From NCBI GenBank assembly GCA_020055645.1, contig CM034546.1:17174001-17238000 (forward strand): a DNA stretch of 64,000 nt. The letters are read 5' to 3'. Under the pieces are notes generated by a model. It did not search any database, had not been told where the DNA came from, and was given only the letters and a program-made list of their open reading frames with translations. Shown piece by piece: positions 1 through 64,000 of this stretch. Source of the stretch: Tomocerus qinae (lineage: Eukaryota; Arthropoda; Collembola; Entomobryomorpha; Tomoceridae). Both the position numbers and the translations under genes were made by a program. Numbering within the stretch: position 1 is the stretch's first letter; the number at the start of each line of letters is the position of its first letter.

Positions 1-1455
1 GTTGAAAATTTAGCGTGCACAGGGACTTACAGACGGACAGACAGACAGAAGCAGTTTTCGCATACAGAGAAGATGAACTTCTCAGAATAATTATATAATG
101 CTTGCAAACCACATTACATTGCGATTACTTTGCCAATTTGGTGAAAAGGACATTAGCTGATGTAATTGTTCCAAATAAACTATGAAATAATTTTACCACA
201 GTTCCTTCTCAAGTTTATTCAACATTTCCTCAACATGATTACATGGTAGAGAAACTGTCGGTTTCTACTTGATATAATATACTGTAAATGAGGTAATCTG
301 TATTTCAGGATTCCTGAAATACAGATTACCTTGTAACTTGTTTCATTATAGAGACATGGGCTAAGACTAGTAAAGGAGTATTTATATAGTATTATTGTTT
401 TATGTCCCGTTGGGTAGTGTCGGATTTACTGCGTAGTACGTATATCTGTATAAACACTATACATACTAGGTGGACATGCTACTTTTATTTGTGGTGATAA
501 GAACGGTTAGAAATGTTTGGATGTACATTTAAAGCAGAAAATTAAAGTGTGAATTTTTGGCAATGCTGAGAAATTAATACTTTTTTGTAAATTGATAGAC
601 CCGGTTAAAATTATTAGCTGTTTAAAATGTATATGTGCCACCCCAGTAGCAAATTTTTAGATGCATTTTAGTTTGGAACCTGATTACTGCTCTCAGTGCT
701 CTGGAGGAAGGGGGCGCAGTCACATTTAATCTGAGAAAAAGCAATTTATACCATAAAAGGTCAAAAATTTATAAAAAAAACTTTGCGCCGCTCCCTTTAA
801 ACAATTTCTAGATACATGCTTCTTCTCTAGTCTCTAAGTATGGTATGATGCAAACATTTTGTCTACTTTGATTATTAGATGTTTCACCACAAACCAAGTA
901 CTGATTGACAAAAGGGAAAAGTAGTCTTTGTAGTTGATAAATGTCAATGCAATAATATTGTTAAAAATGTCCTAACAATTAAAAAAGGCGCCAACAAAAA
1001 TTATTTAAAAGCATGGCAAATAAAATAATATAAAATAATTTTCATAGGAGAAATAAAAAAATTGAGGCTACTTATCCGACCTCTGTTGTAGATTCATGCA
1101 CTAAAGTAGGTTTGCCGTAGGCCGTAGACATCCGATGAAAATATTAATTATCCATTCCTTATTACTCTTATTCCGGCTTATCTGAAGGAAACTGTGGCAA
1201 GGGAATAGATATTGACAATTTCCTCATACATTTAGACATTATTTTAAAGTGTAAGCATTTATATTAATAAACAATATTCCACACTTATTTATTAACTTAA
1301 TGTGAACAGCACATCGGGGAATTAATATATGCTAAAATTAATCATAGGTTCATCAGAATTGGCTATGTACAGAATAATTCTAGCAATGACGGCACTGGAT
1401 CTGATTACAAGTTACTTAGACACATGCGAATTAAAATTCAGAATTCTGCATAAGT
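1..1455. other. AT-rich stretch without a gene
   Basis: I see no exon with a recognisable domain on either strand. Open frames are short and lack flanking splice signals or similarity to other parts of the window. The first 60 bases contain a GACA/GACG-rich microsatellite-like run. Confidence 0.5.
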
Positions 1456-1459
1456 GGTC

Positions 1460-1905
1460 TGGGCGACTTCTAGTATCTATTGCTCAATACTGGTGTAGGT
1501 TTTTACGTATGTTATATGGGGTGTACAGTACTGCCTCACTACAAAGTGATAGTACTGGGCGCAGGCCTCAAATACGGGCCCATTGCCAACTCCCTCAACA
1601 CTGGTATTGTTGTTAATTAATACCCGAGAAGCCTAAGGCTGTCATTTACGAGTCAAGGTTGTGGGACTGTTATCGGAAGTCTACTAGCCCAACAAAGACA
1701 GGTTATCCAAAGCTACTCTACGTACACAGGATCACATACGAGGTATCAATAGGACGGCCCTTGTAATTGCGGGTTTATGCTTAACCTTTGTCTTAATTCC
1801 ACATTTACAACTCAAGCACTCGCCTTTAAACAGCCCTCGGCCATTTCACCCAGCCAAAGAACCGAACTGGCAGTGGAAGCACACATTGATTAGTCAGACG
1901 ACTGA
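1460..1905 (+). repeat. Dispersed repeat, about 0.45 kb (inverted copy at 45870-46245)
   Basis: The segment containing 'CAACACTGGTATTGTTG', 'GACTGTTATCGGAAGTC' and 'TTGTCTTAATTCCACATT' recurs in opposite orientation near 45870-46245 with clear divergence. It has no coding similarity I recognise and no terminal inverted repeats that I can find. Its class is unknown; a fragment of a retroelement is possible. Boundaries are approximate. Confidence 0.6.
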
Positions 1906-1909
1906 GTAC

Positions 1910-2953
1910 TCCACCAAGCCAACGTGGCTGGATAATACTGGTGTAACAATAGTGTTTACGTAAACAACTGATGTGAGATGTTAGTTGCAAATAAAAAAAA
2001 ATGTATGCCTAATGATAAGTCATACGAGTCTGCAAGTTAACGTTGACAATTTAGTGTCCAAAAATAGTAATAACGAAATGATCTCTCCATTTAGACTTAT
2101 TTCCATATCCCATAATATTGCATTGGAGGAGTTAATTTTAGTTCCATATATCTTTTATTGCAAAATTCTTTCAAGAATTTTGAAATTACAAAACTGTCAT
2201 TCTTTGCTAATCAGTCACTCTATACTTGCTGTTATCCTACGAAATACACCTAAAAGCAAAATAATTAATTTAAACTCACTTGTTTAAATCTACATTATAT
2301 AGGCACGTCGTCATTGGAAAATGTTGCCGTAACTCAGTGTCAATCAAACACCATATTAGTTTTTACTTATCGAAAATGTTGTTTATTTGATCGTGCAGAT
2401 TTGCAAGGCTATTGCTTCCATCCAATCTAATTTAACAGCATACAAATCATAAAATTTCTCAAAGAAAAATTGTAGTTTAAACTACTAAGAGAAAAGTCTG
2501 GTCGTTACTGTTTACAAAATATCTTCCTTATATACATGGAAGATCCGAAATTGAAACTCAAATTAAATTATTAAACCATTAATTTATAAAAGAAAACAGT
2601 TTTTATAAAACCGCCATTTTCTCACAGATTAATGCATGAAAACCCTCGTCATACGTACAAAACTTGTATCACAAATTCAATTCTAGTTACTTCAACAATT
2701 ACTAGCCAGCCCACATATTTTTTTTCTTTTGTGGTCGCTTTAAGTAATAGTATAGGGTCAACCTTTTACCCATAGGAGGAATATGGGAAATACAATGTAG
2801 TCACATCACCACATCCTTGGTACATACATTTTGGGAGGGGCTCGATGAATTATACGAGAAAACATACCATTTTTGGGTATTATAGCAAAAATATAATTTT
2901 TTCTTAGATTTCCGTAGTGGGTTCACACTCTGCAGGTAAGGCTCTGATAGTGA
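1910..2953. other. AT-rich stretch without a gene
   Basis: No supportable gene. An open frame near 1985-2287 (plus) has AT-driven composition, no domain and no usable start context, so I leave it out. Confidence 0.4.
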
Positions 2954-2961
2954 CTCCTTTT

Positions 2962-3127
2962 CAGACACGTATGCAGAAATTTTGTGAAGGGGGGGGGGCT
3001 TAACCAAAAATAATGCCAAAAATAGAACAAATTTTTGCATTTTTTGGCCTGTTATGGGAAAAGTCTTATTTTTCTCAGATTTAGAGGGGCGCTGCGCCCC
3101 TCCCGCCCCCTACTGGATACGTGCTTG
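2962..3127. mobile_element. hAT-type MITE, 166 bp, TSD CTCCTTTT
   Basis: The element is flanked by an exact 8-bp duplication, CTCCTTTT, at 2954-2961 and 3128-3135. The right end reads CTGGATACGTGCTTG; the left end (CAGACACGTATGCAG) is a diverged inverted match. The right half holds a GC-rich hairpin (GGGGCGCTGCGCCCC). It belongs to the family of the better preserved copy at 22788-22976. The 8-bp duplication points to mobilisation by a hAT-type transposase. Confidence 0.75.
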
Positions 3128-3316
3128 CTCCTTTTAGTAGCCCACTAGATAGATTTGCATACAATAATAAGGAAATAAAATTATGATAAAGTCAAAAATG
3201 TCCTATTTTCAAGGTACTTTTATGATTTTGGTACATAAATTCCAAGTACTGAGTTTTAAAAGGGAAAAAAGCAATAATCTATTTTTGTTTGTAAAAGTAT
3301 AGCAATGACTGTTTAC

Positions 3317-3443
3317 CTCTTTTGACGATCATTATTTGAATCTTCATTACTTTGACCTTGTCCCTGTGTTGAACCCAGTACAGTTGACATACAGTTAGGC
3401 TAATGTAAAGCACAGAAATGGCAGTAGTTGTGTTGATTTCCAT
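3317..3443 (-). CDS. Candidate leader (signal-peptide) exon, possibly damaged
   Basis: On the minus strand an ATG at 3443-3441 opens a frame starting MEINTTTAISVLYISLTVC, which looks like a cleavable secretion signal. The exon ends at a good donor (AGAG|GTAAAC), phase 1 in this frame. After the signal this frame becomes basic and unremarkable. One of the other two frames reads a hydrophilic linker (GSTQGQGQSNEDSNNDRQKR) and would end in phase 2, the phase of the gene A leader exon. A one-base frame change in a leader exon of another FReD-type gene continuing left of the window is therefore possible. Downstream exons are not identified. It may also be a chance open frame. Confidence 0.3.
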
Positions 3444-3449
3444 TTTGCA

Positions 3450-4318
3450 GCGAACATTTACAACGGCTTTTTCGTTTCTGTACCTATTGGGACGCAAAGT
3501 TTCAATTATAACTCAAATCTGATATCCAGTATATGCAGCAAAGTCTGATATAAAAATTCACAAATAAATTAAGAGACAAATATTGTTGAATTAACGAAAA
3601 GGTTTTTTAAAAAGATACATTTTGTTTCACCCGAATTTCTTTGGTTTGTTGCACGGCTATTATTTAAAACGAAACTGATTAATTACCATAAGGAAACTCT
3701 GGTGCAGAATTGTACACACTTGTCAACGTAGTTAGTGTGCAATCATTGAATTAAATTAAATTCATTTTTAATATAAACATCTAATATTCAATATTGTAAT
3801 ATAGAAAATATATTTTATTAATGATGGTTACAGTAATAGGAAACGTATGTCTACCTTGTATGTATACAATCGATCTTCGAAAAAAACTAAATAATCGTAA
3901 TCAAAATGTAAAACCCAGACTGCCGTGAACTGGACAAGCAGTGCCTATATAAAGATATTTTTAAATCTGTGCAGCTTAATTATCAACTCTTTAGTGCCAA
4001 GATTTAAATAACTTCATGCTTAAAAGCACATATATCATCTGAGAAAAATATTCTTATAATTATAGGTATAATATGGTAGTTAAATATAAGATTAATTCGA
4101 TTATCTAATATATTTATATAAAGTTTTAGTCCATCTGTTCTTTCTGTTCATTGAAGCGCTATTCCATAAACAGTGTACAAAATACTATTTACCACGTTGA
4201 ATACCAATACTTAATGTTATTCGCCTTATATTGGTCGGCGTATTAGTTAGCATTACTAGAAAAATAAATTACAATTTTTATTTAGAATAACTAATGAGAT
4301 TAAAAATATATATTGTTA
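3450..4318. other. AT-rich stretch without a gene
   Basis: I see nothing beyond AT-rich sequence here. Confidence 0.4.
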
Positions 4319-4326
4319 TTTATGTT

Positions 4327-4950
4327 CAGGGCATGAAAAAGGCAAAAAGCTACCTTTTTGCCTTTTTGCTTGCCTTTTTGCCTAGCAAAATCAGCAAAAA
4401 GGTGCCTTTTTGCCTTTTTGCTGTTAAATGGGGTAATGAGCAATTGACATATTGACAACCAAGGATGTGAACAAGAAATACGATTTTAAAAAACAGCTAT
4501 TCTTATATCTTTAATAATTCGGTCATTCATTAGACAATAAAAAACAATCGAAAACAGCAAACTAACATTGTAATAATGTAAAAAAAAACATGAGGAAAAA
4601 AACAAGAACCTAGAGCTGTTCTAACCAGTAACAGTCAAATAGTGGATATTTTGGTTGAACTGATATATCTCATATAATATTGTACACAATACGCAGATGT
4701 TCGACCTGGCTCATTTTTTATTATACGGTTTGTCACAAATTCATTATAGTTCATTTTGAATTGTGTTGTATTAGTAATAAATAGTTTTATAATCAAAAAC
4801 TCTAACTAGCATCTGCAATATATCTGAATATTTGAATGTGTAGAACGGGACAGCCAGTCAACAAAAGTTAGCTTTAATGAAGTATCACAGGTGGCGGTGA
4901 CTACTTCAACAAGGCAAAAAGCACAAAAAGGCAACCTATTTCATGCCTTG
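4327..4950. mobile_element. hAT-type MITE, 624 bp, TSD TTTATGTT
   Basis: Ends are CAGGGCATGAAAAAGGC and, inverted, CAAGGCATGAAATAGG. Exact 8-bp duplications TTTATGTT sit at 4319-4326 and 4951-4958. The left part is rich in GCCTTTTTGC repeats that can fold. The interior matches, in inverted orientation, the copy at 48491-49177 (for example the 'GAGCAATTGACATATTGAC' region). There is no coding capacity. Confidence 0.85.
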
Positions 4951-4959
4951 TTTATGTTT

Positions 4960-6480
4960 GATTTTCTGGACGAACAGTATGATTCCGGGTCGCAGAAACT
5001 GATATCGGGTTGGATTCGTACTATCTCTTCTTATAAGAGCAAAGTGGGACATGCGCGTAGATAATTCCGTATGTGTACCCGTGTAGGTTTGTATGTTTGT
5101 ATCAAGAGATTTTCGTGCCATTGCATTACTATAATTTCGAAACGTTTAGGTATCAAAACTTGATTTGGTTTCAAAAGATACAAAATTTTGCGCATGTTAG
5201 AGTCAATTGTTTTGTCCACCAGAATTGACTGACACATTATGCGCGTTGAATGTAACAATGTTGATATATTACATTATTTCTAATATTCAAATATTTCATA
5301 ACAGAAGTAGTGCATGCATTCTGTATACAAATTTTTCCAACTTTCAGTGCTGAGTGCTCTCAAGGATCTCATTATTTCATGTGCGGGAAAATTTATAATT
5401 GATCCATTTACATTGAATTATGATATTTCTCAATTTCACAACCAATAGTTTAATTGAAAAATAAAGAAACAAAACATGTTCTAGATATTTGTTGGAAACT
5501 GTAAAATTAGAACTGTGTAATATTGTAATATTCCATGAATAACGTTTAGTGTCAACCTACATTGAATTACATTGAATTTAAAATTTGTCTTTACATACGG
5601 TTTAATTGTTCCCAGAATTGGTATTTGATTTTTATGGGTCTTGCAATTATGGAATCGTGGAATATCCACGAACAAAATGAAGTGGTTGGGTTTTTGATAT
5701 CTCTACTTTAAATGCTTTAAAAAAGTCAGATTTCCAAAAAAGTGAGCACTGAGACAGGAATGGAACTCAAAAATAATTGGATCAGCTCGAAAAGTCTTAT
5801 AATATAAAAGTTTAAACTCTCTTATGGGACCAAAAAGTAGCAATGAAAATTATTCAGTTTTCTAATTAACTACTTGACACTACATTGCCAATTAAGGCTA
5901 ACTTGACCTCAAAATGGTCCATTATCAATTAGTGTCAGTGTATAACAAAGGTTATGGTTTGAGTAACGTAAACCTCGAATCAAATATGTGATCATAAGAG
6001 GTGACCGGAGTAAGTGTCCAGCAATCATAATTATATTTCAAAACAAAAAGTTGACTCTAGGTCGTACGAAGGCGAAGTTTTGCAATACTTTTTGACTCTA
6101 ATAATGTAAAATCTCTACCTACCGTCCCACCAAATGAGAAACCGTGGGAAGATCAATTGGAGTTAATATAAAAAATCTGTGTATCTGTTAGACATTCTAA
6201 TAATCGTACAATTTATGCCCCGGAATAAACACTAGCTTTATTTATAACAGGGCCTGGGCCCTGAGACCGGCTATACATTATATTAGTGTTGAACCCATCT
6301 GAATACTGGTGTAATTGGCCTACTGCAAACCAGTTCCTACAAAATTGTTTGTAGAAGTACTAGCCCCATGTACGACAGGACCTGGGTCCTGTGACCGCCT
6401 AGTTAAATATATACAGTTCTTGAAAATTTGAATAAAATCCTTCCTGAACCAGACGAACTTGAATAGTTGATTTATGTGGT
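4960..6480. other. Stretch without a supported gene, between CUB exon and MITE
   Basis: Later exons of the CUB gene would be expected here or further left on the minus strand, but I could not recognise the second half of a CUB domain. Two short related sequences containing 'CAGGGCCTGGG' or 'CAGGACCTGGG' (about 6249 and 6375) resemble the end of the insertion at 56412-57018. Confidence 0.4.
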
Positions 6481-6486
6481 AGGTAC

Positions 6487-6830
6487 CATTATGGTCCAGA
6501 TGCAGAGTTCAGATTGTGCCAACGTTTCATAAACTTTGTAATTAATTCCGCCAGCAGGACCTTCCATATAGCCACCACAGTTGTCACCTGAACAAAAATA
6601 GACTCTTTTTCAACATTTTTTAATGGATGTAAAATGTAGGGCCTTCACTACTTACACTAATTCCTTAGTCAAGTTAAGCATAAAAGTCTTTTTTCGATGA
6701 AAATTAAAAATCATTGATTAAAATAGTAGAAAATATTTACTTGAAACAAACTGATCTCCAGCATAGCGTGAAGCTAACATTGAATATTCCGAACTGTTGT
6801 TGTGTCTACTTCCCGCGGTTTGAAGTTTAG
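6487..6830 (-). CDS. CUB-domain protein, two exons (partial)
   Basis: Two minus-strand exons fit together in phase. The first, 6830-6741, has acceptor CTAAGCAG and donor A|GTAAAT and encodes a Ser/Asn-rich stretch ending RYAGDQFVS. The second, 6587-6487, has acceptor GTTCAG and a possible donor ATG|GTACCT, and encodes DNCGGYMEGPAGGINY followed by SELCIWTI. The pattern C-G-G-Y-x(3)-P-x-G-x-I then C-x-W-x-I is the first half of a CUB domain, an extracellular module of about 110 residues found in secreted and membrane proteins. The junction restores a Ser codon from A plus GT. Leader exon and second CUB half are not found. It is in the same orientation as the FReD genes and lies 2 kb past the end of gene A. 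Confidence 0.7.
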
Positions 6831-6834
6831 CTGC

Positions 6835-8319
6835 TTAGAAAATTAAAGTATTTAGTTGTCACTTATTAACTTAATTGTTTTAACTGTGGTTAGATAGTAA
6901 ACAATATTTATCTGGGACGATTTTTGGCATTAAGTTATCATGTGTTGCATATTTTTCCATAACTCCGCTGATAGCTAAGCGTTTGTAATGCCTACAATAT
7001 ATAAATTAGGAGGGATTAGGGGTAAAATTTTCTATGTAAGACACATGTATAATACTGAAAGGTTAAATCAGACAGTTTTTTAATTTGACTGCTTTGTTTG
7101 ATTTGAAGGTTTTAAACGTTTGACCACTCGGCCTGGTAAGAACCCAAACTGTGGTCAATTGCCCAACATTGGATGTATAACGTGGTGTTTATGTATGTTT
7201 CCTGATGTTCTTATCAGGTTGTTTTGAGACACTTTTAATCTACAGTCTGGTTATTTTGCAAAGATGCTAAAATAGTTAGGTTATGGGCTATTATGATGTA
7301 GTATTGATTTTTCCCCTAAACTTTAAAACAAAATTGTTTGGTTAAAATAAAATTGATCAAAAAAGAATAGTAATTACGCGTTTTATACAAATATTATATA
7401 TTATTGTCTCCCATTGTCTAAAAACGTTCAATTTAAATTTAATAATGGTTTCTCTTCTCACCGTAAGATAGATGCATAGACAGTGTAGTAAACCACAGAA
7501 ACATAATCGACCACTTAAAGAAAGGTGTCCATGTAGAAGAAAGGAAGCATTGATTAATGAATATACACATAGAGACTTTAAAATGCATACTAAATACATG
7601 CATTCGGGTATGCAAGATAGTATAATATAAGACTGTATGTAGAACAAGTAGTAAATAATTGTAGAACTAAATACTAAAATAAGGTTATGATCATGAAAAT
7701 TAAATATTGTCATTTTGACAACGCCATTATTTTCTTCCATTCAGGGTTCAACTCAAGTAAAATTGGATTTAAAGCAGCTATATAACATAACAAATCATGA
7801 AGTTGGTTGATTTTATTTAAATGCATTCAAAATGGGATATCCAACTGCACTGCCCATGACAAATTTCACAATTTGAAGGTACGTAATTTGAAATATATTA
7901 TATTTGGCGGAATTTTATTTATTTAAAAAAGCTAACCATATATATATACCTAAAAATCTAAAAATAAAACAATGTTCAAAACTGAGCTAATAATACACAT
8001 CAGTAGTAAAAATCAGTTCGACAAAATGTATTTTATTCAAACAGAAAACAGATATTATTTGATATCGGAAAGTCAAATAAATAGTGGCATAGTAGGAAAG
8101 AAAAGATTTGGCAAAGAAAGAAAAGATATTTTGGCAGCTCATAAAATTAGGAGAAAACAACTTTCTGGATAAAATTAAAATCATGGGTAGAGGTGCTACA
8201 AAAAGCAAAATCCGAATTATTTCTAGCAAGAGAACCAATCGACCGATTTAGGTGAAACCTTTAAAAAAATTATGTTACTTGATACTCAAAACTTTAACAT
8301 GATAATGTTCCTTGAAACT
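6835..8319. other. AT-rich stretch between CUB exons and gene A
   Basis: No gene supported. Long open frames on the minus strand (7357-7740 and 7987-8238) are hydrophobic because of AT-rich composition and have no domain. A leader exon for the CUB gene should lie here or inside neighbouring DNA, but I could not identify it. Confidence 0.4.
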
Positions 8320-11300
8320 ACTAACCCACTTCAAACTCAAATACTTTCATCTAAGTGAAATTGATTTAAATTGGGTTAAATTCGTTAAAAATCAAAATTT
8401 TGGTTTTTCACTTTTTATATATTGTAAGCATTTTGCATGCCCGAACTGCAAATTTCTAGTAACATACACACGAATGGGATTATCAGACTAAAATTTCTAA
8501 ATCAAAATATCGAAATTTTGACAATTTAAAAAATATGGAACATTTTCCCGGAATCTTAAAATTAATTCAAAGAAAGTGTGTAACCGATTTTGTTAAAAAA
8601 AATTTGCATTTTTCTAAGGTAGGACTAACTTTACATCATAATTTAATTTAATTTGAGCATTGGATTGGATAAGTTGAAACGCAGAATATCAACTTTCTAC
8701 TGTTCCAACAGTATTGTTCATGAATGAATAATGAAATGGAATCGTTGGATATTGCAAAATGTGCACTTAAAACTTTCACTTTAATTCAGCTCAAAATTCC
8801 CCCACATGAATCCACAGAAAGATAGAATTCTTCCCAATCCACATCTCTCTTCAACACGAAGCACGAATCTTCATTTCAGTTCTCTTCAATATCAAAGAGT
8901 CCCAAACTATCCCCACCAAACTGTCTTCCGAAATTGTTTCAGAATGGCGACTACTTGGGTATATTCCATTAAGGCTGACCGGAAAATCCTATATTCGATT
9001 TTGTTAACGAATTATCCAAATTAATTGACTAATTATTGAAAAACAACATTCGTTTACATAATTGTTTTTGTTATTTGGTTAGCATTGGAAGATGAGGTTT
9101 TGTCAAGAAATCATATAGCAAAAGTTCCATATTTCAATACACTTTTCCATCTTAAATATTCAAATATATGAATTATTTTAAAATCAATTATTTGGACAAT
9201 TGATCTATTTAAATTGTTTCCCATTGAAATGCATTCCAATCTCTACTTTACTATTTATATCGCCCATATCGTTAAATAAGACAATAATGAAAATTTAGTT
9301 CCATTTATCAGAAGAAGCGTCAAATATCATTTTGAGATCAATAAAATATTTCACCTTTATATTACGGACATCTAAAAACAAAACAAATAAATACATAGAT
9401 AGCACTTGTATTCATTTCGAGACCACATTCAATCAACCAACTGTAAAAAGTGAATTTTTTTCTCTTTACTTTCAAATCCATGAAAAATATTGCTTTTGCA
9501 AAATTACCTGATGGAAAAACTAGACTCTGTGTATCTTAATTTCCAAATGGGTGTCAAACTTGAATTAATTTCCTACGAAATGGATTCACCCGTCATTTCA
9601 TTTGTTTCATATTCTGTGGAAAAATTTTGATATATGAAAGATTGCTCCCTTAAAAATAATTTTTTTTATATTTTTGCTTATGTATTCTAGGCAAATTGCT
9701 TGAATTCACATAACAATCTCTCTGTAACATATTTATTACAAGTGACACGGTACAATGTCCTATTTCTATTCTCATTTTTTGATTTGATTCCCAAAAATGG
9801 TATTATGTTTAAATAAGCTATTTTTCTTATATGGGACGAAGAAATGTCTAAAGTCTAGAGTTTTAAAATTATATCAGATTTCGATTCTCCAACTCACGAA
9901 TATTGTTCTCCAAAAATACGTATTATACTGATTTTCTGATGATGACAAAAACAATTGTTATTTTCAAAAACTATTTATGAACGCTTTTAACTAAATTAAT
10001 CGGTGGTTGCGTTTAATGACCTTACAATTAGTTTCCGAATTTTGATTTAACAATCTTAGCTATGGGAAACCTGTTGCACAAATTTTGTTTGACAAAAATC
10101 GTAAAAGCTAAATGTCGTTGAAATATTTCTAGTGTCAGTATCAGGCTAACATAGATTAAAAATAATCATTTTTCAAGACAAAATTTGATCAGTCTCACGA
10201 TACTCTTTTGTCGTAAACTGAAAACCAAGCAGTGCAATAAAAGAGCAATAAAGGTAAATAGAATATTATTCGTTGCATTCCAGTTTACCCACATTTCCTT
10301 TCCCCGTTTCTTTTACACAAGGAATTCAATAAATCCCGACAAGAATCACTCGAAATAAAGTTTTGGTACTTAATTCCGCCTTACACTTTCAGTCTTTTAC
10401 GATCCTCATTTTAAGATTTAATTCAAAATAGAAAGAAGTCAATTTATAATGACATTTTCCAACCCCAACCGTCCACTATTCCCCCCATTCGTTCATTTTT
10501 CCAACCCTCCCTGTGAAAGATATCCCATCACCTTACAGCACCCGACATCCACCTACAATGCAATCGACAGCCTGTGGCAGCGTCTCCAATAAATCCCTTT
10601 CTGAAATGAAACTATTTAGGCATTATATATTACAGCAAAGCAACCTCTGAACCAAAATCCATTGGCCTTAGATTCCACTGGGCAACGTCTACTCCATTCA
10701 TCATTGTCTCTATCGATTGTAGAAAAACTTGCTCCGTTGTGCCATCTCAACGCATCTCTCAACGCTGAAATCAATTCATAGATTAATTAAAGTGGATGTA
10801 GTTGTGAAAGTGTATTGATTAATGAATGTAGATATGATTAAGGGACTGACTGGAGTTGCCTCCGACGTAGCCACCGACAGTCAACTCGTATTTATCTGCC
10901 TCTGAAGCCACTCTGAAGGTGGAATAGTGGGCTTGATTGAGCTTTCCATTCAGATCTGTGGCTGTAAAGAGCAGTTCGTGATTGCATTCTTTCGTCAGTT
11001 CGTGAATTGTATCCAGACCTAGAATTAATTGGGAGTTACAATTTGTATTAAAAATGACCAAATACAATGTATATGCAGAATTATTCTTCTGATTATCATG
11101 CAAAAAAATGACTTGAAGGTATCAAATCTCTTATAACGACATTTAACAAAACGACTCCAAATTTTATTTTCATTATTTTTCTGTTTTAACCCCTCAATTA
11201 TAATGTTTTCACAAGGGTAGGAATGACACTGATAAAATAATTATGGAACTAAAAACTTTTTAAAAATACATATAAAGGGAATTTATTTTAAATTTTTCTA

Positions 11301-12835
11301 TATTTACAAATGTTTTGCTATTTTCAAACACCGTAAATACAAAAATAAGACGCCCTTGGCGTTGAAATAAATTACGGCAGTTTTTATACACTTCTAAATT
11401 GAAATGTAAAACAAAAATTAAAATAATGCCGAAATACAATTATGTACAATGTACATCACGTTATCCGGGTTTTCATAATCTTTAATCATCCGGCGATTAT
11501 TAAGTCCCGCAGTGGGTCGGGTTTTTTATGGGTTGGGGTGTTTTAGGTTTTTTGGCAAAAAACCCACCCCACTTCATTTAAAAAACCCGGGGTTTATCGG
11601 TTTTTTTTACAAAACTTACAATAACGATTACTAAAGTCCCATCTATATAAGCAAAAGATACTAACTCTGTCATATTCAAAAATGTAAATAAATGTATAAA
11701 TTATAAGGTGGAAACAAAATATAGCTTTTTAATACTTAAATACATATTTTACACTGTGAAGATATTGCTGCATATATAATTAACTTTTACTTACGAATCG
11801 CAAAGGAATGCTTTGAGGCCTTGGGACACATAAGTGAAAACATTAATTATGCTAAATTTTAATTAATCACTGACATATTTGTTACTGTACTGCTTTGAAA
11901 TTAAAGCTCCACCTTTCGCGAAGGCATTTCTTAAAGTCAATTTTATCAGTAAAATAATATAATAATAGTTTCTCACTGATGGTTATCAAACATTATAATA
12001 ATAATTAATATAGAGGCTTATTTTTTATTTTATAGACGTAATTAATGGTAGTTTTAAGATTACATGATTGCTGTTATTGTCAGCTGTACTTATTCTATAT
12101 AATATAGTATAGGCTTGTATTTATGCCTATAATTATATAAAAAACCCTAAAAAACCCAAAAAACCCGGGGTCGAGGGTTTTTCCTAAAAAACCCGGGTTT
12201 TATGTGGGTGTCCTCATTTCCCGGGTGCCGGCGATTAAGTTTAGTTAAGGACTCTGATATTTATCCCATAACTGGCGTTTACCATAATTGAATGATTATC
12301 TGGCACAATGTCTGGGCGCTGATTTGAGGGCAGGCCATCACAGCGACCAGGGATTATGCCTGATAATCGTAATTATACGAGCATTTTCCACACACCGCCG
12401 CTTGCGAGGTTAGAGCGTCGAGAATTGCCGCGCAAAATGTGAAGTATAATTGTTATTTGCAAATAATTATTTCATCTCTGACTGACATTTCTCTCTGACT
12501 CTTTTCAAATTCTCAATTTATTTGAAATATTTTCATAACATTTTATTTGGTCAAGATTACTTAAGCAGTAGAAAATGTCTTTTAATATAAAAAGTGTTAT
12601 GTTAGCAGCAGCTCAACACACAGTATGATAAATTACTCACTTCAATAGCAATAAATACAAAAAGCGACTGAAGGAGTTATGAAAGCGGTTACATTGATCA
12701 TTATTTAGTAAAAGCCGATTGAGATTATGAGGCTAAAATAAATATTATACCAAATTTAAAGTTCAATCGACCTACTAAATGGGTGCAATTATTACAGAAT
12801 ATAAAAGGATTTCGCCAGAACTTTGAAAATACACC
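8320..12835. repeat. Duplicated block 1, copy 1 (3' half of gene A)
   Basis: This block, covering FReD exons 2-4 of gene A plus 3' flank and part of intron 5, is alignable along its length with 29740-34208 (3' half of gene B). Shared landmarks include the 3' flank 'GATTTAAATT' region, all three exons and the intronic 'TTTCGCCAGAACTTTG' near the far end. Insertions differ: copy 1 carries the GGGTTTTTT element (11495-12235), copy 2 the minisatellite element (32464-33420). Confidence 0.85.
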
Positions 12836-15800
12836 ACTGGGGACAAAAATAAAATACATCACCACTTACTACTTTTTCTCCAGTCTTACAAAACTCTATA
12901 TTTCATTGATATAAATTATTATATTCGCACTCCATTTATTCAACTATTTTACATTTTTAGTATGTTTGGCTATTGTTTTTGTCGCAAATTAAAACCTTTC
13001 ACTGATTTCAAATATTTCATTCGTTTTAAAATTTTAATTCCTGAAAGAATTTAATTAATAAAAAGTTCTAGAAGTAAGAAATAAAGTACAAAAAATTAAG
13101 GTTTCTCTGATGCCTGTAAGCATTTTCAATTTTGTATATTGAATATTGTATGTATAATAGTGTTGAATATTATATTTGCCTTATTAACGGTTTAAAATAT
13201 CGGTTGTCAGTATTTTAGGTTATATACCCGATATAAAACCGATATAATTGTACAAGCAGAAACTGAAAAGAAATAGGAGCAAACACTTCTAATAACAAAC
13301 GTTTAGTTTCCACATTATTAACGGTAATCATTCAAAGGAAATCAGCATCCAAAGAGGCACAGAAAGCACAAAATCGGTATCTGTTAGTTAACAATTTGTT
13401 CTAGCATTTCATCCGTGACAAAATATTGTGCCCACCCGTATTAGATATTCCGACTTCACAAGTAATGTTGTTGTCAGTTGTATGAGTTAGTTTAGTAATG
13501 GAGATAAAACTACAGACAACCTCCTAATCAATATAAACCATATTAAATGTATGTAGCGGAGAAGTGACCTTAAATGAATACTTGCTTACAATTTTTCAAT
13601 ACTTTTTGACCCGTCAAACGCTGGTGGAAAAAACTTTTTCTCCCTGGTATCCTGAAAAAAATCCCTGCTGGCCAAAATAAATTCCCTGATTTTATGCTAT
13701 AGAAAAAAAGAGGTTTTAAAGGCCTGTAGAGGCCTTTTAAACAACTGTCAAATACATGAATTTTTATGCACCATATTTACATGTTGAAACAGTGAAAATG
13801 CGCTTCCCAACTACGGAAGCTTGAACAATTTGCGGAAGCCCATAGTAACAGTGGCAGCTTTACCACTGGGCTGACTGGGCAGTTGCCCGGGGCCTCGCAC
13901 TTTGAGGGCCTCGTGCAGAACTTTGACAAAGAAAAAACATCAACTTGTCTGTGTTAATTTCCCTCCCGAAAAACTGGTTTTGGTTTAAGTTATACGTTTT
14001 GATAAACATATTTACCGACTTTATCACAGAACAATTGATAATAATGCAAGGAAGATAAGAATACTATTTGTAAAAAGTTTTTATATTGTTGGAATTTTTT
14101 AGGCATCTCGTAAAAAGATATTGGTGGTTTGAAAACAATAGCTCTAAGAAATTATTATATACGATTTCAATGATCAATGATTTCAACAACAATGTTGGAT
14201 TTTGCAATACCAAATTTCCATTGGTCGTTTTTAAAATAGAAATTGATAAAAAAAATAAAAATATTCAAATGCTAAGAGCGCTCGGTATGCTAAGATGCGC
14301 TAAGAAGCGCTGTTGCAAAAGTTATGCCCAGCAAAATTAGCAAAAAGGCAACCGTTTTGCCTTACTCCTTTGTGGTTATTATAAATTAAATGAAATAAAT
14401 TGCAATTTCTATGTTATACGGCATAAAAGTCATAGAAAATGGCAATATTATTTTGTGAAAAGGGGTTTGAAACAATCTTCACATGTAGCGAATGTCATAG
14501 GAAAAAGCAAAAAGGTACAAAAAGGCAACAACATTCCAAAAATCGAAAACTTTTCTCGCTAACTTTTAATGCCAAATTCAGTTAAAAACGGAATTCCGTA
14601 CATTAATATAATGATATTGTAGAAAAATGCGATCTTATTGCATCTCTCCCGAGTTCCACTTTATCTGGCTAAAAATGATTTTGAATACTCAGAATTTTTC
14701 TTCCTCTCTTTTTTCTCTTCCTCCGCCTTTTTTCTCCTTTCTATTTTCCTTTCTTCTCCCTTTTTTCTCTCCCTCTCCCTTTTTTTCTCTCCCTCTCCCT
14801 TTTTTTCTCTCTCTCTCCCTTTTTTTCTCTCTCTCTCCCTTTTTTTCTCTCTCTCTCCCTTTTTTTCTCTCCCTCTCCCTTTTTTCTCCCTTTTTTTCTC
14901 TTCCTCTCTCTCTTTTCCCCCTTTTTCGCAAATTTAAAGGTGAATTTTCGGCTTCAAACGAGATACAAATACATCATGACGTCCTACAATGGGGATAACT
15001 AAAGTTACATCAATTTTTATTGTTTAAACCACACTCACAGTTAGGCACGAAGTCAATAATTGCAATAATTCTTTGACATTTTTGGGTATATCTAATTTAC
15101 GGCTGATAAGAGGGACATTTATTGCTTGATCTCTAACTGTGGTTATATTTTAGAAAGGTAATTTGTTTTCCTTGAGTTTACCTTTTATTAACTAACATGC
15201 AACAAGGTAATTGAATAACTATATCCACCGGTTTGTCAATAAACAGTGGTCAATATTTAATATTCGTTTGATAAACTTTTAAGGTCTTCATTAAATAACT
15301 CTTAGAAATTCCTGCATATTTCTGATGTAGGGTTTACGAACGGAGTATGTATATTCTACCGAAGTTAATTTCAATTCTTGATGTATGAATACATTTTATG
15401 TTACATTATATTTAATTCTGCGAAATGCATTCAACGATAAGTTTAGACAAACATTGAATTAAGCATAAGCTTAGATTCAAAACTAGGAGAAGATTTACAG
15501 ACTTGGGACATCAAGGTAAAGTTCTTGCTGGTAGGAGCTAAAAATTTGAAAGCAATATTGATAGTGTGATTTTTACTTAAAGTCCAGGTGCATGGAAACA
15601 AAAATGATTTTTGGCTATCATATTTTCCTCTAACTTTTTTTGGAAATTCCGTAAGGATCTGAGACCACAAGTCCTACGGCCATACAATAAATTTAAAAAA
15701 AATTCCTATTCTTCAGTAGTTATATTGAAAATTCCACATTTTGGACTTTGACTTCAAGATATAAATTAGCAATATATAATGCACAAAAACATTTTTCGGT

Positions 15801-18800
15801 TTCAAACGATGATATCTTCAAGTAGAAGACCAAGATGTGGAATTTTCAATAAAACTACTATGGAATAAGTTTCGAAAAATTTTAAAAAAGTTATTGTATG
15901 GGTGTTGGACAAGAGGTCTTAGATCCTTAGGCAATTTCCAAAAAAAGTACAAATTTTTCCGATTCGCATTTACCGTCTATGATAATTATTGCTGGTTACA
16001 CAGCTACATCCCCATTTATTGCAAAAACAATCTGAGCCTTTTGAAACATGCACCATTACCTTAAGGTAGAGGATGATTTAAGAAACTTTAATACTAGGGA
16101 CTTTGCAACAATCTGGGACGTGCATCGTAAGGCCGTAAAATTTGAATTCCACGCGGCGGGACAGACTTTCGCTGGCTTTCTCTTTACGACTTACGTCGGC
16201 GCGCACGAATGTGCAACGTAAATATGCTGTATTTACCGTGCTCATTACGGGATGCATAACTTACTCCTTATCGAAGACTTTTTCGAACAAATTTTGAATA
16301 ACTGAGCAAATTCCTTTTACTACTGTATTGTGAATATTATTCTTTTAAGTTAATTAGATAGTTCAATTGACCAAAAGTGATATGGGGAAGTTTTCTTTTA
16401 AGTCCAATGTCAATTATGACATTGCTCTCCTAGCTGAAGTAGAAGCACTCAACCCATACGCATTTCAAGTTGAACAACCCGTTTGGGATGAAATTGCCAT
16501 TAAGCTCCAGAAGTGTGAATTGAAGATGTCAGTTACTGGAAGAAGTTGCAGAGATAGAGCCAATCTACTGCTGAAGGATTTTTCAAAAGAAGAAACGATT
16601 AGCAAAAGATTGTAAGGCTCTACAATTTGAAGTAGAATGGTCCGAATAAATATATAAATAATAGTTTATCCTTTTTAATTCTGTATAATTACAGGTCTGG
16701 TATTGATGAAGGTGATTTCGAAACAGTTAAATATTTGCTAACAAGTATTTTGAAGTTGCGCAACGATGTGGATTGCAAAAATATTCGCAAGTTATATTCC
16801 AAAAAAAACAGAGAGTGCCGAAAAAACAAGAGATTCGGTATTGATCGATTTGGAAAAGGACATAAATTCTGGAGGATCAGCATGTGAGCCCAAAGACGGG
16901 GACGATACACGAAATAGTCAGGAAGAAGAGGGTGAAACAAGCATTAATGTTTCCAAAACTTTAGAGCCAGATGATGGAGCCAGTTCAAAATTTCCTGAGA
17001 AACGCAATGCAGAAGAATTACAAGAGCCCAAAAATAAGCGTACTGCTGGACGAACTGATGTTGTGTCATATTTGAGAGAAAAACATGATGTAAGTCAGTG
17101 TGAGCTAAAGATACAATTATTACCTAATAATTATCTGCCTCTGATTGTAAATGTCAAATCTAAAATTATTCACAGATTGAGATGAAATTTAAGTGCGAAG
17201 AGCTGAAAATTAGGCAACAAGAAGCAGAAAATAAGCTTCTTGAACTGACCGTGGAACGTGAAAGAATAAAGACAGAATCCGAAATTCGAAAATCTGAATT
17301 GGAATTAACTAAGCAAAAACAGGCAATGGAGTTCGAAGAGCGGAGTGCAATGACTCGTGCGCTATTGGAATTTGTTCAGAAAAGTAAAAATTGAAGTATT
17401 TGTGCTAAAGACTGAGTGGATTATTTTTAAGTACTGGACTTTTATTTCATTCTTCATCTAACGTTTCAGTATTATGAATAAAATTAATTAACACAAATGA
17501 ACATTTTTAAATAAAATATTATTGTAATTCTATTTAGTTTCTTGGTTTTCATTGGGCCAAATAGTCTTCCATGGATGGTGGGTTTAAATTAAAATATTCA
17601 CTAACTTGTGACCCATAAATGCAAGTATGACAATTAGTTAAAATTACCCCCACGGAATAACAGGCTGTAACCCGATTTTTAAATTTTTCTTGAAGTCCAA
17701 AAAAGCAAAAACATTAGTCACTTTGCCAAATCCCCATTCAACAGATTCCCTAACTTGACTCATTCGCTTGTTGCATAACAACTTTGAGGGAGTCAAATTT
17801 TGGTAGCGTTTGAAAGGTACCATCAAGCATTTTCTGAGTGGGTAGGCTGGATCTCCATACAAGTAATACGGTTCCCCTTCAGGAGTTTTGAATATATTTT
17901 CTAGCTCATTTATAAGTCCACTCTGTTGAAGCAAATAAGCATCATGCCTTCGTCCTGAAACCGGTCCATATAGACATCCAATTATGCCGTCAGGAAGCAT
18001 CACGGATTGAAACTTAATAGCATGCGTTCTTTTATGGCCGTTGTAGAACTAAAAATATGAAAATTACATTTTACTAAACATGTTTACTAAATGGAATTTG
18101 ACGTTGTAAGAGGATTTTATAATTGTCTAGCTTTCGTACTTCTTTCTGATTTTTTCCAGGACGACATATTGGTCGTACTGTCCCGTCCAAAAATCCGATG
18201 CATTTGGGATAAGGTGATCCTTTATTCAAAATGGCGTCTGCGAATGAGGATAATACTTCTTGAGATAAATATGACTGGTGTAAATTTTTGAGGAGCTGAA
18301 TGTGATGATCATAAACAAATGAGACCATAGTATTAAATATTCTTGATATTTCACACTGGGTTCTAGGAAATATTGAGCATAAGTCAGCAAGCCTAGTAAT
18401 AAATACAATATTACAACATATAATAATCCAAATTAATGACATGTCACTTAATGATTTTATAAAACTCGACAAATAATACTGTTATTTACCTGTTAGGATA
18501 TTCCAGTCTTTTTAACAGTATGCATAAACCTTCCAAGCCAGATACTTTGTGCGCAGAAAATGTAATTACAGTTTTAGGTATTTTTAATCCTCGTCGTAAC
18601 CTTAGAATGTCGTTTTTAAAAAACCTAAAATGAATTTTACAAAAATCTTCCGACAAAGATTCAAAATTGAATACTTTAGGTCTGGGAAGTATATAATATG
18701 GTTCTTTAGGAAGGTACAATAACAACAACAAGGTTTCATCATCAATATTCTCGTTTTCTAAGAAAGGTAACAGTTTTTCAAAATAAGACATTATTTTCTA

Positions 18801-21800
18801 TAAATTCTTCAGGCAAACTATTTGATGCGCGCCTTGGATGTTCAAATTTCTTGTTTTACGTTACAACGGAAAATTGCACAAACATATCAAACATTGTCGT
18901 AACGTAGAACGTTGAAGGGAAATTTTTTTCTCTTTGCGTGCTTACGTAGAACGTACCAGATTGTTGCAAAGTCCCTACTGATTACTACTTAGAATTCACA
19001 GGCTAGAAAAGTCAACGTCACTTTTACGACATTTGAGTGAACGAATTATTTGTAACTCTTGTAAAGTTATCTAGTGGTAGTACAGTAGAGACTTCAGTTT
19101 AATTTTCCACGTAATCTGGTGTCATTCACATAGATAATCTATTTTGTTGCGTACACTTAACCCTTTATCCTTACACTCAAATCATAATGTTTTATTTCCT
19201 TACCCAGCCAATAGTCGTTATTCGGGTCACCAAATCCGTTTTTGTATCCATCCCACGTTTTGTTGAACAAGTCTGATCGCTCATCCTCGGTCAAGTCCCC
19301 GGGGATTCCCCGTCTTTGGAACACCGTCCAGCCTCCTCCAGCAGTCTCCATATCACAGTAGGCATTGACAGACTTTCTACCAACATTATATCTTTCTTCA
19401 TCGTCATAGGGGTATAGTTTATAGACTTCATTTTTTTGATTAGCTAGTATTCGGTGGACTTCGTAGCATGAACCAAATTCATTGACTGAAGTTAAATTGG
19501 GTAACAAAAACAGGTAAAAAATTTACAATTAGTAAATTATTAAACATGCTAGATTAAACGGATATAATTTATAATGTGAAGGATTATTAGGGTGAATTCC
19601 TAATTCACCGACGCTCAACGGAATAGCCCGATATATAGCTCATCGTATTGCTTAGCTTGCCTAGGGTATTCATTTTAGGGGAAACCTCCACGTAAGAAGG
19701 TTGGAACGATTTACAATGTTATATTTTCTGAACAAAATAATTCAATTAGTAAAAAATAAAAATATGGAAATACCTAAATAGAAATAATTTGACTTAAATA
19801 TCATGCGTGTGCTTTTTAAAATGATGTTGCAAGAAAATGTTTTCTATAGCTTACCGTTAGAATTTATTTTCTTGGTGAGTAGCTGAAACCGAAAGCAGTA
19901 AATGTTATTATTCAACGCATCATATAAAATTTAAATTATCACTACGAACCTGCATTATCAAAGGATATGGATTCGTCCGATTGGGAGAACTGATTAGTTG
20001 GTATCCAGGTTGATACAATTTTTGTAACTGTTTTTCTATATAGTTGGGAATCGATTTAATTTCATCCAACTGCATAATAAATTGACATTAACATCACTTG
20101 TGTACAGATTTGAAACTTTGATTTTAGCAGCTATTTATAATACTAATACCGTGGTTTTTATGTCGACAATTTCCATTTTCGTAGTATTCATCATTGTATC
20201 CAAACTATTTTGTAGTCGACTAATAGCTTCAAGAACATGCATTCCACAGTTTCGGAAATTTCCACTGACAGATAAATAAACAATAATAAGAAATAAAAAA
20301 AGGAAAACAAAAAATTAAGCTGGGGAAATAGTTCTGTTGAGGAAATGTATTATTATTGCATAATACCGAATGAAGGAAATGTGGGGACTTTCAGCGAATA
20401 TGGTAAGAAAAGAATTTGTTGAACGTACGTTTTCAGTTTCACAATCTACCAAGATTTTTAAGACAATCATAAAAGCTTAAATTTCTAACTTAATTTTTTA
20501 AATCTTTGAAAATTCAATTTAAAAATTTTGATTTTGAGTAAGGAAATAAACGTTAGAAATTCTTCTGTTGAGGTTTGGCAATACATATTTGATAAAAGAC
20601 GATACCTGCTCCACAATTTTCGTTTTTATGTCTTTTTTTAAATATTTTTATGTTTTTTCAAAACCAAGAATTTATACTTTTCTGAATTATTTTGGAAATT
20701 TTTTGGTAATGGTGGTAATGTATTGTAATGTACCACGTGGTTTCTGTAGGATTATTGTGGCCCTTTTCCTTTCCTGAATGTATCAGAATAAAACAGCTTT
20801 GAAATAAAAAAAATCCACGAGAATGATTAATTCTACTCGTTCTCTGTTGTATCAAAAATTAAAAATGGAGCCACACACGGAAAACCCTACAGAAATGTTT
20901 GCTTTGTTTTGGAGGTGCGACATTTTGAAATAGATTGTCTCGGATTTAGAGGTTATCAATGTTTCGTAATCCTTTTGTCTTGCTATTAGACTGCGTCAAA
21001 TTTATTACAGGGAAGAAGGGCTCAGGGCTCCAAATTGCTAATTGCATTTTATTCTACTGAATAAGATTGTTTATTATCATCCACTGGGAGTAAAATTATA
21101 GGATATCCCTCATTGCTAAGCAACTGCCTTACTCAATCCAAGATCGAATCGAATTACAACAACATTTTTGCCAAGCTATTATTTGGTTGGCGTTGAAAAC
21201 GTCATTTTATTTGACATGGGAACATATTATTCAAGCATGTTTAAAAAAAAGCTCAAAGATACTTTTTCTAAATTTTAATGAAAGGTCATGGCTTGGCAGA
21301 CAATAACTTTTCGGGAATGTCCTTTTAGATTTGAATGGGTCGGCAATTAAATTTTGAAGCGTGAACCCCTACAAAATTTAATAGCAAAATGGCACAGATA
21401 AATGCTGGGGACCAATGGTATACGGGAATGCGGCCGATTCGCCTATTGACATATATGTCGGTATATTTAATCTGCCCGATGCCGATTTGTAATGCGGCGC
21501 GAATTTCTTCGTCTCACCAATTTTTTACAACAAAAGAACCATAAAACCGATAATTTACAATTGTCTCACCAAATGAACAAGCATTAAACATTGTAACAGT
21601 ATTAATATTACTGCAAAGTAAAGACCACTGGGTCACATCATCGAGAAATAAACAATAATAACAGCCTATGGTAAGCCGCAACTGAAGCTCGCCTGAATAA
21701 AGGAGACCGTGTACACGTTTTTGGTAGACGAATAGTAGATTACTCATAAAGAATGGTAAAATGAACAGTAATTCGAATTAAATCGACATTGACTATTATA

Positions 21801-22249
21801 TCAAAATAAAAATGAAACCACATCAACATTTACACTTCCAATTATAAAGGAGTTAGTTATAGATTACAATTGACAATAAAAATAAGCAGAAATCGAATAC
21901 AGATTAATAAATTTACAAGGAATATGAACAGCAATGAATTTGAAGACAAAATTTAGCCCGAATAGCAAATAAATGATGTAAGACAGAATTTTTTGAAATC
22001 ATAAAAAAGGAATCGGCAAAAAAATCTACGTTCGATTGATTCTGACCATTTATTTCGGCCGATTCCGACATATCGGCATAAGAAGAAAACGGCCGTCTCA
22101 GTGCATAATAAATGGTTCGTAGAAAATGAATTAACGATTTACCTGTCCTCTCTGCGTGCAGCTACATTACGTTTTCCGATACTTGACCCAGCAATGTTGC
22201 ATATGCCAATGCAAAATACAGAAATGTAGAACGTTAACGCAATTTTCAT
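8851..22249 (-). CDS. Gene A: secreted fibrinogen-related (FReD) lectin-like protein, complete
   Basis: Eight minus-strand exons: 22249-22143, 20264-20150, 20069-19950, 19882-19855, 19485-19204, 11018-10851, 10764-10634, 8988-8851. All junctions are GT-AG, phases agree (2,0,0,1,1,1,0), and the sum is 1089 nt (362 residues plus stop). Exon 1 encodes a signal peptide (MKIALTFYISVFCIGIC). Exons 2-4 encode a stalk with one Cys (NCGMHVLEAISRL) and coiled-coil-like spacing. Exons 5-8 encode the FRe[26 protein letters not shown], the calcium-site-like DRDND, CPV...GFWFRGCF, SLNG, and a C-terminus ending TEMKIRASC. N-glycosylation motifs occur in stalk and FReD (NTT, NRT, NKT). Family knowledge: FReD proteins (ficolins, techylectins) are secreted pattern-recognition lectins; this role is inferred. 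Intron 5 (8.2 kb) contains a Harbinger transposon. Confidence 0.92.
11495..12235. repeat. GGGTTTTTT-rich dispersed element
   Basis: Both ends are built of CCCGGGTTTTTT/AAAAAACCC blocks in inverted orientation. The same terminal blocks occur at about 42310-42420 and 44335-44455 inside the hAT composite. The internal 'ATACAAGCCTATACTATA' also recurs there (reverse strand here). The paralogous intron of gene B reads through (about 33755) without it, so it is an insertion. Flanks on both sides read CCGGCGATT, a possible target duplication whose ends I could not fix. Not telomeric: it lacks a regular telomere unit. Confidence 0.65.
12240..13848. other. Intron sequence of gene A, AT-rich
   Basis: No gene. 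The stretch near 12470-12830 aligns with gene B intron sequence (about 33815-34205). Beyond 12840 the two introns diverge and I see nothing further. Confidence 0.5.
13849..13925 (+). mobile_element. Solo hAT-type terminus
   Basis: The sequence CAGTGGCAGCTTTACCACTG followed by GGCAGTTGCCCGGGGCCTCG has the look of the terminal region of a widespread hAT family (TIR beginning CAGTGGC). I could not find the matching inverted end nearby, so this is a fragment or a copy with a decayed other end. Confidence 0.4.
14699..14927. repeat. Polypyrimidine/polypurine tract, about 20-bp tandem unit
   Basis: About 230 bases are almost purely C and T on the plus strand. Much of it is a degenerate tandem repeat of CCCTTTTTTTCTCTCCCTCT (roughly 20 bp), with several copies at 14775-14885. 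Open frames across it on both strands are artefacts of the repeat. Mirror-like purine/pyrimidine tracts of this kind can adopt triplex structure; that is inference. It lies in intron 5 of gene A, outside the Harbinger element. Confidence 0.85.
14935..16090. other. Intron sequence of gene A without a gene
   Basis: AT-rich. Around 15500-15960 there are two loosely inverted related stretches (for example 'TTTTTGGAAATTCC' and 'GGCAATTTCCAAAAAAAG', and 'AAAATTCCACATTTTGG' and 'ATGTGGAATTTTCAAT'), which suggest an old palindromic element. No coding support. Confidence 0.4.
16382..17394 (+). CDS. Harbinger accessory protein, SANT/Myb-like with C-terminal coiled coil
   Basis: Exon 1 runs from ATG 16382 to 16611 (donor TT|GTAAGG), exon 2 from 16695 to 17089 (donor GAT|GTAAGT), exon 3 from 17176 to the stop at 17394 (acceptor CACAG). 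Exon 1 encodes MGKFSFKSNVNYDIALLAEV, a WDEIA motif and a TGRSCRDRANLLL segment, typical of the helix-turn-helix partner of Harbinger transposases. That partner is known in the family to bind element ends and help import the transposase. The last exon is a Lys/Glu-rich coiled coil. In exon 2 the frame must shift by one base near the A8 run at about 16799-16806 (after SYIPKK in one frame, LYSKK in the other), so this copy is probably broken, or a tiny intron or read error is present. Confidence 0.75.
17549..18791 (-). CDS. Harbinger transposase (HARBI1-like DDE nuclease), near-intact
   Basis: Minus-strand exons: 18791-18490 (ATG; donor AG|GTAAAT), 18392-18140 (acceptor ACTAG; donor GAA|GTACGA), and 18048 onward (acceptor TTTAG). 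Phases match, giving DLCSIFPRTQCEISRIF, then GFLDGTVRPICRP, NGHKRTHAIKFQSV, YLYGDPAYPL and VRESVEWGFGKV. These supply the three catalytic acidic residues: D in FLDGT, D in YGDPAYPL, E in SVEWGFG. The frame closes at 17644, but the next frame continues directly with LTNCHTCIYGSQ and ends at 17549, the expected family C-terminus. A one-base frameshift near 17650-17660 has therefore cost the last ~33 residues. Family role: cut-and-paste transposition with the SANT partner. Confidence 0.85.
20270..22140. other. Intron 1 of gene A
   Basis: No exons or genes seen. It contains a repeat fragment at 21655-21745 and, around 21420-22100, GC-richer segments with 'CGGCCGATTC' at both ends in related context ('GGCCGATTCCGACATATCGG'), perhaps a decayed element. 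Confidence 0.45.
21655..21745 (+). repeat. Fragment of the AGCTCGCCTGA element
   Basis: 'GAAGCTCGCCTGAATAAAGG' followed by 'GTGTACACGTTTTTGGTAGA' matches the terminal region of the elements at 32464-33420 and 59604-60723. Only one end is present. Confidence 0.6.
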
Positions 22250-22310
22250 TGTCAAATGAAGCAGAGACAACCGGATTTCAATAGACTCTAGGACACAAGG
22301 AATCATAAAT

Positions 22311-22318
22311 ATTTTATA
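22311..22318 (-). promoter_or_regulatory. Possible TATA box of gene A
   Basis: On the minus strand TATAAAAT lies 62-69 bases upstream of the gene A start codon (22249). A start site about 30 bases downstream would leave a 5' leader of roughly 35 bases. This rests on position and motif only; the surrounding DNA is AT-rich, so chance matches are common. Confidence 0.35.
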
Positions 22319-22787
22319 GGTGAAATTAAAATACATAAATCAGCGCATAGAGACATATAAAATATTTAATTTCCTGAGAAATAGGTTACGCCTCGAAAAT
22401 TTAACTCCGTCCACTTTTCCATTTTTGAAATTTTGCAACTTTCGAAAAACCTTTACATTTTTTCAGTCACGATTTGATTCTGGTTTTCCATAGCAACCTG
22501 GTTGTTAATTCGGTGGCTTAGAAAGTGGGAGGAATAAGGTCTCTTTTTATTATTATATTACAGTTTCTTTACATTGAAAAGAATCGTTTTTAATTAAGAA
22601 AAAGACGCTGATGATGTGAGAAACATATCAATGGGGTACACATTAAATTGTTCTCTGAAATTGAGTTCGACAGGTAGAAATTTAATGGCTATGAAAATGA
22701 AAAAAAATCAACTTTTTTGGTCTATTGATTACTTTATATTTTATTTAATATTTTATCAATAAGGTGGATACGGGAGAGGAATTTAAT

Positions 22788-22976
22788 AAAGCACGTATCC
22801 AGAGGGGGGCCGGGGGGCACGGGCCCCCCCTAAGTACCCAGAAAAAAGCAATTCTTTTGTCAAAAAAGGATAAAAATCCAAAAAATTTTCGCGCTTCGCG
22901 CGAATATGCCTTCATTTTAACAATATATTTTAGTGAGCCCATTTTAGCCTAGGCCAAATTCCTGGATACGTGCTTG
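22788..22976. mobile_element. hAT-type MITE, 189 bp, TSD AATTTAAT
   Basis: Ends AAAGCACGTATCCAG and, inverted, CAAGCACGTATCCAG; exact 8-bp duplications AATTTAAT at 22780-22787 and 22977-22984. The interior holds a GC-rich stem (GGGGGCC/GGGCCCCCC) and the hairpin TTCGCGCTTCGCGCGAA. Related to the copy at 2962-3127. It is 5' of gene A. Confidence 0.88.
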
Positions 22977-23282
22977 AATTTAATGCTGTATAATATCGAC
23001 GATACACAATTTTGTTTTTGGCGTCTTAATTTCTAAAGATTTTTTAAATCACAAGATATAAAAACACTTACTTTATAGAAGCAACCTTCTCGACTTAAAT
23101 GGACTGCAAGACTGTTCCAGTGTAAGGGTTTGATTGAAATGACGTTTGAATGTCTGCAACATCTCTATAAATGCTTTAGAAATATCTGTTCAGTTAATTA
23201 AACAAGTGGGAGGGAAGAGATCGTAAGTGCAAAGTATTTGCCAAAGAATAGTAGTAGTTTGCTATTTGAAGGATTAAGTCAA

Positions 23283-24245
23283 ATCTTTATATATAATCGT
23301 AGACTTGATAAATTTACCTGTCTATATATATTTATATATATATGTATGTACGTGTGGTAGGGAGAACCTAGGGAACTCGCACATATTACGTAAAGCAAAA
23401 CCACCTCACACATGTGTAACGCAAGTGCTGACTGCAACACTTTTGGGTATCTCCTCTTCCCATCAACTGCACACGTAATCAGGCTCCTTAAAAACAAAAT
23501 GCGCAAGTCCAATTCCTTTAAACCACCGAAATGAGTCGTTTCATAATAATATTATGATAACATCTAAATAATAATACAAATGTACATAAGAAGGTTGAAT
23601 GGTGACTGGGGATCGAATGGAAATGATTAGCGAAAGGGAACATTTCGTAATGATCGTAAATCGTAATGTGCGTATTAAATAGCATTTCAAAACTTCTAAC
23701 CCAAATTGGTTCTGCTAAAATCGAAAAACTTATTCAACATCTTTTAATAGAGCTGGGTTTACTTTTTACTACCCTCAATTCCTTAGTGCCAGTTGGGATA
23801 TCTTTTTGTAGAATTAAATAACAGTACTGGGAGCCACTAATTTATTCTTAAAAATGTATTATAAGTTGTACTGATGGGATTTGAACGTTTTTCCCAAATC
23901 CTAGAGATAATCTTATTTTTTTGATTTTAAAAAGGAGCTTTTTGGTAACTTTGTGGGAGGTTTTTCGAAAATAGTCTTTCATTGTTCCCTGTATTTGATG
24001 TTACGATCTACAGTTATTATTTTGGTGTAGGAAATTACTTTTTATCAGGCAGTTGGGGCTGCAGCTAATTTTTCCAACCACTGCAGAAAATAAAAGTGTG
24101 TTGATTTAAATCTACTTTGTATTTACAAAGTTAACATTACAACTTAATGGTATGTTTTCGAAATTGTTTTTATTACTGTGATGGGTGGCCTGCTGAATTT
24201 CTCTTGAGTGCTAGATTTGCCCCTTAGCTGGGTTCACTAGTATTA
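23283..24245. repeat. 1-kb dispersed repeat, copy 1
   Basis: Alignable over about 1 kb with 44590-45650. Shared landmarks are 'GTGCTGACTGCAACACTTT', 'CCCATCAACTGCACACGTAAT' and 'TTCACTAGTA' near the right end. Copy 1 lacks the 90-bp hairpin that copy 2 carries; its empty site is the AATT at 23511-23514. No protein domain or TIR recognised. The class is unknown. Confidence 0.7.
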
Positions 24246-24249
24246 TTTA

Positions 24250-27200
24250 AAATTATTTATTTAATATTTATATTTTTAATTTAATTTATATTTAATATTT
24301 TATAATATTTAAACGAAAATTGGATGTAACCTTTTTCCCGTACCAAACAAAAAATGGATTTTGGCTTATTCCTGTACCAAACAAAAAATTGGCTTAGGCT
24401 TTTTCCTGTACCAATCTGAAGGTGGATACAGGCTTATTCTATCCTTAAGGGACGATATTCGGTACTGAACTGCTTCACAATTGAACTGAACGGCTCCACA
24501 GTAACGACGGAATTTCAAAATACATTTAATTAGTACAATACTATAATGCCTAGTTTTTCACTAGTTGTTGTCAAACAATAATAATATTATAGAAGTTCAC
24601 ACACAATATTGTGTTTGATATCAAAATGTTAAAAAATTATTTTTTTTAAGTTTTACAACGATAGCTTAAATTTGTCTAGCTTTCTATTATCAAACAAAAT
24701 TTTCACCCACCAATCAGTGCTATAAACTCCATATGTCGGTGTAGATGTACCATCGTGAGTTAATCTTCACACATTCTGGTGTAGAAACTAATCCAAGTTT
24801 ACGTAACCTTGCCTACCCAATGCGGCAAATCATAACATGGCCGTTTATGAGTCGATTTGTACATCTTCATATTATTTCGATATTTTTTAGTAGAAAAAAT
24901 TGTGGTAGGATACAACTACTAATATTTTTAGTGGCGAAACAAATCAAATGCTGGTTGTCAGCAGATCAATGTGGGGCAATTACAAAAGTGAACAATTAAA
25001 TAGAGATTAGTCCCGCTATCACATGTTCCACGACTCATCCCACTTTGTTATTAATGCATGTGCCTTTGTGCCGTGTACTTTTAAACATAATCCAAACGTT
25101 CGATCCGAGTATTTTAAAAATGTTTCTGCATAGCTTTAAATCTCTTAATCATAACGGAATATTGTAAAGTACATTTCACTAACTTCAGTGCAACATTTAG
25201 AAAATTCACTTGCCATCTTACGAAAGATTACAAATAGATAAGGAAGGAACTGCATCACTGCAGTTTTTTATTTTGAAATTATTTAAAAATCGTTAAGATT
25301 TTGAAATAGCCAAAAATTATATTCATTTTAAAGTAAAATAAATTTTAATTCAGTACATATTATAATTTCCACGAATCATCTAATTAGAATAGATGTGGGT
25401 GTATAAAATAAGTAATACGGTGTCTTTGGTTTTTTTTAAGCCTCGCAAGTTTTAAATATTATTAAATATGTGCATGTTATATACCGTAAATAAATTATTT
25501 GTTAGAACGGCCTAAAAAGCGAAGTAAAATCGAAATAATTCCGCATATGCGGAATTATTTCGATAGGCGGAACTATATCGATATTAACGGTAAGTCTTTT
25601 ATTAATTTTCGACATTCAATGACCGGTGAACGCAATTTAGAATTCAGTGACCCTATCTGTGCTGATGACATTAGAGAGTTTAATCGTATACCTATATAAT
25701 ATAAAATTAACTGTTTAGTAAGAAAGACATCGGCTTTTATAGTTCTGTATAACCTAGTCATAAGTTATTCAAATCAAAGTATGTTTTCGACAACCCAAAT
25801 CAAACCACTCATTATAAGTAGCAGACCTGCTGTTTGTCTCAACATTGAGGGTTTAAAACAATCAATGTATCTATTTTTTACATATTTATTTAAACAGTCA
25901 CAAATCCTCTTTGACGGAGGTATTCACATTTCAGGGGCCCGTTGCTTTATCGTTTACAGATGTATTATTGAGTAATAATTTTTTAAGGTTGTTGACTTTG
26001 CAAAGGAAATACAAGATTTGCAGTTGCTGATTGAGTTTTTAACTACATATTATTATTATTACCTTATAAAATAAATAAAAATACCTACCAAATAGCTTTA
26101 ATCATTGGCATAATGCTGTTTCTTACAAGATCGCCAACGCATTCAAGTCTTAAGCATGTGGCAAAACGGCTTACTCTCTCATATATGGCATATATTATAT
26201 ATTATGTTATAATAGTAACACTTGCTAATATCCCCTTATTTACACTCTTCTCCTTTGCATTTCGTTCAATTCATATGTAATGAAAGAAAACATTTAATCC
26301 ATGTCGGGAAAATGCATTGTCACCGTTGTCCTATCTACATTGTCGTGTTAAATAGACTTTTATAAATAATCTGTGAAACAGGGAAATCATATTTAATTTT
26401 ATGAATTAATGGAAATAGATTTTCATTAATAAATAGTGTGGGTCACATTTGTATAATTATTAACAGCTGAAGGTAGAATTACATTATACTTAAAACATAA
26501 AAATGACTTGATAACTTATTTCCGTTGTTTTTATGAGTACAAATTAACATTCTTATATATAGCATTTGTGGAAGGCGAAATGAATGACGGATGGATAATA
26601 AAAATAAGGCAAGTATAATTACTATAGTACCAAATGATAGATTGATAATTAATGGTATGTTGTAAGTTAAATAAGATATTTCTCAACGTGGGATTAGTCA
26701 GAGGTAGACAAGAGGGAAACGAGGGGTATGGAAGTAAGGACAAAAATAAAATTCGAATGACAACGTACCACCTTTATGCGTTAGCATATCTCAGCATTCC
26801 CAAGCCGAGTCAGATCAGGTTAGGATAGGGACATGGATTAGGTTTTCTTGTACTTGGACTTAATGTCTACACATGTATTTAATACTACTATGTTCACAAT
26901 GTCACAATATCTATTGATATAAAGAATGATATTTTTTTTGACCTAATTACCGCAATGCAATTGCAAATATTCAAACATTACATTGTTTAGAAGTAACAAC
27001 TTTATTAAATCGCCCCAATAAAATATTACATTTTCAATAAAACAAAATGAAATTTAAATGCCTTTTTAAAGAGGGGCAATTTAATGGTAAACCCAATACA
27101 TATTTGTATTTTAATTGTATTTATAAACAATTTTATTGAGGTGTAAAAAAACATTTTCCAAAACCCGTAATGGCATTATATATTATGGATAAGTAATCAT

Positions 27201-28230
27201 GTAACGCTAGAAATATACATAAATGCATGAATATTTTGCTCGCTATAGTAATAATAAAATAGCGTCTCAACAATGGCCCATCTTTCAGTGGACGTGATTT
27301 CAGCCAACGTGAAAGATCTCACGGTTTCAACTTTTTTGGTTGTTGTGACACTAACTGATCTTTGTTGATGGTTGTGAAGACGAGATATTAAGTGTATGTT
27401 TCCTCATCTGGGTCATAAACCTCGATTTGGGTATAACGCCAGATTGTAGGGTCAGAATAAAACAAGTCAATGAATATTCATGCACAGTCGTCTGGTAAAC
27501 AGTATGAGCCTTTTTGCTTCTTTCTTTCAAAATACAGGATCCATCAAATGAGCTCGACAAGTGGGTTCTGTAATAGTTAAATTGGTGGGAACAACCGAAT
27601 TTTGAACACCTTATTCGGTTGCCTTATTCAATGAAAAGGAATACTTTCTTGGAAAAGATTTAAATCATAATGATCGACTTTGAAGTCAAATGAATAAGTC
27701 GTTTGGCAATACGAATGCTAATATTTTAATGCCGAAACGTATCTATTAATTGTTATTTAGATTAGACAACTTATAAGATCGCCTTTATTAGCGTAGCTAT
27801 TTATTTATATTAATTATCTTCTAATTGTAAAATTGATAACTTTACTTCAATATGTAAATACTACGCAACTTATAAGACTCTATGGGACTTTTGAAACATT
27901 TTGATCCCATTACATTGAAAGATTTGAATTAAAGAATCCTGGTATTTTAAGAATATTGAGGCCAAAGCCTCTATATTGTTAACCAAAATTTATTTAAAGG
28001 ATCCCATTCTAATTTTCAAACCGGAAAAAGTTAGGCTTGCGTGCTTTAATTAGTGAAACAAACACGGTATATTATATCTTAATAAGCGAACACTTTAATC
28101 ATCCTTATTAAAGTCATCTATCGAAAGCTGAAACAGGGTAGGCAATTTACAAACCTACTTCATTTGAATTTGAGTGGGGATCATGGGGATGTTATGTAAA
28201 TTGAAATATTATAATTTATACTACACAGGT
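24250..28230. other. Intergenic AT-rich region between genes A and B
   Basis: No gene with domain, splice or similarity support. A short plus-strand open frame at 25499-25699 crosses the palindrome at 25529-25564 but has no proven start. Around 24310-24450 there are three degenerate copies of a 'CCTGTACCAAACAAAAAAT' motif. Confidence 0.45.
25529..25564. repeat. 36-bp perfect palindrome
   Basis: The sequence centred on CCGCATATGCGG is a perfect 36-base palindrome with no spacer, extending through GGAATTATTTCGAT on the right. It could extrude as a cruciform or be the core of a very short foldback element. No target duplication is evident. Confidence 0.9.
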
Positions 28231-28236
28231 TCTATC

Positions 28237-28345
28237 CAGGGTTACCAGGTATACATAAATGGCAAGTGTATATAATACTTAAATTGAGCCCTATACTGCC
28301 ACTACTTGCAAATGTTTTAAAATACTTAAATTATACTTAAATATA
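28237..28345 (+). mobile_element. hAT terminus (CAGGGTTACCAG family), partial copy
   Basis: Begins CAGGGTTACCAGGTATAC and continues colinear with the left end of the element at 41705 ('ATACTTAAATTGAGCCCTA'). I could not find the matching right end, so this looks like a truncated copy. Confidence 0.65.
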
Positions 28346-28727
28346 GTTAAATGAGCCAACTTCGGTAACAATTAAATAACTTTACCCTTAAACATTAAAA
28401 TAACCTTTAGAACTAACTAATAAATAATTACATTTATTAAAATTTAACAACTACAATTACACAGAAAATACTTTAATTTATCAAACGTAAATATCAATGC
28501 AATTTTAGACTGTGAGGTTAAGGCAGGAATTTTAATTTCGAATTCTATTCAATACAAAAACCTTTGTTTTATTGGACAAGTTAACATAACAATTTATTCA
28601 ATTGGTTTCTCCTTCATCTACAATGGAATTTGATCAAAAGTAAACTTTTCCCATTCCGTTGCTTTTTTGTTTTAATAGATCTCCATTGAACAAAATGTCA
28701 AAAAACAAAAAAAGTGACTGTTTTCTC

Positions 28728-28959
28728 CAGTGTGCATCGAACGTTATAGGGTGACGATAATAGAATGTTTTGCTCTTTTTCTGCAGCCAGTTTAGATAGG
28801 AAAACTGGGTGCAGGCCCCGGGGGAATCAGTGGCTGTATCCATGACCACGGGATTTTTCACAGCTAAAAGTCAACTGAATGCACCCAAACCTCAAACTGG
28901 CTGCAGAAAGAGAGCAAAACATTCTATTATCGTCACCCTATAACGTTCGATGCACACTG
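28728..28959. mobile_element. hAT-type MITE, 232 bp, ~67-bp TIRs, TSD GTTTTCTC
   Basis: Begins CAGTGTGCATCGAACGTTAT and ends ATAACGTTCGATGCACACTG; the inverted repeats extend about 67 bases to CTGCAGCCAGTTT/AAACTGGCTGCAG with few mismatches. Exact 8-bp duplications GTTTTCTC lie at 28720-28727 and 28960-28967. The short unique centre includes GCCCCGGGGG. No coding capacity. Confidence 0.93.
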
Positions 28960-28969
28960 GTTTTCTCCA

Positions 28970-29739
28970 TAGAATGGAAATAAATCGTTCTACCTACTAC
29001 CTAGCATTAAATTTATAATTTCTTAGACCTTTATGAGATGTAAATTTTTCGAGACACTAAGCCTGCCTCGTTGGTACGGTTGCTTAGCAGCGAGCAACTG
29101 TAATTTTACAGGGTGATTAATAATGATAAACAAGTCGAACAGTATAATTTCAAGTAATTATTTAATTCCTTTCCAGTCCGTAGTTAAAATTGATACAGTT
29201 TAGAGTAACTTCAGGGAAACACAGCAAGACGTAAAACATTGATAACCCTAATTTAGAGAAATATGTTTCAAAATAAAGTACCTACCTGAAAAAAGTTTGC
29301 ACAAAAGTGGTTGAAATTGTCAAAACGTTTTTCCTATTTTTCTATTTCAACTTAACTGTCAATTTGTTGACTTTGGAATTCTACTTTATCAACTTACCTT
29401 GTTTTCAAAATACTTCATTAATATCGGAGAAGCTGTTACTGCGATAGAAACATCTTGATTCAATTACATCTAGCGTAACTAGAGTATGTCCAACAATTTC
29501 ATGTTGCTTCTAATTGAAATTTCACGGAAAAATTAAAATTTCGTAAATTATTATCAAAAGGGTTGCGTATATTTTGTGTTTGTACTCTATATTTATATTA
29601 TAATCCGATTATTGTAGCTATATATTTTCGTTGTATATGTTCCAGGAAATTTGTGCAGACCGGACATAAAATGCAAAATGGGTACGACTACGATATAATG
29701 TAAAAATGAAAAACCAAAATTTTGCTTTTTAAACGAACC
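28970..29739. other. Intergenic, no gene seen
   Basis: AT-rich; a supportable feature begins only where homology with the 3' flank of gene A starts near 29740. Confidence 0.4.
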
Positions 29740-30229
29740 TAACCCACTTTAAAACATTGAAACTGAAATACTTTCATGCAGATTTGGTTGATTTAAATTA
29801 GGTTAGGGTCGTTAAAAATCAAGATTTTGGGTTTTCACTTTTTACATACTCAAGGCATTTTACATATGTCCGAGCTGTACAAATTTCCTGCAACATATAC
29901 ACAGATGGGAATGTCAGCAAAATTTCTAATCAAAATATCGAAATTTAAAAAAATACAAAGCAATCTCCCTGAACCATAAAATTAATACAAAAGAAGTTTG
30001 CAAGCAATTTTGGTGAAACAGTTTTGAATTTTTTAAGTAACTTTAAATCATAATTTGAACATTGTTTGTGATTAGATCAGGTGATACACATAATGTCAAT
30101 TTTCCACAGTTTATACAGTATTGTTCATAAATAATAAAATGTAATCGTTTGATGTTGCAGAATGTCCACTTAAAATTTCCACTTTATTTCTTTAATTCAG
30201 CTCAAAATGACGACAATCCACATCTCTCT

Positions 30230-33200
30230 TCAACACGAAGCACGAATCTTCATCTCAGTTCTCTTCAATTTCAGCCACCCACCAGGAACAAGCCAATATA
30301 TTCCAATATCACTGCTTGCTGACAATGTATCAGGATGGCGACTACTCGAGTACATTCCATTAAGGCTGACCTACAAAACATTTATTCAATTTTGTTTTCC
30401 AATTATCCAAATTATTTTACAAATCATTGAAAACCCAAATTCGTAATCGTTTTTGTTTTTTGGTTAGTATTGGAAGATGCCGTTTTATTAGGAAATCATA
30501 GCAATATTTCCATATTCCATTTTAGATATTCAGTTAAATGAAATGTTTTAAATTCAATTTTTTGGACAATTGATCTACTTAAATTGCATTCTAGTGACAT
30601 ACATTCCAAGCTTTTCTTTATTATTAATATCGTTCATGTCGTTAAATAAGACAATATTGACTATTTAGGTCCATGATCAGAACAAGAGTAAACTATCATT
30701 CTTTGAGATCAATAAAATGTTTCACCTTTATATTACAGACATCTAAAACAAAACAAACAATTACATAGATAGCACTTGTATTCATTTAGAGACTTCATTT
30801 AATCAACCAACTGTAAAAAGTGTAATTTTTTATGTTTTATGTAAATAAAACTAAATTATCTGTTTACTTTCAAATCCATGAAGTCTTTTGCTTTCGCAAA
30901 ATTTCCTAGAAAAAAATGACTCTATTTATTTTAATTTCCAAATGGGTGTCAAATTTAAATCAATTTCCAATGAATTGAAATAATTATCTATATGTGCACC
31001 CGTAATTTCATTTGTTTCAAATCTTGTTAAAAAATTTTGACATGTGAAAGATTGCAGTCCATGAAAATATTTTTAAAAAAATATTTTTGCTCACGTATTT
31101 GGCAATCTGTTTGAATTCACATAAAAAGTTCTCTGTAGCATATTTATTACAAATGACAAGTTACAATGTCCCATTTCTACTCTCATTTATTGATATTATT
31201 GCCAAAATATTTTTAGTTTTATTACATTATATTTATATTTTTGGTTTTATGTTTAATTAAGCTATTTTCCTTTTATGGGACGAAGAAATGTCTAAAGTCT
31301 AAAGTTTTAAAATGATATCAGATTCCGATACTCCAACTAACAAATATTGTTCTCCGAAATCCTGATTTTTTGATGATGACAAGCAACTATTATATTCAAA
31401 AAGTATTTACGAACGCTTTAAACTAAATTAATTGGTGCCTGAGTTTAATGACCTTACAATTAATTTCCAAATTTTGATTTAACAATCTTAGCTATGTGAA
31501 ACCTGTCGCTTAATTTTATTTATGGGGAACATTGTGAAAGATAAATTTCGTTGAAATATTTTTAGTGCCAGTATCAGGCTAACATAGATTAAAAATAATC
31601 ATTTTTCAATGAAAAAGTTTACCAATGTTTCCCATTCTCCCGTTTCTTTTAAACAAGGAATTCAAAACATTCCGAGAAACACGAGAATAAAGTTTTGGGT
31701 TTTAAGCCCGCTTAACACTTTTGGTCTTTTATGAGCCTAATTTAAAGAAATTACTCAAAAGCAAGCAATTTATAATGATATTTTCCATCACTATTCCCCC
31801 ACTCGTTCATTACTCCCACCCTCCTTGTGGAAGAAATCCCATTACCTTACATCACCCAACATCCAGCTACAATGCAATCGACAGCCTGTGGCAGCGTCTC
31901 CAATAAATCCCTTTCTGAAATCAAACTATTTAGGCATTATCTCTTACTTGAAAGCAGTATTTGAACCAAAATCCATTGGCCTTTTTTTCCACTGAGCAAC
32001 TTCCACTACTTCCATCATTGTCTCTATCGATTGTAGAAAAACTTGCTCCGTTGTGCCAATTCATCGCATCTCTCAACGCTGAAATGAATTGATAGATTAA
32101 TTAAAGTGGATGTAGTTGTTAAAGTGCATTGATTATTGAATGTAGATATGATTAAGGTAACTGACTGGACTTGAAACCGACGTAGCCACCGACAGTCAAC
32201 TTGAATTTATCTGCCTCTGAAGCCACTCTGAAGGTGGAATAGTGGGCTTGATAGAGCCTTCCATTTACATGTATGGCTGTAATGAGCAGTTCGTGATTGC
32301 ACTCTTTCGTCAGTTCGTGAATTGTATCCAGACCTAAAATTAATTGGGAGTTATAATTTGTATAAAATTCAAAAAATAAAATATATATGCAGAATTATTC
32401 TTCTGATTTTCATGCAGAAAAATGACTTGATTGTACCAAATCTCTTATAACCACATGTAAAAACCTACAGCAAGCCGTAACAGAAGCTCGCCTGAGTAAA
32501 GGTTACCCTGTACACATTTTGGTAGACGAGAAGTACTCGCAAGTAACACAAAACCGAGCGTACGGATTTTGATCAAACTTTCAGAATTGAGTCTTTATGT
32601 ATGTACCTACAACATATTAAAAAGTGAGACAGTAATATCATACGGAAACGAAGCTATATCATTTGAAACATCAACATAAAATCAAAATTGATTAATGTTG
32701 ACTATGAAAATCAACAGAAAATCAAAACTGATTAATGTTGACTATGAAAATCAACAGAAAATCAAAATTGATTAATGTTGACTATGAAAATCAACAGAAA
32801 ATCAAAACTGATTAATGTTGACTATGAAAATGAACAGAAAATCAAAACTGATTAATGTTGACTATGAAAATCAACAGAAAATCAAAATAGATAATTGTTG
32901 ACTATCAAAATCAACAGATATTCAATCTTGATTGATTATGAGTATTTAAATCTACAGAAAATCAAAATCGGTTAATAATGATTATTTAAATTTAAAGGAA
33001 ATCAAAAAATGGAAATTTGACTATAAAATTGAATAAAAATCCAAAATAGATTTTTTCCATCGTCTAATAGTTATTTTTGGGTTTAATTTGCTTTATTATA
33101 AAATCTCAAATTTGGTAGAAGCGGATTGAAATATTTTATACTATCCTGCTAACAATTTATAGGAAACGCCATTGAACTTTTTAATGTCCATTTAATGCCA

Positions 33201-36200
33201 AATTTTCACTTTGACTATCAAAATAAAGACAAAGTGAGCGCGCGATATCTCAGCAACCAATGGACCAATTTACTCCAAATTCAATAGGGATCGTCAGTGG
33301 TCCATAGGCATTGTTTTTGCTAAGTTTGGTCAATATCCGTCATTGCTTTCGAAAGTTATCGCGGCGACGGACGTACGGACAGACTGTGCGGTTATATAAG
33401 CTGCCTTATTCAGGCGAGCTAAAAATGACTCTAAATTTGATTTTCGTTATTTTTCAATTTTAACCGCAACTATTATAATGTTTTCACAAGGGTAGGAATG
33501 ACAATTATAATACATTCATGGAACTAAAAGTAGTTTAAAATTACATGTAAAGAGCATTTATTTTAAATTTTTCTTTATTTTCCAATGTTATGCTATTTTC
33601 AAACACCGTAAATAAATATAATAAGACTCCCTTGGCGTTTAAATAAATTACGGCAGTTTTTACACTTTTAAATTAAAATGTAAAACATAAAATAAAATAA
33701 TGCTGAAATATAAATGTCCCGTTATCATGGGTTTTCAGAATGTTTAATCATCCGGCGATTAATAAGGACCCGCAGTTTGGTATAGGACCATATTTCTATT
33801 GCTTGGAACTATTAATTTCATCTCCGACTGACATCTATCTTTGACTTTTTTTCAAATTCTTATTTATTTGAAATATTTCGTTAACATTTTATTGGGTCAA
33901 GGTTATTTATTAATTAATGTTTTTTATATAAAAAGAACTTATGTTAGCAGCAGTACAAAAGGCAATATGAAAAATTCCTCACTTCAATAGCAGTAAGTAC
34001 AAAATGCGACTGAGAGTTATAAAAGCGGTCGCATTAATCATATTTAGTTTTAGTGAAAACTGACTTAGATTATGAGATTAAAATAAATATTACATCTAAT
34101 CGAAAATTGAGTCAACCAAAATGGGTGCTGCGTCTGCGTAACAACTAAGACAAGCAATCATTACATAATTTAAAAGAATTTCGCCAGAACTTTGTAAATC
34201 CACCACAGGGTTTCCCTGATAACCTCCTGATGGTAAAGTGCACCATTTTGGATTGGTATGGAAATTTGAGAAAATAAATACGAAATTAAAACAGTCTGGA
34301 TAATAATGTCTAATTAAAAATTCCCAAAATCGTCCATTTTGATCTTGACTGCTTAGATACACAACATTTGACGTTGGTGAAATCGAAATCTGACATCTGC
34401 TAGAAAAAAATTGGAAGCCAGCAAGAATTTTATGACTCAATTTTGTATAGCCTTTAGGTAAAAATAACTTTAAACCGTTCAAAATAATGAGAAAAATTGT
34501 TTTGTCACATTTGTGTTCCCAGTTTACCAATAATTTTTTACCAGCCGGTTATAACCAAGGCGGTTTAAACTTTAATGGGCCAACCCTTCTGAAAAGTTTT
34601 TAAAAAATAATATCTTAGTTGCCCAAATAGTGGTATTATAATAAGTTGGATTGGTACCAAAATTTTTCATCTCTTTGGGACTTAAATAAATTTTCAAAAT
34701 ACTCAACTCTGACCAATGAACAAAATTTGCCCCTATTTGGATTATTTGTTATCATAGTGGTAAGGATGCCCTTCATGGTAAAAATAATAAAATATAACAG
34801 TTTGCTAAATTAATGCACACATAAAACAAACTAAAATAGGTCAGATACATGTTCTTATACATCGAATTAATAGCCGGATTTGTAGTTAAACCGTCGTCAA
34901 TATTTATAATGATTCAAGGATAAATTTTTAAAGTTTGGATTTTTTCGAAACTCCTTAAATTTCTGGGTACACCTGATTTACGGCTGATAAGAGACGTTAA
35001 TGTATATTATTTTGAAATTAATTTAATTCATTTGTGTATGAATATATGTGTTAACGGCAATAAGTAAATTCAGGCATTAAGCTTAATGCCTAAGCAATCA
35101 GCTTAATGCCTAAGCAATCAGCTTAATGCCTAAGCAATCAGCTTAATGCCTAAGCAATCAGCTTAATGCCTAAGCAATCAGCTTAATACCTAAAAATGCA
35201 CGGCATCAAGCTTAACGACTAGGCATGAAGCTTAATGCCTGAATCTACTTATTGCCGTTAACATACATATTGACAAATATACAAGCAAACGAACATTATT
35301 TTAATCATTACAATTATTGAAAGAGGTTAAACGGTTTTGGTTTTGCAAACATAGTCACAGCTTTAGAGCAAATTATCCTGGATTTTGAAGTAAGGTGCCG
35401 GGTATTGAATTAGTGTATGAATTTAAGAGATGTGTATGAAAAAAAATTTGAAATTCGATATTGAATCTCAACTAATGATAACCTATGCAAAAAGGGGAAT
35501 GTGAAAAACAGTTTCTTTCCGATTTTTGATGCACCGCCCCCTTCCCGCAGGACACACCCCCCGAAGGTCGAAAAGCATATACAAAAAATCTCGGCAACTA
35601 CTGGACCGATTTGGATGAAATTTTTTTTAAATTGAATGAGATAATATTTGCCCCAGGGGTTCTGCGATTCATTTTCAAAAATTCGAACTCCATCAATGGC
35701 TTCAAAATAAGATTTCAAAATTTTGTGAAAAGAAGGTCAGTTTTTGCACTTTTGAAAATTATCACTTATAGAGCAAATCTTACTGCATATGCATAGCTAT
35801 AAAACAGCTAGAGTTATCATATTGCATCAATTTGACCTCCTGAAAATGTCAAAGGTCAACTTTTTTGAAACGCTCCCAATATATTCTTGTGTGACCTATC
35901 CAATCAGCATCTGAATAACTCGAGCAGAATTTGATTATGAGTGTAAAATGACATAGATTTTTTACTAGTAAAAGGTCAAAAGACTTCAATTTGCTTCAAA
36001 CAATTTTTATTTTTGTTATTTTTTCGAAATTGACCTTTGACCTATTACTGAATTACAAAATTTGTGTCATTTTACATCATAATCGTTCTGCTCGAAGTTA
36101 TTCAGATGCTGATTGATAGGTCACACAAAAGATTAAATATTGGAGCGTTTCAAAAAGTTGACCTTTGACATTGTTTTCAGAGGTCAAATTGATGCAATAT

Positions 36201-39200
36201 GATAACTAGCTGTTTCTGTAGCTATTACAGTAAGATTTGACTCTATAAGTGATGAGAAATTTTCAAAAAACGACTTTTCCAAAATTTTGAAATTTATTTT
36301 GAATGATGGAGTTCGAATTTTGAAATGAATCGCAGAACCCCTGGGGCAAATATTATCTCATTCAATTTAAAAAAAATTTCATCCAAATCGGTCCAGTAGT
36401 TGCCGAGATTTTTTGTATATGCTTTTCGGACTAATTTTCGGGAGGTGTGTCAGGGGGCGAGTGCATCAAAAATCTTGGAAGAGAAACTGTTTTTCACATT
36501 CCCCTTTTTGCATAGGTTATCATTAGTTGAGATTCAATATCGAATTTCAAATTTTTTTTCATACACATCTCTTAAATTCATACACATTAGCTTTATACAA
36601 CTATAAGGAAAAGTTGAAAATTAGAAAACAATAGTACAGTCAAAGAAGTACGCGTTTTCGAATGAAAATTGGGTGAAGTTTTACAGATACTTCCGATACT
36701 TAAGACATGAACCTATATAAATCTCTTATTTATAGGGGCCAAAAAGTTGAAAGCAATAATGATAGTGGGAATTTTACTTCATTTAGAGGACAATTGAAGT
36801 AAATTATACAAAAGGATAACTACTTGGGATTCACGGCTTAAAAAATGCAAAATCACTGTAACGACGTTTGAACGAATTGTTAATATTTCTTCTTAGTTCT
36901 CAAGTTATCTAGAGTTAGAAGAGATTTTAGTTTAATTTCTCCTGCAATCTAGTGTGATTTACATATTGTAAGGGGCAGCTAAAAGTGACCATATCAATTG
37001 CCATGCATAAAGACTACATTGATAGGTTATGGACAATTGATTATTACGACGGACACTACAACAACCATACGTAACTTGGCCATAGGGCCACACTGCTTAT
37101 TTCCATGTAATTCCAGGTGGCCACTTATAGCCACTCCGATCTGCAGTTACTCTTCTTTTAGTTACACACATTTACCTTATATACCTTCACTCCAATCATA
37201 AAGATTTTCTTCTCTTACCTAGCCAATAGTCGTTGTTCGGGTCACCAAATCCGTTTTTGTATCCATCCCACGTTTTTTTGAACAAGTCTGATCGCTCAGT
37301 TTCGGTCAACTGCCCGGGTATTCCCCGCCGTTGGAACACTGTCCATCCACCTCCAGAAGTCTCCATATCGCAGTAGACATTTACCGATTTTTCTTTATCG
37401 AAGTAGGGATATAGCTTATACACTCCGTTTTTTTCATTATTTTGTACTCGGTTGAGTTCATAACAAGCCACAATTTCGAGTGAAGTTAAAACTAGAAAAA
37501 AATTAAATCATTAAACACACAAGCTTAAAAATAAATAATAATGTGTAACCTATGAATGTATATAACAATTTTTATTTTGATCTATTACATACATATTATA
37601 ATACGCCACAATTAACTTTCATTATTGAAGGTTCACAAATATTTGTAAATAGTAGTTTTTGTAGTTAAAGGCTGGGTAAACTGATGTGATGAGGGACCAT
37701 CCATCCATACACTATGTAGTGCAACAATATTTAAGATTTTTTACTGTTTGACAAAAAAATCCTCTTTTTCTTGGGATTTAGGGGAGCACCTCTCTAAATA
37801 CGTACCTCTTATTCAATCGCTTGTTGTACGGTTCCTGTACACATGTCATTTTGTCTTGTAGTGTATGAGATTTGTGCATTAAGGTTATCACACGCGCCAA
37901 AATGTATTTTTGCAATAATGTTTTAATTAGTCATTATGTAGCTGATTACTTGATCTGAGTGAACAGCAATCGCAGTGGCATTGTTCACTTTGAAGGTGGG
38001 AAAATCTAAATTGAATGACAGGATTTGAACAGCGACGACAAAGAGAAAACTAATTGCGCACGGGTCATACATCTAGTGTATAAAATTTACCAATTTTTAG
38101 GCTTTTTTACCATCACAAACGTAAAAATTGTAAAAATGCATTCAATGGTAAAAATGGTAAATTTTAGAGATTAATTAGTCAGATCTATACAGACACACAA
38201 GACTTACTAAAATATAAGTTTTAAAACTTTATTGTTTATGAAATGTCTCCAATTAGCCCCTTAATTAATCAAATTAATCCTATTTATTTCATAGGTTCAC
38301 CGAAAGTTATAAAAAAGAGATTAATGTATTTGATATCGCCAATTTATATACAATTGAATGAATGTGCTAAATTAATTGCAATTATTTCCCTTAAGGCAAA
38401 TAAGGACATTATAAGAACGATGATTGCCCCCGTTGGATCTACTTCTGATTGACGAACACTTATTTAATTTGTGACAACAATCATCAACTGCTAAGCTATT
38501 TCATTCTTTGCCACAGAATTTCATTCAAAATTTAACCAGAAATTTAAATGAAACTATTTTTTACCATTTTTACAATTTATACTATTTACCACTACTTTGT
38601 AGGTAGTTATATTAATGTTAAATACCATTAAAAACTACTTACCACCGCTAGGTGGTATTTTATAAACTGCATACGTCATCCTCGAGCTAGAAGTTCGTCG
38701 GTCACAAAACAAGGCATTTTAAACGTTTGATTTATTATCACCATATAACCTACTGATTTGGGATGAAGACATAAACGAGTTTACAAACAGTTTCTTAATC
38801 AAATCAGCCAAGGGGGCCATAGGGCATCGCCCTCGCCCCGAAATTGGAGGAAATAAAAGATTGTTTGCTTTAAAACACGGTATATACCTCTATTTTTACT
38901 TATTATTATTAACTATTGAATATAAGTTCAACTTACCAGAAAAATATGTTTTCATGGAATAATCCTGAATTAAAACAAAATATTAAGTGATTTTAGATGT
39001 ACAGTAAATTAAGAAAAGGTAGCAATAAAATATTATAATTTTGATGCAAAACACGTTTATCGAATAGCGTGAGTATAAAGTTAAAGTAAATTTTAATTTA
39101 GTGATGTGGCGCTATCTTACTTATCTAAACGTTAGTAACTGAATAACTGAACGAGAACATGAACAGGCCAACATTGAAGATCGATAAAATAAGTAAACAA

Positions 39201-39408
39201 TTTAACTCTTTTTTTGTCATTACAATACCAATGCTTGCAATATTAGTTATGATTTAGACATTATTGTGTGATAGTCAACTTCAACTTAAGTAACTTAACA
39301 CACATTGAAATTACCTCTAAAAGGACACTGTCTCTATTCTCTACATCGTCAGCCTTAAGGTTTCCAAGGTCCGTGTCTGCAGTTTCTGTTCCCTCCTCAA
39401 TCGTTTCA
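30230..39408 (-). CDS. Gene B: FReD lectin-like protein, mosaic, leader exon not found
   Basis: Minus-strand exons: 39408-39315, 38964-38937, 37491-37219, 32333-32166, 32078-31948, 30370-30230. All are GT-AG; lengths sum to 835 nt, one base plus 278 codons including the stop, open throughout. The first exon ([17 protein letters not shown]) needs two bases from an upstream exon, as in gene A. The 28-nt exon is the counterpart of gene A exon 4. The FReD shows [43 protein letters not shown] and ends TEMKIRASC. FReD1 is nearly identical to gene C, while FReD2-4 match gene A. The 790 bp to the stop of gene C show no signal-peptide exon. A possible poly(A) signal AATAAA (minus) lies at about 30184. 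A role in pathogen or glycan recognition is inferred from the family. Confidence 0.85.
32464..33420. mobile_element. AGCTCGCCTGA element with 40-bp minisatellite
   Basis: Starts near CCTACAGCAAGCCGTAAC and ends at CTTATTCAGGCGAGCT. AGCTCGCCTGA occurs inverted near both ends. It interrupts sequence that is continuous in gene A's intron (near 11145), so it is an insertion; the junctions lie in A-runs, so the duplication cannot be fixed. Inside are a 40-bp minisatellite (32674-32960) and a GGACGTACGGACAGAC microsatellite. A second copy in inverted orientation is at 59604-60723. No coding capacity. Confidence 0.8.
32674..32960. repeat. 40-bp minisatellite
   Basis: About seven head-to-tail copies of a 40-base unit built around ATCAACAGAAAATCAAAACT and GATTAATGTTGACTATGAAA; the central copies are nearly identical and the last ones decay. 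Confidence 0.92.
35044..35275. mobile_element. TTAACGGCAATAAGTA palindromic element with 20-bp tandem repeat
   Basis: Left end GTTAACGGCAATAAGTAAAT followed by CAGGCATTAAGCTTAATGCC; right end is its inverted repeat (TACTTATTGCCGTTAAC). The centre holds five perfect head-to-tail copies of GCTTAATGCCTAAGCAATCA at 35081-35180 plus degenerate ones. Related elements are at about 55555-55665 and 57497-57927. Confidence 0.8.
35414..36586. mobile_element. Foldback (palindromic) element, 1.17 kb, TSD TTAG
   Basis: Begins TGTATGAATTTAAGAGATGT and ends with the reverse complement; the two arms of about 580 bp pair along nearly their whole length with a short centre near 36000. Direct repeats TTAG flank it (35410-35413, 36587-36590). 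The paralogous intron of gene C has the empty site GAATTAGCTTAATAC at about 55794-55808. The arms contain CTACTGGACCGATTTGGATG. Open frames inside are mirror images and not genes. Confidence 0.93.
36590..37215. other. Intron of gene B next to FReD1
   Basis: Homologous to intron sequence before gene C FReD1 up to the splice donor. No independent gene. Confidence 0.5.
38089..38665. repeat. Dispersed 0.5-kb repeat (ACCACTTTTTAGGC family), copy 1
   Basis: Begins near 'TTTTTAGGCTTTTTTACC' and ends near 'CTACTTACCACCGCTAGG'. Copies lie at 57946-58450 (internally deleted near its right end) and 62991-63551. The first two are part of duplicated block 2, but the third sits in a different intron, so the sequence has also moved independently. 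Ends carry short GTGGTA/TACCAC inverted motifs. No coding support. Confidence 0.65.
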
Positions 39409-40197
39409 CTGAATAAACATTTCAAAATTTGAAAGTTGTGTACGCATAGTATTTTTAAAATTTTCTTATGCTTTGTTAGTACTCATGTATTGTATTGTTA
39501 ATTTTTGTGCCTTTTCCATTCATTAGCATTTATTGGGGACGACCGGTTTTCTCGTAGTTAAATTTTCAAACAACTTTGAACTAAATTGCTTCTAAATAAA
39601 AACATTATCCAGGGTAATGTAAGACTTCGAAATCTACTGTTTGTATTAAAAGTTTTCTTTCCTATTCAATACCGACTGATTTTTAAGAGATTCATAAAGA
39701 TTCCTTCCCGTTCAACCAAAAAACAAAACGATTAGACGACTTTCATCCTAAAACGCCGTCGTCTCTTTTTGATTAATAGGAATGTTCAACTTTCAACGAC
39801 ACAATTTTCGTGTATACTACTAATACTGTCAAAAAACTGTAACGATATCTCTAAAACTTCTCTCAAATTTGTAATTATGCTGTTTATTAGCTTAGCGCTT
39901 AATTTATTGATTATCCGTCATATTTCTTATGCTTCAATTTTGGCCTAGTATCGACGCGATAAATTCGAAATGTGGTAGCTTTTGAAAATTGCCACCATAA
40001 TTGTTTTTACTTCTATATCAAAAAATTAATTTTTAACATTCCTCGTGCCCATAAAAACAATACGAAATTCTGACTGACTGAATACTCTGGTAGTAATATT
40101 ATTTAGTTCAACTTGCAAGGTAAACGACTGCTAATAATTTGAATGCAACTTTTTATATTTGCGAAATTGAAGTTAGCTGAAATGTCAAAGACAAAGA
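39409..40197. other. Gap between gene B first visible exon and gene C stop
   Basis: Only 789 bases separate the stalk exon of gene B from the stop codon of gene C. I examined every minus-strand ATG: none opens a hydrophobic leader followed by a phase-2 donor. The same holds for the duplicate copy (59210-61082, enlarged by an insertion). Confidence 0.6.
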
Positions 40198-43100
40198 TCA
40201 AAAGTACCTGCGACGAATCTTCATCTCAATTTTTTGTAGCTTCTTTTCCGGACTCCCCCAAAATATTCCCACCAAACTGCTCAGTGGAAATATCTTTGTA
40301 GGGACGCTTCTTGAATACACTCCATTAAGACTGACCTATGAAACGCCATGGCAATAAATATTATGTCGACGATTTGTACTAAATTATTATAGAAATGTTT
40401 GTTTTATGCCTTACAGCAAAACAGTGTTTGAACCAAAAGCCATTGACCATATAATCCACTGAGCAATGTCCTCTAATTTTTGAATCATTGTCTGAATCGA
40501 TTGTAGAAAAACTTGCACCGCTGTGCCAACTTAACCAGTCGTCCATCGCTGCAATTAAATATTACAAAAAAAGACATTTCAATTTTTATGTAGATTTTCC
40601 CTTTTTGAACCATCAACTTTCTATTTGATTCCGTTGTTCGAAAATAATTTCCGATAGTTCCCACGTGTATCTATAGTTTCCAGTTCTAACTTTCAGTCAA
40701 AATGATTTTCAAATATTTGTAACCTGATACCTAACTTATTTACAATTACCTGCAGCAAAGTCGCTAATAAAACAACGTCCTAAATTTCCCTAATTCAATT
40801 TACATGTGGGGTGGTTCTATAGTGTTGATAGTATAGTCACTGTCCCAAAATCATCAATGGGTTGCATTGGCTCAAAATTCTACACACTTCAGCCGAAGTG
40901 AAAAATATTTTTCTTCGATTACATACATACAGTAGTTTTATTATGGCTAAACTAACTGTAACATGCGGAAATTGTAGCTTTGACTTAGAAATACAACTAG
41001 TTGGAATTGGATTTCCAGTGGAAAGTTTCCACTGCCTCCAGAAAAATAGTATATATCAATTAGTAATAGTATATATTGCGAAATAGTTGGGGAAAATTGG
41101 GAAATGTGATAATGATAATTTAAAAAACATTAACTTTTTTGTTTTATTGATTACTAAAGCCCGGTATTCTATTTAATTTTAAAAGACTTCCGCGTCAATG
41201 TTTTGTTTAGATTAGTGACATTTGCAAAGTTTAGAATTTGTCGTGTCCCTATTTTTCACAGACTGGGCTGGTACAATATATGGCTGTTCCTACTCCCTTT
41301 GTGATCGATTTTTAGCAGTTATTATTATGGATTATTATGGAGACGATTTTGACTATTTCTATTTGGAGTAGGTACAAGTGCAAAACAGATTTTTTTCATT
41401 TCACAGGAGAAACTTTTTTTAGCTTTGAACCGTATCTTGAAACAATGAAGAGGAGATAAAGCTTACTAGAATTGTTTTTGCTGTAGCCACCAACAGTTAA
41501 TTTGAATTTTTCCTTCTCTGAAGCAACTCTAAAAAACGAATAGTGTGCTTGATATTCAGTTCCGTTGATATGCGTGGCTGTGATCAGTAGCTCGTGGTTG
41601 TTATCTTTAGTCATTTGGTGAACAGAATCCAAACCTAGAAAATAAATTAAAATAGAGGTGTTTTTGCTAATTTAAAAGTTTTACTAAGTGGGTGGTGTCC
41701 CTGGCAGGGTTACCAGGTATACTTAAATGGCAAGTATAATACTTAAATTGGGCCCTATACTTAAAATACTTGCAAGTATTTTAAAATACTTAAGTTATAC
41801 TTAAATATAAATCAGCTAAAATCGAAAACAGTGAAATAACTTAATGTCCTCTAATATTAGAACACACTTTGTTATCGTTCAGATACGTTAACTAATTGAA
41901 ATTTTCTCGCGCTTCGCGCGAATTTAAATATTTTTGTCTATAACTCCATTTTAATAGTCAAAATTGTCTTCCAATTTCGAAGAAAGTTTATTAATAACTT
42001 ATCAATCAGTGGGGTATAAGTAAAAAACCTCTCTTCCTCAACTGTGTCACTAAACCGTTAAAGCTAAATTACTCAAAATTCGTTAAGTATTTATTGATCA
42101 GTTTTGAAGTTGAATTTCAAAAATTTCTCGCGCTTCGCGCGAGTCGGTATTTTCTGTTCATTTTTTCCTTCGTATATGAAGTAATGTGCAAGAATATTTA
42201 TTTCAGGATGCGTGATTTACTTATTTTTGCTTCTTTTTCAACAAAAAACGTAAATTTGTTAGCTGCGCTCATATTATTGCGTCAAATACGGATGTATGAC
42301 ATTTGCAAGGTATCGAAAAACCCGGGTTTTTTAGGAAAAAACCCTCGACCCCGGGTTTTTTGGGTTTTTTAGGGTTTTTTGGGTTTTTTGGGTTTAAGGG
42401 TTTTTTATATAAGGTATAGGTATAAATACAAGCCTATACTATACCATATATGAAAACTAGGTCACAGAGTAGCTGCCGAAGTGAACGGACACGACATTGT
42501 CGTGGTCCTCATATTTTTAAATTTTTCGGCTTATTTTTGGGCCTATTTTTGCCCAAAAAGTAGTGCTGTGCCATAGAGTGAAGAGGCCTGTACACTCCGG
42601 GACAGAATTTAGTGCACGAAGAGTGGGACAGAACTGAACTCGAATTCGGTGTTTTTTGCGTGAATTCGGTGTTTTTTGCGTGAAGCAGCCCACTGAAATA
42701 CCATTTTTTCTGTGCTGTGAGTGGAATTCCTTATCGCGGAGGACGGCCATGGATGCTAATTGGGTCTGGCAGCGGCGTGAACAGTGATAAGCGGTGATGC
42801 AGATTAGAAGATAAGGCGGCCTTCGAAGACCTGTGCTGCCTACTACAACCGACCAGATTAGTAGTGCTTTTCTTACTAGTCATTCTCATGTTGGCCCTGA
42901 GACTGTCTTCTCCGCTATCCAGACATGGCACTTGAAATATTTCGCTTGAAATAAATAGGTGAAATTTTTGAAATATTTCGCGAAATATTTCACTTACGCT
43001 TTCCTTGAAAAATGAAATATTTGAAATAAATGAAATAAATAGGGTACATGGCATTTATTTCAATTTATTTCAATTTATTTCAAGTGAAATAAATTTAACT

Positions 43101-46100
43101 GCGCATGTCTATAGACATGCGCGTTTAATTTATTTCATTTATTTCAAAAATTTCATTTATTTCGTTTTTCGCGAAATATTTCAAATATTTCACTTTTCAA
43201 GAAATATTTCCTGAAAAATGAAATAAATGCCATGTCTGCCGCTATCAGTGTTCCAGCTATTCAGTCGGATAACAAGCAGTGTAGCATCAATAACATCGTC
43301 AAGGTATAAGGGCCGATCACTCTGTGCACAGTCTACTCATCAAATTATTGGCTAATTTACATTCTGTCTCCATAAAGCTACTCTGAAACCCGCTTATGCG
43401 TGAGTATAGGCGTAACTTCTGTATTAAGGTTATTTACATATACCTATCTATGCATATTACTTGATCTTATGTATTTCTGGTACTAACTGAGCTTTAGGTT
43501 TTCTCTTGTGTATTGGTGGTATAATTAAAGATTTCCCTAGGACGGTTCTTCCCTGTCCCATGTCTATGACTATTAGCGGTACAGGTTTCTGTCATTATGT
43601 GAGGCTATACCTATTTTTGGCTGTTGGTTAGTTGTAATACAGTGTACACATGGATTATTGTAATGTGTTTGTAATAATTGGCATATTAATTGGAATATTG
43701 TAACATGTATTATTTTGTGTGATGGGCGACAGCCCGCTGGAAGCGCAAATAAAACCCTACTACTACTATATGAAAACTACAGCTGACAACAACAACAACC
43801 GTGTCAACTACTATTACTTACGTAATGAAAAGAAAAATTAAAGCATAAAAGTTTAATTTTATTATGATGTAACGTAGCAAATGCAGTATTTTTTGGTGAA
43901 CACCCATAATATTATTACTGTTGAATAACAACTAGTGAAATATTAAGCATTATAATATTTTACTAATTATATTGACTTTATGATATTATTCCTTTGTTAA
44001 TTTGAAGCTTTAATTGCAAAGTATTACAGTAATGAATATGTAAGTGATAAATTGAAATTATGTGTACAACAATATATTATAAACATAAATCTTCACAATG
44101 CAATGACTAAAGTATACATAAAACTAATATTATTATAGCCCTCACATTATGATACATTAATAATTACCCGTAGAAGTGTAGAAGCTATATTTGTTTCCAT
44201 CTGATTATGCTGCATAATTTATGCAGCAATTTATGTAAACAAATGCATAATTTATGCATTTGTTTACATTTTTGAATAGAAATTAGTATGTATTGCGTAT
44301 CTAGATGGAGCTGTAGTGCAAATTTTTGTATGTTTTGTAAAAAAACCCAAATAACCCAATAAACCCGGGGTTTTTTAAGTAAAGCTGGGCGGGTTTTTTG
44401 CCAAAAAACCCAAAAAACCCCAACCCATAAAAAACCCGACCCACAACGCTGGACATTTGTAAGCATTTAACAAGACGCGCCCGAAGGGCGCGGGTTGGTA
44501 AATGGCTATTGTTGGCCAGGATACTTAAATTCGTTGAAGAAAATCTGGTAACCCTGGTCCCTGGTATTACTATTACTGTGGATTTTCAGTTCTAAAATAT
44601 CTCTAATATATAACCACAGACTGAGATAAAACAATAAATTTACCTACCTATGTATCTATATATCTATGTCTGGTAGGAGAGCCTAGGGAACCTGCATATA
44701 TTGCGTAACGCAAAACGCACTCCCCAATGTGTAACACAAGTGCTGACTGCAACACTTTGGAGTACCTCCTCTTCCCATCAACTGCACACGTAATATATGC
44801 ATGTTCCTTAAAAGTAAAATGCGCAAGCCCAATTAATGTTTTCAACAATGTACCCCAACGCATACTTTCATGTGCAAAATTTATTACATGGAGGTATGCG
44901 TTAGGGTACATTATTGAAAACATTAATTCCTCTAAACAACCGAAATGAGTCGTTTCATATTATTGTAACATCAAAATAATAATAGAAATTTACATAAGAA
45001 GGTTGAATGGTGGTGATTCGTGATTGAAGATTGAATGGAAATGATTAGAAAAAGGGGATATTTCGTAATGATTGTAATGTGCGTATTAAATAGCATTTCA
45101 AAACTTCTAATTCAAATTGGTTCTGGTATATCGACAAACTTATTTAACATTTTTTAGTAGAGCTGGGTTTACTTTCTTATTCCTATTGATCCCTTTGTGC
45201 AGTTTGCACACCTTTTTGTTGAATTAAATAACAGTACTGGGTAACTAACTATTTATTCTTTAAAAATATTTATTCGTAAGTTGTACTCATAGAATTTGTA
45301 CGTTTTTCCGAAATCCCAGGAAGAATATTGTTTTTTTGATTCAAAAAGGGAGCTTTTTGTTGACTTTGTGGGATTTTTTTCAAAAATGGAGTCTTTAACT
45401 GTTCCGTGCATTCGGTGCTACGATCTACAGTTATTATTTTGGTTTAGGAAATTATTTTTTAGCAGGAAGTTGGGGTGGCAGCTAATTTTACAACCAAAAG
45501 TATATTAATTTAAATAAACTTTGTATCTACAAAGTTAACATAATAACGTAAGGGATCTTTTCGAAATTGTTTTTATTACTGTGTTGGTTGGACTGCTGAA
45601 TTTCTCTTGAGGGCTAGGGTTGCCCCTTAGCTGGATTCACTAGTAATATATAATTCGGTTCTTCTAAGTCATTTTGGAAAAAGCATTTTAGTCGGATACT
45701 TTGACAAAACGCTGTGGATAGTTTGGCATAAACGGGGATAATGTGGCAAAATATGTTACTTATGTTCAAGTTCTGTTTTTATAGCTTTTCAGGTCAACAA
45801 AAACAAACATTAATATTATCAAGTTATAAATTGTGACCACGTAGTAAAATAGGCTCTCCTTGTTGCTCACTCTTTATTCAAATCCACACAAAATGTGTTT
45901 CCACTGCCAGTTGGATTCTTTAGCGGGGTGAAATGGCCAAGGGTGTTTAAAGGGGAGTGTTGGAGTTGTTAATGTGGAATTAAGACAAAGGTAAGCACGA
46001 ACCCTCAATTACAAAGACAAAGGCCATCACATGAATAGCTCGTCTCGACTTCGAGAGTAGCTTGGATAACCTGTCTTTGTTGGGCTAGTAGACTTCCGAT

Positions 46101-49100
46101 AACAGTCCCACAACAGTGACTCTTAAATGGCAGCCTTAGGCTTCTCTGGTATTAATTAACAACAATACCAGTGTTGAGGGAGTCACTGTACTGCCTCACT
46201 CTTGCAGTAAGACAGTACACCTCATATAACATACATACAAGGATCTTGGCTACTGTGGACATTTCCGTCTTTCCATCATTTATAGCCACAATAATAATCA
46301 CTCTTCGGGTCACAAAATTCATTTTGGATTTGGTGACCCGAAGTGCAGTTGAATTTCAAGTTTAGCATGTCCGACCGCCCAGTCTCCGTCAACTTCTCGT
46401 GTATACCCCGTTGTGGAACACCATCAATATATTTTATTATGGGAAGACTATTTTATGCATGCCATATCCCAGGCTGCACACACCATTGGGCTTTCATTTG
46501 ATTTTGGTTGGCAACGTTGGGGATTTGGGGACATTGGCGAATGGTACTACCAAATGCAGTTTCCCAACCAAATGTATTCATTGTAATATATAAGTTGGAC
46601 GGCGACATTGGGCTAGTGTTGGCTTTTGGTAGGCAATGTGCAAAATAGTTCCCTTGCGCCACAAGCGAGATTATGTACATCTACTTGCGGCGCAATACAC
46701 AGCGTTAGTTCAATTGATCCTCCTCGTTTACAGTACCCAATTTAAACCTAAAAGACCAACGGCCATTCTCTCGACCTCATTCGACGTGCTTCATTTTTTC
46801 ATTGCATTAATTCAGTTTTTTTGAATTCCCGATATTTAAACAGTTTCAAATGCCAAAATATACTATAGTTGCCTTTGACAATGAAAATACAACTGCTGCC
46901 GTCCTGGGCAACAGGTTTGGCTTTCAGAAAATTTTGAAGTATTTGCTCATTGGCCAATACGTGGTTTCTGGACCAAAGTTTACCTATTTAGTTATTAACT
47001 GTAATCCACCAGAGGACAATTGGGAAGTTTACGAGTGCAGAAAATTAGAGCAGTGTGGTAAGATAAAAATATTCATCGTCAGAAATATTTTTTGAACTAC
47101 AGTATGATTGAGGGAAAATATAGATTTAGACTTGGTTGTTGGTTTTCAAAAACATTTATTTTTATTTTTAGATGATTATAAGTTAGCCAGAAAACTCGCC
47201 ATACAAGCTGAAAACACTTCCACTCTGGAAATAAGTGACAAGGACGTTACGCCAAGCCGGACCAAACGAAAGTCAAAAGCTAAAGTGAGATTAGAATTTA
47301 ATTCAACGACAGTTGATTCAATAAATCAAAGCCAAGAAGATAACTTTGATTTAGGGAGCCCGATAGTAATAAATGAACCAGTAAATGATGATCTGTCATT
47401 AAATGCAAACGAAACACTCCTCAACGAAGGTTTTTTGCCCAGCAATTTGAACAACCAAAGTGAGGATGTTGTAATATGTGATCCGGTAGGAGACTTAAGA
47501 CGCGAATTGGAGGATTTTAAAACCCGTACTAATCGTAAGCATTTACAATTTCAGGGTAAACACACATTATACAATTTGATATACATAAATTTGTACAGGA
47601 GGGGTTTTTAATTTTTATAAATGCCAAAATTTATATACCAAGTGCAATAAGTTGTTGATTGTTAAAAATTTAAAAAGCAACTTTGTTTTAACTTTTTTAC
47701 CATAAATTTGTTTTTAATATTTGACTACAGGAAAACTTAAAGAAATTCTGAGAGAGACTGTCAAAGTTAAAGAGGAATAAAAGGAACTGGTTCAACTCAT
47801 ACATTCCGCAAAATCTGTCGTCAACATCGAAGAAGTTCATCTTCCCGACCTTCCTGTCAACAGTGTTGATAGCTTCAATTCTCTCAATGACTGGATTTAT
47901 AGTGATCAGGAAAATAAAAGCAATTTGGTAATTTTGTAATAAAATATTTTTAAATACAATTTAAAGAAAGTCTTCAATGACATACGGTTTTATATTTTGA
48001 AATGTTAAAATGTGGTGTCTTTTTCATTAGATAAATCATCTAAAACCAATCGGTGGAACATCGATAAGTTCAATTGCGCAAAGAATTCTTGCCCGTACAG
48101 TTGGATATCCTTTAGATACTCTTTGTAATTTTACCGGCCGACATGGAAAACAAAAGTTTAGTGGTTCTCAACTCCACATTGTAATTAAAAGTAAGTTAAC
48201 ATTTAATACTTATATTTTTGTATTGACAGATACCATAGCCAAAACATTATAGAGTTATGGGACGTTTGCGCATTTCAAGCTTCCCTACAACCTATACATA
48301 TCGCAATTGATAAATGCTTAATTGTTGCGTTTTTATTTTAGGTTCTGTCAGAGGTAATTTAATTGGCCAAAATAGTACTGATAATCAAATCGACACAACA
48401 ATAATGCAATGGCTTCGTTGTGCGAAGGGGAGAAACGGGGGTCGTGAAGTTCGACGACGATTACAAGTATCTTGTCAAAATGCCCTAAATCAAGTCATGA
48501 AAAAGGTTGCCTTTTTGCTGGCAAAAAGGCAAAAAGCCACCTTTTTGCTACCTTTTTGCCTTTTTGTGCTTTTTGCCTTTTTAGAGTAGTCACCGCCACC
48601 TGTGATACTTCATTAAAGCTAACATTTTTGTACACTGTCCCGTCCTACACATTCAAATATTCAGATAAATTGCAGATGGTAGTTAGATTTTTTGATTATT
48701 AAACTATTTATGACTAATGCTACACAATTCAAAGTGAACTATAATGTATTTGTGACAAACCTTATAATAAAAAATGAGCCAGGTCGAACATCTCCGTATT
48801 GTGTACAATACTATATGAGATATATCAGCTCAACCAAAATATTCAGTTATAAGTAAGTAAGTTATTTCACTGTTACTGGGTAGAACAGCTCTAAGTTCTT
48901 GTTTTTTTCATGTAAAATTGTTTACAATGTTGGTTTGTTGTTTTCGATTGTTTTATTGTCAAATGAATGACCGAATTATTGAAGATTAAGATAATTAAGA
49001 ATTGCTGTTTTTTAAAAATCGTATTTCTCGTTCACATACTTGGTTGTCAACATGTCAATTGCTAATTACCCCATTTAACAGCAAAAAGGCAAAAAGCTAC

Positions 49101-52100
49101 CTTTTTTGCTGATTTTGCTAGGCAAAAAGGCAAGCAAAAAAGGCAAAAAGGTAGCCTTTTGCCTTTTTCATGCCCTGCCCTAAATCAAGTTCCCTACTAC
49201 CGTCAACTAAGCGGAGAAGGATCGCTTCATACATAAATAACCTTGAAGTTAATGATGAAATAGAAAATATTCCGATAGACCAAAGTGAATTGCCAAATAC
49301 AAAATTAAATTCAAACCATGATGTTAATAATGTAGTAAGTTCGTATACTGTAGAAATGAATGCTAAAGCAATATTAACAGATTCCTTTTGTAGCACAAAT
49401 GTGGAGTATTCTCCCAATAATTAACAACAAACTTGCGAATATGAGCCCTTAGAATTTAAATGTAAATTAGCTGCTTGGGCCTGCAAACATCACTCATTCA
49501 GCAGTACGAAATCTATATTGCCAGACACTGTAAAAGGTCATAATTTCCCTACTGATCCCAGAACTTTGCTTCAAACGCCTAGAGTGATACCAGTAAGTGA
49601 TATAGGAAGTGGTAGTTTTTATTATTTTGGTTTACAAATGGGTGTTATAAGAAAAATATCCAAAGGAATAAGAGTTTTACCAATAATTAAAAAAATAAGA
49701 CACTCCATCGGAAATGGGAAAAAACTAATAACCATTTCTATTGGTATTGACGGGGTTAATATTAGTAGAAGTAGCAAATCTCAGTTTTGGCAAATATTAT
49801 GTAGAGTTAGCGAATCCGTTGATCAGTCTCCTTTCATTGTAGCTTTGTATTTTGGTGCAGAGAACCCGCAAAGCTTTAATGATTTTTTATTTCGATTTGT
49901 GGAAGAAATGATGATCTTAGAAAGTGAAGGCTTGCAAGTTAAAGGCCAGCAATATTTTATAAGGATATTAAGTTTCATTGCGGATGCACCAGCTAGAAGT
50001 TGTGTTAAGAATTAAGAATTGCAGGCCTTTTAACAGCTATTATGGTTGTAAAAGGTGCTGACAGAAATTATTTGATATAGGAAAATAAAAAACCCGAGGT
50101 GTTCAACAAACATTGCTAAGTACTTTTTTATGTCCACTTTAGGGAAGTGAACTAACATCTTTGGTCAAAAAAATTAATTTTCGAGTACTTCAGGGGCTAT
50201 ATAAGAAAACACCTCCAAATCGGAATATGAAATAGCTCCGAAACTACTGAACCGATTTGGATGAAACTTTGACCAGATGTCGGCCATTACCATAGCTCGG
50301 GACTATTTTTGAATTTGTAAAAAATTCGCATTTCTTCCCTTTCAAAATTACGAAATAAATTTTGAATTAAGCTGTTTTTCATACAAGAAATTTTTTTATA
50401 AAAATTCTAATGGATTAAAAGTAAAGCCCTTTATAAATTATGGTTAATGGGCAGAAATGGATTTTCGAAATTGTTAACCTATATGACATGTCAGAGGTCA
50501 AATTTCATTTTCTGTTGAAAAATGCCAATGTAAGGTGTCGTTCGCAAGCTAAAGATATGGTACAGGCCAAATAATTGCATATTTTGACAACCGAGTACTT
50601 TATAAACATGTCAAAGGTCATGTTTGTCAAAATTGAAATCTCTGATGCACAAGCTATGCCGCTAAGTAGTACATCCTGCATTTGGGTACATACTAGCCAT
50701 AACCCATTTTTAACATAGGGTTGTGTCTGCTCCAGTGCCTAGCTAATACATTGCAAAGTATCTTTTGCTTTCCTGCCAATTTACACACTTGTCTATATCT
50801 GTTGGCTTCTCTGTAACTATTATTTATGAAGTAAAGATATTAATGAGTGTCATTAATCCTAAACTGGCAATTTTTTGAAGCCCAACAAGTGCTTTTTGAA
50901 GCATAAAATATTAAGATCAGCTGGTGACAAAAATACTTTTTGAGTCCAGAAACAAGGTGCAATGCAGTTAAATATTTAAAAAGGGGCCATGATTTTTATT
51001 ACACTTGACAATCTTCTTCACTTCGATGCAATAATTTTACTTATCCTCAGCTTTCTATTTTGACAATACAAATAACATTACGATGCTATAGATCAGTTTT
51101 ATTAAATTGGAGTAAGCAGACAGATAAAGATAAGTGTGTAAATTGGCAGGAAAGCTAAAGATACTTTGCAATGTATTAGCTAGGCACTGGAGCAGACACA
51201 ACCCTATGTTAAAAATGGGTTATGGCTAGTATGTACCCAAATGCAGGATGTACTACTTAGCGGCATAGCTTGTGCATCAGAGATTTCAATTTTGACAAAC
51301 ATGACCTTTGACATGTTTATAAAGTACTCGGTTGTCAAAATATGCAATTATTTGGCCTTTACCATATCTTTAGCTTGCGAACGACACCTTACATTGGCAT
51401 TTTTCAACAGAAAATGAAATTTGACCTCTGACATGTCATATAGGTTAACAATTTCGAAAATCCATTTCTGCCCATTAACCATAATTTATAAAGGGCTTTA
51501 CTTTTAATCCATTAGAATTTTTATAAAAAAATTTCTTGTATGAAAAACAGCTTAATTCAAAATTTATTTCGTAATTTTGAAAGGGAAGAAATGCGAATTT
51601 TTTACAAATTCAAAAATAGTCCCGAGCTATGGTAATGGCCGACATCTGGTCAAAGTTTCATCCAAATCGGTTCAGTAGTTTCGGAGCTATTTCATATTCC
51701 GATTTGGAGGTGTTTTCTTATATAGCCCCTGAAGTACTCGAAAATTAATTTTTTTGACCAAAGATGTTAGTTCACTTCCCTAAAGTGGACATAAAAAAGT
51801 ACTTAGCAATGTTTGTTGAACACCTCGGGTTTTTTGTTTTCCTATATCAAATAATTTCTGTCTGCTGTGATAAGGGAAAGTGGATTCATAGAATTGTGTT
51901 TTCAGATTCAGATTTGTCGGAAAGACGAACCGACGACAATTTTAAGTCAATGTCGCAGCGAAAATATCACAATGGCGAATCAATTCTATTCCAATTAAAT
52001 GTTGGTCTTGTTTCTCAGTTTCCGTTAGACTACATGCATTTAGTTCTTTTAGGTGTCACAAGAAAACTCTTCTATATATGGGTTAAAGGAAAGCTTCCGT

Positions 52101-55100
52101 ATAAAATATCTTCTAAAAGTGTAAGTCTTGTAAATGAAAAGCTGCTTGCTATTAAGGAGCATATACCAAAAGAGTTTAGTAGAAAACCCAGGTCATTAAA
52201 AGAGATAGACAATTTTAAGGCTACTGAGTTTCGACTGTTTTTATTGTACACAGGGCCAATTGTATTAAAGGGAATTATATCGGCAAAAAGGTACCGTCAT
52301 TTTATTGTTGTCTAAAAACGCATCGAATAACGAGTGGAATGCAAATGCAAAAAACTTGTTGGGAAAATTTGTCAGCAAATTTCCCAAATTATATGGAAAA
52401 GAGTCTTTAGTGTATAATATCCATTCACTATTACACTTATCAGATGATGCCTTAAATTTTGGAGAACTTAACAATGTTAGTGCTTTCCCATTCGAAACCT
52501 ATATGATGACACTTAAAAGAATGGTTAGAGGAAACACTTACCAGTTACAACCAGTGTTGTACTGTTGACCACTTTTTTGCATTTTGACCGGGCCAGTGGT
52601 CATAATGGTCATAATGGTCAAAATGGCTATAATGGACAAAATATCAGTATACAGTTAAAATGGCTAGCAAATGAAATTTAGAATGTTTGAAGAAGAATGA
52701 AATATGGCCTAAAATAAAACACTATTCAGACTACAAAATGACACTCTCTAATCATTTTAATCATTTTTTAGCTGCAATCTTTAGAAAGTATATTCGTTGT
52801 TTACTGTTGCACCTTAAGCTACCTTGGGACCATAATTAACTGAGGCATTATGTAATATGACCATTTGTTCCACTTTCAGTGCATTTGACCAGGCCATTTT
52901 GACCATTATGACCATTATGACCACTAGTGGTTATAACCACTGCACAACACTGGTTACAACAGGTAGTTAAACGGGTATCGGAAATGAACAATCTCGATGA
53001 ATCGCTTTCGTTAAACAACGAAAAAACAATGTTTAAAAATAGGAATTGTTATAAATGTCATTATAGGGATACATGTGTAAGTACAAGCAATGGCGATAAC
53101 TGTTTCACCTTACAAGACAGGAACATTATGATTATTGACTCTATAATAACAGAAAATGGAATTCCAGTTTATAAAAAAGGTAAAGTTTTCACAAATAAAA
53201 ACACAGTTAGTTTTTACCCTTTTGAAAGCTCCACCTTAGGTATATATAAACTAAATTTACAACATTTATCGCCCCAAAAGACGTACGTAATGAAGCAGTT
53301 ATTGCAAAAATATGTTCTTCTACCGTTTGAATCTAATTTTATTTGTATTCCTTATACTCATGCGTTGTAAACAAAATTTCAACTGAAGTTAATTGATTTA
53401 TATGTTCTTCTACCGTTTGAATCTAATTTTATTTGTATTCTCATATACCATGCGTTGTAAACAAAATTTCAACTGAAGTTAATTGATTTGTTTAAAATTA
53501 TAATACATTGTAGTGCCTTAAGAATTGATTTATGTATTAGTACTCATTAACCGGTGACCGGCGTATATAATTAATAAATGGCTAAAATATAATTATTTTG
53601 ATCTAATTAAATATTTATTTCTGAAAAGCATAATAATAATATCCATAAGCGGCATTTTATTGGCATCAAAGCATAAGTTCACTTTTGCCTACGTGGGCCC
53701 ATGTTTTCATTTCCATTTAATTTAGCATGGCAAAGCGTTGGGACAACGTTGGCCTTACTTTGCCGAATGACAAATGTACTCCACAAGGCCAATACATGGC
53801 CAGCGCTCAAAAAGTACAGTGGGCCGATTTAGACGATTGTCGGCAAATTTCATTAGACCCAGAGCTGAAAACGTTCACTCGTTTAGTTCGTTCGTTCGTT
53901 CATTCGCAGATGAATAAGTTCGTTCGTTCGTTCCTTACATAGAACGACGGAAGAAAAAGATCGTTCAGTTCGCGATCTTAAAACTCGATCAGCTCGTTCA
54001 GTTCGATCAAGTTCACTTGATCATGTAACGCGCAATGCTAACATACAACTATATTTCGTTTTCCTTCCAGATATTTTGCGGGCAATTTCAAATGAAATAT
54101 TTATTTATCAATCAAGCAGCTGAGGTTGAGCAATAAGTATACTAGTAGTATTCATTTGTATGTGGATTGAACTGAGCTTGTGACTTGATGCTACTTATTA
54201 AGTTCGATCGATCGTTCAGTTGAAAAGTTTCAGTTCGTTCGTTCGTTTAACTGTCATGGCCGAAATTCTTCAATAGTTCGTTCGATCAGCTCAATTGAAC
54301 TGAACGAACGAACTTATTTTCAGTTCTGAACTTGAACGTTTTCAGCTCTGATTAGACCGCTGTATGCCCAATGGTTTTGTGCAGCTAGCCGTTTGGGCAA
54401 ATTATTTTTGAACAGTTTGGCAAATCAGTGTGGACATTTTGGCATACATACCAATATTTCTTCCCTGTATCTGTGACTGTATTTCTTAGAACAGAGGAAT
54501 ACCCATTGCGGGCTAACTTATGGACTATTTTGATTAATGTACGGGAAACGTACTTGAGTGAAGAGTCTGCCATTCTCTGAATCGACAACAAAACTCAACC
54601 ACAGGCAGTCTTATTGACAGTGGGACTGCCTTATGATAAAATAAGATGCATGTGCAAATGCGTATACAACCATAATTAACATTTCCAATGAGACTAATAT
54701 TAACAATGAATGACACAAACAAATAAAATAGGACAGAACACATATTTTGCTAAACTCACCGAGTGTATTTGCCAAATTATCCAAAAAGGGCCATCTGCCA
54801 AAATATTTCCCAATTGCCAAAAAAGTTTTTTTCAAACTTATTTTATAAACTCTATTTTGTGAAATAGTTGTACTTCGCTCATTTTCATATATTTTAACGG
54901 TCGAATTTAACATCCGTACTCAGACTTCATTTCTAGTCAAACTTCAGTAAAAATTGATTAAAGCCAATTTGAAATCCAAGTAAGGATGGCATTATGAAGT
55001 CCCCTTTATAAAGTTAGGCTTCAAAAATTGGGAGCCAGCAAGAATTTTATGACTCAGTTTTATATAGCCTTTACGTATAAATAACTTGAAGCCGTTCAAA

Positions 55101-58100
55101 ATAATGAGAAAAATTGCTTTGTCAAATTTGTGTTCCCAGTTTACCAATTGGTTTTTACCAGCCGGTTATAACCAGAGTGGTTTAAACTTTGTTGGGCCAA
55201 CCCTTCTGAAAAGTTTTAAAAAAATAATACCTTAGTTGCCCAAATAGTGGTATTATAATAAGTTGGATTGGTACCAAAATATCGATATTTGTAAGCCCCT
55301 TTTTCATCTCTTTGGGACTTCCGACTGGAAAATCCGAATGGAGGAAGTGATAACATATAGCATTTGTAAAATTTAAGAAATAAAAATACATGTAAAAATC
55401 CCTTATTGTTTTAAATGAAACCCTAACCGTATACATTTACATTTTGCATAAATACACATCGACTGTGTATATTAGACTTAAGTTTTTTCTGTTTACATTG
55501 ATTTCCAATCAAATCAGGCAATAAGAGCAGGCATTAAGTTTGCCGAGTGAATTCCGAGTAAATTTCAGGCATTAGGCGTAATGCCTAGCCTTTAAGCTTA
55601 AAGACTAGTGACTAGACATTAAGCTTAATGCCTGAATTTACTTATTGCCATTAACATACGCATTGACAAATGTACAAGCAAACGAACATTATTTTAATCA
55701 TTACGATTATTGAAAGAGGTTAAATGTTTTTGCATACATAGACACAGCTTTAGTGCAAATTATCCTGGATTTTGAAATACGGTGCCGGGTATTGAATTAG
55801 CTTAATACAACTATAAGCAAAAGTTAAAAATTAGAAAACAAAAGTACACTCAAAGAAGTATGCGTTTTCGAATGAAAATTGGGTGAAGCTTTACAGATGC
55901 TTCCGATACTTAAGACATGAACCTTTATAAATGTCTTATTTATAGAGGCCAAAAAGTGGATAGCAATAATGATAGTGGGAATTTTACTTCATTTAGAGGA
56001 CAATTGAAGTAAATTTTCTTTCCTTACCCAGCCAATGGTCGTTGTTCGGGTCACCAAATCCATTTTTGTATCCATCCCACGTTTTGTTGAACAAGTCTGA
56101 TCGCTCAGTTTCGGTCAACGGCCCGGGTATTCCCCGCCGTTGGAACACTGTCCATCCTCCTCCAGCAGTCTCCATATCGCAGTAGGCATTCACAGACTTT
56201 TTAGTGGATTTTTCTTTATCAAAGTAGGGATATAGCTTATACACTCCGTTTTTTTCATTATTTTGTACTCGGTTGAGTTCATAGCAAGCCACAATTTTGA
56301 GTGAAGTTAAAACTAGAAAAAGATTAAATCATTAAATACACAAGCTTAAAAATAAATAATAAAGTAACCATGAATGTATATACGTAACAATTGTCATTTT
56401 GATCTATTACACATCACTATCACTACTAAAGATAATCGTCTTGTTTGAGTTGCGCGGTGAAATTCGGTATATCGGTTTGTATGTCAGTATGTTATACAAT
56501 GGTGCATAAAATTAATGTTTTCAATAATGTACCCCAACGCATAACTCTATGTACTAAATATAACACATGAAGGTATGCGTTGGGTTACGTAATTGAAAAC
56601 ATTAACACGCATGCGTTCTGTGTGCAGTTCCTTTCTCGCTTTCATCATATCTTAAAATGTGTGGTCTGTCCAATGCTGTGAGATTTGATTGTGGAAGTTA
56701 TTGTTTCTTTAGGCGCTATCACGCATTTAATGTTTTCATATTTTGATTTGCTTTTGTTTCGAAAATTCCCCCACCATGACCAAGATCGACTTTCTAGCTA
56801 GGATCCAACCGGTAGCATTATCTTTTTACAAATGTCGTTGTTTCATACAACAGCGTTTAGATCAGAAAAGAGGTAAAAATAATGCTGGGTGGCTAGCAAT
56901 TCTGTTTCATATATATATAATATAAAAATTAAACGATTCGCCTTTGCTCATCATACAATTTGATTCATATACTCAATAGCTTTATTTATAACAGGGCCTG
57001 GGACCTGTGACCGGCTCGTACATTATAATACGCTACAATTAACTTTCTTTATTGAAGGTTCACAAATATTTGTAAAAAGTAGTTTTTGTAGTTAAACGCT
57101 GGATAAACTGATAAGGGACCATCCATATGCTATGTAGCGCAACGATATTTTCCATTTTTTACTTTTGACAAAAAAATCCTCGTTTTCTTGGGATGTAAGG
57201 GAGCACCTCTCTAAATACGTACCTCGTATTCAATCACTTGTTATACGGTTACTGTACACATGTCTTGAAGTGTATGAAATTTGTGCATTAAGTTCTTAAG
57301 GTTATCACACGTGGCATAACGTATTCTTGCAAAATTAGCCATTGTGTAGCTGATTACTTGATCTAAGTGAACAGTAATCACAGTGACATTGTTCACTTTG
57401 AAGATGGGAAAAATCTAAATTGAATGGCAGGATATGTCCAGCGACGACTGACGACAAAGAGAAAACTAATTGCTCACGGGTCATACCTCTAGTGTATATG
57501 TTAACGGTAGTAAGTAAATTCAGGCATTAATGCCTAGGCATTATATGTAATTTTGAAACATTTTAATTTTTCATACTTATTTTTTTGAAAGAGCATTCAT
57601 ATACCATCATTTCGTATTTGTATTTGAATAACGACATTTTGCAAGTCCAAAATGGTAACGATAATTATTGTGTCATGAATAAGGAGTGAGGTATAGACCA
57701 TAAAACGTTTGCATAAAAGCCACTACAACGTCTTAAGTATTAGTAGCACGCTATTCATATACGGCATTTTGAACTTCTTACAGTGTCCTTATTTAGTAAA
57801 AAAAATTAATTGTACTTAAAAAAATGGTCTTCTAAACTTCAAATTCCAAAAACTAGAATTCTTCAAAAATTTTGCTTATTACCTACGCATTAAGCTAAAT
57901 GCCTGTATTTACTTATTACCATTAACATGTACAATTTACCACTTTTTAGGCTTTTTTAACATTGCAGTGGTAAAAATGCATTTAATGGTAAAAATGGTAA
58001 ATCTTAGCGATTAATTAGTCAGATTAGTACAGACACACAAGACTTATCGAAATATAAGTTTTAAAACTTTATTGTTGATGAAATATTTCCAATCAGCCCC

Positions 58101-59209
58101 CTAATTAATAAAATTATTTCTATTTATTTCATCGGTTCGTCGAAAGTTATGAAATACAGATTAATGTATTTTATATCGCCAATTTATGTACAGTCGGATG
58201 AATGTGCTAATTTAATTGCAATTATTTCCTTATCGCCAAATAAGGACCTTGAGGACGATTAGTGCCCCAGTTGGATCCAACTCTGATTGACGAAAACTTA
58301 TTTAATTTGTGATAACAATTACCAACTCCTAAGCTATTTCATACTTTGGCACCAAATTTGATTCAAAATTTAAACACAAAATTTAAATGAAACAATTTTT
58401 TACCATTTTTACCATTTCTACCACGTATCACTACTTTGTAGGTAGATATACTGCCTACGTCATCATCTAGCTAGAAGTTCGTCAGTCACACAACTAGGCA
58501 TTTAAAACGTTTCATTTATTGTTATCATATAACCTACCTACTGATTTAGGATGAAGACAAACGAGTTTACAAACAGTTTCTTAATTAGCCAAAGGGGGCC
58601 ATAGGGCACCGCCCTCGCCCCGAAATTGGAGGAAATAAAAGAGTTTGCTTTAAACACGGTATATACCTCTATTTTCACTTATTATTATTACCTTAAGACC
58701 CTCCCAATATTTACTATTGAAAATAAATTCAACTTACCGGAAAAATATGTTTTCGTGGAATAATCCTGAATTAAAACAAAATATTCATTGATATTAGATG
58801 TACAGTAAATTAAGAAAAGGTAGCAATAAAATATTATAATTTTGATGCAAAACACGTTTATCGAATAGCGTGAGTATAAAGTTAAAGTAAATTTTAATTT
58901 AGTGATGTGGCGCTATCTTACTTATCTAAGCGTTAGTAACTGAATAACTGAACGAGAACATGAACAGGCCAACATTGAAGATCGATAAAATAAGTAAACA
59001 ATTTAACTCTTTTTTTGTCATTACAATACCAATGCTTGCAATATTAGTTATGATTTAGACATTATTGTGTGATAGTCAACTTCAACTTAAGTAACTTAAC
59101 ACACATTGAAATTACCTCTAAAAGGACACTGTCTCTATTCTCTACATCGTCAGCCTTAAGGTTTCCAAGGTCCGTGTCTGCAGTTTCTGTTCCCTCCTCA
59201 ATCGTTTCA
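40198..59209 (-). CDS. Gene C: FReD lectin-like protein with a 14.4-kb transposon-filled intron, leader exon not found
   Basis: Minus-strand exons: 59209-59116, 58765-58738, 56312-56028, 41634-41467, 40548-40415, 40335-40198; 847 nt, one base plus 282 codons including the stop, open throughout, all GT-AG. Stalk exons are near-identical to gene B. FReD1 has [20 protein letters not shown] and [16 protein letters not shown]; FReD2 [20 protein letters not shown]; FReD3 [14 protein letters not shown] and GFWFKHCF; FReD4 SLNGVYSRS, ending [12 protein letters not shown]. The intron splitting the FReD spans 41635-56027 and holds a hAT composite, a dead 7.9-kb transposon and other repeats; the same intron in gene D is 1.24 kb. 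Donor and acceptor remain canonical, so the gene may still be expressed. A leader exon was not found. The lectin role is inferred. Confidence 0.82.
42460..43766 (+). mobile_element. Likely non-LTR retrotransposon 3' fragment, 13-bp TSD
   Basis: Flanked by exact 13-bp repeats TATATGAAAACTA (42447-42459, 43767-43779). The 3' end reads GCAAATAAAACCCTACTACT, a short tandem tail after a poly(A)-signal-like AATAAA. Long target duplication, no TIRs and a simple 3' tail fit target-primed integration of a LINE or SINE. No reverse transcriptase frame is seen, so the copy is 5'-truncated or non-coding. It carries a nested MITE. Confidence 0.7.
42920..43238. mobile_element. hAT-type MITE, 319 bp, TSD CCGCTATC
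   Basis: Ends CAGACATGGCA and TGCCATGTCTG; exact 8-bp duplications CCGCTATC at 42912-42919 and 43239-43246. The interior is a palindrome of GAAATATTTC and ATTTATTTCA motifs with ACATGCGC hairpin at the centre. Nested inside the retroelement fragment. Confidence 0.92.
44590..45650. repeat. 1-kb dispersed repeat, copy 2
   Basis: Partner of 23283-24245. Inserted in gene C's FReD1-FReD2 intron at a position where gene D reads through ('TTCAGTTCTAAAATAT'). It contains the 90-bp hairpin at 44835-44924. Confidence 0.7.
44835..44924. mobile_element. 90-bp hairpin MITE, TSD AATT
   Basis: AATGTTTTCAACAATGTACC at the left pairs with GGTACATTATTGAAAACATT at the right (allowing few mismatches), with a short loop. 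Flanking AATT repeats at 44831-44834 and 44925-44928; the paralogous repeat has a single AATT (23511-23514), an empty site. A second copy is at about 56512-56605. Confidence 0.85.
45870..46245 (-). repeat. Dispersed repeat, inverted copy of 1460-1905
   Basis: Shares 'GACTTCCGATAACAGTCCCA' and 'CAACAATACCAGTGTTGAGG' with the reverse strand of 1460-1905. Class unknown. Confidence 0.6.
46284..46422 (-). pseudogene. Relic FReD1 exon
   Basis: On the minus strand the stretch resembles the end of a FReD1 exon: a VFQR-like start, then remnants of the TETERSDL region and [10 protein letters not shown] where live copies have [10 protein letters not shown]. Small deletions and frame changes make it non-coding. 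A shorter remnant of the same exon sits at about 62755-62785 in gene D. It shows that an extra FReD1 exon once lay inside this intron before the block was duplicated. Confidence 0.65.
46850..48490 (+). pseudogene. DUF4806-like protein of the transposon (stop codon in exon 3)
   Basis: Plus-strand exons 46850-47057, 47172-47555, 47731-47927, 48031-48190 and 48342 onward join in phase with GT-AG introns. Exon 1 encodes [18 protein letters not shown] and a [15 protein letters not shown] motif; exon 2 starts [17 protein letters not shown], the N-terminal pattern of DUF4806-containing proteins. Exons 4-5 ([36 protein letters not shown]) look like the DUF4806 domain. Exon 3 has an in-frame TAA (47778-47780), and a MITE follows at 48491. 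In this family the function is unknown; association with the transposase is inferred from shared TIRs. Confidence 0.7.
48491..49177. mobile_element. hAT-type MITE, 687 bp, TSD CCCTAAAT
   Basis: Exact 8-bp duplications CCCTAAAT at 48483-48490 and 49178-49185. The right end CCTTTTTCATGCCCTG mirrors the CAGGGCATGAAAAAGG end of the family member at 4327-4950; the left end is CAAGTCATGAAAAAGG. Removing it rejoins a reading frame of the host transposon. Confidence 0.92.
50060..51862. mobile_element. Foldback (palindromic) element, 1.8 kb, ~745-bp arms, TSD TGCT
   Basis: Begins GACAGAAATTATTTGATATA and ends with its reverse complement. Arms 50060-~50805 and ~51117-51862 are almost perfect inverted repeats around a ~310-bp unique centre. 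TGCT flanks both sides (50056-50059, 51863-51866). The host frame resumes in phase if the element and one TGCT are removed (YYGCKRC then DKGKWIHR). Arms contain CTACTGAACCGATTTGGATG, shared with the foldback at 35414. No coding capacity of its own. Confidence 0.95.
52552..52952. mobile_element. hAT-type MITE, 401 bp, TSD GTTACAAC
   Basis: Ends CAGTGTTGTACTG and CACAACACTG; exact 8-bp duplications GTTACAAC at 52544-52551 and 52953-52960. The interior carries tandem GGTCATAATGGTCA motifs at one side and their inverse at the other. It splits the transposase frame between YQLQ and [12 protein letters not shown]. Confidence 0.93.
53311..53490. repeat. 90-bp tandem duplication at the transposase 3' end
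   Basis: The 90 bases from 53311 are repeated almost exactly at 53401-53490 (start TATGTTCTTCTACCGTTTGA). The first copy includes the C-terminal codons and stop of the transposase relic. Confidence 0.92.
53860..54350. mobile_element. hAT-type MITE, 491 bp, TSD ATTAGACC
   Basis: Ends CAGAGCTGAAAACGTTC and GAACGTTTTCAGCTCTG (17-bp perfect TIR); exact 8-bp duplications ATTAGACC at 53852-53859 and 54351-54358. The interior is dominated by GTTCGTTCGTTC repeats in both orientations. Confidence 0.94.
54390..55550. other. Intron of gene C
   Basis: No gene. 'GGCAAATTATTTTTGAACAG' (from 54397) continues the sequence seen uninterrupted in gene D at 62831. From about 55030 it aligns with gene B intron sequence (34390 onward), including a stretch containing 'TTTACCAGCCGGTTATAACC'. 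Confidence 0.55.
56412..57018. mobile_element. Insertion of 607 bp, TSD TACA, with nested hairpin
   Basis: Gene B reads 'GATCTATTACATACATATT' where gene C is interrupted; TACA flanks both sides (56408-56411, 57019-57022). The right end contains AACAGGGCCTGGGACCTGTG, related to sequences at about 6249 and 6375. The hairpin MITE family of 44835 occurs inside (56512-56605). No coding support; ends are not inverted, and the class is unknown. Confidence 0.65.
57497..57927. mobile_element. TTAACGG palindromic element, 431 bp, TSD TGTA
   Basis: Left end TATGTTAACGGTAGTAAGTA and right end TACTTATTACCATTAACA are inverted repeats, followed inward by CAGGCATTAATGCC-type motifs. TGTA repeats at 57493-57496 and 57928-57931; gene B has a single TGTA at this point (about 38077). 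Same family as 35044-35275. Confidence 0.75.
57946..58450. repeat. Dispersed 0.5-kb repeat (ACCACTTTTTAGGC family), copy 2
   Basis: Counterpart of 38089-38665, in the same intron of gene C, with a deletion near its right end. Confidence 0.6.
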
Positions 59210-59603
59210 CTGAAAAAACATTTCCAAATTTGAAAGTCGTGTACATAGTATTTTTTAAATTTTCTTGTGCTTTGTTAGTACTCATGTATTATTAATTTTT
59301 GGCATTTTTCATTCATTAGTGTTTATTAGGGACGACTGGTTTTCTCGTAGTTAAATTTTCAAAAAACCTTGAACTAAATTACTTTTAAATAAAAACATTA
59401 TCAAAGGTATGTAAAACTTCGAAATTTACTGTTTTTATTAAAAGTTTTCTTTCCTATTTAATACCGACTGAATTTTAAGAGATTCATAAATATTCATTCC
59501 CGTTCAACCAAAAAACAAGAAACGGTTAGACGACTTTCATTCCAAACCGTCGTCGTCTCTTTTTGATGAATAGGAATGTTCCATTTTCAACGACACAATT
59601 TTT

Positions 59604-60723
59604 AGCTCGCCTGAATAAGGCAGCTTATAGAACCACACAGTCTGTCCGTACGTCCGTCCGTCCGTACGTCCGTCCGTACGTCCGTCCGTCCCCACGCTAA
59701 CTTTCGAAAGCAATGACGGATATTGACCAAACTTGGCAAAAACAATGCCTATGGACCACTGACGATCCCTATTGAATTGGGGGTAAATCGGTCCATTGGT
59801 TACCGAGATACCGCGCGCTCACTTTGTCTTCATTTTGATAGTCAAAGTGATAATTTGCCATTAAATGGACATTAGAAAGTTCAAAGGCGTTTCCTATAAA
59901 TTGTTAGCGAGATAGTATAAAATATTTTAATCCGCTTCTACCAAATTTGAGATTTTATAATAAAGCAAATTAAACCGGAAAATAACTATTAGACGATGGA
60001 AAAAATCTATTTTGGATTTTTATTCAATTTTATAGTCAAATTTCCATGTTTTGATTTCCTTTAAATTAAAATAATCATTATTAACCGATTTTAATTTTCT
60101 GTAGGTTTTAATACTCATAATCAATGAAGATTAAATATCTGTTGATTTTCATAGTCAATATTAATCATTTTTAATTTTCTGTTGATTTTCATGGTCAACA
60201 TTAATCAATTTCGATTTTCTGTTGATTTTCATGGTCAACATTAATCAATTTCGATTTTCTGTTGATTTTCATAGTAAACATTAATCAATTTTGATTTTTT
60301 GTTGATTTTCATAATCAACATTAATCAATTTCAATTTTCTGTTGATTTTCATAGTAAACATTAATCAATTTTGATTTGCTGTTGATTTTCATAGTCAATA
60401 TTAATCAATTTTGATTTTCTGTTGATTTTCATAGTCAATATTAATCAATTTTGATTTTCTGTTGATTTTCATAGTCAATATTAATCAATTTTGATTTTGT
60501 TGATTTTCATAGTCAATATTAATCAATTTTGATTAATGTTTACTATGAAAATCAATGTCTGAATTTTTAATATGTCGTAGCTACATATATAAAGACCCAA
60601 TTCTGAAAGTTTTATCAAAATCCGTACGCTCGGTTGTGTGCTACGTGCGAGTACTTTTCGTCTACTAAAATGTGTACACGTTAACCTTTAATCAGGCGAG
60701 CTTCTGTTACGGCTTGCTGTAGG
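59604..60723. mobile_element. AGCTCGCCTGA element with 40-bp minisatellite, copy 2
   Basis: Inverted relative to 32464-33420. Starts AGCTCGCCTGAATAAGGCAG, ends GGCTTGCTGTAGG. It includes a CGTCCGTCCGTACGTCC microsatellite (59640-59690) and about eleven copies of the 40-bp unit (60100-60545). Gene B's matching intergenic DNA (about 39812) lacks it, so it inserted after block duplication. Confidence 0.85.
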
Positions 60724-61082
60724 TTTTGTGTATACCGCTAACTGCCAAAAAGATACTAATATTGTACCGATATCTCCTAAAACTTCTCTCAAATTTGTAA
60801 GTAATTATGCTGTTTATTAGCTTGGCGCTTAATTTATTGATTATCGGCCATATTTCTTGTGCTTCATTTTTGGCCTATAATTCAAAATATGGTAGCTTTT
60901 GAAAATTGCCACCATAATTATTTTTACTTCTACATCAAAAAGTTAATTTTTAACATTCCTCATGCACATAAAAACAACTGAAAGCAACGAACGACTGCAA
61001 ATAATTTGAACGCAACTTTTTATATTTACAAAATTGAAGTTTAGCTGAAATGTTTCCGAATCCTTATTTTGTAAGAAAAAGA

Positions 61083-64000
61083 TCAGAAGTACCTGAGACG
61101 AATCTTCATCTCAATTTTTTGTAGCTTCATTTCCGCACTCCCCCAATATATTCCCACCAAACTGCTCAGTGGAAATATCTTTGTAGGGACGCTTCTTGAA
61201 TACACTCCATTAAGACTGACCTATGAAACGTCATGGCAAGAAATATTTTGTCGACGATTTCTATTAAATTATAATATTATAGAAATGTTTATTTTATGCC
61301 TTACAGCAAAACAGTGTTTGAACCAAAAGCCATTGACCATATATTCCACTGAACAATGTCCTTTAATTTTTGAATCATTGTCTGAATCGATTGTAGAAAA
61401 ACTTGCACCGCTGTGCCAACTTAACCAGTCGTCCATCGCTGCAATTAAATATTACAATTTAAAAGACATTTCAATTTTTATGTAGATTTTCCCTTTTTGA
61501 ACCATCAACTTTCTATTTGATTGCGTTGTTCGATAATAATTCCCAATAGTTCCCACGTGTAACTATAGTTTCCAGTTCCAACTTTCAGTCAAAATGATTT
61601 TCAAACATTTGTAACCTGATATCTAACTTAATTACAATTACCTGCAGCAAGCTCGCTAAAACAACGTCCTAAGTTTCCCTAATTTAATTTACTTGTGGGG
61701 TAGTTCTATAGTGTTGATAGTATAGTCACTGTCCCAAAATCATCAATGGGTTGCATTGGCTCAAAATTCTACAAACTTCAGCCGAAGTGAAAAATATTTT
61801 TCTTCGATTACATACATACAGTAGTTTTATTATGGCTAAACTAACTGTAACATGCGGAAATTGTAGCTTTGACTTAGAAATACAACTAGTTGGAATTGGA
61901 TTTCCAGTGGAAAGTTTCCACTGCCTCCAGAAAAATAGTATATATCAATTAGTAATAGTATATATTGCGAAATAGTTGGGGAAAATTGGGAAATGTGATA
62001 ATGATAATTTAAAAAACATTAACTTTTTTGTTTTATTGATTACTAAAGCCCTGGTACTTCTATTGAACTTTAAAAGACTTCCGCGTCAATGTTTTGTTTA
62101 GATTAGTGACATTTGCAAAGTTCAGAATTTGACGTGTCCCTATTTTTCACAGACTTTGATGTGCTGGTACAAAATATGGCTGTTCCTACTCCCTTTGAGA
62201 TCGATTTTTAACTGTTATTATTATGGATTATTATTGGAAACGATTTTGACTATTTCTATGTGGACTACAAGTGCAAGACAGATTTAGTTTTTCTCATTTC
62301 ACAGGAGAAACTTTTTTTTAGCTTTGAACCGTATCTTGAAACAATGAAGAGGAGATAAAGCTTACTAGAATTGTTTTTGTTGTAGCCACCAACAGTTAAT
62401 TTGAATTTTTCCTTCTCTGAAGCAACTCTAAAAAACGAATAGTGTGCTTGATATTCAGTTCCGTTGATATGCGTGGCTGTGATCAGTAGCTCGTGGTTGT
62501 TATCTTTAGTCATTTGGTGAACAGAATCCAAACCTGGAAAATTAATTAAAATAGAGATGTTTTTGCTAATTTAAAAGTTATACTAAGTGGGTGATGCCCG
62601 GGGTATTACTATTTCTGTGGATTTTCAGTTCTAAAATATAATATATCGTCCCTTAAGGAACAGATAGCCTATCTCCACTTTTCGTTTTGTGAACGAAATA
62701 ACCTAAATCCATTATTCGTTTTGTGGACGAAATAGCCTATCTCCATAGTCTAGACCGTGTATTCCCCATTGTGGAAAACCATCAATATATTTTCTTGTGG
62801 GAAGACTATTTTATGGATGCTACCGTTTTGGCAAATTATTTTTGAACAGTTTGGCAAATCAGTGTTGACAGTTTGGCAACATGTACTTTTCATGTAATTA
62901 ATGTTTATTAATCCGATTCTCTTTCTAAACAATACCAATATTTCTCCCCTGAACAGCAAGTGAAGTTTACGTTTGGTGTACAAAATCTACCACTTTTTAG
63001 GCTTTTTACCATCACAGTGGTAAAAATGCACTTAATGGTAAAATGCATTTAATGGTAAAAATGGTCAATTTTAGCGATTTATTAGAATATTAGGAAGCTT
63101 AGTACAGAAACACTAGACTTCCTACAATATAGGTTTTAAAACTTTATTTTCTATGAAATATTTTCAATTACTCCCTTAATTAATCAAATTAATCCAATTT
63201 ATTCGATTGTTCACCGAAAGTTATAAAAAATACTACTAAAACCAAGATCAAGATTAATGCATTCAGTATCGCCAATTTCAAATAAATATGAATGTGCCAC
63301 TTTAATTGCAATTAATTTCTCAATTGATACAAAATAAGGGCTCTTAGTACCGCTATTGGTTGAATCCAACTTTGATCGATGAATACTTATCAATTTGTGA
63401 CCACAATCATCAGCTGCTAAGCTATTTCATACTTTGGCACCGAATTTTATTTAAAATTTAAACTTGTACTACCCTTTGTACTACTTTGTAGGTAGTGGTA
63501 TTTAACGTTAAATACCATTAAAAACCACTTACCACTGGTAAGTGGTAATTGGTGTGTACACTGTTTAGGTTGAAGACTGAGTGGCGATGTAGAATCGATG
63601 TTTGTTGTATCTATTACGAGAATAATAGTCGTAGAAAGGCAATATTGGTCTCCAAAAACGCAGATTTCAATTAATAGTAGTTTGTGCTGATTTTTAATTT
63701 CTACAATATTTTGTTTAATTCAGTATACTAAGCCCTATTTTTATTATAAAATTAATATTTTGTTCCACATACCTAGCCAATAGTCGTTATTTGGGTCTCC
63801 GAAACCATTTTTATACCCATCCCACGTTTTATTGAACAGGTCTGATCGCTTAGTCTCAGTTAAGTCCACAGGTATTCCCCGTCTTTGGAACACCGTCCAC
63901 CCTCCACCAGCAGTATCCATGTCGCAGTAAGCATTTACAGACTTTCTTGTAGATACCACTTTATCCTTGTATAGAATATTGATTTCATAGACTCCACTTT
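61083..64000 (-). CDS. Gene D: FReD lectin-like protein, 5' part beyond the window
   Basis: Minus-strand exons: FReD1 from 63773 to the window edge (donor [44 protein letters not shown]), FReD2 62533-62366, FReD3 61438-61305, FReD4 61220-61083. Phases match genes A-C and the frame is open. FReD2-4 are almost identical to gene C ([44 protein letters not shown], ending [11 protein letters not shown]), while FReD1 differs ([16 protein letters not shown]). The FReD1-FReD2 intron is only 1.24 kb, against 14.4 kb in gene C, and holds one 0.5-kb dispersed repeat. Stalk and leader exons, if any, lie beyond 64000. Confidence 0.88.
62991..63551. repeat. Dispersed 0.5-kb repeat (ACCACTTTTTAGGC family), copy 3
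   Basis: Begins ACCACTTTTTAGGCTTTTTA, ends near ACTTACCACTGGTAAGTGGT. It sits in gene D's FReD1-FReD2 intron, a different intron from copies 1 and 2, so it is an independent insertion. Confidence 0.65.

Follow-up and report, generated by a model that had tools for sequence, protein, structure and literature searches.

Two leaderless FReD genes in a Tomocerus qinae array and the distal leader that they may share

Tachylectin-5A, the ficolins and other FReD lectins are secreted and carry a signal peptide. In a FReD gene array of the springtail Tomocerus qinae, two genes termed B and C likewise encode one full Fibrinogen_C domain each, but a signal peptide for secretion is absent from their visible exons, although a distal exon could supply one. 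Where do these two genes start, and are they still in use? A sequence-only reading of the locus had left two answers: either both genes are truncated at their 5' ends, or they belong to a cassette-choice locus in which one distal leader exon is spliced to alternative FReD cassettes. The question was analyzed in the window (the whole stretch of 64,000 nucleotides under study, C1:17174001-17238000 of a 334-Mb genome) and in 100 kb of each flank, that is, in 264 kb of DNA containing 0 N. The window sits inside a large FReD gene cluster (Fibrinogen_C search; best ~150 of 159 exon-level matches), and genes B, C and D are all carried by its minus strand.

In gene A, a neighbour with a conventional start, the leader is followed by two stalk exons (stalk 1 and stalk 2), a further stalk exon of 28 nt and the four FReD exons. 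Genes B and C are each composed of stalk exon 1 (94 nt), the 28-nt exon and four FReD exons. The exons are located as follows.

22143-22249, minus strand: coding part of the gene A leader exon, phase 2 out
39315-39408, minus strand: gene B stalk exon 1 of 94 nt, phase 2 in and 0 out
38937-38964, minus strand: gene B short stalk exon of 28 nt, phase 0 in and 1 out
37219-37491, minus strand: gene B FReD exon 1
32166-32333, minus strand: gene B FReD exon 2
31948-32078, minus strand: gene B FReD exon 3
30230-30370, minus strand: gene B FReD exon 4, with stop
59116-59209, minus strand: gene C stalk exon 1, identical to that of B
58738-58765, minus strand: gene C short stalk exon, 28 nt
56028-56312, minus strand: gene C FReD exon 1, in the B-like half
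41467-41634, minus strand: gene C FReD exon 2, in the D-like half
40415-40548, minus strand: gene C FReD exon 3, in the D-like half
40198-40335, minus strand: gene C FReD exon 4, with stop
63771-64000, minus strand: gene D FReD exon 1, extending past the window end, with stalk and leader beyond the window
62366-62533, minus strand: gene D FReD exon 2
61305-61438, minus strand: gene D FReD exon 3
61083-61220, minus strand: gene D FReD exon 4, with stop

All introns between the visible exons of B and C are of the GT-AG type, and the exons form a single reading frame with phases 2 in, then 0, 1, 1, 1, 0 and the stop. Without the 28-nt exon, stalk exon 1 (0 out) mismatches FReD exon 1 (1 in). Because the chain that includes this exon (38937-38964 in B, 58738-58765 in C) forces the phase, the upstream exon must be of phase 2; the sequence-only reading had stated this correctly, given the 28-nt exon that it did not mention. 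The spliced products are 277 aa (B) and 281 aa (C) long, both without a start, and carry a full-length Fibrinogen_C domain (PF00147; E 1e-51 over profile positions 11-220 of 221 in B, E 2e-45 over positions 18-219 in C). Solved relatives include ficolin-3 and techylectin-5A. Neither gene contains the internal stops, frameshifts or broken splice sites that identify a pseudogene. When stalk exon 1 was used as a query, exactly two matches were obtained, and the exon of C is identical to that of B across the 94 nt. Elsewhere in the window, exon 4 of gene A (8863-8988, minus strand) has no AG at the acceptor position of its relatives (CCG precedes GTC), and an AG located 9 nt upstream of the usual acceptor would preserve the frame.

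Two intervals separate the stalk exons 1 of B and C from their upstream neighbours.

39409-40197, minus strand: gap from the gene C stop to gene B stalk exon 1, 789 bp, without a leader exon
59210-61082, minus strand: duplicate gap from the gene D stop to gene C stalk exon 1, 1,873 bp, without a leader exon

The distance of 789 bp between the gene C stop (40198) and the gene B exon was confirmed, as was the claim that neither gap holds a leader. In 39400-40210, none of the 9 ATG ORFs of at least 8 aa resembles a signal peptide: the best mean hydropathy over 8 aa is 1.74, and 8 known leaders used as a scale range from 2.31 to 2.97 over 9 aa. A protein profile built from 18 leaders and a DNA profile built from 14 leaders both gave no leader on the minus strand between window-relative 22.3 and 72.9 kb (best E 0.6 among the protein matches listed there). 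Of the 8 leaders that the protein profile recovered in the 264 kb, 7 belonged to its training set; in fresh DNA it then detected two further leaders that were not part of that set (E 2.3e-11 and 2.4e-5), and it is therefore sensitive to members that it has not seen. When the DNA of the gap 39409-40197 was compared with the genome by a search that skips very common words, only the gap itself and its duplicate at 59210-61053 were found among the matches listed. No leader was found in the duplicate gap 59210-61082 either, and no in-frame ATG is present upstream in stalk exon 1. As the likely poly(A) signals of gene C (AATAAA) are located at 39908 and 39888, less than 500 bp would be left for the promoter, 5' UTR exon, leader and intron of B. 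A leader hidden in either gap was rejected upon the ORF scan of both gaps, and a leader inside the introns of C or D was rejected because no homologue was present and candidates did not exceed those of the opposite strand. An assembly error was judged an unlikely cause, since the leaderless layout is present twice, in copies about 91% alike, with 0 N in the 264 kb.

The duplicated layout also bears on the origin of the two genes, for which two further features are required.

54450-55022, minus strand: interval in gene C intron 1 containing the junction of its B-like and D-like parts, placed by homology blocks
59603-60723, no strand assigned: inserted element of ~1.1 kb with 40-bp tandem repeats, the empty site in gap B/C carrying one AAAA

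Gene C matches gene D over 40202-41700 (94.8%) and over two short blocks up to 54449, and it matches gene B from 55023 through FReD exon 1 and the stalk. Judged from these blocks, gene C is a chimera in which a B-like 5' half and a D-like 3' half are joined in intron 1. Apart from the element inserted in gap C/D, the two gaps are homologous, with identities of 91.5% and 91.4% for two parts. Because both gaps share the same sequence, their common ancestor was already leaderless, and the leader would have been lost once, before the B/C duplication, by deletion or unequal exchange. Unequal crossing-over in tandem arrays is known to yield chimeric genes, and gene C resembles them in that its halves are joined within an intron; it differs from the usual chimeras in that the duplicated unit was already leaderless, so that C would have been born without a start. 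B and C are 98.9% identical in the intron that separates the two stalk exons and 88.9% identical in the next one, and C and D are 96.6% identical in intron 2; such patchiness suggests later conversion. A related copy of the inserted element is present in inverted orientation at about 32463-33422 in a gene B intron and is absent from gene A. Both copies look like a mobile element, with short T/A runs at their flanks.

Selection on the two genes was assessed by comparing B with C. In FReD exon 1, 6 changes at 212.7 replacement sites and 8 changes at 57.3 silent sites give a dN/dS of 0.19 (Fisher p 0.0026; 14 changes in 90 codons), and the hypothesis of one neutral copy gives p 0.0085 by a Poisson estimate. 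When the stalk exons are included, the values are 7/309.5 and 9/83.5, with a dN/dS of 0.20. The 5' coding exons differ by one in-frame 12-nt indel, compared to 11 indels in 771 aligned intron bases. With the low dN/dS in FReD exon 1, although it comes from few changes, B and C do not look dead; this apparent constraint makes a plain dead truncation less likely and fits the borrowing of a distal leader. The identity of stalk exon 1 was dropped as a sign of coding constraint, as 346/350 flanking intron bases are identical too, and recent conversion explains it. The 3' halves exhibit no sign of purifying selection, and exons 2-4 are uninformative as to neutral evolution: C and D differ in exons 2-4 by 7 replacement and 2 silent changes (3' module dN 0.020, dS 0.024), and dN/dS is 1.08 for B and A in exons 2-4. 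Replacements in FReD exon 1 at residues kept by the other 9/10 genes compared number two in B and one in C.

FReD exon 3 has a pattern of its own in the array. Between C1:17.12 and 17.29 Mb (e.g. window 31948-32078 and 10634-10765), dN exceeds dS in 26/30 of the pairs listed out of 45, the pairs being not independent of one another; B and the gene at 17160 kb differ by 26 replacement and 0 silent changes, and the motifs FSTID and NGFWF are fixed despite this excess. The pattern is a feature of the array, leader-bearing genes included, and has the look of diversifying selection acting on the recognition face. In exons 2-3, the silent divergence of gene pairs is often below 0.13, compared to mostly 0.4-0.9 in exon 1, and the 3' halves appear to have been exchanged or converted between genes.

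A constrained protein needs a start, and none is present in the gaps or in stalk exon 1; if constrained, B and C would need a start from elsewhere. The sequence-only reading had pointed to DNA beyond position 64000, and the nearest recognised phase-compatible leader on that strand is indeed located there: it is the leader of gene D, with its coding part at C1:17246886-17247001, 13.7 kb upstream of C stalk exon 1 and 33.5 kb upstream of B stalk exon 1. The D leader is phase 2 out and both stalk exons 1 are phase 2 in, and one recognised leader is present on this strand for the three complete cassettes D, C and B. Two observations speak against sharing: the donor of the D leader matches the consensus at only 6/9 positions, and the short stalk exon of gene D was not found by sequence pattern. 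Stalk 1 of gene D (about window-relative 70458-71769, beyond the window) is one long exon that encodes a repetitive, probably coiled-coil stalk, by far exceeding the 94 nt of stalk 1 in B and C.

These data can be accommodated in a stepwise scheme. The leader-to-stalk intron of a progenitor would have been fused with the 3' flank of a neighbouring gene, with the loss of promoter and leader. The leaderless arrangement would then have been duplicated by unequal crossing-over between introns 1, generating the B/D chimera C that is visible in the homology blocks, and both copies would have stayed constrained in FReD exon 1, as indicated by the few changes described above. Some transcripts from the D promoter may skip the D exons, and the phase-2 donor of the D leader may be spliced to the phase-2 acceptor of stalk exon 1 of C or B, which would result in secreted B and C. 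The steps differ in strength. It is very probable that B and C are complete FReD cassettes without a leader that were made stepwise. The use of the D leader by C and B, proposed from gene structure, has somewhat less than an even chance. A single transcription unit of D, C and B, in which one leader would be spliced to any of three complete FReD cassettes, is more doubtful; every cassette would then end in a terminal exon of its own, with a separate poly(A) signal, and the locus would be accidental and recently born in an otherwise conventional array. Expression of B and C as alternative 3' cassettes of the D transcription unit is the most likely reading of these sequences, and we assign a probability of about 0.42 to the whole explanation (leaderless cassettes, stepwise origin, constraint and use as alternative 3' cassettes of D).

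Leaders were also surveyed across the array. First FReD exons were collected at E 1e-10 or better over C1:16.19-17.30 Mb; 21 are without internal stops, and the one at 17136160, with two stops, was left out. An upstream leader on the same strand is present for 19 of these 21 exons, the only exceptions being B and C. Protein matches to three leader kinds identified 14 of the 19 leaders, several of them also detected by ORF scan, and the rest came from fresh or local DNA searches; DNA was inspected for 16, and those at 16217349, 16734613 and 16792724 are known from protein match alone. The leader at 16196096 is without a strong donor. When 14 leaders were aligned (four on loci outside C1:16.19-17.30 Mb and one orphan), a phase-2 GT was present where expected in all 14, and 13 carried an acceptor-like CAG about 30-50 nt ahead of the ATG, which makes a further 5' UTR exon likely. 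Cassette choice across the array is not supported, as 19/21 intact first FReD exons have their own leader, and the leaderless pair (2/21) is a local oddity and not a mechanism seen elsewhere, which speaks against leader sharing. The proposal of a cassette-choice locus thus holds in part: a distal phase-compatible leader exists and the constraint on FReD exon 1 fits borrowing, but a general locus of this kind is not supported, and no more than the D-C-B trio would operate in this manner. Two isolated pieces were encountered in the survey. A D-type leader at C1:16754147 (+) has no first FReD exon among the matches listed before the next leader at 16792724, and is the mirror image of B and C; at C1:17136160-17136429 (+), the opposite-strand first FReD exon with two internal stops is a true pseudogene piece.

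The serious rival to leader sharing is that B and C are 5'-truncated relics, which lost leader and promoter by deletion, yield no secreted product and have existed too briefly to have decayed. The lack of a leader and of room for a promoter, the replacement of otherwise conserved residues in both copies and the dN/dS of about 1 between B and A in exons 2-4 are all expected of relics. However, the loss of the leader predates the duplication, and FReD exon 1 has since evolved with a dN/dS of 0.19; the introns have diverged by about 11% with many indels, while all frames and splice sites are intact; and a dN/dS near 1 in exons 2-3 is also found in leader-bearing genes, so that B is not singled out. 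We consider relics less likely than leader sharing, but not by much.

Less likely again is an unrecognisable first exon belonging to B and C themselves, encoding an atypical signal peptide or a non-secreted start and located inside an intron of the upstream gene. In their introns 2, C (40928) and D (61817) share a conserved ATG ORF with a phase-2 GT; it is a candidate start, although it lacks hydrophobicity (0.99 and 1.02). In 39409-72880, ORFs that resemble a signal peptide and have a phase-2 donor were scored at two thresholds: the loose one, at which 8/8 known leaders are recovered, gave 3 on the minus and 6 on the plus strand, and the strict one, at which 6/8 are recovered, gave none on either strand. 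The 3-4 loose candidates that could serve as a start are thus fewer than the 6 of the opposite strand. Small donor-like ATG exons are present in both gaps, with very weak donors. Against an unrecognisable start, 19/19 of the other leaders are of recognisable kinds.

Finally, B and C might act as leaderless donors for gene conversion into intact neighbours, as do the V pseudogenes that precede the immunoglobulin gene of the chicken, and the patchy intron identities (98.9% then 88.9% for B/C, 96.6% for C/D intron 2) and a silent divergence far lower in exons 2-3 than in exon 1 in many gene pairs would agree with this, but in exon 1 both B and C stand apart from the other genes compared (dS at least 0.42 among the pairs listed), so that neither has recently donated exon 1, and as we know of no programmed conversion in this setting such a role is very improbable.

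Use of the D leader by C and B would have parallels in lola and mod(mdg4), where a shared 5' exon is joined to alternative 3' exon sets. As in these genes, several complete exon sets with compatible phases lie downstream of one start; in contrast to them, sharing is here a proposal from gene structure, D is also a complete gene and the neighbours are conventional. Insect FREP families (e.g. PMC1242226) comprise many duplicated FReD genes per genome, like this array; as a difference, the genes here are split over several exons and have a separate leader exon, which is absent in two copies. A description of leader sharing among FReD genes was not found in the literature available, which does not prove its absence in print.

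One observation concerns the contig outside the array. C1:36670928-36672268, within a contig of chromosome size, contains a full-length COX1 frame in which 12 codons are TGA; it is open when TGA is read as Trp, which fits the invertebrate mitochondrial code, and it is either a nuclear copy or mitochondrial DNA joined to the contig by the assembly.

If the D leader does not serve C and B, the locus is a well-dated case of lectin genes that were beheaded, and it warns that annotation pipelines may fuse genes or invent starts at this place. If it does, one deletion and one unequal crossing-over would have turned part of a one-gene-one-leader array into a cassette-choice locus, this change would be observed at a stage when the old state persists in both neighbours, and the birth of an alternative-cassette immune locus would be testable with ordinary cDNA.
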